NCBI GenBank assembly: GCA_031267575.1
Contig: JAIRYN010000067.1
Location: 1-40,559 of the forward strand
Origin: Synergistaceae bacterium
Lineage (GTDB): Bacteria; Synergistota; Synergistia; Synergistales; Aminobacteriaceae
Length of the DNA stretch: 40,559 nucleotides
Direction: 5' to 3'
Shown here: positions 1 to 40,559 of the stretch, piece by piece
Layout of the letters: the number at the start of each line of letters is the position of its first letter
Position numbering within the stretch: position 1 is the stretch's first letter
Notes under the pieces: generated by a model
What the model was told of the DNA's origin: nothing
The model's database searches: none
Seen by the model: only the letters and a program-made list of their open reading frames with translations
Position numbers and translations under genes: made by a program

Positions 1-102
1 GCGTCGAGGTCACACCCGGATCCATGCCGAACCCGGAAGTTAAGCTCGACCGCGCCGATGGTACTGTATGGGGTACATACGGAAGAGTAGGTCTCTGCCA
101 GA
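1..102 (+). rRNA. rrf: 5S ribosomal RNA, 3' part
   Basis: The window opens inside a 5S rRNA. The conserved stretch ending in CCGAACCCGGAAGTTAAG, then CGCCGATGGTACTG and the closing GAGTAGGTCTCTGCCAG read in the expected order. The 5' part lies outside the window, and the 3' end is set by where the terminator hairpin begins. This is presumably the last gene of an rRNA operon read into the window on the plus strand. Confidence 0.93.
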
Positions 103-161
103 GAACTAGAAAAATAAAAAAGAGGGAAGTAAATCTCCCTCTTTTTTATTTTTCTAGTTCT
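102..161 (+). terminator. Long terminator hairpin after 5S rRNA
   Basis: A nearly perfect 25-bp inverted repeat runs from AGAACTAGAAAAATAAAAAA through GAGGGA to its complement, with an 8-nt loop. A T-rich run forms the 3' arm. The inner GAGGGA/TCCCTC stem followed by TTTTTT is a canonical intrinsic terminator. Its symmetry means it could also work from the other strand. Confidence 0.88.
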
Positions 162-251
162 TATTTTTTAAGCGGTAACGGCATTCTCATTATGGGACGT
201 AAATATAAATTCTTCTCTCACGAGATTATGGGGAAAATAAAAATCCTCATA

Positions 252-291
252 CCAGATTTTGCTATATCTCCCCAGATTTTGCTATATCTCC
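252..291. repeat. 20-bp tandem duplication across the lplA stop codon
   Basis: Two perfect adjacent copies of a 20-bp unit, CCAGATTTTGCTATATCTCC. The copy nearer the gene contains the TAG stop and the last codons of the lipoate ligase gene. It is one of many such short tandem duplications in this window. Confidence 0.9.
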
Positions 292-1262
292 GGTGCGAGC
301 AGAGCGATTAGGTCGGTGGGGGAGGAACCGGCGAAGAGCGCGTGGGTGTCGAACCCCTCGATCGCTTGGGCGACGCTCTCTTTCGTGTAAGAACAACCCA
401 CAAGGCACGAGAGAAGCGGCGCATATTCTCCACTGCCGAAGTAATCCCCACGGAACGAACATTCGGAGATCTTTCCCTCATCAACAACTAAAAAGACCTC
501 GACCCCGCCCCAGGAAAAACGCGTCTTTTTGCGCTCTGTGAAACAGGGCGACGAACCGTAATTCCACTCCCAAGTAGAGTATTTCTCAGTTTCAAGACGT
601 TTGACCTCGGCTAGAATGTCTTCGTCCAGAGCCAGGGGCGTCAAACCTTGGACTCCGCGTTGCAGAGAATCTTGAAACTCGCTTACCGATAGAGGAGCTT
701 GCAGGTAGGGCTTGATATTTCCCACCCTACCACGGATGGACTTGACAGCTTTGCTCTGGAACTTGTCCTGGGAAGGGCGCAGGGCTTGGGATAAAATCTC
801 CAAGTCGGCGTCGTAGAGGAGAGTCCCGTGGTGCAGCATGACACCGCCCCTTCGATATTGCGCGCCGCCGGAAACCTTCTTGCCCTCGATAGCCAGGTCG
901 TTGCGCCCCGACAACTCGGCCCGAACCCCCAGGATTGCCAGGGCCTGAATGATCGGCTCGGTGAAAAAAGCGAAGTCGAAATCTCCGGAATCCGGCATGA
1001 CGAAGCTATAATTGATGTTTCCTAGGTCGTGGTACACCGCTCCCCCCCCGGAGTTGCGGCGCACCACATGTATGTGTCGTTCCTCGACAAACGACGTGTT
1101 GATTTCCTCCAATGTATTCTGAAAACGCCCCACGATGATGGACGGTTCGTTCCGCCACAGCATGAAAAAACGGGATTCCTCGCGCGCAGCCCGGAGACAA
1201 AGGTATTCCTCCAGCGCTAGATTGTACTGGGGTTTGGTGTTTCGGTTTTCAATCACGTACAT
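282..1262 (-). CDS. lplA: Lipoate-protein ligase A
   Basis: 326 aa. It would activate lipoate with ATP and transfer the lipoyl group to the acceptor lysine of lipoyl-domain proteins in the cytosol. The family signatures are present: RRNSGGGAVYHDLGN near residue 70, then the catalytic-lysine segment GKKVSGGAQ, HHGTLLYDADL, and SIRGRVGNI. The ATG start at 1262 has a clear ribosome site (GAGGAGG, about 6 nt upstream). It is the last gene of the glycine cleavage operon, about 50 nt after gcvPB. Its likely substrate is therefore the H protein encoded four genes upstream. This placement argues for lipoate scavenging rather than de novo LipB/LipA synthesis, which is not seen here. The stop codon is embedded in a 20-bp tandem duplication. 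Confidence 0.93.
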   Translation of the reverse strand: MYVIENRNTKPQYNLALEEYLCLRAAREESRFFMLWRNEPSIIVGRFQNTLEEINTSFVEERHIHVVRRNSGGGAVYHDLGNINYSFVMPDSGDFDFAFFTEPIIQALAILGVRAELSGRNDLAIEGKKVSGGAQYRRGGVMLHHGTLLYDADLEILSQALRPSQDKFQSKAVKSIRGRVGNIKPYLQAPLSVSEFQDSLQRGVQGLTPLALDEDILAEVKRLETEKYSTWEWNYGSSPCFTERKKTRFSWGGVEVFLVVDEGKISECSFRGDYFGSGEYAPLLSCLVGCSYTKESVAQAIEGFDTHALFAGSSPTDLIALLAPEI

Positions 1263-1311
1263 CTCAGGCCTCCTCAGGGTTCTTCGGCGCCGCGCCGTTT
1301 TTTTAAATTTT

Positions 1312-2778
1312 TTATTGAGGAATTTCTCCGCGCAAAATCAGGTGACGAGCCGCCTGTACCTCGTCCGGGCGCGACACCTTCGTGTTTTGGGGCGCGTTTT
1401 TCACAACGTCGGGGTTCGTCGCCGCCTCCTCCGCCACGGTCTTCATTGCCTCCACGAAACCGTCAAGGTCGGCCTTCGATTCCGACTCCGTGGGCTCAAT
1501 CATCAAAGCTCCCTCCACTACTAGCGGGAAGTAGATCGTAGGCGGATGATAACCCAGGTCGATCAGGCGCTTGGCGATGTCCAGCGTCGTCACTCCCTGT
1601 TTGTGCTGAGCGGCGTCATTGAAAACGCACTCGTGCATACTGGGCTGGGGAAAGGGGAGGTTGTAAAGTCCCTTCAGTCGCGATTTGACGTAGTTGGCGT
1701 TCAACACCGCCAGCTCCGTCACGTCCTTCAGATGCCGCCCCAGGCTGCGAGTGTAGGCCAGCGCGCGGGCAAGCGTCGCGAAATTGCCGCAGAAAGAGTG
1801 AAGCCGGCCGATAGAAAGAGGCGTGTCCCAAACCAACTCGTATCGCTCTCTTTTTTTCATGACCCTGGGAACGGGCAGGAAGGGCTCCAAAACATCTCGC
1901 ACCACTACGGGGCCAGCTCCAGGACCTCCGCCTCCGTGGGGCGTGGCGAGCGTTTTGTGAACGTTGATGTGAAGCACGTCGATGCCCATCTTTTCGATAT
2001 CGGCGTAGCCCATGAGGGCGTTCAGATTGGCACCGTCTCCATAGACCAACCCGCCTTTTTCGTGAACGATCTGCGCGATTTCCGCGATGTGTTTCTCAAA
2101 AATCCCCAAGGTGTTCGGGTTGGTGACCATGATGCCCGCGGTGTCCTCGTCCATGACTTCGCGGATTGCCTCTGGAGTCACGATCCCATCGGGGGAAAGC
2201 TGCACGGGAACCGGAGTGTAGCCGCACAGGGCGGCGGAAGCTGGGTTGGTTCCGTGAGCCGTGCTGGGCATAATGATCTTGTGACGCTGTTTGCCCTTAT
2301 GGGCGTGATAGGCGTGGATCATCAACATTCCCGCCAGCTCGCCATGGGCGCCAGCCGCGGGTTGGAGCGACACGGCGTGCATCTTCGTGATCTCCAGTAG
2401 ATCCCGTTCCAACTCATACATCAGCTTCAACGCGCCTTGAGCGTAAGCATAGGGCGTCAAGGGGTGCAAGTTCGCGAATCCCGGAAGCCCGGCGAGGTGT
2501 TCGTTGATTTTAGGGTTGTACTTCATGGTGCAGGACCCCAAAGGATAGGTTCCCGTGTCCACGCCGAAGTTCCAGGTAGAGAGTTTGGTGTAATGCCGAG
2601 TCACGTCCACCTCCGAAAGTTCCGGCAGTGCCGGTTTCTCGCCAACCAGACCTTCGTCCAGTTCAACTCTGGGAACGTCTTGTTCGGGAAGGCTTATACC
2701 GATGCGGCCCTTCTTGCTCCTTTCCCACAGCAGTCCTTCTCTAAAAGCCAAACCTTGAGTGCCTGGATGCGGGGCCAT
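1312..2778 (-). CDS. gcvPB: Glycine dehydrogenase (decarboxylating) subunit 2
   Basis: 488 aa, the C-terminal half of the split P protein. With GcvPA it decarboxylates glycine on pyridoxal phosphate and passes the aminomethyl group to the lipoyl arm of GcvH. The PLP-lysine region DVLHINVHKTLATPHGGGG is intact, as are the nearby GDGANLNAL and STAHGTNPASAA motifs. The ATG at 2778 has an AAGGAGGTG ribosome site just upstream, lying within the end of gcvPA. Only 1 nt separates it from the gcvPA stop, so translation is probably coupled. Length is typical for the family. Confidence 0.96.
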   Translation of the reverse strand: MAPHPGTQGLAFREGLLWERSKKGRIGISLPEQDVPRVELDEGLVGEKPALPELSEVDVTRHYTKLSTWNFGVDTGTYPLGSCTMKYNPKINEHLAGLPGFANLHPLTPYAYAQGALKLMYELERDLLEITKMHAVSLQPAAGAHGELAGMLMIHAYHAHKGKQRHKIIMPSTAHGTNPASAALCGYTPVPVQLSPDGIVTPEAIREVMDEDTAGIMVTNPNTLGIFEKHIAEIAQIVHEKGGLVYGDGANLNALMGYADIEKMGIDVLHINVHKTLATPHGGGGPGAGPVVVRDVLEPFLPVPRVMKKRERYELVWDTPLSIGRLHSFCGNFATLARALAYTRSLGRHLKDVTELAVLNANYVKSRLKGLYNLPFPQPSMHECVFNDAAQHKQGVTTLDIAKRLIDLGYHPPTIYFPLVVEGALMIEPTESESKADLDGFVEAMKTVAEEAATNPDVVKNAPQNTKVSRPDEVQAARHLILRGEIPQ

Positions 2779-2779
2779 G

Positions 2780-4117
2780 TCAGGCCACCTCCTTCAGAAT
2801 CGTGAAAGTAGCGAAGAACGCGTCCAATATGTCGCGGGTATGGGCTTCAGTGGCGCAGAAGAGGTAGGCATCCTTGTACCGGGGATCTTGGTACTCAGGG
2901 AAGAGATCCAGCTTCAGGCCGGCGAAGAACCCCCGCTCCAACAAGGCTTCATGACGCTTCTCGAAACCAGCGGGGGCCGTCATGGCGAACTCGTTGAAAA
3001 ATGGGACGTCGAAAAGAGGTTTAAAACCTACCTTTTCCAATCCGGTCTTCAGGTAAACGGCTTTGTCGTGATTGAGTTGAGCGATTTCCCTCAGCCCCTC
3101 TCTGCCCGCCGTACTCATGTACATGGCAGCGATCAGGGCGTTGTGCCCGGAGTTCGAGCAGATGTTTGAGACGGCTTTTTCCCGGCGGATGTGCTGTTCT
3201 CTGGCCGACAGGGTCAGAACGAAGGCGCGCTCGCCGTTTTTATCAACGGTCTCACCCACCAGGCGTCCGGGGATGGCGCGGACGAAGTCTTTTTTGCAGG
3301 CTAGCATTCCCACACCGGGGCCGCCGAAGCTGTGGGGGATTCCAAAACTTTTCCCCTCCCCGGAAACGATGTCCGCCCCCTGGCTGCCAGGATTTTTGAG
3401 GAGCCCCCAGCTCATGGCCTCGGCAAAGGAGACCACCAGAAGAGCGCTCTTGGAGTGAGCAGCCTCCGCGGCGGCTTTCAGATCTTCGATGACTCCCAAA
3501 AAATTGGGGGACTGAACGACCAGAGCGGAGACGTCGTCGGGCATCGCGGCGTAGTCCGTTGTTCCGTCGACCCGCGCTTCCAGCTCCACCACCTCGAAGG
3601 CAGTGGGTCGGAGGTACGTCCGCAGCGCCTGAAGATAGTGGGGATGGTTGAGTCGCGAAACGGCGATCTTGGGCTTTTTCTTCACTCGGATAGCCATCAG
3701 CGCGGCCTCGGCCAAGGAGCTGGCCCCGTCGTACATGGACGCATTGGCGATTTCCATGCCCAGCAGACTCGCCGTCATGGTCTGGAACTCAAAGATCGCC
3801 TGGAGCGTCCCCTGACTAATCTCTGGTTGGTAAGGGGTGTAGGCCGTGAGGAACTCGGAGCGGGACGCCAAGTAGGGAATGTGGGCTGGCACATAATGAG
3901 CGTAGGACCCCGCACCGACAAAAGCCACGAGATTTGAGGCTCCTGCCATTTCCTCGAACTCGCGGGACAGACGCCATTCGCTTCTCGGCTCGATGTCGAT
4001 TTCCGAATCCCGCCTGACGTCGAGAGGAATGGAGTCGAACAGCTTTTCGATGCTTTTGACCCCGATGACCTCCAGCATTTCCCGAATGTCGTCGGGGGTA
4101 TGGGAGAGATAGCGCAT
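2780..4117 (-). CDS. gcvPA: Glycine dehydrogenase (decarboxylating) subunit 1
   Basis: 445 aa from the ATG at 4117, giving the usual N-terminus MRYLSHTPDDIREMLEVIGV. A TTG at 4129, overlapping the gcvH stop, would add four residues. This is the N-terminal half of the split P protein of the glycine cleavage system. Typical family segments are PYQPEISQGTLQAIFEFQ, MYDGASSLAEAALMA and SFGGPGVGML. It sits immediately after gcvH and before gcvPB in a tightly packed operon. The split form is usual in Firmicutes, Thermotogae and Synergistota, unlike the single-chain enterobacterial P protein. Confidence 0.95.
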   Translation of the reverse strand: MRYLSHTPDDIREMLEVIGVKSIEKLFDSIPLDVRRDSEIDIEPRSEWRLSREFEEMAGASNLVAFVGAGSYAHYVPAHIPYLASRSEFLTAYTPYQPEISQGTLQAIFEFQTMTASLLGMEIANASMYDGASSLAEAALMAIRVKKKPKIAVSRLNHPHYLQALRTYLRPTAFEVVELEARVDGTTDYAAMPDDVSALVVQSPNFLGVIEDLKAAAEAAHSKSALLVVSFAEAMSWGLLKNPGSQGADIVSGEGKSFGIPHSFGGPGVGMLACKKDFVRAIPGRLVGETVDKNGERAFVLTLSAREQHIRREKAVSNICSNSGHNALIAAMYMSTAGREGLREIAQLNHDKAVYLKTGLEKVGFKPLFDVPFFNEFAMTAPAGFEKRHEALLERGFFAGLKLDLFPEYQDPRYKDAYLFCATEAHTRDILDAFFATFTILKEVA

Positions 4118-4121
4118 AGCA

Positions 4122-4535
4122 CTAGTCAACGGGATCCAAGGTTTTCAAGAAGGCAAGGTAGGCGTCGCTCTTCATCAGGGCGTCGAGTTCTTTCGAGTCC
4201 GCCATCTCTACCTCGATAATCCACCCGTCCTCGTAAGGAGAAGTATTGACTAGGTCAGGGTTGTCGGAGAGCGCTTCATTGACGGCCACGATCTTGCCCG
4301 TCACGGGGGAGTTTACATCACTGACGGCTTTGGTGGACTCCAGGGATCCAAAAGACGCTCCCGCCGTGACCGCTGTTCCCATAGAGGGTAATTCCACGTA
4401 AACGACGTCTCCCAGGCTGCTCTGAGCATAATCGTCCACGCCTATCCGCGCGTTGCCGCCAGTTTTTTTGACCCATTCATGGGTTTGCGCGTAAAACAAA
4501 TCGTCTCTGATATCCAGTTCTTCAAAAGATTTCAT
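4122..4535 (-). CDS. gcvH: Glycine cleavage system H protein
   Basis: 137 aa. This is the lipoyl carrier that shuttles the aminomethyl intermediate between P, T and L proteins. The lipoylation site is Lys69 in the motif GSLESTKAVSDV. The typical preceding segment YAQSSLGDVVYVELP and the following SPVTGKIVAVNEAL are present. I chose the ATG at 4535 because a strong GGAGGT site lies 9 nt upstream and the protein then starts MKSFEELDIR. An upstream in-frame start would add twelve unlikely residues. It is second in the operon after gcvT. Confidence 0.96.
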   Translation of the reverse strand: MKSFEELDIRDDLFYAQTHEWVKKTGGNARIGVDDYAQSSLGDVVYVELPSMGTAVTAGASFGSLESTKAVSDVNSPVTGKIVAVNEALSDNPDLVNTSPYEDGWIIEVEMADSKELDALMKSDAYLAFLKTLDPVD

Positions 4536-4580
4536 TAATAATATACCTCCCCAATAAAATAAAAGTCTCAAAAATCATGG

Positions 4581-5801
4581 TTAAATTCCAACGCGCGCTG
4601 TGCGGTTCGGCCGAATATCCGATACGATCTCTACTTCTATGGAGCGGCGAGAGTCTTTCAGCGTCACCTTCGCGCCCGGCTCTAGAGGGCGCTCCACGCG
4701 AACGAACCCGCAGACTAGGCCCTTGGGTTTGAATGACGCCGGCTTATCGGGACTGGCAACGCTGTAAATTTTGCCTTCCATCCTGCCGATAGCCATGTCG
4801 ATGGCGCAGGTGGATACCGTACCGATGGGTGCTTCCTCCCAAAGAACGGATGTGCCGTGGGTTTCGGTTTTCCGGGGATCGAACCCGCAGAAAGGGTAAG
4901 TGTACGACGAAAGGGGGTTGTCATAGATTCCAGAGCCGATAAAGTCCTTCGTGAACTTGCCCTCTTTGTCTCGAGGAAGAGCAAAGTCCCACGGGGTATG
5001 GACGAAGGGCCAGTTTCCGATGTCCTGGTGAGAAAGAGGCAGCACGGCCCCTACCCGTAAGGAATCGCGCGCGGCGAGCCCACAGGGGATGACGTCGCTT
5101 CCTCCCGCGTCAAGGATCATGTTCCAAACGTCCAGAGTCTTGCCATAGGGCATGATGATCTCGAACCCGACCTCGCCCGTGTAACCCGTGCGGGAAAGCA
5201 GAATCGGGATGTTCCCATCAAAGGCAATTTCGGATACGGGGTTGGAATAATCGCCGCGGAACTGAAAATACCGGAGCCCCTCTATCGTTCCCCGACCCTT
5301 TTCTAAGAGCCTTTTTATGATGGCGACCGAGGCGGGGCCTTGGAGGTCGATCTTGCTGAAGCATCCGCTCTCGTCCGTGACGGTCACATCCTGAAAAACG
5401 TTATGTTGTTCCAGATGCCGCTGTACCGCCGGACCCATCGCGGCATTAACAATCAGGATGTACTCGTCTTTGCCGAGATTGTCCTTGCCAAGGTTATAAA
5501 CGATGGTGTCGTCTACAACATGACCCTGTTCGTTTAGAATCATACTGTACCCGCACGCTCCAACTCCTAACTTCGAGATATTCCGGGTCAGACAAAGTTG
5601 AATCAGGTTGAAGGCCTCTTTACCTTTGACGCGTAAGAGGTCCATGTGCCCGATGTCAAAGACTCCGCTTTTTTCGATAACGTACAAATGCTCTTTGACG
5701 CTGCCTGTGGAGTACCAGAGCGGCATTTCCCATCCACCAAAGTCCGTGAGTTCTCCCTTGAGTTCCCTATGGATCGCGTTCAACACCGTTTTCCTAAACA
5801 A
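4581..5801 (-). CDS. gcvT: Glycine cleavage system T protein (divergent aminomethyltransferase)
   Basis: About 406 aa from a TTG at 5801, which follows an AAGGAGAG site. The longer upstream frame has no ribosome site and an implausible hydrophobic N-terminus. The family fold is clear: FGGWEMPLWY, NEQGHVVDDTIVYNL, RTGYTGEVGFEI and GLAARDSLRVGA. The T protein moves the methylene group to tetrahydrofolate and releases ammonia. It is divergent: FDIGHMDLL replaces the usual FDVSHM..., SHQDIG replaces YGHEL, and the segment NAAMGPAVQRHL has valine where family members have the conserved aspartate of NA...EKD. An in-frame 15-bp tandem duplication encodes NLGKDNLGKD. It is the first gene after the glycine riboswitch. 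Confidence 0.9.
   Translation of the reverse strand: MFRKTVLNAIHRELKGELTDFGGWEMPLWYSTGSVKEHLYVIEKSGVFDIGHMDLLRVKGKEAFNLIQLCLTRNISKLGVGACGYSMILNEQGHVVDDTIVYNLGKDNLGKDEYILIVNAAMGPAVQRHLEQHNVFQDVTVTDESGCFSKIDLQGPASVAIIKRLLEKGRGTIEGLRYFQFRGDYSNPVSEIAFDGNIPILLSRTGYTGEVGFEIIMPYGKTLDVWNMILDAGGSDVIPCGLAARDSLRVGAVLPLSHQDIGNWPFVHTPWDFALPRDKEGKFTKDFIGSGIYDNPLSSYTYPFCGFDPRKTETHGTSVLWEEAPIGTVSTCAIDMAIGRMEGKIYSVASPDKPASFKPKGLVCGFVRVERPLEPGAKVTLKDSRRSIEVEIVSDIRPNRTARVGI
5466..5495. repeat. 15-bp in-frame tandem duplication inside gcvT
   Basis: Two adjacent 15-bp units (GTCTTTGCCGAGATT and GTCCTTGCCAAGGTT on the plus strand) differ at three positions. They encode NLGKD twice in the T protein, at a surface-loop-like position just before a predicted beta strand. 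Confidence 0.75.
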
Positions 5802-6087
5802 ATTTCCATCTCTCCTTTCCAATGAAATATTGAAAGCGTTTATGAAAAAAATAAAAAACAACCCAACAATAAGCTATCTTGATTGGCGAACGCCAACACA
5901 AAATATTCCGTGAACAACGCAAAGTTTTTCAGTGACTCACAGTAACTTATCGTGTGAATATCTTACTTGAATTGGACCATTATGATTACTTATATGGGAT
6001 ACCACATGACACAGTTCCCCCTTAAGACAAAATTCCTCTGTCACGACATCATAGGCACTCAAAATTCGTCATTTCAGAGTCCTGTCC

Positions 6088-6211
6088 AGGTACGATCCCT
6101 TTTGCCTGAGAGTTTCCATTTCGACCCGCGGCCAGCTCAAAACTTGCCCCTTCGGCGCCTCGGTTTTACGCGTCGTTCACGAAACGTAAGACCAAAGTCT
6201 CTCACGTACCT
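6088..6211 (-). promoter_or_regulatory. Glycine riboswitch (single aptamer) in the gcv leader
   Basis: Read on the minus strand, the sequence has the glycine-aptamer hallmarks in order: GTGAGAGACTTTGG, then GCGCCGAAGGGGCAAG, then AACTCTCAGGCAAAAGG. Outer arms AGGTACG and CGTACCT (plus coordinates 6205-6211 and 6088-6094) form a 7-bp P1 closing helix. Only one aptamer is recognisable, unlike the classical tandem arrangement. About 286 nt of leader follow before gcvT (5802-6087). I could not identify a clear terminator/antiterminator pair there, only a small TTGGC/GCCAA hairpin near 5884-5897. It most likely turns on glycine degradation when glycine is abundant. Confidence 0.9.
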
Positions 6212-6234
6212 TTCTTTCAGGGTTATGTGATAGT

Positions 6235-6264
6235 GTATTATGGGAGAGTTTTAAAATTTGTCAA
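6235..6264 (-). promoter_or_regulatory. Sigma70-type promoter of the gcv operon
   Basis: On the minus strand a perfect -35 box TTGACA (6264-6259) is followed, after 18 nt, by TAATAC (6240-6235). Transcription would start near 6228, just upstream of the glycine aptamer. This fits a riboswitch-led transcript. Confidence 0.7.
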
Positions 6265-6397
6265 GAGGCAAATCAAGCCTGTGTTGTTCGTTGCTCCTCA
6301 TGGTTGCGAGGCTTTGTTATGTTCTGTTTTTTGTATACTTTAACAGTAACAGTGCGCGCGGTGGTGTGAGAGGACGGCCACTCGACTAACGGGCGAC

Positions 6398-6431
6398 CGT
6401 CTACTTGATTACTCCGTCTACTTGATTACTC
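6398..6431. repeat. 17-bp tandem duplication over a stop codon
   Basis: Two perfect adjacent copies of CGTCTACTTGATTACTC. The second copy contains the TAA stop of the neighbouring minus-strand membrane protein gene, mirroring the arrangement at the lplA stop. Confidence 0.88.
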
Positions 6432-8303
6432 TATAGGTAGAACATCAATGGAATAGAACGTCAAACCGTTGAGATGACCGAGGTCGGAATTTTCAACGCG
6501 CGCCTCCAACTGAATGAGGTTGGGATGCAGAGGCGAATTTTGTACGACTTCCTCCGGAATCTCGAACACGAATCCGCCGTCGTAGTCTTTCAGTTTCGTT
6601 CTTTTGACTTCAGAGCCATTACAGTAAAAAGATACACCGCTTTCCTGATCTTCGGCATTGAAGGGGATCGCGTGTACGATAATTTTACAAGCCTGAATTT
6701 TATCGATGGGAAGCGCCAAAACCATTCTCTCTTCAGCGGAACGGCGTCCTTTCTCTGGGGCTCTTCCCAAAAATTTCCCAAGATACCCGATATTTTTTCT
6801 CCAGCCGCTTATCAGGATTGTCTGCTCAATATCCCGATGCGGAGACGAATGCTCAATAAAACGAAACCATCCATTGGGGCTGAATTCGGCAAGTGCGGTA
6901 TCCGGCGTCAACGGCGGAGCGGGGTCGAGGGCGGCGTCTCGCATGAGAATATCCCGCAAGCTCTTTTGGAACGTGTTCTCCGGTTCGGCCCAAACGGGGA
7001 AGTAATAGACCCTTGGCGCTCGCCCAGCCTCCGCGAAAGTCTTCAGGCTAGGATAAGGTTCACAGGAAGACAAGGCTTGTCCCAAATTGATAACTTGGAC
7101 ATTCTCGTAAGATTTCAGCCGATTCAAAAAGTCATCGAACGCCAGCGTTTGCGCCACGCGAAAAGCGTTGACCCGCGTAAGGCCAAGAATGATCAGAACG
7201 CTTACAAGACCCAGCGCCCAGCTCCAGCGCAGAAGGTGACGCCTGAAAAGCGCATTCCCGCGCCACGCGTATGTCAATGTCCTCCGCAAAGGAAAAAGGG
7301 CGACGAAAAAAAGCATGACTAAAAACAATTGTTCCACATATCCATATCGGGACACCAAGCCAGTGTCACCGTTATAAAAAATGAAGTTTCCTAGAACACA
7401 GGCCGAGAGCACGACCATCGCGGCACAGGTTTTTTTCGTGTCCTCTATTTTGTTCTTCGCAAAACACCAACAAACATAGAAAAGAAGAAAAGCTGCCGCG
7501 ATGATGGCGGCGCGTGGTCCTTCGTAGAAGAAATCAAAGACCACCCTTGCTCTCGCGAACAAAGATAATGATCGCCCGTAAATATCCACGGATTCCGATA
7601 GTCTGGAGGTATAAAGAGCAACGGAACCCCAGACAGCACAAGCCATGCCCCAAGGAAAAAGAATGGAAAAAACTTGCCGTCTGATCGGGCGTTTTTTCAG
7701 AACACTGTACGCGAGTACAGTCAGTAACGGAAGCAACAGCAAAACAAAATTTTCCTTGACGCCTATCGCCATGAAAGCGGCCAAGCACATCACAGACCAG
7801 GCGAAAGAATAGTTTTTGACATAACGGGCAAAGCCGTAAATGAACATTGCCGTCCACAGGCAACCTTCAATTTCGGACGGGCCCAATCTTCCCCAAATGT
7901 CCACATAACAGGGCAGCGCCGCAAAAAACAACATCCCTAAAAGAACGAAAGGCGCAGGGTAAAAATAATGGATGGACAGCCCTATGCAGATGATAGAGAA
8001 GAAAAAGACGAAGAAATTACACAGAAACCAAGTTTCAGCGTTCATCCCGAATAAATATATTTTTGCGGTTTGCCAGAAATAATATACCGGACGATAACGT
8101 CCCGTCTGCCCCCATTGAACGACTTCCGTTTTCGAGAGAACCGCCCGAAAAGCCCGCAAAACATCATGATCGTTTTTCTCCATCACCAAACGTGAAGCTA
8201 CGATCGCGTGATCATCAATGATCCATAATTTTCCTCGGTAGAGGGGCCATAATAAGACAATAGTGATGAGAAATCCTAAACAATAAATATAACTTCGTCG
8301 CAC
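6426..8303 (-). CDS. Multi-spanning membrane protein, GT-C glycosyltransferase-like
   Basis: 625 aa. The N-terminal ~390 residues hold about ten hydrophobic segments. The C-terminal ~230 residues form a soluble, probably extracytoplasmic domain. An early acidic motif (IIDDHA, near residue 30), followed by a long loop and GRYRPVYYFWQ, resembles the first loop of GT-C enzymes that use lipid-linked sugars. No subfamily can be named from sequence alone. It is the third gene of an operon with a methyltransferase and a GtrB-like glycosyltransferase. A role in adding sugar to a surface glycan or protein is inferred. Translation starts at GTG 8303, and the only ribosome-site-like sequence is a run of nine G 8 nt upstream. 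Confidence 0.6.
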   Translation of the reverse strand: MRRSYIYCLGFLITIVLLWPLYRGKLWIIDDHAIVASRLVMEKNDHDVLRAFRAVLSKTEVVQWGQTGRYRPVYYFWQTAKIYLFGMNAETWFLCNFFVFFFSIICIGLSIHYFYPAPFVLLGMLFFAALPCYVDIWGRLGPSEIEGCLWTAMFIYGFARYVKNYSFAWSVMCLAAFMAIGVKENFVLLLLPLLTVLAYSVLKKRPIRRQVFSILFPWGMACAVWGSVALYTSRLSESVDIYGRSLSLFARARVVFDFFYEGPRAAIIAAAFLLFYVCWCFAKNKIEDTKKTCAAMVVLSACVLGNFIFYNGDTGLVSRYGYVEQLFLVMLFFVALFPLRRTLTYAWRGNALFRRHLLRWSWALGLVSVLIILGLTRVNAFRVAQTLAFDDFLNRLKSYENVQVINLGQALSSCEPYPSLKTFAEAGRAPRVYYFPVWAEPENTFQKSLRDILMRDAALDPAPPLTPDTALAEFSPNGWFRFIEHSSPHRDIEQTILISGWRKNIGYLGKFLGRAPEKGRRSAEERMVLALPIDKIQACKIIVHAIPFNAEDQESGVSFYCNGSEVKRTKLKDYDGGFVFEIPEEVVQNSPLHPNLIQLEARVENSDLGHLNGLTFYSIDVLPIE

Positions 8304-8311
8304 AGTCTCTA

Positions 8312-8320
8312 CCCCCCCCC
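8312..8320 (-). repeat. G9 homopolymer in the ribosome-binding position
   Basis: Nine consecutive C on the plus strand (G on the coding strand) end 8 nt before the GTG start of the GT-C-like gene. The tract itself provides the purine-rich Shine-Dalgarno sequence. Slippage would change its length and so ribosome binding. Confidence 0.8.
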
Positions 8321-8349
8321 ATAAGCGGATAATTTACGCCGCCTATTGT

Positions 8350-9276
8350 CTACTCCGATTTGTCCTTTATGACAAAAAAAGGTCTATATTTTGCCTGCAT
8401 ATGAACTTTTCCAAGATATTCCCCAATAATGCCCATACACATCAACTGTATTCCTCCAATCAACAGAATACTCGCTAAAATCGAAGTCCAGCCAGGCAAA
8501 GCCGAACCTCGTAGGTAAGCGATAATCGCATATAAACCATAACTCCACGCGGCCAAAGAAAAAAATACCCCTATCAACAATGCCCAGCGTAAAGGCCTGA
8601 CACTGAACGATGTAATTGCGGAAAAAGCCAACATGAACATTTTTTTAAGCGTGTATTTCGATTTTCCATACAATCTTGCTGGTTGCTCATAATCGACATA
8701 ACCGTGAGTGAATCCCAACCATGCTACTATTCCCCTTATAAACAAATGTTCTTCTTTCAAATTATTGATGTACTCCACAACGCGCCTATCTATAAGGCGA
8801 AAATCAGCGACATCTTCCTCTATTCGACATTCGGTCAACACATTGTTCAATTTATAAAAAGCCTTTGATGTCAGCTTTTTTAGTGCGCCTTCCTTTTCAT
8901 TTTTTCTCCTGGCGCTCACCACTTGGCATCCATTTATCCATTGTTCCAACAGTAAAGGGATTATTTCGGGAGGATGCTGAAAATCTCCATCCATCGTTAT
9001 GACGCCGTCGCCTTTACTGTACAATAACCCCGCTCTCAGCGCCACTTGGTGCCCAAAATTTCTGGCAAAAGAAATATAGCGTATTCTGGATGGAAATTGT
9101 TTGCTCAGACCGCGCAAAAGCTCCAATGTGCCATCTGTACTGGCATCATCCACAAGGACGATTTCATATTCGATTTGATTGGCGATCACCTCGTGTATTT
9201 TTTCAACAAGAAGAACAATATTTTCCTTTTCATTGAAGACAGGGATCACTATTGACAACAACTTTTCCGTATTCAT
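8350..9276 (-). CDS. GtrB/ArnC-like polyprenyl-phosphate glycosyltransferase (GT2)
   Basis: 308 aa. The GT-A domain (residues about 1-230) starts LSIVIPVFNEKENI and has VDDASTDGT and the metal-binding MDGDFQHPPE. Two C-terminal transmembrane helices follow (WALLIGVFFSLAAWS and ILASILLIGGIQLMC), ending in IGEYLGKVH. This is the architecture of enzymes that charge undecaprenyl phosphate with a sugar on the cytosolic face. The product would feed a GT-C enzyme outside the membrane, and the next gene encodes a candidate. The methyltransferase upstream ends only 5 nt before this gene. The DNA is visibly AT-richer than the valS or gcv genes, which suggests transfer. Confidence 0.88.
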   Translation of the reverse strand: MNTEKLLSIVIPVFNEKENIVLLVEKIHEVIANQIEYEIVLVDDASTDGTLELLRGLSKQFPSRIRYISFARNFGHQVALRAGLLYSKGDGVITMDGDFQHPPEIIPLLLEQWINGCQVVSARRKNEKEGALKKLTSKAFYKLNNVLTECRIEEDVADFRLIDRRVVEYINNLKEEHLFIRGIVAWLGFTHGYVDYEQPARLYGKSKYTLKKMFMLAFSAITSFSVRPLRWALLIGVFFSLAAWSYGLYAIIAYLRGSALPGWTSILASILLIGGIQLMCMGIIGEYLGKVHMQAKYRPFFVIKDKSE

Positions 9277-9281
9277 ATTCT

Positions 9282-10064
9282 TTATATTTTTTTATAAATC
9301 GTCAGTGTGGCAAAAGACATGTAATACGCTAAACAAGTTCTCCATAGACATCTGTCTTCCAAGGAACTTAGCAGTGACACCATTTTTAAATATCCATGAT
9401 TTAAAAAAGGGAAAGCATCCGGATTGTACCATAAAATGTAAGCTAAAAGCCCCGGATATAAAGTATCAATGGCCTTTAAGTCGTGATTTAGAAATAATCG
9501 GCGCAATTCAGGAGTTTCAAAGGCTTTTTCTGTTGAATCATCGAAGAGAGCGTTATTTTTATAAATTGACGACCTTATTTTTTTGAGAAAGTAATTATTG
9601 TTAGTAGGTTCAAAATTGATGAAAATACCTCCCTTTTTCAGAACTCCGCTTAAATTGCGTATAGCTCTATCGACATTGGAATAAACGTGATGCAAGCCGC
9701 CAATAAGAATGATTAAATCATATGTTTCTTCAGAAATATAGCTCGTGACATCTTGAATGGAAAAAGACAAAAAGGGATATTTTTTTTGAGCGTAATGTAT
9801 CATTTCTTTAGAATAATCGAAGCCATGATACTCGAAATCTAACCTCAGATTATCTTGCAGGATTTTATATCCGTCCGCAGAACCACACATCGCCTCCAAT
9901 ACCTTTACCGGATCGCTCAAATTCCATAAACGTGCGTTTCTAAACGCGGCTTTCCAGATATTCTTCTTTAATAAATCAGACCTCGGATTGTCGCGCGCTT
10001 CATGATATTCACGCGCGATTTTGTCGAAATGTTCTTGTTGATGTTGCACTAAAGAGTCTACCAT
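9282..10064 (-). CDS. Class I SAM-dependent methyltransferase
   Basis: 260 aa. A Rossmann-type methyltransferase core is visible: VLEAMCGSADGYKIL (motif I, near residue 55), FEYHGFDYSKEMIHYA (motif II), SFSIQDVTSY, and YDLIILIGGLHHV (motif IV). The substrate is unknown. It is the first gene of the glycan operon, and its neighbours suggest a sugar or lipid-linked glycan as target. The ATG at 10064 follows a purine-rich GGGGAATGGG. Codon use and base composition are AT-rich, like the GT2 gene and unlike the genes on either side of the operon. Confidence 0.82.
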   Translation of the reverse strand: MVDSLVQHQQEHFDKIAREYHEARDNPRSDLLKKNIWKAAFRNARLWNLSDPVKVLEAMCGSADGYKILQDNLRLDFEYHGFDYSKEMIHYAQKKYPFLSFSIQDVTSYISEETYDLIILIGGLHHVYSNVDRAIRNLSGVLKKGGIFINFEPTNNNYFLKKIRSSIYKNNALFDDSTEKAFETPELRRLFLNHDLKAIDTLYPGLLAYILWYNPDAFPFLNHGYLKMVSLLSSLEDRCLWRTCLAYYMSFATLTIYKKI

Positions 10065-10136
10065 TGCCCATTCCCCAATCCGGCCTCTGTGATAACCAAG
10101 GTTTTACTTTTTTACTTTTTACGAATACCTCTGCGA

Positions 10137-10145
10137 AGTATACCA
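10137..10145 (-). promoter_or_regulatory. Candidate extended -10 promoter for the glycan operon
   Basis: TGGTATACT on the minus strand fits an extended -10 element, about 70 nt before the methyltransferase start. No well-spaced -35 box accompanies it. The divergent gap (10065-10304) also holds a TGTCAC/GTGACA inverted repeat (10167-10193) and short T-rich repeats near 10102-10122. I see no clear valS promoter and no T-box. Confidence 0.35.
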
Positions 10146-10304
10146 AACGATTGTCAAAAAATCATCTGTCACCTGGAAAATATGATTGTGACAAGTATCA
10201 GGATCCTCACCTTCCGGCCTTTTCGTGAGTAGGAACAAGTGTTAATATGACAGAACGTAACCGAAGGACAAAAAATCACTCTCGGCGGAAGGACGGGATG
10301 GAAG

Positions 10305-13049
10305 ATGCAGTTGCAAAAAGAGAAGTTAAAAAGAAACAGAAATCTGGCCAAGGGATACTCTCCCGACGCAATAGAAGAAAAGTGGTACGACGCTTGGGTC
10401 GCAAAAGGACTTTTCAACGCTGAAGTAGACAAGTCCAAGCCTCCTTTCTCTATCGTGATTCCGCCGCCCAACGTGACGGGTTCACTTCACATGGGGCACG
10501 CCTTCAACAACACCTTTCAGGACATCCTGTGTCGTGCGCGGCGAATGCAGGGCTACAGCGTCTTATGGCTTCCGGGTACGGACCACGCGGGCATCGCGAC
10601 GCAGAACGTCGTCGAGAAAGACCTGGCCGCCAAGGGTAAGACGCGCCACGAGTTGGGGCGTGAGGCTTTCGTCGAAAAGGTCTGGGAGTGGAAGAAAATC
10701 TACGGCGACCGTATCATCACCCAGATGAAAAAGCTGGGGAACTCCTGCGACTGGCGGCGCGAACGCTTCACCTTCGACGAGGGGCTGTCGCGGGCGGTAC
10801 GGGAGGTCTTCGTGCGACTCTACAAAAAGGACTTGATCTACAAGGGAAAGTACATTATCAACTGGTGTTCCCGATGCCACACAGCCCTCTCCGACCTGGA
10901 GGTGGAGTATGACGAGAAGCCGGGCAAGTTCTACACCGTCCTCTACCCCTTCGAGGAAGGCGAAGGAGGCATAACGGTGGCAACGACCCGCCCTGAGACG
11001 ATCCTGGGCGACGTGGCTATCGCCGTTCACCCCCGGTCGGAGCAATTCAAGCATCTGATCGGCAAAAAAGTCCGAGTGCCTCTGACGGGAGACGGAACCC
11101 AGCGCGCGATTCCCATTATCGAGGATAATATGGTAGACCCGGAGTTTGGAACCGGCTGCGTGAAGATCACCCCTGCCCACGACCCCAACGACTTTCTGGT
11201 GGGGTTGCGTCACGATCTGCCCCAGTTGCAGGTGATCGACGACCAAGGGATCATGAACGAGGCGGCCGGCGCGTACCAGGGGCTTTCTGTGCAGGAGGCC
11301 CGCGTCAAGGCGGCGGAGGAATTAGAGAAACGGGGATTTCTGATCCGAGTGGAGGAGATCACCCACGCGGTGGGTCATTGTCAGCGATGCAGCACCACGG
11401 TGGAGCCTTACCTGTCGGAGCAGTGGTTCGTCCGGGCAAAACCCTTGGCCGAGCGAGGGGTGAAGGCGGTTCAAGACGGCCTCATCCGCTGGGTTCCCGA
11501 GCAGTGGGAGAAAACATATTTTCAATGGATGGAAAATATCCGGGACTGGTGTATCTCCCGTCAGCTCTGGTGGGGTCACCGTATCCCCGCCTGGACCTGC
11601 GGGGATTGCGGGCACGTCACCGTCTCCGCCTCTGACCCCGACGAGTGCGAGCGCTGCAAAAGTAAGAACATCACCCAGGACGAAGACGTGCTGGACACAT
11701 GGTTCAGCAGTGCGCTCTGGCCTTTCTCCACTATGGGCTGGCCGAACAAGACGCCGGAGCTAGAGTACTTCTACCCTACATCCCTGATGGTAACGGGGTT
11801 TGACATCATCTTCTTCTGGGTCGCTCGCATGATCATGATGGGGTTGGAGTTCATGGGCACGGAACCCTTCAAAGACGTCTATATCCACTCCCTGATCCGG
11901 GACGAGCACGGACAGAAGATGAGCAAGTCCAAAGGCAATGTCATTGACCCCCTGGACATGATCGACAAGTACGGCGCCGATGCCCTGCGCATGGCACTGG
12001 CGGCACTCTCGACCCAAGGGCGCGACATCTTGTTGTCCGCGGGGAAGATCGAAACTTACCGCTTCTTTATGAACAAGCTGTGGAACGCGGCCCGGTTCGC
12101 CCTGATCAATCTGGACGACGAATCTTGGAGCATCGACCCAGCTTACTTGCGGCTTCAAGATCGTTGGATCCTCTCCCGAATCCAGGAGGTCCTGGAGCAG
12201 GAGACGCGTTTGATTGACGAGTATGACATCGGCGCGGCAGCGCGTATGCTATATGATTTCATCTGGGGCGACTTCTGTGACTGGTACCTGGAGATGACTA
12301 AACCCGCCCTCCGGGGAGAAGAAGGGGAAGAGCGCAAGAAAACGGCCCAGGGGGTTCTGGACGAGTCCTTCAGGACATTGTTGCCCTTGCTGCATCCTTT
12401 CATTCCTTTCGTGACGGAGGAACTGTGGGCTGCCTTTGGCTATGACGCGGAAAGCGACAACACCGAAGGGAAGAGTGCCATCAACTCCATCAACTCTATC
12501 AACTCTATCAACTCCATCATGATGGCGCCTTGGCCGAAGATCAAAGACGAATACCGGGACCTTTCGATCCGAGGAACGATGCAGAGCTTTCAGGACGTGA
12601 CACGTGCTTTGCGGAATCTGCGGGCCGAGGCGCACGTGGCTCCACAGCAGTGGATGGGTAAAGCCGTCATTCGCGTGGATCGTCCCGATGTGACGGCGAT
12701 GCTTTCGGAGACCCTGCCCTTGGTTGTCATGCTCTGCCGCGTCAAAGAAATTGAGGTATTGCCCTTGTCCGCGCCACGCCCGTCTGCTTGCCTGTCCTCG
12801 GTGGTGGGAGAAGGGGAAATTAGTCTCCAAGTGGGGGACGTGCTGGATCTGGACGCGGAGATTGCGCGTCTGAAGCAAGATTTGGCGACGATCGAAAAAT
12901 CTGTGGCCGTCAGCCGAGGACGTTTGGACAAGCCGGATTTCGTGGCCCGCGCTCCCCAGGAGGTCGTGGAGAAGGAGCGCGCCCGCGTCGCCGAGGGGCG
13001 AATTCAGATCGCGCGCCTGGAGGAAAATTTAAAGAGTCTCAATTCGTAA
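10305..13049 (+). CDS. valS: Valyl-tRNA synthetase
   Basis: 914 aa. Charges tRNA-Val with valine. The class I signatures are HMGH (residues about 62-65, in PPPNVTGSLHMGHA) and KMSKSKGNVIDP (about 537-548). The editing domain carries ATTRPETILGD, and TGFDIIFFWVARM precedes the second signature. The C-terminal coiled-coil arm (about 845-914) is present. Length is normal. Residues about 726-738 contain an in-frame NSI repeat created by a 9-bp tandem repeat in the anticodon-binding region. Start is the ATG at 10305, after a purine-rich GGAAGGACGGGATGGAAG. Confidence 0.97.
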   Translation: MQLQKEKLKRNRNLAKGYSPDAIEEKWYDAWVAKGLFNAEVDKSKPPFSIVIPPPNVTGSLHMGHAFNNTFQDILCRARRMQGYSVLWLPGTDHAGIATQNVVEKDLAAKGKTRHELGREAFVEKVWEWKKIYGDRIITQMKKLGNSCDWRRERFTFDEGLSRAVREVFVRLYKKDLIYKGKYIINWCSRCHTALSDLEVEYDEKPGKFYTVLYPFEEGEGGITVATTRPETILGDVAIAVHPRSEQFKHLIGKKVRVPLTGDGTQRAIPIIEDNMVDPEFGTGCVKITPAHDPNDFLVGLRHDLPQLQVIDDQGIMNEAAGAYQGLSVQEARVKAAEELEKRGFLIRVEEITHAVGHCQRCSTTVEPYLSEQWFVRAKPLAERGVKAVQDGLIRWVPEQWEKTYFQWMENIRDWCISRQLWWGHRIPAWTCGDCGHVTVSASDPDECERCKSKNITQDEDVLDTWFSSALWPFSTMGWPNKTPELEYFYPTSLMVTGFDIIFFWVARMIMMGLEFMGTEPFKDVYIHSLIRDEHGQKMSKSKGNVIDPLDMIDKYGADALRMALAALSTQGRDILLSAGKIETYRFFMNKLWNAARFALINLDDESWSIDPAYLRLQDRWILSRIQEVLEQETRLIDEYDIGAAARMLYDFIWGDFCDWYLEMTKPALRGEEGEERKKTAQGVLDESFRTLLPLLHPFIPFVTEELWAAFGYDAESDNTEGKSAINSINSINSINSIMMAPWPKIKDEYRDLSIRGTMQSFQDVTRALRNLRAEAHVAPQQWMGKAVIRVDRPDVTAMLSETLPLVVMLCRVKEIEVLPLSAPRPSACLSSVVGEGEISLQVGDVLDLDAEIARLKQDLATIEKSVAVSRGRLDKPDFVARAPQEVVEKERARVAEGRIQIARLEENLKSLNS
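12480..12515 (+). repeat. 9-bp x4 in-frame tandem repeat in valS
   Basis: Four adjacent ATCAACTC(C/T) units encode INSINSINSINS inside ValS, between the catalytic core and the C-terminal arm. The reading frame is kept. Confidence 0.9.
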
Positions 13050-13089
13050 AAAGCAATGACCGACGGTAGAAAGCAACGACCGACGAACG
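13050..13089. repeat. 20-bp tandem duplication after valS
   Basis: Two adjacent 20-bp copies begin AAAGCAATGACCGACGGTAG and AAAGCAACGACCGACGAACG. They fill the gap between valS and the flavin reductase gene. Confidence 0.8.
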
Positions 13090-13135
13090 AGCTTCAATAA
13101 TTATTCATTAATAATCGACATTGGGGGGCGAAAAT

Positions 13136-13681
13136 ATGTATCTTGTCATCACGGCAAGTCCAAACGCGGATGGCCTTACGGCGGCATGTGGCCGCGCCGC
13201 GCTACGAGGGCTCGAACAGGCCGGGAAGACCGGAGAAATCATTGATCTGTGCGCCTTAAAGATACAGGGGTGCCTTGTCTGCGGCGATGGTTGGGGGATT
13301 TGCCGAGAAGAGCACCGTTGCGTGATTGAGGACGAATTTTCCGTGTTGCAGGCGCGCCTGAAGGAAGCGGAAGGATTGGTTTTGGTAACGCCTGTTTATT
13401 GGGGTCAGCAGTCCGAGCGGATAAAATATTTTTGCGACCGTCTGCGTCGTTGCGAAGCTAGAAAAGGGAACGGAAGCGTTTTGGCGAGAAAGAAAACCAA
13501 CCTGGTGGCGGCGGCAGGGGGAACGGGGAATGGTACGGTCTCCTGCCTCACCGACATGGAACTTTGGTGCCGTCACGTGGGCGCGATTCCCTTCGAACGT
13601 ATAGGCGTCACGCGATTCAACCGGGAGCCGATGCTCGCCGTGATTGAGCAAGCGTCGAAAGAATTGGTCGCGACCCCGTAA
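13136..13681 (+). CDS. NAD(P)H-dependent FMN reductase / flavodoxin-fold protein
   Basis: 181 aa from the ATG at 13136, which has a GGGGGGCG ribosome site. The flavodoxin-like fold of the NADPH-dependent FMN reductase / iron-sulfur flavoprotein type is suggested by MYLVITASPNADGLT (phosphate loop), GCLVCGDGWGIC in the cysteine-rich region, and LVLVTPVYWGQQSERIKYFCDR. Cys residues near 44-54 could bind a cluster, but the full four-cysteine pattern is not certain. The substrate is unknown. It follows valS by about 85 nt and faces the flagellar genes tail to tail. Confidence 0.82.
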   Translation: MYLVITASPNADGLTAACGRAALRGLEQAGKTGEIIDLCALKIQGCLVCGDGWGICREEHRCVIEDEFSVLQARLKEAEGLVLVTPVYWGQQSERIKYFCDRLRRCEARKGNGSVLARKKTNLVAAAGGTGNGTVSCLTDMELWCRHVGAIPFERIGVTRFNREPMLAVIEQASKELVATP

Positions 13682-13703
13682 AGAGACCGGAACGAACGCA
13701 AAT

Positions 13704-13733
13704 GCAGACGCAGACGTAGACGTAGACGTAGAG
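13704..13733. repeat. 6-bp x5 tandem repeat
   Basis: GCAGAC, GCAGAC, GTAGAC, GTAGAC and GTAGAG lie head to tail and merge into the first arm of the adjoining palindrome. Confidence 0.8.
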
Positions 13734-13757
13734 ACGCACTACCGTGCGTCTCTACGT
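13726..13757. terminator. 14-bp perfect palindromic hairpin between convergent genes
   Basis: ACGTAGAGACGCAC and its exact complement are separated by TACC. The hairpin lies between the convergent ends of the flavin reductase gene and flaG. It could serve as a bidirectional terminator, although neither side has a strong T-run. A repeated palindromic element (REP/MITE-like) is the alternative. Confidence 0.6.
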
Positions 13758-13783
13758 GGTTACGCATTTCTACCGTTTTCTGG

Positions 13784-14149
13784 CTAGGCAAAAATGTCCA
13801 CTCGGTCGTCAATTTGTTCTTTCAGGGCTGCGAGGAATTTTATCACTTCGTCCGCGGGCACTTTGCGAACGACTTTTCCGTCTCGGCTGTCGATCACCTG
13901 AATTTGCACCACGCCAGCTTCTTCCAAGATCTCGTACTTTAATTCTCTGTCGAATATGGAAAGGAGGTCGACCGTGTGTTCCAGCAGTTCGGAAAGTGTT
14001 TTATGGTCGAAGGCGTCAGCCTGGTCCTGGAGCGTCTGTTGGGGTAGGACCGCTTCGACGGAAGGCGTGGCTCCTCCAAAAACCCCGCTCTGGATTTTTT
14101 CGAGAAGCAGGGAGCTGGAAAAAGGAGTTTTCGGCAACTTAATCTCCAT
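13784..14149 (-). CDS. flaG: FlaG family flagellar protein
   Basis: 121 aa from the ATG at 14149, which has AAGGTG 6 nt upstream. A GTG nine bases earlier is less likely. The C-terminal half carries the FlaG pattern: LKYEILEEAGVVQIQVIDSR, then DGKVVRKVPADEVIKFLAAL. Proteins of this family affect flagellar filament length and usually sit beside flagellin or fliD genes. Here it follows the flagellin gene on the same strand, beyond a terminator. Confidence 0.88.
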   Translation of the reverse strand: MEIKLPKTPFSSSLLLEKIQSGVFGGATPSVEAVLPQQTLQDQADAFDHKTLSELLEHTVDLLSIFDRELKYEILEEAGVVQIQVIDSRDGKVVRKVPADEVIKFLAALKEQIDDRVDIFA

Positions 14150-14161
14150 AGTCCTCACCTT

Positions 14162-14203
14162 CTTTAAATTACAAACTTTAAATTATAAACTTTAAATTAC
14201 AAA
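14162..14203. repeat. 14-bp x3 tandem repeat before flaG
   Basis: CTTTAAATTACAAA, CTTTAAATTATAAA and CTTTAAATTACAAA are adjacent. The AT-rich array occupies the whole stretch between the flagellin terminator and the flaG ribosome site. Confidence 0.92.
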
Positions 14204-14205
14204 GA

Positions 14206-14227
14206 AGGGGGCGCCGAAACGCCCCCT
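14206..14227 (-). terminator. Intrinsic terminator of the flagellin gene
   Basis: An 8-bp GC-rich stem (AGGGGGCG/CGCCCCCT) with a 6-nt loop lies about 57 nt after the flagellin stop and is followed on the minus strand by TCTTTG. The T-run is short, so some read-through into flaG is possible. Confidence 0.75.
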
Positions 14228-14284
14228 CACGTTGAACCCCTCGCTAGCAGAGAGCGGAGCAAGTTGATCGAGTGGGTTAAGTCT

Positions 14285-17209
14285 TTACCGGAGCAAGCCC
14301 AAGACGTTCTGCGGCAGGCCGTTGGCTTGAGCCAGCATACTGGTGCCGGCTTGAAGCATGATCTGAAGTTTTGTGAAGTTCATCATTTCTTTCGCCATGT
14401 CCGTGTCACGGATACGGCTCTCGGCCGCCGTTAGGTTCTCGCCCGCCACGGTTAGGTTGTTGATGGTGTGCTCCAGGCGGTTTTGGTACGCGCCGATCTT
14501 CGCGCGCTGCATGGAAACCTTGTCGATGGCGCTGTCGATGATGGTGATGGAGCGGGCCGCCGCTTCACGGTCGGTTACGAGCACTTTCGTCAGGCCTAGG
14601 GCCTCGGCGCGCATGTCGCCGATATTGATGCCCATGTCCTCGCCCTCGTTAGCCCCGATCTGGAACACCGTGGTGTTGTCAGCAAGGTGGAGAATCGTTG
14701 ATTCCTGAGTCGCGATGTTGTACTCAAAGTACCCCGTGTCGGTGTTGAGATGAGCACTGATCCCGGTCATCGCGTCGAACACCACATCCACGTTCTCGTG
14801 GACCATACCGATCAGTTTGTTACCAGTCACTTTGCCTGCCGTAATGTTCTTACCCGTGTGGGCATCAGTGACATTCACGTCATAACTGCTCTCCCGCGCT
14901 TCCTTCATGATGTTCATAGACAGGGCCTTTATCAAGTCTTCGTCTCCCGCGAAAGAGAGTTTCCCATCCGCGCCCGCGACGACAGAACGGATTACGAACG
15001 TTCCCGGCGCGGTATCCGCGGATTCGCCAAAAGCCGTAATGGCCGAGACGTTCGACTTGGCGTTCGCCGCCGTCGTGTAAGTGACGAACTTGTTCGCGTC
15101 GTCCCCCACGTACTTGTTCTGCTTGAGGTCGACGGCGATGGCATTGTTGAGCTTGTTCATCATGTCATGTATGGTGTCGTCCCCGTAGAGGGTGACTTGA
15201 CTTTTCGTCCCGTCGCCCTGAGTTATCGTGAGAGTCTGGGCGTCCGTCAAAAGGAAGCGCCCTTCAGAGTTCCAGAACTTGTCGATGTCACGCAGTTTCG
15301 TATTCAGTGTTGCGATGTCGCCGATCTTGGCGAATACGAAATTCTTCGGAACTTTGACCTTCACGCCGAATTCCTTCTCGGGTCCCTTGGCATCGTAGCC
15401 GTAGCGTGTTAGATCCAGATTTTTGCCTTGAATGCCATTGGTGTCGAAGTTATAGACGACCTTAGAGCCATCGGTCCCCGTGACCTCGATGCCCACGTCC
15501 GCCGCCCTGGATTGGGAGAAGAACACCGAAAATGCATCTCCACTATTGAAGAGCGCTAAATCTTGTTGCGGCGCGTTAGTGGCGGTTAAAACATTGGTGG
15601 CGCTGCCGAGTTCGAGCGTGTCGCTGCTTGTGCCACCGGCAGCCCACGTCAGCGTCTTAAGAGCGATGTCGGTTTTCGTTCCGTCCACGTCCCAATACGT
15701 TCCCTTCACTTCTAATTCGAGCTCACCAGTAGCACTGCTCTGAGCGACTTTGAAAGTCAATGCCGCGTTGCCTTTGGTGAAACCGCTCATACTAAACAAA
15801 CTTTTAATGAGCGTCTCATCAGCCCTACTCTTGCCCGGATCAGACCTGTAAATATCTGTCACCGTAAACGCCGTAGCCTGCGCTTCCACCGATTGCGCGC
15901 TATAGGTGACCGTGCTGCCGGGGATTTTGTTCGTTCCAACGATAATCGGAAGAGATTTATTGGTAGCGTTGTTGGCCGTGGCCTTAATAACCTGCTCAGT
16001 GGGCATCAGGAATTCTAGGTCAGGGACTGTGCCACCGCCAACATAATCGTGTAGCTTCAGGGTTGAATTTTTAACGTCCGATCCTTTAAGCGCATAGTCC
16101 GTACTTCCCACAGTGACAATAACATCATCTGCGGTAAGTGCTGAAGTACCCTTCGCGACGTCAGTGGGTTTGTGTTTGAAGCCGGCTCCAGTGTAATCTG
16201 TGCCACCACCCACGCCGAACGTAAAGCCAACTTTGAAACTCCCTCCAGTAATATTGAGAGTCCCGTTTACCTTCGTAGCTTCCGTAAAAGTGCCGGTTAT
16301 CGTTTGATCCTGAATTTCGCCGTGCGTACCGTCGGTCTTCGTGTACCAGCCTTTAACTTTGAACGAGCTGACCGCCGTGGCGGTACCGATAATATCGGAC
16401 ACTTCCAGGTACATTTGTGAGACGTTATTCACTGAAGCCTCAGACATATCAAGGGCCAACGTTTGGGCGCTTGTATGAGTGGGGTCAAGCGTGCCACCGC
16501 TAGCGGTGATGGCACTAGCGGCTTTAACGGTGATGTGGTTGAGAATCGGCTCGTTCAGCTTATCTGGGGTTTTCCTATCGACTGAAGCGGAGGTGATCTC
16601 GACGGGTTTGTGCTTGATCTTGAATTCGTCGGTCTTCTTGACCTCACCTTGTCCCGGCGTCGCTTTGATTTCGATCTTATAATTGCCTTCGGCCGCGTTC
16701 TTTTGGCCGAACTGGTCGATGGTGCGAAGCCCGCCGTTGATGTTCGCCTTGGTCGACAGCTTGTCGCTGGACCATAGTACGGCAGCTGACCCGTCCAGCA
16801 GTTTCTTTTTGTTGAACTGCGTCGTGTTGCCGATGCGCGTGACTTCCTCCCGGAGCTGGTCGATCTCAAGCTGGATGTAGCTTCGGTCCTGCTGGGTCAG
16901 AGTGTCATTGGCCGCTTGTACGGACAGCTCGCGCATACGCTGTAGGATGCTATGGGTCTCGGAAAGAGCGCCCTCTGCCGTCTGGATCATGGAAATGCCG
17001 TCTTGAGAGTTCGCGACAGCGCGGTCAAGGCCGCGGACCTGGGCTCGCATTTTCTCGGAGATGGCTAATCCTGCTGCGTCGTCAGCGGCGGAGCTGATGC
17101 GTAATCCGCTGGAAAGTTTCTGGATGGATTTCTGCAACGAATTGGTGGTGGTGGTGACCGCGTTGTAGGTCTGAAGCGCGGGGATGTTGTGATTGACAAT
17201 AAGCGCCAT
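14285..17209 (-). CDS. fliC: Giant flagellin
   Basis: 974 aa from the ATG at 17209, with an AGGAGGTAT ribosome site. The protein starts MALIVNHNIPALQTYN, which is canonical. The N-terminal D0/D1 region (1 to about 165) has the usual SSGLRISSAADDAAGLAISE and ISMIQTAEGAL. The C-terminal D1/D0 region (about 880-974) has RIRDTDMAKEMMNFTKLQI and ends NVLGLLR. Between them lie about 700 residues of Thr/Gly/Lys-rich beta-type sequence forming very large outer domains. Most flagellins are 270-550 aa. No HExxH is present, so it is not a flagellinolysin. It is secreted by the flagellar export apparatus. The 5' leader has a hairpin at 17267-17293. I found no convincing sigma28 promoter. Confidence 0.95.
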   Translation of the reverse strand: MALIVNHNIPALQTYNAVTTTTNSLQKSIQKLSSGLRISSAADDAAGLAISEKMRAQVRGLDRAVANSQDGISMIQTAEGALSETHSILQRMRELSVQAANDTLTQQDRSYIQLEIDQLREEVTRIGNTTQFNKKKLLDGSAAVLWSSDKLSTKANINGGLRTIDQFGQKNAAEGNYKIEIKATPGQGEVKKTDEFKIKHKPVEITSASVDRKTPDKLNEPILNHITVKAASAITASGGTLDPTHTSAQTLALDMSEASVNNVSQMYLEVSDIIGTATAVSSFKVKGWYTKTDGTHGEIQDQTITGTFTEATKVNGTLNITGGSFKVGFTFGVGGGTDYTGAGFKHKPTDVAKGTSALTADDVIVTVGSTDYALKGSDVKNSTLKLHDYVGGGTVPDLEFLMPTEQVIKATANNATNKSLPIIVGTNKIPGSTVTYSAQSVEAQATAFTVTDIYRSDPGKSRADETLIKSLFSMSGFTKGNAALTFKVAQSSATGELELEVKGTYWDVDGTKTDIALKTLTWAAGGTSSDTLELGSATNVLTATNAPQQDLALFNSGDAFSVFFSQSRAADVGIEVTGTDGSKVVYNFDTNGIQGKNLDLTRYGYDAKGPEKEFGVKVKVPKNFVFAKIGDIATLNTKLRDIDKFWNSEGRFLLTDAQTLTITQGDGTKSQVTLYGDDTIHDMMNKLNNAIAVDLKQNKYVGDDANKFVTYTTAANAKSNVSAITAFGESADTAPGTFVIRSVVAGADGKLSFAGDEDLIKALSMNIMKEARESSYDVNVTDAHTGKNITAGKVTGNKLIGMVHENVDVVFDAMTGISAHLNTDTGYFEYNIATQESTILHLADNTTVFQIGANEGEDMGINIGDMRAEALGLTKVLVTDREAAARSITIIDSAIDKVSMQRAKIGAYQNRLEHTINNLTVAGENLTAAESRIRDTDMAKEMMNFTKLQIMLQAGTSMLAQANGLPQNVLGLLR

Positions 17210-17308
17210 GAGAATATACCTCCTTGTGTTTGAGGGGTTTGACTTCAATGTCTATCCCCGTTTTACGTCCGTTGGCATCCATGTCCGACGGACTCGATCC
17301 TTCAAAAT

Positions 17309-17348
17309 AAAACAACATAAAACAACATAAAACAACATAAAACAACGT
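17309..17348. repeat. 10-bp x4 tandem repeat upstream of flagellin
   Basis: AAAACAACAT three times and AAAACAACGT once, head to tail, about 100 nt upstream of the flagellin start. On the coding strand it gives repeated TTGTTTTATG, so it lies where promoter elements would be expected. Confidence 0.92.
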
Positions 17349-17896
17349 GGGCGCTTTTGTTGAATGCGCGGCTGAACACGCGGTGAAAATATGAAATCAA
17401 ATAAATAGTTCTATGACGGGCATCGACCTCCTCGCTTCCGTGCGATTTTCCGCGCCCTCTGTGGCGCACCCGACGTAAAGCCCACTACGCCGGAAATAAA
17501 GTTGACCCTAAATATGCTTTTCCTTGACCGCTATCCCATAAATCTTGAAAGCAAAAGTATCAAAACTTCGAGGAGAGAACAAGTTTGTGCGCTCCGCTTC
17601 CCTTACCCGATGTTATATCATGTAAGCTAAAAGATCGTCAATGGCGAAAATCCGAAAAATAAATGAGAAACGATCCGTGCCAATCACCTATTCTCACGCG
17701 CGTGATCCTAAGTCCTAATGAGGTATATTCTCATGGCGCTTTTTAATATATATATTTAATATATATATTGAATATACATTGATATTGGAGAGAAGTGGAC
17801 GACGCGTCTAAAAAACTTCCGTTATAATGGACAAAATGGACAAAATCGAGTTGCTTACTCACGGAGTGACCGAGGTGACACAAGAGGTGACACAAA
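17349..17896. other. Long intergenic region between flagellin and the J-domain locus
   Basis: No convincing gene. It contains a 13-bp AT-rich tandem duplication (17743-17768, TTAATATATATAT twice), a TATAAT hexamer at 17823-17828 lacking a good -35 box, a 9-bp duplication (17826-17843, AATGGACAA twice) and a 12-bp duplication (17872-17895, GAGGTGACACAA twice). The second copy of the last supplies the ribosome site of the following J-domain frame. A 25-codon frame at 17641 has no ribosome site, and I do not call it. Confidence 0.6.
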
Positions 17897-18113
17897 ATGG
17901 ACGAAAACGATCATTTCTGTAGAGTACTGGACCTTAAGCTCGGAGCCTCACCCGATAAAATTCGATTCGCCTACCGTCGGCTGGCGAAATTGTACCATAT
18001 TGCACCATCCCGATTGCACCATCCCGACAAGAACCCGTCGCTGGACTGGAAAACGCCATGAGAGATCACTCCACATGGCCCAGGTGAAATACGCGATAAA
18101 CGAGGTGTTTGAG
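17897..18113 (+). pseudogene. J-domain (DnaJ-like) gene disrupted by a tandem expansion and a frameshift
   Basis: From the ATG at 17897 (ribosome site GAGGTGA) the frame reads MDENDHFCRVLDLKLGASPD, then KIRFAYRRLAKLYH. These are helices I and II of a J-domain. The expected HPDKNP follows only after eight extra residues (IAPSRLHH). A ~14-bp unit, TTGCACCATCCCGA, is present twice after a shorter first copy (17990-18027). The frame stops at 18061 after 54 aa. Helix III (MAQVKYAINEVFEM) continues in the +1 frame at 18075-18116, running into nnrD. The J-domain is therefore split. It could be a recent pseudogene, a sequencing error, or a gene using frameshifting. Confidence 0.6.
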
Positions 18114-18149
18114 ATGAGTGAAGTGCCTGAAATGTCTGAAGTGCCTGCA
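18114..18149 (+). repeat. 18-bp tandem duplication at the nnrD N-terminus
   Basis: ATGAGTGAAGTGCCTGAA and ATGTCTGAAGTGCCTGCA are adjacent in-frame copies (MSEVPE, MSEVPA). Each brings its own ATG, so the duplication also multiplies candidate starts. Confidence 0.85.
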
Positions 18150-19037
18150 ATGCTTATGGAGGAATGTTACGCTTCCGGTTGGCCCGTCTTTGGTCCGCGA
18201 AAAGCAGCCGAGGCGTTGCCGCCCCGGCCATCGGGTATGAATAAAGGGAACCGAGGGCGGATTTTGGTGGCGGGCGGCTCGGAAAACTATCCGGGAGCTG
18301 CGGCGCTGTCCTGCCTAGGAGCGCTGCGAAGCGGAGGCGGGGTCGTCTCGCTGCTCTCCTCGCCAGAGGTTTGCCACGCTTGCGCCTCTCGCCTTCCGGA
18401 AGCGGTGCAGTTGCCCGTAGTGGGAGCGTGGGACTCGCGGATAGCCGCGGCGCTGGACGAGTTGCCCCGCGCCAACGTCGTCGTGGCGGGGCCGGGGTTG
18501 GGGCGTTCCGGCGCGGCGGTGGCTTTCGCTTCGGCCCTCTGGAAAAAGTGGGATAAGCCCCTCCTCATGGACGGTGACGCCCTCTACGCTCTGGCCACTA
18601 TCGCGGAAGATCTGTCGCCTCGGGCAAATTCCGTCCTGACCCCTCACGAAGGAGAAGCCGCGCGCCTTCTGGGCTGGACTCCCGAAGAAGTGCGTGAGAA
18701 CCGCGAAGAGGCGGTACAATGTCTTTCAAAACGTTGGGGATGCGTTCTTCTCAAAGGAGAGGGAACGTTGCTCGCCGCCTTCGAGAAAAGGGCCCGCCTG
18801 GACCAAGGGGGCGCGGAGCTTTCCGTTCCCGGCTCTGGTGACGTACTCTCCGGGTGTATCGGGACCTTTCTGGCCCAAGGACTGAAGCCTTTCGAGGCGG
18901 CGTGTCTCGGAGGAATACTCCATGGCATGGCCGGGCGTCGCATAAGGGAGAGCAGGGGCGTGGATGGGGTCTTAGCCTCGGAGATCGCGGACGGCCTTCC
19001 CTTTGTCATCGGCTCGTTGCGGGCACTGCGTGCTTAA
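18114..19037 (+). CDS. nnrD: ADP-dependent (S)-NAD(P)H-hydrate dehydratase
   Basis: About 307 aa from the ATG at 18114, which has GAGGTG 6 nt upstream. The frame is open further up, but that part encodes the J-domain remnant. It repairs damaged NAD(P)H hydrates using ADP. The ribokinase-like domain begins LPPRPSGMNKGNRGRILVAG (about 35-54), followed by VVVAGPGLGRSG, LLMDGDALYAL, LTPHEGEAARLLG and the catalytic GSGDVLSGCIG near residue 245. The NnrE epimerase domain often fused at the N-terminus is missing, so it must be encoded elsewhere. The first 12 residues are an 18-bp duplication (MSEVPE/MSEVPA). The start could instead be 18156. Confidence 0.88.
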   Translation: MSEVPEMSEVPAMLMEECYASGWPVFGPRKAAEALPPRPSGMNKGNRGRILVAGGSENYPGAAALSCLGALRSGGGVVSLLSSPEVCHACASRLPEAVQLPVVGAWDSRIAAALDELPRANVVVAGPGLGRSGAAVAFASALWKKWDKPLLMDGDALYALATIAEDLSPRANSVLTPHEGEAARLLGWTPEEVRENREEAVQCLSKRWGCVLLKGEGTLLAAFEKRARLDQGGAELSVPGSGDVLSGCIGTFLAQGLKPFEAACLGGILHGMAGRRIRESRGVDGVLASEIADGLPFVIGSLRALRA

Positions 19038-19083
19038 AAGTCGCTCGCTTAAAATTTTTTCAGGAAGGAAGTGCTCTGGAATA

Positions 19084-20238
19084 ATGAAGTTGGCGGATCG
19101 TTATAGTAAAGCGCAGCCGTCGGGGATGATTAAGATCTTTCAGGCGATAGAGACAATGGAGGATGTGCTGAACCTCAGCATCGGAGAACCCGACTTCGAT
19201 ACGGAACACGACATCATCGACGTCGCGACAAAGGCCGCGAAGGAGGGGTTTACCCATTACCCGCCTCTACAGGGGTTTCCCGACGTGCGCAAGGCGGTGT
19301 GCGGCTACTGGAAACGTCGCCACGGCCTCGATAGCTCGCCTGATGAGGTTTTGATGACCGTGGGCGGCATCCAGGTCCCTCATCTGGCGATGCAGGCGCT
19401 GCTGAATCCGGGTGACGAGGTCCTATTGGTGGAGCCTTACTTCGCGCCTTACCTCATCCAAGTGGAGGACAAGGGAGGCGTGGCGGTCCAGGTGAGAACC
19501 ACGGAAGAAAACGGTTTCGCCCCAACCGTGACTGACCTCGAAAAGGCTTTGACACCCCGCACAAAGGTCCTTTTACTGAACTCGCCCTGCAACCCTACGG
19601 GACGCGTCGTCCCCCGCGAGCAGTTGGAGGAGATTGCCGCCCTCGTGACCCAGCGCGACCTCTTCGTTTTGAGCGATGAAATATACGAGTCCCTGATTTT
19701 CAAAGGAGCACACGTGTCCTTCGCGACGCTCCCAGGAATGAAGGAGCGCTCCTTAACGATGGGAGGACTCTCGAAGAGCCATTGTATGACCGGGTGGCGC
19801 GTGGGATACGGTATCGGGCCGGTAGAACTGATCCGCGCCATGACACTAATCGCCAGCAGCCAAACCTACGGCTTGAACGCCCCAACCCAAAAGGCCAGCG
19901 CCTACGCCCTGGCGAACCACGACCACAAGTTGGCCGAGCGCAACAAAATCTTCGCCGAACGCATGGATTACGTCGTGAAAAGACTCAACGCCATGAAGAA
20001 CGTCACTTGCGCCGCCGCCGAAGGGGCCTTTTACCTCTTCCCCAACATCAAGGGCACGGGTCTCACCAGTGAGGCGTTCGTTTGGAAACTCCTGGAGAAC
20101 GCGCACGTGGGCACGATTCCCGGTTCCGCCTTTGGAGTTAGTGGCGAAGGCTATCTTCGGGTTGCCTGTACCCAGTCCATCGAGATTCTAATCCAGGCCA
20201 TGGATAGGATGGAAGATTTTTTAGTGACTCTGAAGTAA
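19084..20238 (+). CDS. Class I/II pyridoxal-phosphate aminotransferase
   Basis: 384 aa from the ATG at 19084, with AGGAAGGAAG upstream. Fold-type I aminotransferase features are LSIGEPDFDT (substrate loop), FTHYPPLQGFPDVRKAV, LNSPCNPTGRVV, LSDEIYESLIF and the PLP-lysine motif GGLSKSHCMTGWRVGYG. An arginine near the end (GYLRVACTQS) would bind the substrate carboxylate. It resembles aspartate/aromatic aminotransferases of the AspC type, but sequence alone does not set the amino acid specificity. It lies 46 nt after nnrD and is probably co-transcribed. The 3' end has an 11-bp duplication (TGAAGTAATTT/TGAAGTAATCG). Confidence 0.9.
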   Translation: MKLADRYSKAQPSGMIKIFQAIETMEDVLNLSIGEPDFDTEHDIIDVATKAAKEGFTHYPPLQGFPDVRKAVCGYWKRRHGLDSSPDEVLMTVGGIQVPHLAMQALLNPGDEVLLVEPYFAPYLIQVEDKGGVAVQVRTTEENGFAPTVTDLEKALTPRTKVLLLNSPCNPTGRVVPREQLEEIAALVTQRDLFVLSDEIYESLIFKGAHVSFATLPGMKERSLTMGGLSKSHCMTGWRVGYGIGPVELIRAMTLIASSQTYGLNAPTQKASAYALANHDHKLAERNKIFAERMDYVVKRLNAMKNVTCAAAEGAFYLFPNIKGTGLTSEAFVWKLLENAHVGTIPGSAFGVSGEGYLRVACTQSIEILIQAMDRMEDFLVTLK

Positions 20239-20260
20239 TTTTGAAGTAATCGTAAACTTT

Positions 20261-20336
20261 TGGAGCCGGCGATCCGGCTCGAACGGATGACCTGCTGATT
20301 ACAAATCAGCTGCTCTACCTGCTGAGCTACGCCGGC
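20261..20336 (-). tRNA. tRNA-Thr (anticodon TGT)
   Basis: A full cloverleaf reads on the minus strand: acceptor GCCGGCG/CGCCGGC, D arm GCTC..GAGC, anticodon stem CTGAT/ATCAG with loop TTTGTAA, and T arm with GTTCGAG. The anticodon is TGT (reads ACA). CCA is encoded. A TATAGT hexamer 6-11 nt upstream may be its -10 box. Confidence 0.96.
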
Positions 20337-20686
20337 TTATTTACTATACCTTGAGCATATTCTTGAGCATATTAATAATATATAAGCCTAAACTACATAT
20401 AAACCTAAGCTATTGATATAGCTAAAAAAATCTAGTAACATATTTTACAGAGAACATCTGTTTCTGTCAAGGGGTTGCTTATTGGATTTCGGCGCTGGCT
20501 CTCTGCTGATCGGTCAAAAACGGCCTCATTGGCTCCCTGAAATCTTCATATAAACTTCATACACACATACCAGCTAAACTTCATACACACATACCAGCCT
20601 CCACACATACACAGCCTCATCCCGTGTATAGCAGAAATGTATGCCCGTGCCGCGCCACCGTGCCCGCGGCATCAGACTTGTTCGCA
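20337..20686. other. Intergenic region with two tandem duplications
   Basis: No gene seen. It holds a 12-bp duplication (20350-20373, CTTGAGCATATT twice) and a perfect 24-bp duplication (20551-20574 and 20575-20598, starting TAAACTTCATACACACATAC). A degenerate third half-copy follows. The rest is AT-rich sequence between the tRNA and the export operon promoter. Confidence 0.75.
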
Positions 20687-20687
20687 C

Positions 20688-20716
20688 TTGATTTTCGCCA
20701 GTATAAATGTTATTAT
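20688..20716 (+). promoter_or_regulatory. Promoter of the export operon
   Basis: TTGATT (20688-20693), a 17-nt spacer and TATTAT (20711-20716) make a good sigma70-type promoter, with a start near 20723 and a leader of about 65 nt. It is the only clear promoter seen before the eight-gene operon. Confidence 0.65.
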
Positions 20717-20786
20717 TTATCACTAAATTAGAGAATTAACGACTCTGCGCACTACATTTAAAATATTCAAGGAGCCATGAGAGAAA

Positions 20787-22076
20787 GTGAAGGGAAAATC
20801 GAGAGTTCTATGTACTATTTTAATGTCGGCGCTGTTGCTGGGAGCGGAAGTTCGAGCTTTTGCTGAGCTTCTAGAGGTCAATATTGAACGCGCGCTGGGA
20901 CTGGCGATAGCGAATAATAATCGTATAAAAATCGCGAAGTCGGACGTGGCACTTGCGGGAGAGGCAAGGCATTTGGCCCATAGGGCGAAAGGTGTGAACG
21001 TGAGCGTTACCCATAATTCCTCTTATACAGATTACCAAGGGGAAGGGTATCCTCAAAGCTACGGAGAGTCTTACAGCAACAGCATTGTCGGCTCCTATCG
21101 GCTCTATACGGGCGGAATCGTCGGCAGCACTATCAAAGAAGCCGAGAGCGATTACCAATTCCAAAACGAGGTCCTGCGTAAGACCCATCAGGACTTAAAG
21201 CTGGATGTGGTTCGTGGCATCTATACGATACTTCAGACCGAGGACGCGGTCCGCCAGGCGGAAGAATCGGTGAAACGCTTGACCGCTCACGTGGATAACG
21301 TGAGCATCCTCTACGAAAACGGCAGTGTGGGCAGAGCCGATCTGCTGAGGTCGGAGGTCGAGCTTTCCAACGCGAAACAAACTCTTATCCGCGCGTCGAG
21401 CTCCTATGATACCGCGGTGAAACAACTCAACAGTCTCATGGGAGTTTCGCTGGACGCGCAGCTTCTCATAGACGAAAAAATGACTTACGAGAAATACCCC
21501 CATACGCTGGAGGAGTGTGTCTCCTTTGCAAGGCGGATACATCCCGACCTGGCGGGGGCTTCTCACGCCATAAAGTCCGCGAAGGCCGGGGTCGGTGTCG
21601 CCCAAGGAGGGAGGCTTCCCCAGGCGTCTTTGATGGTCACTCAAAATCTCGGATCTATCAACTCGTGGCCCGGAGCGAAGGCGGACTCGCTTTCTGTGGG
21701 TATCAACATCGAGTTCACGGTCCTGGACGCGGGGGCGGGCGCCTCTAAGGTCTCCTCGGCTAAAGAGTCCGTCCAGAAAGCCCAATATCATTATGAACAG
21801 ACCATGGAAACGGTTATTTTGGCGGTCAACTCTGACTATAATAGTATTATGGAAGCGGCTCAAAGGGTGGAAGAATCGATGTCGGCGGTGGGGAAAGCGC
21901 AGGGGGCGTATGACATTGCGGTGGACCGTTATAATGAGGGAGTCGGCACAAATATCGACGTGGTGGATTCTCAAGGCGCTTTGACATCAGCCCATTCAAA
22001 CCATACCCAAGCTCTATGCGATTATAATATAGCGCTCGCCAACATCGAACATTCGATGGGAGGACCTTTGGAGTGA
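20787..22076 (+). CDS. TolC-like outer-membrane efflux protein
   Basis: 429 aa from a GTG at 20787. A signal peptide (VLCTILMSALLLGAEVRAFA, cleaved near residue 27) is followed by two outer-membrane-factor repeats. Each has a long amphipathic helical stretch rich in A, E, Q and K and an NYxL-type segment. Examples are EDAVRQAEESVKRL and GRADLLRSEVELSNAKQ in repeat one, and GVGTNIDVVDSQGALTSA in repeat two. It would form the outer-membrane channel for export by the transporters that follow. Having TolC as the first gene implies export across both membranes of a diderm envelope. Confidence 0.92.
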   Translation: MKGKSRVLCTILMSALLLGAEVRAFAELLEVNIERALGLAIANNNRIKIAKSDVALAGEARHLAHRAKGVNVSVTHNSSYTDYQGEGYPQSYGESYSNSIVGSYRLYTGGIVGSTIKEAESDYQFQNEVLRKTHQDLKLDVVRGIYTILQTEDAVRQAEESVKRLTAHVDNVSILYENGSVGRADLLRSEVELSNAKQTLIRASSSYDTAVKQLNSLMGVSLDAQLLIDEKMTYEKYPHTLEECVSFARRIHPDLAGASHAIKSAKAGVGVAQGGRLPQASLMVTQNLGSINSWPGAKADSLSVGINIEFTVLDAGAGASKVSSAKESVQKAQYHYEQTMETVILAVNSDYNSIMEAAQRVEESMSAVGKAQGAYDIAVDRYNEGVGTNIDVVDSQGALTSAHSNHTQALCDYNIALANIEHSMGGPLE

Positions 22077-22128
22077 AAAAGTTTGAAGCAAAAAAATTCA
22101 AAATGAAAAAGACAGGTCAATTGCGTTC

Positions 22129-23292
22129 ATGAAAAAATTTTTTATGGGGGCGATGGCTGTCATCATTTTCCTTTCTATCGCCTTTGTGGGGTATGGAATA
22201 TACCTCAACCAGACCAGCGACAACCATATCGAGACGATGATGGCCTCCCGTGTCGTGAATGTGCGGGGAATCCGAGTGTCTTTACGGAACATCAGGCCGG
22301 AGATTGTCTTGCCTCGCGCGAATTTTCAGACGAACCGAGCGGCCGACGTCATAGCCCCAATAGAGGGAACCATCGATGAGGTTGCGGCCGTTCAAGGCCA
22401 GGCTGTGAAGCGCGGGCAACAACTTTGCACTCTCGTCAATAGGGATATAGCGCTTCAGATCTCCAGGGCGAACACTGACGTCGCCAAGGCCCAGGCCTCG
22501 TATGCCCAAGTCCGAAACGAGGCCGATAGGAGCAAACGCCTTGCCGAGAGGGACGCTATCTCCCAAAACGAGTTGGAGACGGCGACGGCGCGCCTGAAGG
22601 CGGCGGAAGCGGAACTGGAGGCGACCAGAATCGCGCTCAGACAACTCAATCAACAGAAAAGATTTCAGACCGTAACCTCTCCCCTGGATGGTTTTTTGGT
22701 TGCCTTTTACAAAGAAACAGGTTCCTATGTTCAGAGAGGCGAGCCTGTGGCTATGGTCGCTGATTTTTCACACCTCATGTCCAGGGGACAGGTTACGGAC
22801 GCGCAGATCAAGAACATAACACCGGTGGACGACGTTTTTTTGATGCGCATGGACATGTCGTACCTCACGGAAAAAGCTCTAGATATGGCATTTGCGTCCG
22901 GTTTCGAGGAGAATTTCATCATAAAAACCAGAATACGGAACATTGATCCGCCCATGAGCGAGAACGCGCCTCTCAGGATCGTGACCTGGGAGATGGAGAA
23001 TGATCGGGCTCTGCTGGAGCCGGGATATTACACGGACGTGACGATAAGCAGGAACGACATGAAAAACACGCTGGCCGTGCCTCTCATGCTGATTAAGGAT
23101 ATAAAAAACCCGTCACTTCACGCGCGAGACTCGAACTCGAAACTCGCCGTCAGAAAGGTCGAGACCGGTGTTTATGGCGAAGGCCTGATTGAGATTCTGA
23201 GCGGGATAGAAGAAGGCGACGTGGTGATCACGTCGGACATTGAGGGTATCGGGCTGGAAACCCAAGTAGACGTAACGCTGGAGGACTATTGA
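22129..23292 (+). CDS. HlyD/AcrA-type periplasmic adaptor
   Basis: 387 aa. One N-terminal membrane anchor (residues about 5-26) is followed by a biotinyl-lipoyl half-motif (VIAPIEGTIDEVAAVQGQAV), a coiled-coil hairpin (about 110-180, rich in A/E/R), a second lipoyl half (TSPLDGFLVAFYKETGSYVQ) and a beta-barrel region. It would bridge an inner-membrane transporter and the TolC channel. The family is the RND/MacA/HlyD adaptors. It lies 52 nt after the TolC gene, and a 9-codon frame (MKKTGQLRS) ends on its ATG. A second, different adaptor follows at once, so the operon has two. Confidence 0.9.
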   Translation: MKKFFMGAMAVIIFLSIAFVGYGIYLNQTSDNHIETMMASRVVNVRGIRVSLRNIRPEIVLPRANFQTNRAADVIAPIEGTIDEVAAVQGQAVKRGQQLCTLVNRDIALQISRANTDVAKAQASYAQVRNEADRSKRLAERDAISQNELETATARLKAAEAELEATRIALRQLNQQKRFQTVTSPLDGFLVAFYKETGSYVQRGEPVAMVADFSHLMSRGQVTDAQIKNITPVDDVFLMRMDMSYLTEKALDMAFASGFEENFIIKTRIRNIDPPMSENAPLRIVTWEMENDRALLEPGYYTDVTISRNDMKNTLAVPLMLIKDIKNPSLHARDSNSKLAVRKVETGVYGEGLIEILSGIEEGDVVITSDIEGIGLETQVDVTLEDY

Positions 23293-23294
23293 CG

Positions 23295-24251
23295 ATGAAA
23301 AAAGAGATATTCAGCGAAGCCGCGCTAGCGCGGCTTCGTTCGCCTGAACAGTTGGATTCCCTTTTTCGCGTGACCCAACCCGTGACGTGGATGGCTCTCG
23401 CGATGCTGTGTGTCTTGACGGCGTCCGTGGTGTTGTGGAGCTTTTACGGAGTCCTGTCTGAATCAGTGACCACCGTGGGCATGATCATCGACTCCGCTGG
23501 GGTCGTCAACGTCTATCACGACGTTGGGGGACGACTGACGGAAGTGCTGGTGCGCCCAGGGATGCGGGTGAAGCAAGGCGACGTGGTGGCCCGCCTGTCC
23601 CAGCCCTCCATGTTGAACGACATCGCCATGTCCAAACAGAACATTGCCGTATCCACGAACAAGCAACAGGTGGAAAGTGGTATCGCGAACTTTGATTCCG
23701 TGACGAGCAAATGGTATCAATCTGCAGAGGTTGTGAGCGCCTACGACGGGATCATCTTGGAGGTCGCCGTGAACGAGGGAAGCATCCTCGCCCCAGGGTC
23801 TATGGTGATCTGCACCATAAGGCGTGACCAAAATAGGGATGACGTATCGGCCCTCATGTACGTCCCCATGGAGTCCGGCAAAAAGGTGAATGTGGGGATG
23901 GTCGTGCGCCTTACGCCCAGCGGCTCGGACGCCGACGAGGACGGCAGCCTCATGGGGGTGGTACGGCAGGTATCGCAGTATCCGGCCTCCAGCGCCGGGA
24001 TCGCCAAAAATATCGGCAACATGGACGTGGTACAGTGGATAACGCAAAACTTGGGAGGCGCCGTTGTCGAGGTGAGGGTGGACCTCGTCCGCGACCCGAA
24101 GTCTGAATCGGGTTATCTGTGGTCGTCCATCACGGGCAACCATCCCAAGGTAAGCGCGGGAAGTTTCTGCAGCGGCATGATCGTCGTGAAGCGCACCCCG
24201 CCGATAGAGAAAGTGTTCCTGAAATTGAGCCAGTGGCTCCGAAAATCCTGA
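23295..24251 (+). CDS. NHLM-type bacteriocin system HlyD secretion protein
   Basis: 318 aa from the ATG at 23295 (GGAGG about 10 nt upstream), near the preceding stop. It has the layout of the NHLP/NHLM secretion-protein family: an N-terminus ALARLRSPEQLDSLFRVTQP, one membrane helix (WMALAMLCVLTASVVLWSF), then GRLTEVLVRPGMRVKQGDVV (lipoyl half) and SAYDGIILEVAVNEGSILAP. The coiled coil is very short compared with ordinary HlyD. In this family it works with a peptidase-containing ABC transporter to export leader-peptide-bearing products. Confidence 0.88.
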   Translation: MKKEIFSEAALARLRSPEQLDSLFRVTQPVTWMALAMLCVLTASVVLWSFYGVLSESVTTVGMIIDSAGVVNVYHDVGGRLTEVLVRPGMRVKQGDVVARLSQPSMLNDIAMSKQNIAVSTNKQQVESGIANFDSVTSKWYQSAEVVSAYDGIILEVAVNEGSILAPGSMVICTIRRDQNRDDVSALMYVPMESGKKVNVGMVVRLTPSGSDADEDGSLMGVVRQVSQYPASSAGIAKNIGNMDVVQWITQNLGGAVVEVRVDLVRDPKSESGYLWSSITGNHPKVSAGSFCSGMIVVKRTPPIEKVFLKLSQWLRKS

Positions 24252-24252
24252 A

Positions 24253-26454
24253 ATGTTCCATGGCCGCTGGTTTAATAAGCGAGTTCACCATACTCCCACG
24301 TTGCTTCAAATGGAGGCGGTGGAGTGCGGCGCCGCAGCGCTGGGCATTATTCTGCGTTTTTTCGGCCGAATTGTCCCGTTGGAGACGTTACGCTCCGAGT
24401 GCGGAGTGAATCGTGACGGCAGCAAGGCCAACAACATGGTGAAGGCCGCCAGAAGATTTGGCATGAATGCCTCTGGAAAGCGTTTCACCGCGAAAACGGT
24501 TTTATCCGAGGTGCGCACAAAGGGAACTCCGATGATCATACACTGGAACTTCAACCATTTTATCGTTCTCGAAGGAAACAAGGGAAACGACGTTTTTCTC
24601 AACGATCCCGCAATGGGGCACAGGACGGTGAATAAGGAAGAATTCGTCAGTTCCTTCACCGGCATCGCGCTTTTGTTAACTCCTGGCCCCGAATTCAAAC
24701 GCGGCGGTAAAAAGTTTAGCGTGATGAAAGAGGTCGCTAGGAAATTAGGGCGTGAAAAAGGCGCTCTCGTTTTCGTTTTGATTGTTGGGCTTTTGATGAT
24801 CGTGCCGGGGCTCGCAAAGCCGGTTTTTGACGAGATTTTCGTGGACGAAATACTCAGCGGGCATCATATGAGCTGGATGATAGATCTCATCCTCGCTATG
24901 AGCGTTGCCTTCCTAATGGACGGATTCCTCTCGTTTCTGAGACAGATGGTTTTGATCAAATGGCAGACGAAACTCACGCTCTCAGACTCCAGCGAGTTCC
25001 TTTGGCACATCCTCAGATTGCCGGTGGCGTTTTTTCAGCAGCGCTTCAGCGGCGAGATCGCCATGAGGGTCTCCTTCAACGAAACAGTCGCCAATAACCT
25101 CACTGGCGAGGCCGCCACGGCTATTCTGGACATTTTTGTGGCTCTTTTCTATCTCGTCCTTCTCGTTCAGTACAGCCCGTCTCTTACCGCTATCGGGGGA
25201 TCTTTCACCCTCCTCAACATCCTGCTGATGTCCATTTTGAGAAAACGCCTCACGGAAATGTCCATGAGGATTCAGCAAGAGAGCGGAAAAGCGATGGGAA
25301 CTGCGGTCAGCGGACTCCAGGTGATCGAAACTCTAAAGGCGAATGGCAATGAGGCCGATTTCTTCTCGAAGTGGGCGGGCTACAAGGCGAAGGAAAACGC
25401 GAGTATGCAAGAGGTCACCCTATCGGCTCAGGTAATGTCCGTCGTTCCTGCCTTCTTCAACGGGCTGAATGTTGCCCTCATCATGCTGGTGGGCGGCTTC
25501 AACATCATGGACGGCCTGATGTCCTCGGGCATTTTCATAGCGTTCCGCAGCCTAATGACGAATTTTCAGGAGCCGGTGACGAAACTGATGAGCCTCGCGC
25601 AGACCCTCAAAACCACCGAGGTTCAGATGCAGAAGCTCAACGATGTGAGACGCTACGAAACGGACGCCATCAATTATCCCGAACAACCGGCGCAGCCCAT
25701 TGGGAGAAACAAACTAACGGGGCTTGTGGAATTTAAAGATGTTTCCTTCGGCTATAGTCCGCTGGATCCGCCGCTGATCGAGAACTTTAACTTTACTCTC
25801 AAGCCGGGCAGGTGGGTGGCGTTGGTCGGCGCGTCCGGCAGCGGCAAATCGACTGTGGCGAAGTTGGCGAGTGGCCTGTACCACGCCTGGAGCGGAAAGG
25901 TGTTTTTCGACGGGCTGGAGAGGATTGATGTTCCAAAAGACGTGCTCGTCAGCTCTATAGCCTGCATCGACCAAGAAATATATCTCTTCTCCGGTTCGGT
26001 CAGAGAAAACCTCTCCCTGTTCGACCCGTCCGTCCCGGAAAATGACATTCTCGCGGGGGCCAGAGACGCCATGATCAACGACGACATAACGGCGCTCAAG
26101 GAAGGATACGATTACCGGATAAGCGAAGGCGGTTCCAATTTCAGCGGGGGCCAGAGGCAGCGGCTCGAAATTGCCCGGGCGCTTGCTGTCAATCCGTCGC
26201 TCCTGATATTTGACGAGGCCACTAGCGCGTTGGACCCGGTGACGGAGGAAGCGGTTCTCACAAACATCAGACGCAGGGGATGCGCCTGTCTCATGGTGGC
26301 ACACAGGCTGTCGGCGTTTCGCGACTGCGACGAGATCATCGTTCTTGAGTTTGGCAAAGTGGTCCAGAGAGGGACCCACAACAAGATGATCACGGAAGAT
26401 GGCCCGTACCGCAGGTTGGTTTCCGCCCAGACGGGCGGTTCGAGCAGCGACTGA
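24253..26454 (+). CDS. NHLM bacteriocin export ABC transporter with C39 peptidase domain
   Basis: 733 aa. Domains in order: C39 peptidase (about 10-140) with all catalytic residues in place (Cys25 in LLQMEAVECGAAAL, His102 in WNFNHFIVLEG, Asp118 in LNDPAMG), transmembrane domain (about 160-460), and ABC ATPase (about 490-725). The ATPase has Walker A GASGSGKST near 526-534, signature SGGQRQR near 630 and Walker B LLIFDEATSALD near 650. The peptidase normally cuts leader peptides after a double glycine while exporting the core. It starts 1 nt after the adaptor stop with no clear ribosome site, so translation is probably coupled. Confidence 0.93.
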   Translation: MFHGRWFNKRVHHTPTLLQMEAVECGAAALGIILRFFGRIVPLETLRSECGVNRDGSKANNMVKAARRFGMNASGKRFTAKTVLSEVRTKGTPMIIHWNFNHFIVLEGNKGNDVFLNDPAMGHRTVNKEEFVSSFTGIALLLTPGPEFKRGGKKFSVMKEVARKLGREKGALVFVLIVGLLMIVPGLAKPVFDEIFVDEILSGHHMSWMIDLILAMSVAFLMDGFLSFLRQMVLIKWQTKLTLSDSSEFLWHILRLPVAFFQQRFSGEIAMRVSFNETVANNLTGEAATAILDIFVALFYLVLLVQYSPSLTAIGGSFTLLNILLMSILRKRLTEMSMRIQQESGKAMGTAVSGLQVIETLKANGNEADFFSKWAGYKAKENASMQEVTLSAQVMSVVPAFFNGLNVALIMLVGGFNIMDGLMSSGIFIAFRSLMTNFQEPVTKLMSLAQTLKTTEVQMQKLNDVRRYETDAINYPEQPAQPIGRNKLTGLVEFKDVSFGYSPLDPPLIENFNFTLKPGRWVALVGASGSGKSTVAKLASGLYHAWSGKVFFDGLERIDVPKDVLVSSIACIDQEIYLFSGSVRENLSLFDPSVPENDILAGARDAMINDDITALKEGYDYRISEGGSNFSGGQRQRLEIARALAVNPSLLIFDEATSALDPVTEEAVLTNIRRRGCACLMVAHRLSAFRDCDEIIVLEFGKVVQRGTHNKMITEDGPYRRLVSAQTGGSSSD

Positions 26455-26455
26455 C

Positions 26456-29182
26456 ATGGCGACGATTACGCTCGCGCAGAGCGAATACCACAGCGTCCCT
26501 TGCGACGATGCTTACGTCTACACTCTGACGTCGGGGAAGGTCGAGGTCTACGCCTGCACGCTGGAGGGATCGGCAAACTATCACAAGATGTTTCTGGCGG
26601 TTATCGGGCCAGGAGAGGTCTTTTTCCCTCTTCTGGAAGCTCAATCCCCCTTAAAAATTTCCGTGTTCGCGATGACCGACGCGGAGATTTTGGAAGCAGA
26701 AACGGCCCAGACGCCGCCGGATATTTTCGCGGAGATGGCGAGCAGGTGGTTCAAGAAATTGAGCGATTTGCCGTGGCTCCGCTATCTTGTCGGCATAAAC
26801 GACGACGTGGTTTCCCGCTGGTTCAGCGAAACCGTATTTGACGAAACCGGTCAGGCTTCTTTTGGGGCTTCTTTTCAGGCCTCTCTCGGCACTGTGAAGG
26901 AAACATTCCTGTTTAATCAAGAGATTCTTTCCATACTCATTTCGGCTCGATTCAGCGCCGACGAACGGCGCGCGGGAGAACGCGCTGAGAATCGGGCAAA
27001 GCAGAGAGTCAAGACGATGTTCGCGGCGATAGCTTCTATCCTCAGCACGGAATACACGTGGTTCGATAGGATCAAAGATTCCGCCATGAACCTCGACGAT
27101 CCAATTTCTTTCGCCGTCAGGATGGTGGCGAGGCATTTCGGCATGGCGACGGAAACCGTTAAACTTCCCCCGGACATGACGTCGAAAATGGACTCGCTGA
27201 CCCTGATGAGACGCCTTGTCAAGAAGGCCAACATGCAAACGCGTCTGGTCACTCTGCCGAAAGATTGGTATAAAAGTGACGCGGGGACGCTTCTTGGCTA
27301 TTACGGAGAAAATCGCGAAATTATTGCCATTATCTCGGAGGGCATCGGGAAATACCGCCTTTTCAACGCGTCGACTCCTCAAGGGCTAAAGGTGAACGCC
27401 GCCGTCGCGGCGCGAATACAGCAAGACGCGTTTGTGTGTTATCCTGGTCTTTCGGCTAAAAAACTGAATTTTCGGGACCTTCTCCGTTTCGCTCTGAAGC
27501 ACGTCTGGAAACACGATTGGCTGACGATATGGGGGCTCAGCGCTCTATCGGGAATCCTGGCCTTCGTCTTGCCTATGGTGACGGCGACCGTGTTTCAGGA
27601 TATTATTCCCATCAATGATCGCCAGGCTCTTGGTACCGTGACTCAGGTCATGTTGGTATCCGGTTTTACCACCGCTGTATTGGGTTTGGTGAGAAGCGTG
27701 GCGTTCATGCGGGTAAAGTCTTACGTTGCCCTGGTCGAATCTGCCCTATGGTCCAGGCTTTTGTCTCTGCCGGCGCGTTTTTTCAGACAGTACGAAATGG
27801 GGGATCTTCTGAATCGGATGCAGGGAGCGCCTATTATCATGGGGCTTTTGGACAACAACCTGCTTTCGGCCATTTTCGATTCGCTGTTTTCGTTCTGCAG
27901 TCTCGTCCTCATGTTTTACTATAGCTCCGAACTCAGTTGGAGAGTGATCATCCCTTGGGGTGTCTATATCGTGCTCTCAGCGTTCGTGTACAAAAAGCTT
28001 TTGTTCCTCTCCGAGAAAAAAATAGAGGCCATGAACAAAACTTCCGCCTTGACCCTTCAGATATTGAGCGGCTTGTCCAAGTTCAAACTGCAAGGCGCGG
28101 AGAGTTCCGCGTTTCATCTGTGGACGCGGGTGTTCAGGGAAGAGTGGAGCTGGAAGTTGAAGATGCGGTGGCGGCAAAGTTTCGTATCAATTCTCAACAT
28201 TGTCCAGCCCACCCTCATGACGATGGCGGTTTACTGGTTCGTGATGGAGCCAGTGAGGGCCGATCCGAGTGCGCAACCGTTTTTGACTGTTTCGAAGTTC
28301 ATGGGTTTTCAGGCCGCGTTCGCTGGTTTTAACGCTACTCTCGTGTCTCTGATCCCCTACGCGGCAAATATTTTCACCGCTAAACCCTATATAGAAAATC
28401 TAAAGCCCATTCTAGAAGCCGAGCCTGAGGTTACGGAGGACAAGATGGACGCGGCAACCCTGAGTGGGGACGTTGAGATAAAAAACGTGTTTTTCAGCTA
28501 CGATCCGGGTTTGCCTATGGTATTGAAGGGAATCTCTTTACACGTGCGGCCTGGCGAATCTGTCGCGTTCGTCGGCAGTTCTGGGTGCGGCAAATCCACT
28601 CTCATTCGTTTGCTGCTGGGTTTTGAAACGCCGACTCAGGGCGCTATTTACTTTGACGGGCAGGCCCTGGCCGGCCTGAACGTCTCGTCGGTCCGCTCTC
28701 AAATGGGCGTCGTACTGCAAAATGGACAACTGATGTCGGGCGATATCTTCACGAATATCGTCGGGACTTTGCCGCTGACGGAAAACGACGCGTGGGAGGC
28801 CGCTCGCATGGTGGGACTTGACCGGGACATCGAAAACATGCCCATGGGAATGCATACGATGATCAGCGAGGGCGCTGGCAACATATCTGGAGGGCAAAGA
28901 CAGAGGATACTTCTGGCGCGCAGCCTGGCCAACCGGCCAAAGATCATCATACTCGACGAGGCCACCAGCGCGCTGGACAACACGACCCAGTCCATAGTCA
29001 CCGAAAGCATGAAAGCTATCCGGGCGACGAAAATAACCGTTGCCCATCGCCTGAGCACGATCGAGGACGCGGATCGAATTTTTGTCATGCAAGATGGTGT
29101 AGTAGCGGAAGAGGGCAACTACGAGACGTTGATGAAACGGGATGGCCTATTCGCCAAACTTGCCAAAAGGCAAATGGAGTAA
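26456..29182 (+). CDS. NHLM bacteriocin export ABC transporter, second permease/ATPase subunit
   Basis: 908 aa from the ATG at 26456, 1 nt after the previous stop. The N-terminal ~370 residues are not a C39 peptidase. They begin with a cupin/cyclic-nucleotide-binding-like beta region (TLTSGKVEVYACTLEG..IGPGEVFFPLLE), as in the second NHLM transporter family, and continue into a helical region. The transmembrane domain spans about 350-620. The ATPase has Walker A GSSGCGKST near 706-714, signature ISGGQRQR near 809 and Walker B IIILDEATSALD near 830. It probably forms a heteromer with the peptidase-bearing transporter, as in other NHLM loci. Confidence 0.92.
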   Translation: MATITLAQSEYHSVPCDDAYVYTLTSGKVEVYACTLEGSANYHKMFLAVIGPGEVFFPLLEAQSPLKISVFAMTDAEILEAETAQTPPDIFAEMASRWFKKLSDLPWLRYLVGINDDVVSRWFSETVFDETGQASFGASFQASLGTVKETFLFNQEILSILISARFSADERRAGERAENRAKQRVKTMFAAIASILSTEYTWFDRIKDSAMNLDDPISFAVRMVARHFGMATETVKLPPDMTSKMDSLTLMRRLVKKANMQTRLVTLPKDWYKSDAGTLLGYYGENREIIAIISEGIGKYRLFNASTPQGLKVNAAVAARIQQDAFVCYPGLSAKKLNFRDLLRFALKHVWKHDWLTIWGLSALSGILAFVLPMVTATVFQDIIPINDRQALGTVTQVMLVSGFTTAVLGLVRSVAFMRVKSYVALVESALWSRLLSLPARFFRQYEMGDLLNRMQGAPIIMGLLDNNLLSAIFDSLFSFCSLVLMFYYSSELSWRVIIPWGVYIVLSAFVYKKLLFLSEKKIEAMNKTSALTLQILSGLSKFKLQGAESSAFHLWTRVFREEWSWKLKMRWRQSFVSILNIVQPTLMTMAVYWFVMEPVRADPSAQPFLTVSKFMGFQAAFAGFNATLVSLIPYAANIFTAKPYIENLKPILEAEPEVTEDKMDAATLSGDVEIKNVFFSYDPGLPMVLKGISLHVRPGESVAFVGSSGCGKSTLIRLLLGFETPTQGAIYFDGQALAGLNVSSVRSQMGVVLQNGQLMSGDIFTNIVGTLPLTENDAWEAARMVGLDRDIENMPMGMHTMISEGAGNISGGQRQRILLARSLANRPKIIILDEATSALDNTTQSIVTESMKAIRATKITVAHRLSTIEDADRIFVMQDGVVAEEGNYETLMKRDGLFAKLAKRQME

Positions 29183-29193
29183 AAATGGGGTAG

Positions 29194-30039
29194 ATGTCAA
29201 TGACTGATTTCATGGACGCTCTTGTGGCGAATAAGTATTTGGATTATCGATACTCGATTCCCGAAAAGATATTCAAAAAAGAAAACTTTCCTCTTCCAGA
29301 CGAAGCATTTACCTCCAAGTGGATTGCTTGGCTGGAGAACCGGGATAGCGATTTTCCTGATGATGTTTGCGCCTTGCTCTCGGGACCGGGCGTGAGGGTG
29401 TGGCTAGAGGCGACGCCCGCTGGCGGAATCCCCGTCGTGTACGCGGAGGACAGACGACTCTTCGAGAGATTAACCGCTATTTTGAGCATGGAAGACGAGG
29501 AGAGGACGCTTCCCGCCAGTGTTAACGCGTTCACGCTTCCCGCCAAGCACCCCGGTTTTACGGGACACAGGGTGATATGCCTGGCCAAGGCGGGGTATAG
29601 CGCGCTCTCCGGTGAGGACGTGGGGATCGAGAACGGGGAATGGTTGGAGAAGTCCGCTACCATACGGTTGCGTCACGAGTGCTGTCATTACTTTACGTTG
29701 AGGGTCCTGGGAGGCATGAAGAACCACGCGCTGGATGAGGTGGTGGCGGATTGTGTCGGGCAATTATCCGCTTTTGGGCGTTACGACGCCTCGTTGCAGA
29801 GAAAATTTTTTGGTTTGAAAGATGATGGCATCGTCCAAGGCGGGCGTCTGGAGTTTTATGTAAAAAAATTGTCCAAAGGCGCGGTTGCTTTAGTTTGCCA
29901 GAGAGTCGAAGAAGCTTTGGATGGCCTGGAGAAATATCTCGAAAAAAACGACGAAATGGCCTTTAAGGATCGTGGGCCGGAATTGATCGTGAAGCTCGCT
30001 ACTCTCGGCCTTTCCGGAATAGCGGAGCTGGGTCGTTAG
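29194..30039 (+). CDS. HExxH putative zinc metallopeptidase of the export operon
   Basis: 281 aa (ATG 29200 is an equally possible start with a better-spaced GGGG). I do not recognise the family. Residues 161-165 are HECCH, an HExxH zinc-peptidase signature in a helix (IRLRHECCHYFTLRVLGG). Downstream HALDEVVADCVG (178-189) offers Glu182 or Asp186 as the third ligand, spaced as in gluzincin-like families. There is no signal peptide or membrane segment, so it should be cytosolic. It starts 11 nt after the second transporter. A role in processing or quality control of the exported product is inferred from position only. Non-catalytic metal binding cannot be excluded. Confidence 0.65.
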   Translation: MSMTDFMDALVANKYLDYRYSIPEKIFKKENFPLPDEAFTSKWIAWLENRDSDFPDDVCALLSGPGVRVWLEATPAGGIPVVYAEDRRLFERLTAILSMEDEERTLPASVNAFTLPAKHPGFTGHRVICLAKAGYSALSGEDVGIENGEWLEKSATIRLRHECCHYFTLRVLGGMKNHALDEVVADCVGQLSAFGRYDASLQRKFFGLKDDGIVQGGRLEFYVKKLSKGAVALVCQRVEEALDGLEKYLEKNDEMAFKDRGPELIVKLATLGLSGIAELGR

Positions 30040-30060
30040 TTTAGTTGTGTCTTGCGGTTG

Positions 30061-30096
30061 TGTCTTTCAGCTATGTCTTTCAGTTATGTCTTTCAG
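30061..30096. repeat. 13-bp x~2.8 tandem repeat
   Basis: TGTCTTTCAGCTA, TGTCTTTCAGTTA and TGTCTTTCAG fill the gap between the HExxH gene and the ribosome site of the next gene. Confidence 0.88.
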
Positions 30097-30125
30097 GGAA
30101 GCCAGTTCTTCAAGGAGAGGTGCTT

Positions 30126-31514
30126 ATGCTTTTCACAATATCGCGATTGATATCGCGAGACGGAGTGGATATCGAGAGTACTCCCTACGCTGAACAAGAC
30201 GAGATCAACTCCTGCGTTTTTGACGCGACGGATTTTTTCAAGGTGACCGGCATCGAAAAATACAAAATGAACTTTTCCGTACCGCGGAAAAGGGAGGTCG
30301 CAATAGAGGTCCTAAAGACGTCCTTCGCCTATGCGGCGCTTTCGTCGCGACTGGACGCGGTGAAAAACCGCATTCGGGAGTTAAGCGAGTACAGCAGGAA
30401 AAATTTTTTGTTCCAAAGCCCTGACTTGACAGAGGAGGAATCTCGCGTCGCTGGCGAAACCAGGCTTCTGCGGACGGAAAAGACGCACCTTCTGGACGAG
30501 ATCCAACGCCTGACCGTCTCGGAGATCGGCGCTCGAAAAGAAAATCGTATTTTGACGTATAAAGACACGGTTTTGTGCAACTCTCTCGAAAATATGGAGA
30601 CGATCCTACCCGAACTCCGCGGAATGGACGCGGGCAGACTGGAAAGAATCCCGATATTTACGAAGGCCTTCGACGAATTGCCCGCGAAACGAAAGAGTGG
30701 TCAGAGACTGGCCGTCGTGGGTGGCCCTTGTCTACTGGGGACCGGAGAAATGCTCATTCACGTGATTCACAGCAACGGCAGCTCGTCCTGCTTCGATTTC
30801 AACACGGGAAACTACAGCGGCAATCTGCGCGACGAGGACGCCCTCGGACCCCACATCAGAGAAAACGCTGACAGAATCGTGAAAATTCTCTTTGAAAACA
30901 AAAAGAACGCGCTGACGCTTCAGGACCACGAATTTCTGCGGTTGCCGATGGAATTCGCACGCATGCTGGAGGTTCCCGTAGTCATTCCCTTGCCCGACGC
31001 GGCCTATATGAAATATATCGAATCGGTCACCTCCTCTGCTGCTCCGGATGTCCGCGAATCGGTGAAGGGGGATTTTGAGGTGGAAATACGCCAGATTTCT
31101 CGGCTGTTCCTGGACGCCATCGAGGAACTGAAGCGCCATCTGTGCCCTCCGAAGCTGGCGGTGCTCCATGCCGGCGATGAAGCGGGGCTCAATGCCTTTT
31201 ACAACGGCAGGCGATGCTATTATGACCGATTTCTCTCGTTCAGTCAGGGATTAGCGCCGATAACCAGGAAAGCCGATATGATTGAATCTGTGACGGATTA
31301 TATTTTTTACCCCGCGCTACCTTTTTATTTGTGGGGTATCGAAAATATCATTCAAGTCGATTCCCTGAACGAAACAGATTCTCTGCGCAAATGCGCGAAC
31401 GCCCATGGGTCCGCGATCCATCTTTTCGGCGTGCTCTATCCCGAAATGCTCGATAAAAGCGCCTCCCGGGCCATGTCGATGGCCCCCGTCGAGGACAAGG
31501 AGTACATGCGTTGA
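30126..31514 (+). CDS. Uncharacterised 462-aa protein of the export operon
   Basis: 462 aa from the ATG at 30126, which has AAGGAGAGG about 6 nt upstream. A longer in-frame version would run through a tandem repeat. I recognise no family. Visible features are a charged, coiled-coil-prone stretch at about residues 70-140, a glycine-rich turn RLAVVGGPCLLGTGEM near 225, and no signal peptide or membrane helix. The protein looks cytosolic and globular. Its stop overlaps the TTG start of the next gene, so the two are translationally coupled and probably act together. Its position between an HExxH protein and a sensor-transporter chimera suggests a role in making or handling the exported product, but that is a guess. 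Confidence 0.7.
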   Translation: MLFTISRLISRDGVDIESTPYAEQDEINSCVFDATDFFKVTGIEKYKMNFSVPRKREVAIEVLKTSFAYAALSSRLDAVKNRIRELSEYSRKNFLFQSPDLTEEESRVAGETRLLRTEKTHLLDEIQRLTVSEIGARKENRILTYKDTVLCNSLENMETILPELRGMDAGRLERIPIFTKAFDELPAKRKSGQRLAVVGGPCLLGTGEMLIHVIHSNGSSSCFDFNTGNYSGNLRDEDALGPHIRENADRIVKILFENKKNALTLQDHEFLRLPMEFARMLEVPVVIPLPDAAYMKYIESVTSSAAPDVRESVKGDFEVEIRQISRLFLDAIEELKRHLCPPKLAVLHAGDEAGLNAFYNGRRCYYDRFLSFSQGLAPITRKADMIESVTDYIFYPALPFYLWGIENIIQVDSLNETDSLRKCANAHGSAIHLFGVLYPEMLDKSASRAMSMAPVEDKEYMR

Positions 31515-34500
31515 AGAGCAAACGTTCTAAATTAGATTTTTACAAATTAGATTTTTACAAATTAGATTTTCACAAATCAGGTTTTCGGGCGATATTTTAC
31601 GTGATATTCTGTGCCGCCATAGCCTCAATCTTGTTCTTGCATCAAAACTTTCGCTACGGGCAACTAAATCCGTTTAGGGAGGTTGAGCTGCACAATATCC
31701 TGATGGCCAAGACGGACGTTGCCGGAGACACGTATATCATAGACAGCGGCAGGAGTCGAATCGTCAAAATGAATGAGGACGGCCGCGCCAGCTATGAGAT
31801 AAAAGGGGGAAGCGACGGCGACGTCTTTTACAATGTGTGTAACCTCGCCGTCGAAGACGAAAAGAGCTTCTTTCTCCACGAAGTCGCGTGGGACGAAAGC
31901 GGAATGAGTGTTATCACCGAGCGCATTCTAGAGTTTGACAAGAGATCAGGGGCGTCGCGGGGGGAACTGTATCGACTTGACCGGAACGCGATTAGCGCCG
32001 ATAAAAACCTGTCGGCTTTGATTGCGTTGAACATCCTGAAATTTGAGGCTGGGAAGCTGTGGTTTGTGCGAAAAGATGAGGATTTTTTCGCGCTTCACAG
32101 CCTTGTTCCGGGAGAAGCGGCCGTTACGGAATATACCTTCAGTTACAAGGAAGCTCTGTGGACCTTGGGCGATTTTGCGGTCGATGTCGTCGCGAAACGG
32201 CTTTTCTTCACGGACAAGACTGGCGTCGTCAAAATTGCCGACTTCGATGAAATCAGCAATGGGGGAAAAAATAAAATATCCGTCCTTTTCAATCCGGTAT
32301 CTGGAGTTTCGGCGAGGGAATTTTCCCTTCCGTACCGGTTGGCCCTTGGCGAATCCGAGCTGTATTTTTCCGACATCGGCAAACGGGCAATTATGCGCTT
32401 GGACGGCGAAAACACGGCAAAAATCGTGTTAGGCGGCTGGGAGGATGATTCTCTGCCGGTTCTCTATTCTTTTGTGCATTTTAGAGACATGCCGCCTAAG
32501 GACGGCCTGCTGACCTTGAATAGCGACGCTTCCATCCTCGGTCTTACTCCGGCGGGAAAAGAAGTCTTCCGTGCCTCGTCGCTGCCGGTTGGGCATCGGA
32601 TCCTGTTGCTGAGGATCTGTTTTTGGGTCTCCATGTTTGTTCTCCTGTCATCTCTAGTCCTGGTTTTCACGGGGACTGTTTTTCGTTTTTTGAACAGCGA
32701 AAAGACGAACGTCAAGGAACTGCTGTCGCTCTCTATTATCGTAGGCATGGGCTTGGCGTTTATTGCGGTGGTACCCACGGTCTTCAGCGAACTGAGAGCC
32801 ACGGCGAAAAATGAAATGATGAACCGGCTCTCCTATATCATGGAAGTCTCCTCTCAAATTCTCGACACGAAGGCACTGGCCGAAATCAAGACCCCCCAAG
32901 ACTACAATGGGCTAGCATACAGGAACTTCAGGGATTCCCTGGACGACCTTGTGAAAAGAGAAAAAGAGTGGAACAGACAAATATACTGCGATGTTTTCCG
33001 ATTCAAAGATGGAATCCGGTATAGCGTCTGTTTTTTGGATGGAACGATCGGAGCGTTTTTCAACCCAACAAGCGTTGAAAATTCCGAAGCCCAGGTCTGG
33101 GAGGAGAAGGACGAATGGATTAAAAACATGGGCTACCAAGACGCCAGTGGAAACTACATGTCCCTGACCGGTCCGATTTACAACGCCGACGGTGGAGTAG
33201 GGGGAGGAATCGAACTTGGGGTCGATTTGTGGGCACTGGAAAATCGTATTCGCGTTCTGTCGAAGGGCGCTCTGGTTCGCACTCTGCTTATATTGGCGTT
33301 CTTGCTCTTTCTCGTTTCCGAGATCATCGAATCCATCCCCTTTACGAAAATCCACTCCAGGAATGAGGACGAAAGAGAAATCCCCATCGCTTACCTCCGT
33401 CCCTTTACGTTTGTCGTTTTCCTGGCGTTCAACTTGTCCACCGGATTTCTTCCCAACTACGCGATGAAACTGGGCGCTTCTTTCATGGGCTTCTCTCCCG
33501 AATTCTCCGCTGTTCTGCCGATCACCGTCGGCAATGTCACCCTAACAATCGCGCCGTTGATATTGCCTTTTATGATCGCGCGCTTAGGTTTTTATAGCTC
33601 TTTTGTTGCCGGTTTCGTTCTGTGTGTCGCGGGGTACACACTGAGCGCCGCCGCGATCACGGTCGATTCGCTTACCGTGGGAATGGGTGTTTTGAGTTTG
33701 GGTGCTGGTACGTTATTCACTTTGACGCAGACATGCGTCGCAGCGCGGAAAAACGCCGACGAAAAGGCTTTGGCGTTTTCTTCTTTCGCCTCCGCTAGTT
33801 TTTCCGGCATCAATTGCGGTATTATGATCGGAGGTATTATCGCCGTCTCCTTCGGTCAAAAAGCGGTTTTTTCCTTCGGCACCTTTGGGATGCTATCGGT
33901 GATGGCGGCGTTCCTGTTTTTGACGAAGAAAAAGATGGAAATCTGGCGTCCTGCCGGCGTGGGTGTCGCGCGCCCAGCTCGCGCGCCATTCGTGTTTCCC
34001 CGGAGGATTATCGAGTTTCTGGCGTTGTCGTTCTTTCCATTTACCCTGTATAGTGGGTTTATATACTATCTCGTTCCCGTGTTTGGTAGCCAGTCTGGAT
34101 TTTCCGACGCGGAAATCAGCTTGGTTTTCGTCTTTTTCGGAATGGGCCTCATGTTCCTGGGGCCAAAAATCGTGGCTTTCACGCGCGGGGAAACGAACGA
34201 CATCTCTTCTTTCCTCTGGACGGCTCTCGTCATAGAGCTGACGGGTATTCTTTGCTTCGCCTCCTTCCAATCCATAGCCGCGATGCTGGCGGCGGTTTTT
34301 GTCCTGGGAGGAGCGTCCGGTGTGGGCAACGTGTATTTTCCTCTTTACCTTACAGAAATGCCCGAAACCAAGAAACTCCGGGAAGGCAGCGATATGGCAT
34401 TGTTCAATTTTACCGAGAATCTGGGATTCGCAGCTGGCCCCATGATCTTCAGTGCCATTTTACACTCCGGATCTTCCGCCTGGTATTATGTCCTGGCTGC

Positions 34501-34576
34501 CTCGATGCTGCTGACGTCCTTGTTGTACCGCACCGTCCGGCGCGACTCACAAGACTCTACTGGGCTTCCTCGATAA
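31511..34576 (+). CDS. Chimeric membrane protein: beta-propeller-like sensor, Cache-like domain and MFS transporter
   Basis: 1021 aa from a TTG at 31511 (AAGGAG 8 nt upstream) overlapping the previous stop. Order: short cytosolic tail with LDFYK repeats (7-21); membrane helix 26-44; extracytoplasmic region 45-360 with NHL/beta-propeller-like strands (DTYIIDSGRSRIVKMNEDG, LYFSDIGKRAIMRLDG); helices 364-390 and 404-425; a second extracytoplasmic domain 430-585 resembling Cache sensors (ending SLTGPIYNADGGVGGGIELG); helix 587-606; then about 12 helices of a major facilitator domain (625-1010). The MFS part has no obvious substrate signature. It closes the export operon and might sense an envelope signal or export or import a related small molecule. 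Confidence 0.75.
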   Translation: MKSKRSKLDFYKLDFYKLDFHKSGFRAIFYVIFCAAIASILFLHQNFRYGQLNPFREVELHNILMAKTDVAGDTYIIDSGRSRIVKMNEDGRASYEIKGGSDGDVFYNVCNLAVEDEKSFFLHEVAWDESGMSVITERILEFDKRSGASRGELYRLDRNAISADKNLSALIALNILKFEAGKLWFVRKDEDFFALHSLVPGEAAVTEYTFSYKEALWTLGDFAVDVVAKRLFFTDKTGVVKIADFDEISNGGKNKISVLFNPVSGVSAREFSLPYRLALGESELYFSDIGKRAIMRLDGENTAKIVLGGWEDDSLPVLYSFVHFRDMPPKDGLLTLNSDASILGLTPAGKEVFRASSLPVGHRILLLRICFWVSMFVLLSSLVLVFTGTVFRFLNSEKTNVKELLSLSIIVGMGLAFIAVVPTVFSELRATAKNEMMNRLSYIMEVSSQILDTKALAEIKTPQDYNGLAYRNFRDSLDDLVKREKEWNRQIYCDVFRFKDGIRYSVCFLDGTIGAFFNPTSVENSEAQVWEEKDEWIKNMGYQDASGNYMSLTGPIYNADGGVGGGIELGVDLWALENRIRVLSKGALVRTLLILAFLLFLVSEIIESIPFTKIHSRNEDEREIPIAYLRPFTFVVFLAFNLSTGFLPNYAMKLGASFMGFSPEFSAVLPITVGNVTLTIAPLILPFMIARLGFYSSFVAGFVLCVAGYTLSAAAITVDSLTVGMGVLSLGAGTLFTLTQTCVAARKNADEKALAFSSFASASFSGINCGIMIGGIIAVSFGQKAVFSFGTFGMLSVMAAFLFLTKKKMEIWRPAGVGVARPARAPFVFPRRIIEFLALSFFPFTLYSGFIYYLVPVFGSQSGFSDAEISLVFVFFGMGLMFLGPKIVAFTRGETNDISSFLWTALVIELTGILCFASFQSIAAMLAAVFVLGGASGVGNVYFPLYLTEMPETKKLREGSDMALFNFTENLGFAAGPMIFSAILHSGSSAWYYVLAASMLLTSLLYRTVRRDSQDSTGLPR
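31531..31575 (+). repeat. 15-bp x3 in-frame tandem repeat
   Basis: ATTAGATTTTTACAA twice and ATTAGATTTTCACAA once. They encode the LDFYK/LDFYK/LDFHK repeats in the cytosolic N-terminal tail of the chimera. Confidence 0.95.
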
Positions 34577-34610
34577 GAAAGCCTGGGCGATAAAAGAAAG
34601 CCTGGGCGTA
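34575..34610. repeat. ~18-bp tandem duplication after the export operon
   Basis: AAGAAAGCCTGGGCGATAA is followed by AAGAAAGCCTGGGCGTAA. The first copy contains the TAA-adjacent end of the MFS chimera gene. Confidence 0.8.
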
Positions 34611-34634
34611 AAATCATGATATAAAATCATAATA

Positions 34635-34672
34635 AAAGTGAGCCAAGCGCCAAATGGTACTTGACTCACTTT
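34635..34672 (+). terminator. Terminator of the export operon
   Basis: The stem AAAGTGAG-C-CAAG pairs with CTTG-A-CTCACTTT around a 12-nt loop, and the 3' arm ends in TTTCTTT. It lies about 60 nt after the last gene of the operon. It also abuts the right end of an IS200/IS605 remnant. Confidence 0.7.
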
Positions 34673-34680
34673 CTTTGACA

Positions 34681-34821
34681 TACTTCCACGACTAAAGTCG
34701 TGTGATTTTAAGACCGACAAAGACAGCCAATTGAAGTGGGTCTTACGTCTTCTCTCTCAAGAGTCGATGCCCCGACTCTGCGGATATTCAGCGCCGCATT
34801 GATATCGCAATCATGAAAGAA
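34681..34821 (-). pseudogene. tnpB: IS200/IS605 tnpB 3' remnant with right-end hairpin
   Basis: On the minus strand the frame ending at the TAA at 34708-34710 reads HDCDINAALNIRRVGASTLE, followed by a short tail. This is the C-terminal end of TnpB/OrfB transposon nucleases (the DxDxNAAxNI segment after the zinc finger). Everything upstream is missing, including the RuvC core. Just beyond the stop, CACGACTTTAGTCGTG forms the hairpin usual at the right end of these elements, where the guide RNA scaffold lies. It is a decayed insertion that can no longer move by itself. Confidence 0.8.
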
Positions 34822-34849
34822 GTCTAATATGAATTTAGAGACACGACAA

Positions 34850-34937
34850 GAAACAAAAACGAACACCACTCGTTGGCAGCGTTGCGATTCTTATCCAACG
34901 GCTGAAGCCCTTAGCTTTCTCATCGCTTTATCGTAAA
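34850..34937 (-). repeat. Dispersed ~90-bp repeat, copy 2 (minus)
   Basis: Read on the minus strand it starts TTTACGATAAAGCGATGAGA, identical for 24 nt to the copy after the second tRNA-Thr. It continues with a similar GGCTTCAGC(C/T) hairpin, GGAT(A/G)AGAAT and a T-rich end. I do not recognise the element. Confidence 0.75.
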
Positions 34938-34966
34938 GGGCTCTTCAAAGAGAGCAACCTGCCTCG

Positions 34967-34990
34967 TTCATCTCATTCATCTCATTCATC
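34967..34990. repeat. 9-bp x~2.7 tandem repeat
   Basis: TTCATCTCA, TTCATCTCA and TTCATC in the gap before the carbonic anhydrase stop codon. Confidence 0.8.
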
Positions 34991-35029
34991 AATCCCAATC
35001 CTGTTAATCCCGTTTTTTCTGATTTTACT

Positions 35030-35833
35030 TTAAAAAGGCGTCAAAATTCTGCTGTTCCGGGGTTGAACCGGGCGCGCATTCCTGCCGATCAGATCCGTAA
35101 ACCACTGTATCTGTCCTGCACCCGCCGTTCCGTGCTCGCTCAGGATAACCCAAGAGACTCCCTCGGTTGTTGGTGGAGTAGTCAGAGAACCGTTGTACCG
35201 GATGCCGCTCAAATTCCGTGGCAACAAGTTCGTCAGGGGAAATGTTTTTTCGATCTGCTCCGTCTTACCACGATCCCTCGGCGCCGCACTCCAAGCTAAC
35301 GCAATCGCTTCGTTTTCGGGTCCCTCATCGATAAAAAGCCCCACGACGGCAAGACGTCCTTTGTCGTCGCCATGTACGAAGTGAATTTCCATTGGCGCCT
35401 GCGTCCCGTTCAGTGTGTGCTCCGATGGCGTGTGAAAGTGCAGTTGCTGAAGACGATACCGGACACCTCCCAGGACGATGTAATTTTCCGCTCCGTCTTT
35501 GGGAACTACCTGTAAGGTGTGTCCGTTATTCAGGATGGAAAAATCGCCATCTTTGTAAAAAAATTCAACCCCATTCCGTTCACTTTCTGTAGGGATATCA
35601 ATAGGCGACTGGGCATCGCCCACCGCCTCTTTAAAGGCAGGCGAAAGATTCTCCCAGTTTTCGGGTCCTTCCGCTCCTGAATAGGACCAGTGGACTTCTG
35701 ACGCGAGAGAAGAGGAAACAAATACACTTAAGAAAAACACACAACATATCGCGGATATAAAAACCTTCCATCTGCTCTTAAAGTTCTTGTTCTTGAAGTT
35801 CCGCCGCTCATTGACCTTGAAAATTTTCATCAT
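35030..35833 (-). CDS. Alpha-type carbonic anhydrase, exported
   Basis: 267 aa. Interconverts CO2 and bicarbonate in the periplasm. A signal peptide with an unusually long basic n-region (hydrophobic core VFISAICCVFFLSVFVSSSLA, ending near residue 45) is followed by the alpha-CA domain: WSYSGAEGPENW, QSPIDI and the zinc ligands His132, His134 (QLHFHTPSEH) and His151 (EIHFVH). GSLTTPPTTEGVSWVI closes the active site. All ligands are intact and the length is normal. The ATG at 35833 has GGAGTG upstream. The n-region contains an imperfect NFKNK/NFK duplication. It follows the DUF3343 gene by 31 nt and is probably co-transcribed with it. Confidence 0.94.
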   Translation of the reverse strand: MMKIFKVNERRNFKNKNFKSRWKVFISAICCVFFLSVFVSSSLASEVHWSYSGAEGPENWENLSPAFKEAVGDAQSPIDIPTESERNGVEFFYKDGDFSILNNGHTLQVVPKDGAENYIVLGGVRYRLQQLHFHTPSEHTLNGTQAPMEIHFVHGDDKGRLAVVGLFIDEGPENEAIALAWSAAPRDRGKTEQIEKTFPLTNLLPRNLSGIRYNGSLTTPPTTEGVSWVILSEHGTAGAGQIQWFTDLIGRNARPVQPRNSRILTPF

Positions 35834-35864
35834 TTTCTTTCACTCCTATCCGTAATAGTCAGAG

Positions 35865-36089
35865 TCACTTCCGTTCTAATTCATGGAAACCAACAAGTTC
35901 GATCTTGTTTTGTCGCACGATAACCTCCACCTCCTCTCTCTTTTCGCAGGGAAACTCGCAGGCCAAGCCACAACTGGACGAAAGTTTGCGAGGTACAGGG
36001 GCAATCCGCGCTTCGACACCCGCGCTCCGACACGCCCGCTCGAACAAAAGAGCCATGCTCGTCGTCTTGAACGTCGCCAGACAGATCAA
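35865..36089 (-). CDS. DUF3343 small protein
   Basis: 74 aa from a TTG at 36089, with a GGGAGAGGG ribosome site. It matches the DUF3343 pattern: an N-terminal strand with a threonine pair (LATFKTTSMALLFERAC), a central RIAPVPRKLSSSCGLACEF and a C-terminal helix-strand. The invariant cysteine of SSCGLA is present. Related proteins are often next to selenium or sulfur metabolism genes and are proposed carriers, but the function is unproven. Here the partner is a carbonic anhydrase. Confidence 0.78.
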   Translation of the reverse strand: MICLATFKTTSMALLFERACRSAGVEARIAPVPRKLSSSCGLACEFPCEKREEVEVIVRQNKIELVGFHELERK

Positions 36090-36122
36090 AAATCCCTCTC
36101 CCTTTCGAGTTCTTTTCCCGCT

Positions 36123-36128
36123 ATTATA
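36123..36128 (-). promoter_or_regulatory. -10 box for the DUF3343-carbonic anhydrase pair
   Basis: TATAAT on the minus strand, 34 nt before the TTG start. No good -35 box is seen at 16-18 nt. It lies in the short divergent gap (36090-36223). Confidence 0.4.
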
Positions 36129-36187
36129 ACAGTGTTTTCGCAGAACGCCGTTTCGTTTTCCGGCGTGCGTCGTTCCTGATAACGTAC

Positions 36188-36193
36188 TATAAT
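36188..36193 (+). promoter_or_regulatory. -10 box for the TerB-domain gene
   Basis: TATAAT on the plus strand, 31 nt before the TTG start, without a convincing -35 box. The two divergent -10 boxes are about 60 bp apart. Confidence 0.4.
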
Positions 36194-36223
36194 GACAATA
36201 CTTTTCTAACTGGAGGCCGAGCC

Positions 36224-38353
36224 TTGTTTTACTTAGTGATCGGAATTGTGCTTGTCGTCGTCAGCGCCATAATCACCCAGCGTTCGAGGTATCGGACGGA
36301 GCAGGAGGAGAACCAAGACAGCGGGGTGGAAATCCAAGGATCTGAAAGCCTAGATTCAAAGGCACAGAGTGTCGAAGCCGGGAATACCCCTTCAAACGAC
36401 AAAGACGTGGCAGAACCCTCACGCCCCGCGGAAACAGATGTCGTGCCCAAGGCCGATTCGAGCCCCACGAAAGTGGCGTCTGGGGAGTCCTCTCCAGAAG
36501 CGGTAACCTCCGAAGCGGCTTCGTATGGGGTAGAAGAGGAGATCGTGCCGTTGAAACCCCTTTTGGCAGCCACTCCTATCAGTTCTCCCAACGCGTTGAC
36601 CAGCGCCACTTATTCTGCCGTCGCGCCTCCGACCGTCGGCGATTCTCCCTACGCTTACGGCAACACGGAGGAAACGAAGACAAAACCCGAAGCGACGTTG
36701 CTTCGCTGGAGCGGCAAGACGGGTTCTATTCAGATCGGGGAGCTGATCATCCGGGGGCCGGTGACCTACTGGTCCGATGGACCCAGCAACACACCGGAAC
36801 CGTCTTGTATCGACGTCACGCTTCCCGTGGAGTACCCCGATGAAGAACACGCGCTCCCCAACGAAGGCGCGGGGTCCTATCAGGAAATGACGCCGTTGCA
36901 GAGGGGCGGGTACCTTCTCTGGTTGGCCGGTGGGCGCATTCAGCCTCCTCCTCATGTTTCTTACCCGATTCTCTGGCTTTTCGGGTTGGAGCGCCGCGTC
37001 CTGTCCGACCGTCTGGATATCAGCATCTGCATTGGGGAGGCCTTTCGCCTGATTCCATTGATCCGGTGGGAATCGCTGCGACAAACCTTGATCAAATTCA
37101 TCACTTGGATGGCAGCCAAAGTCTGGTTACCCGAAGAGCAGCTCGTGGCCTTCAGCCGTTCTCTTCCCACCGTGCCCGCGGAAATTTTGGACATGTTACT
37201 GAGGCCCTACGCCGACGCAAAACTACCGCTCCCCTCCGCGGTAGCCTTCACAATCATGCGCGCGTCTCCTTTGGCCGATGGGGAGGACCTGAAGCGGTCG
37301 CTACCCCACTCCGAAGATCTGGTTGCGCAGTTTGCGATCAAGTACAAGTCCAAGTGCCAGGGCGGGCTTATCCTTTCCAAGCCCAAAAGCTCCCTTTTCG
37401 TGGCCTACGTCCCCACCAATCCAACGCTCTCCGGGGACAAAAACGCCTCCGGAGGAGTTCTGGAGCTTCCAGATTTCTTTAAAGACCTTTCAGACTTCGT
37501 GCCCCTCGTCGCCGCCTGGAGGAATTTTCTGAAAGACATGCCCGGCGCTCCGGATGAGCCTCTCGACGCGGCCAAAGAGCTGGAAGATCGGCCTGACTGG
37601 GAATCCTTCATTCGTCGATTGCGAGGTCTGTCCGAGACGGCGGTGCCCAGCGAAGAAGAGACGGCACACCCGCCCCTCGTTACCAATCTGAGGGCCGTGG
37701 CGGACCTGATGCGCATCGAGAATTCGGAGGAGGGAGACGATCCTAAAAAGCGAAAGCCTGGCGCGGCGAACCGTAAGATAATCTCTGAAGCCGCCCGGGT
37801 CGAGGGTCTTCTCGTTTTACCAGACCTTGGGATCGCGGGCAAGGAATATCACTGGGACGACATCCTAGTGCTGGCGCCATTTCCGTTGGGAGCCCGACCC
37901 TCCCTGGACTACAACGCCGCCGCGCTTTTGCTGGAGTACGCCTGCGCTCTGTTGGAGATTTCCAGCCTGGACGCGCTTGAGGACTTTAACAAGATGAGGA
38001 AACGCTTGGAGGACTATTTCTCCCTGTCTTCCGACGAGCAGGCACGCTTGGAAGAACTCGCTAACGTTTTCCTGGCCGCGTCCGCAAAGGCGGAGCCGGG
38101 TAACCTGGGGGAATGTCTCCAGTTTTGGCTGCAACAGGAGGAGAGGGCCACGATACGGGATTTTCTCGTTTTGTTCCTAATGTCGGAGTGGAAGGAGGAG
38201 CGAAAAGAAGAACAAAAAAAAGAACTGGTCCGTGGAATCTGCGGTTCCCTCGACGTCCAAGAAGGCCCGCCCCCCGCCCCTCGCTCGGCGGAAGAACGGC
38301 TGGAACTCGGTCTGCAAATCGGCAAGATCTTGTCGCCCTTATTTAAAGATTGA
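36224..38353 (+). CDS. Membrane-anchored TerB_N / TerB_C domain protein
   Basis: 709 aa from a TTG at 36224, with GGAGG 9 nt upstream. One N-terminal membrane helix (LVIGIVLVVVSAIIT) is followed by a ~110-residue disordered, E/P/S-rich linker, then the TerB N-terminal domain (about 155-340). That domain carries the family signature GGYLLWLAGGRIQPPPHVSY near 227. A central charged region leads to a TerB C-terminal-type helical domain (about 560-705). No TerB core domain is obvious between them. TerB-associated domains occur in tellurite-resistance and proposed phage/stress-response modules. No other ter genes are in the window, so a stress or defence role remains open. Confidence 0.82.
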   Translation: MFYLVIGIVLVVVSAIITQRSRYRTEQEENQDSGVEIQGSESLDSKAQSVEAGNTPSNDKDVAEPSRPAETDVVPKADSSPTKVASGESSPEAVTSEAASYGVEEEIVPLKPLLAATPISSPNALTSATYSAVAPPTVGDSPYAYGNTEETKTKPEATLLRWSGKTGSIQIGELIIRGPVTYWSDGPSNTPEPSCIDVTLPVEYPDEEHALPNEGAGSYQEMTPLQRGGYLLWLAGGRIQPPPHVSYPILWLFGLERRVLSDRLDISICIGEAFRLIPLIRWESLRQTLIKFITWMAAKVWLPEEQLVAFSRSLPTVPAEILDMLLRPYADAKLPLPSAVAFTIMRASPLADGEDLKRSLPHSEDLVAQFAIKYKSKCQGGLILSKPKSSLFVAYVPTNPTLSGDKNASGGVLELPDFFKDLSDFVPLVAAWRNFLKDMPGAPDEPLDAAKELEDRPDWESFIRRLRGLSETAVPSEEETAHPPLVTNLRAVADLMRIENSEEGDDPKKRKPGAANRKIISEAARVEGLLVLPDLGIAGKEYHWDDILVLAPFPLGARPSLDYNAAALLLEYACALLEISSLDALEDFNKMRKRLEDYFSLSSDEQARLEELANVFLAASAKAEPGNLGECLQFWLQQEERATIRDFLVLFLMSEWKEERKEEQKKELVRGICGSLDVQEGPPPAPRSAEERLELGLQIGKILSPLFKD

Positions 38354-38387
38354 CGTGATGTGGCGCGAGGAAAAGACGTAAGAGATC

Positions 38388-38409
38388 AGGTATTCGGGAG
38401 GTATTCGGG
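38388..38409. repeat. 11-bp tandem duplication
   Basis: AGGTATTCGGG twice, between the TerB-domain gene and the tRNA-Thr promoter. Confidence 0.85.
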
Positions 38410-38436
38410 CGTTTTTATTGTTTCGCGAATACGGAG

Positions 38437-38465
38437 TTGGCAAAAAGAAAATCGTTTGATATAAT
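38437..38465 (+). promoter_or_regulatory. Promoter of tRNA-Thr
   Basis: TTGGCA, a 17-nt spacer and a perfect TATAAT, ending 34 nt before the mature tRNA 5' end. Confidence 0.78.
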
Positions 38466-38499
38466 AACTTGCTAGGTATAGAGTTCTTTTTCAGAAAAA

Positions 38500-38574
38500 G
38501 CCGGCGTGGCTCAGGGGTAGAGCAGCGCACTCGTAATGCGCAGGTCAACAGTTCAAATCTGTTCGCCGGCTCCA
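38500..38574 (+). tRNA. tRNA-Thr (anticodon CGT)
   Basis: Cloverleaf with acceptor GCCGGCG/CGCCGGC, D arm GCTC..GAGC, anticodon stem GCGCA/TGCGC with loop CTCGTAA, and T arm AACAG TTCAAAT CTGTT. The anticodon is CGT (reads ACG). CCA is encoded. Phage-like remnants begin 287 nt downstream, so this tRNA may have served as an integration site. Confidence 0.96.
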
Positions 38575-38587
38575 GTAAATACAAGGA

Positions 38588-38672
38588 TTTACGATAAAGC
38601 GATGAGAAAGCCAATGGCTTCAGCTATTGGATGAGAATTGTAACGCCGCCTTTGGCGGCGTTTGTTTTGTAT
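38588..38672 (+). repeat. Dispersed ~90-bp repeat, copy 1 (plus)
   Basis: Starts 14 nt after the tRNA with TTTACGATAAAGCGATGAGA and contains an 8-bp hairpin CCAATGGC-TTCA-GCTATTGG. It ends in a terminator hairpin. The other copy lies in inverted orientation at 34850-34937. Confidence 0.78.
38642..38670 (+). terminator. Terminator of tRNA-Thr transcript
   Basis: A 9-bp perfect stem AACGCCGCC/GGCGGCGTT with a TTT loop is followed by TGTTTTG. It forms the 3' part of the dispersed repeat. Confidence 0.82.
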
Positions 38673-38860
38673 TTGGTTTCTTGCCATATGTCTACTTTCA
38701 TGTTAAATTCCTTTTATGGCTTTATGGCTTATCAACGATGGATTTATTCGAACACATCTATGTTCAATATTGGCTATCATCTTAATCTGGTGTCCAAAAT
38801 ATCGGCGCAAGGTGCTTGTTGGTGATGTAGAAATCCGACGACCCCGACACTACGCCGGAT

Positions 38861-39289
38861 GTGTCGGAAACGATCCAGGAGGCCCAGCTTGTCCCCGGTC
38901 CTGTTCGGTACGACATTGGCCCGGTGGAGCTGGACCCCGATGAGACACCACTGGTCCTGGCGAAACGGGCGAAGCTAGCCGCAATCGCCACCACTCGATG
39001 GAAGGCGGAGGTCGGGGGGGTGAAAGTCGGCGAAATGAAGATCGATACCTCGCGGGAAAGCCGGTCGCCCATTACCGGCGCAGCACTGGCAACGGTGTTA
39101 GATGAAACATATATCTGCCAATGGAAGACGGCGCAAGGGTTCATCACTCTCAACGCAGAAACGATTCTGGCGGCAGCCACGGGGGTACGTCAGCATGTAC
39201 AGGCATGTTTCGATCATGAGGCGGAGTTGACGGCAGTCGTTGCCGCCGCAGAGATGATCGAGGCTGTCGAATCGGTCTCCTGGGAATGA
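38861..39289 (+). CDS. Phage DUF4376-domain protein (5' end possibly lost)
   Basis: 142 aa from a GTG at 38861. The DUF4376 pattern, common in tail-associated phage proteins, is clear: RWKAEVGGVKVGEMKIDTSR, ITGAALATV, WKTAQGFITLNAETILAA and RQHVQACFDHEAEL. The GTG has no ribosome site. In frame, related-looking sequence (KSDDPDTTPD) extends upstream to a stop at 38828, so the original start was probably further up and has been cut off. DNA between the tRNA terminator and this gene (38673-38860) shows no other gene. The stop overlaps the next ATG. Confidence 0.72.
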   Translation: MSETIQEAQLVPGPVRYDIGPVELDPDETPLVLAKRAKLAAIATTRWKAEVGGVKVGEMKIDTSRESRSPITGAALATVLDETYICQWKTAQGFITLNAETILAAATGVRQHVQACFDHEAELTAVVAAAEMIEAVESVSWE

Positions 39290-39480
39290 ACTGGACGCCG
39301 AGGCAGCCTCGGAAGCTGGAGGCGGAAACGCGCGAGGCAGAACGGGCGGTAATCGCGGAGATAGAGGAACTCCATGGGCGGACGGCGAACGTTTGCCCAG
39401 AGTGTGGGAGTACGAACTATCATCATGTTGACGGGTGTATGGTGTGTCAGTCATGCGGATTTTCGCCTTGTGGGGTTTAG
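39286..39480 (+). CDS. Small zinc-ribbon protein
   Basis: 64 aa, starting on the ATGA overlap with the DUF4376 gene stop, so it is translationally coupled. An N-terminal charged helix is followed by a four-cysteine-pair zinc ribbon: CPECGSTNYHHVDGC and CQSCGFSPCG. The second half resembles the C-terminal ribbon of B12-dependent ribonucleotide reductases, though the protein is far too short to be one. It may bind nucleic acid or a partner protein in a phage context. Confidence 0.68.
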   Translation: MNWTPRQPRKLEAETREAERAVIAEIEELHGRTANVCPECGSTNYHHVDGCMVCQSCGFSPCGV

Positions 39481-39502
39481 TATAGATAGAAAAATTGAGA
39501 CA

Positions 39503-39529
39503 GCCGCTCCTTCGGGGGCGGCGTTTTAT
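39503..39529 (+). terminator. Intrinsic terminator after the zinc-ribbon gene
   Basis: Stem GCCGCTCC/GGGGCGGC with a TTCG tetraloop, followed by GTTTTATTT. It lies 22 nt after the stop codon. Confidence 0.85.
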
Positions 39530-39542
39530 TTGGGAGGTTGAA

Positions 39543-39801
39543 ATGGGAGACATCAGCAAGGACTTCAATGCTTCGGAATTCGCGTGTAAGAGCGGGTGCG
39601 GGTTGAAATATCCCGCACCCGCTCTGTTTCGGAATTCGGGAAACGGTGGACAGACCTATTCTCATCGTCTCTGGGTGGCGCTGTGCCCTGCACAATCATG
39701 CTGTTGGCAGCAAGCTCCTGGGGAAACAGGGATTCGGGCGTGGCCAGGTGGGCGACGCTACGGCCTCGGCTCACACACGGGGCGAGGCTTCGGATATTCG
39801 A
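39543..39801 (+). pseudogene. Phage M15 (D-Ala-D-Ala carboxypeptidase-like) endolysin, frameshifted and truncated
   Basis: The ATG at 39543 (GGGAGG upstream) begins MGDISKDFNASEFACKSGCG, typical of M15 phage peptidases. Around 39628-39640 the homology switches to the next frame: ETVDRPILIVSGWRCALHNH, then SAHTRGEASDIR, which carries the zinc ligands His and Asp of the SxHxxGxAxD motif. The C-terminal part with the final HxD is missing. The sequence passes directly into an unrelated protein in the third frame. It would have cut peptidoglycan cross-links, but as written it cannot be functional. Confidence 0.72.
39590..39624. repeat. 13-bp inverted repeat inside the M15 remnant
   Basis: GAGCGGGTGCGGG and its exact complement flank a 9-nt loop. 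An 11-bp direct repeat TTCGGAATTCG lies on either side (39572-39582 and 39629-39639). It sits immediately before the frameshift. Confidence 0.75.
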
Positions 39802-40559
39802 GGACGCTCGCGATTTGGAGGCTCATTTGACGCAAATGGGTGTAGATGCAGGAAGACCCAAGGAAGAAGCCCAAGTTACCGCGAAAATCGCCGTTGCGGC
39901 CGCTCGCCGCGCCAGTCAGGCGTCGGGGTTGCCTGTGGAAAATTTCGTTCAAATTGCCATGAGAAACATAGATCACGAGACGTGGAACAAGGAGCGACAG
40001 AACGCTCAGACGGAAACTCAAACAGAAGACCCCGCTTCTGATATTAGTTTAGAACAGGGCATTAACCCGGACGTTCCTCAAATTAGCGCAGGCGAGAAAG
40101 CGGAACAGCCTGTACAAAAAGCCGATGATGCGCGGAACAACGCAAAAATGATGAAGATGCTGGATGCTCAGTACCTGGCGGCGGTTAATGCCGGAGACAT
40201 GGAAACCGCGCAAAAAATCATTGACGACCAGGCTCGGAATAACGGGTATGTTCCCATAAGCGATATCCCAAAAGACGATTGGACGAACTTGTATTCGTAT
40301 CCGCATGAGTACGATGATTATGAATCCTTCTACACTATGAGACAAATCACGGACTCTCCCGGACGAATAATAACGATGTTTAGCGCGGTACCGAAGACCG
40401 TCAAAGAGGGCTCTTTCCGTAATGGCGATTGGATAACGCCCTCAAGGGACTATGCGCAGCGTGAGGGTAAGTCACTCCCCGGTGGGTATAAAATTATTCA
40501 ACAAAGAGTGAATTTAAAAGATATTTGGTGGAATGGTAAATCACTCGACAGGTTCAGAT
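39800..40559 (+). CDS. Phage polyvalent-type protein, 5' truncated and open at the window edge
   Basis: From about 39800 to the last base one frame is open for more than 250 codons with no stop. It begins EDARDLEAHLTQMGVDAGRP and KEEAQVTAKIAVAAARRASQ. Further on, LDAQYLAAVNAGDMETAQKI and IDDQARNNGY are typical of very large polyvalent phage and mobile-element proteins. The last part (FRNGDWITPSRDYAQREG to the edge) resembles an ADP-ribosyltransferase-like or related small domain of such proteins, but I cannot assign it. There is no start codon with a ribosome site. It is fused by a deletion to the M15 remnant and continues outside the window. Confidence 0.65.

Follow-up and report, generated by a model that had tools for sequence, protein, structure and literature searches.

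An eight-gene NHLM-type export locus of Synergistota with a predicted DUF7005 peptidase and a probable sensing or immunity cassette

Eight adjacent genes in a Synergistaceae genome form, judging by their families and order, a defined locus whose most likely function is the export of small ribosomally made peptides after cutting. The explanation that we regard as reasonably probable combines an NHLM/Nif11 peptide exporter, a zinc peptidase of family DUF7005 and a sensing cassette composed of an orphan protein and a sensor/MFS chimera. The locus lies in a stretch of 40,559 nucleotides (the window). Genomes, contigs and loci are designated here by G, C and L numbers, G000 being the window's own genome. 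Its relatives are Synergistaceae MAGs, whose isolate names suggest a termite-gut origin.

Results

Organization of the operon

All eight open reading frames described in an earlier note on this DNA were recovered on the + strand. They are listed below with the candidate signals at either end.

20688–20716, + strand: candidate promoter, TTGATT-17-TATTAT with TG before the −10 (9/12 consensus match, extended −10)
20787–22076, + strand: gene 1, TolC-family outer-membrane channel (PF02321, 182.6 bits)
22129–23292, + strand: gene 2, RND/MFP-type periplasmic adaptor (TIGR01730, 148 bits, cut-off 95)
23289–24251, + strand: gene 3, NHLM HlyD-like adaptor (TIGR03794, 230.7 bits, cut-off 156.2)
24253–26454, + strand: gene 4, NHLM ABC1, C39 peptidase-permease-ATPase (TIGR03796, 974.7 bits, cut-off 853.3; PF03412, 109.8 bits)
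26456–29182, + strand: gene 5, NHLM ABC2, permease-ATPase without peptidase (TIGR03797, 733.0 bits, cut-off 709.4)
29194–30039, + strand: gene 6, DUF7005, predicted cytoplasmic zinc (gluzincin-type) peptidase (PF22541, 131.9 bits, cut-off 27)
30126–31514, + strand: gene 7, orphan, 462-aa soluble protein (no Pfam or NCBIfam family at E≤1)
31511–34576, + strand: gene 8, sensor/MFS chimera, 1021-aa membrane protein (PF07690, 52.1 bits, cut-off 33.4)
34634–34675, + strand: intrinsic terminator-like hairpin (RNA fold −18.3 kcal/mol)

The spacing is as tight as had been claimed, with junctions of −4 to +52 nt and a single larger gap of 86 nt between DUF7005 and the orphan gene. This gap, the only sizeable one in the operon, holds an imperfect tandem repeat (TATGTCTTTCAG-like units, 30045–30098). 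The orphan and chimera genes overlap by 4 nt (ATGCGTTGA junction). An AAGGAG site precedes the orphan start (ATG 30126, giving 462 aa), and the MLFTI start is conserved among homologues. The ABC2 reading frame is listed from 26399; the junction sequence contains an ATG at 26456, directly after the gene 4 stop, and this is more likely to be the true start. Pairwise omega values of 0.11–0.31, where computable, indicate purifying selection on genes 6–8.

The terminator proposed 3′ of the set was borne out by folding, a loop-limited scan having missed the hairpin. The proposed promoter has the consensus match and extended −10 listed above, but a motif scan found 19 promoter-like matches in the region against 9.6 expected by chance, so that equal matches are expected there and this one is no proof of a promoter. 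Directly after the terminator lies a TnpB-like remnant of IS200/IS605 type (DCDINAALNIRRVGASTLEREDVRPTSIG; 34690–34960, − strand), and a similar piece occurs in L171 (2741–2956). Other genes of the window include a eukaryotic-type (alpha) carbonic anhydrase (35030–35833, − strand; PF00194, 119.8 bits) and a 987-aa flagellin (14285–17248, − strand) with about 745 residues between its conserved N- and C-terminal domains.

The exporter

Genes 3–5 were expected to encode an NHLM-type exporter, and by family assignment they are a true NHLM export set, because the NCBI models TIGR03794, TIGR03796 and TIGR03797 all score above their curated cut-offs within one operon. The C39 peptidase domain of ABC1 is intact (residues 15–146 of the protein), and the catalytic Cys, His and Asp motifs QMEAVECG, NHFIVL and NDP can be read from the translation. 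The N-terminal region of ABC2 is weakly cNMP-binding-like. The five-gene exporter recurs in Synergistaceae without genes 7 and 8, complete in L038 and from the adaptor on in L045 and L047; an NHLM variant completed by TolC and an RND-type adaptor is common in this family. In four genomes of genus g17 (G016:C3, G071:C30, G084:C166 and G089:C247), a match of about 580 aa to an ABC transporter contains one in-frame TAA.

DUF7005

The match of gene 6 to PF22541 covers mostly the C-terminal half of the profile. Alignment of 19 sequences revealed the motif HExxH-x16-DExxAD, in which H161, E162, H165, E182 and D186 are invariant. The protein model is confident (pLDDT 91.8), and a TM scan found no membrane segment. 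Foldseek comparison with solved structures gave no match at E≤0.001; among the weak matches, none of them significant, M1 aminopeptidases, M30 lugdulysin and other zinc gluzincins recur. No match was obtained among viral structures, and literature searches on DUF7005 returned no reports. DUF7005 is probably, as a prediction from sequence, a cytoplasmic zinc peptidase of gluzincin type.

DUF7005 was found in 19 of 83 genomes of the family, and 17 of these have a strong NHLM ABC2 match, compared with 15 of the 64 genomes that lack DUF7005 (Fisher p = 3e-7). NHLM genes are found within about 12 kb of most copies, L100 and L101 being exceptions. For this protein, homologues lying away from NHLM transporters, which were to count against a system, are thus the minority.

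Conservation and mosaic origin of the locus

The same eight genes occur in the same order in two genomes of another family within the order, G159 (L130/L138) and G151 (L132/L136). Identity to the window proteins is 69% for ABC1, 54–56% for ABC2, 54% for DUF7005, 44–45% for the orphan and 38–41% for the chimera. Such conservation of gene order argues that the eight-gene set is a defined locus and not a chance neighborhood. Co-occurrence of the last three proteins with both ABC transporters, which had been put forward as the mark of a defined system, is therefore found in full in G151 and G159, although the orphan and the chimera are mostly located away from NHLM genes. In a variant present in G020 and G028, DUF7005 is followed by a distant chimera (24–25% identity) and SpoIIE; the G020 copy also has a gene for an RsbW-like kinase before the chimera and one for STAS after SpoIIE.

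Phylogenetic trees separate the parts of the operon. The window ABC2 groups with G001 and G004, and DUF7005 with G001, which belongs to the same family as the window. The orphan and chimera group with L034/L035, from the other family, and apart from the G151/G159 cassette. As far as trees can tell, the window operon is a mosaic of an exporter and an orphan-chimera cassette. Either the association of cassette and exporter arose or was renewed more than once, or it is ancestral and has often been broken; such a history points to a functional link, yet also to modularity.

Precursors and modifying enzymes

It had been proposed that the precursor and modifying enzymes of RiPP clusters are replaced here by the three last proteins. 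These proteins indeed match no known RiPP enzymes, but the substitution is contradicted by the relatives, in which the same operon directly adjoins Nif11-type precursors, radical-SAM genes and a GNAT/fatty-acid block. In G151, a 112-aa precursor reading frame immediately follows the chimera, and another three precede a radical SAM/SPASM gene; G159 has four. They share the pattern MSK(F/Y)xDFYxK…ELSDDELEAVAGG ahead of a short core. With 33.7, 38.5 and 40.1 bits, several of them exceed the TIGR03798 cut-off of 32.3. In G020, where the TIGR03798 cut-off is likewise exceeded, four Nif11-leader precursors are followed by a B12-radical SAM gene and by TolC, with which the contig ends; we infer that this contig joins the G020 exporter contig. 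In G001, two precursors lie downstream of ABC2-DUF7005, and TIGR03798 scores over the cut-off occur there too.

Between the operon and the radical SAM gene, G151 and G159 both encode a GNAT, a ketosynthase, a FabA-like dehydratase, a KS-like protein and FabG; an ACP was seen in the G159 block. The same block follows STAS in G020, with 40–66% identity. The conserved GNAT-(ACP)-KS-FabA-KSlike-FabG block is located as follows.

L137, 1–7117
L139, 1572–7998
L049, 13387–18164

Acylation of RiPPs by GNATs is known from selidamides (PMC9505594), which makes a lipidated product plausible in G151, G159 and G020. The neighborhoods with the GNAT-ACP-KS-FabA-KS-FabG block suggest, by analogy, lipidated peptides, and the combination of this block with Nif11 precursors and radical SAM in G151 and G159 probably represents a separate type of lipidated-RiPP cluster.

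In the 40-kb window itself, no precursor was detected with a narrow profile, a broad profile or a GG-motif scan, and no modifying enzyme was found among genes 1–8 or ten further flanking reading frames. Targeted searches of the window's own genome found neither such a GNAT nor a close radical SAM relative. The cargo is consequently linked to the locus by comparison only, and the best candidate that we infer, a precursor gene that is incomplete, lies on a different contig.

G000:C34:45084–45271 (locus L163, 8998–9270), − strand: candidate precursor cut by the contig end, ELSEEELEKVAGG then hydrophobic core IVTSTAALVVGAAVGGAVIISIGKALSRW

This candidate has a GG site and scores 27.8 bits with the class IIb bacteriocin model TIGR03949 (cut-off 21.5) and 27.4–28.1 bits with TIGR03798, against a cut-off of 32.3.

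The orphan and the chimera

Homologues of the orphan were found in 11 of 188 Synergistota genomes, and none outside the phylum in what could be searched. Their alignment shows the invariant motifs GGxC..G..E and FDxNT. A PDB profile search with 12 homologues gave no match, and an AlphaFold2 model built from 6 homologues was poor (pLDDT 49.8), its Foldseek list being meaningless. A likeness of the GGPCLLGTGEM and PALPFY motifs to cyclodipeptide synthases was dropped, as no test supported it. The chimera consists of a TM segment, an NHL-type beta-propeller, two TM segments, a Cache-like domain and an MFS transporter domain. The propeller and MFS domains were assigned by PDB profile search, the latter also by PF07690, and the membrane segments by TM scan; the Pfam Cache domain gave sub-threshold matches in chimera homologues (E 0.01–0.1) and none in the window protein. 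Neither the orphan nor the chimera matched any of 72,556 plasmids.

The two genes occur together in the window and in L034, L035, L097, L130, L131 and L132. The L035 pair follows VirB8/9/10 genes and the L034 pair precedes a VirB11-like ATPase gene, all of type IV secretion. Elsewhere the partners are exchanged for partner-switching genes: in L036, L037, L128 and L129 the orphan is accompanied by SpoIIE together with an RsbW-like gene, a STAS gene or both, and the chimera lies beside SpoIIE, RsbW or STAS in L049, L050 and L095. No RsbW, SpoIIE or STAS gene was matched in the window; the only SpoIIE gene that targeted searches of the genome gave, with RsbW and STAS, is on G000:C10. On that contig, between RsbW-like and SpoIIE genes, lies a MatE transporter fused to HATPase_c_2 (L171, 11171–12907), another module of a transporter and a partner switch in the same genome. 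No report that joins partner switching with SpoIIE and MFS came up in literature searches.

NHLM genes adjoin the orphan in 3 of its 12 loci; for the chimera the count is 5 of about 12. For these two proteins, homologues do normally lie away from NHLM transporters, and an interpretation of the chimera as a plain export subunit was rejected on its count. G153, G162 and G168 have the orphan and no detected NHLM ABC2. In G162 (L131), orphan and chimera are intact and DUF7005 is in two fragments. The sequences flanking the intact pair (3209–3430 and 8084–8258) comprise DUF7005 fragments and, produced by deletion, an in-frame fusion of a precursor leader with the C-terminus of a radical SAM protein. 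Survival of the pair after loss of the exporter indicates that it is probably useful without export. Because the three last proteins differ in their association with NHLM, genes 7 and 8 probably form, on this comparative evidence, a separable cassette for signaling or immunity instead of parts of the export machinery.

Discussion

Of the suggestion that the operon is a distinct export or signaling system, the defined locus stands, being present in two families; the three proteins as substitutes for RiPP enzymes do not. We propose that ABC1 would bind a precursor with a Nif11-like leader and that its C39 domain would cut after the GG motif. Transport of the core over the inner membrane would fall to ABC1 and ABC2, and its onward passage out of the cell to the HlyD adaptor, the RND-type adaptor and TolC. 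In the cytoplasm, DUF7005 may act on the same peptides, either by removing or degrading the leader or by trimming. As a cassette, the orphan and the propeller-Cache-MFS protein would sense a ligand outside the cell and possibly pump it out; this ligand would probably be the peptide exported here or one made by a rival. The cassette may report to a regulator of the partner-switching type. A bolder version, which we hold only tentatively, makes genes 7 and 8 a new signaling pair: the chimera would be a "transceptor" that reads the producer's own or a rival's exported peptide at the cell surface, the soluble orphan would relay the signal, replacing or feeding a partner switch, and the pair would move between hosts independently of the exporter. 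If so, this mobile pair would let non-producers listen or resist.

The pair might instead provide self-immunity, with the MFS domain as a pump that clears the exported peptide or lipopeptide from the membrane, the propeller-Cache region trapping this substrate, the orphan assisting and signaling secondary. This is a genuine possibility, though not the one we expect: the MFS domain resembles NorA and other drug pumps, the pair remained intact in G162 after loss of exporter, peptidase and maturase, and its place beside type IV secretion genes in L034/L035 is as expected of immunity in non-producers, but signal transduction is favored by STAS-RsbW-orphan-SpoIIE operons that lack the chimera (L128, L129) and by a chimera next to RsbW/SpoIIE with no orphan (L049). 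Genes 7 and 8 could also be hitch-hikers that arrived downstream of the exporter as a mobile cassette and have no functional connection with it. The disagreement of the trees (ABC2 and DUF7005 nearest G001/G004, orphan and chimera nearest L034/L035) and the majority of orphan loci away from NHLM are in keeping with this; the same order, however, is found separately in G151/G159 with a cassette from another clade, a distant chimera follows DUF7005 in G020 and G028, and the orphan and chimera genes overlap by 4 nt, so that we consider mere hitch-hiking quite improbable.

Two further alternatives concern the cargo and DUF7005. A distinct export system whose cargo is not a RiPP but, for example, a lipid or a bacteriocin-like peptide without modifications would account for a window without modifying enzymes and for the hydrophobic core of the genome's own candidate, with TIGR03949 over its cut-off. 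We think it unlikely, as Nif11 precursors and radical-SAM enzymes adjoin the orthologous operons and the C39 domain of ABC1 is intact. The peptidase role of DUF7005 stays a prediction because HEXXH proteins of RiPP clusters can be oxygenases; those in clusters with GNATs turned out to be so (PMC12636437), and RiPP precursors are frequent at DUF7005 loci. There is nevertheless little likelihood, in our estimate, that DUF7005 is an iron/alpha-ketoglutarate HEXXH tailoring enzyme like PflC/PosC and no peptidase, since it has no NCBIfam match (E≤1) and DUF7005 as its sole Pfam match, its third acidic motif DExxAD is invariant and typical of gluzincins, and the recurrent, non-significant fold matches are to M1, M30 and other zinc gluzincins.

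With the combined exporter, peptidase and sensing cassette as the preferred explanation, an extended peptide-export locus is defined in a little-studied phylum, mostly uncultured among the genomes examined. DUF7005, a family of unknown function, is tied to peptide export as a likely peptidase, and three concrete protein families are offered for testing. The unstudied Nif11-leader clusters that combine radical SAM with a dedicated fatty-acid block and a GNAT are likely to yield new lipidated peptides. If genes 7 and 8 sense the exported peptide, bacteriocin export would be linked to partner-switching control.

Comparison with known systems

Partner switching controls secretion in Bordetella (Btr; PMC8256260). 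As in the Rsb/Btr systems, relatives of genes 7 and 8 adjoin genes for STAS, an RsbW-like kinase and a SpoIIE phosphatase, whereas the window lacks all three defining proteins and the orphan and chimera are not among the components of the Rsb systems described in the literature consulted. The alpha-ketoglutarate HEXXH RiPP enzymes PflC and PosC (PMC12636437) share with DUF7005 a HEXXH protein in a RiPP-type neighborhood; DUF7005 differs in having no family match, and its conserved DExxAD suggests a zinc peptidase. Selidamide/phaeornamide-type lipidated RiPP clusters (PMC9505594) resemble G151, G159 and G020 in that a GNAT and NHLM-like transporters share a neighborhood with leader-GG precursors. 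In place of arginase and LanM, the relatives have radical SAM enzymes and a dedicated ACP-KS-FabA-KS-FabG block, and their leader is of Nif11 type instead of NHLP type; the block is not known from the window's genome, where the GNAT is absent. With the NHLM cassette itself (TIGR03794/TIGR03796/TIGR03797; Haft et al. 2010, PMC2887384), the window operon shares the HlyD-like adaptor, the C39-peptidase ABC and the peptidase-less ABC, all over their cut-offs, and GG-cleaved Nif11-type precursors adjoin the operons orthologous to it. It differs in having no precursor inside 40 kb, and to the cassette it adds an RND-type adaptor, TolC, the DUF7005 peptidase candidate and the orphan plus sensor-MFS cassette.
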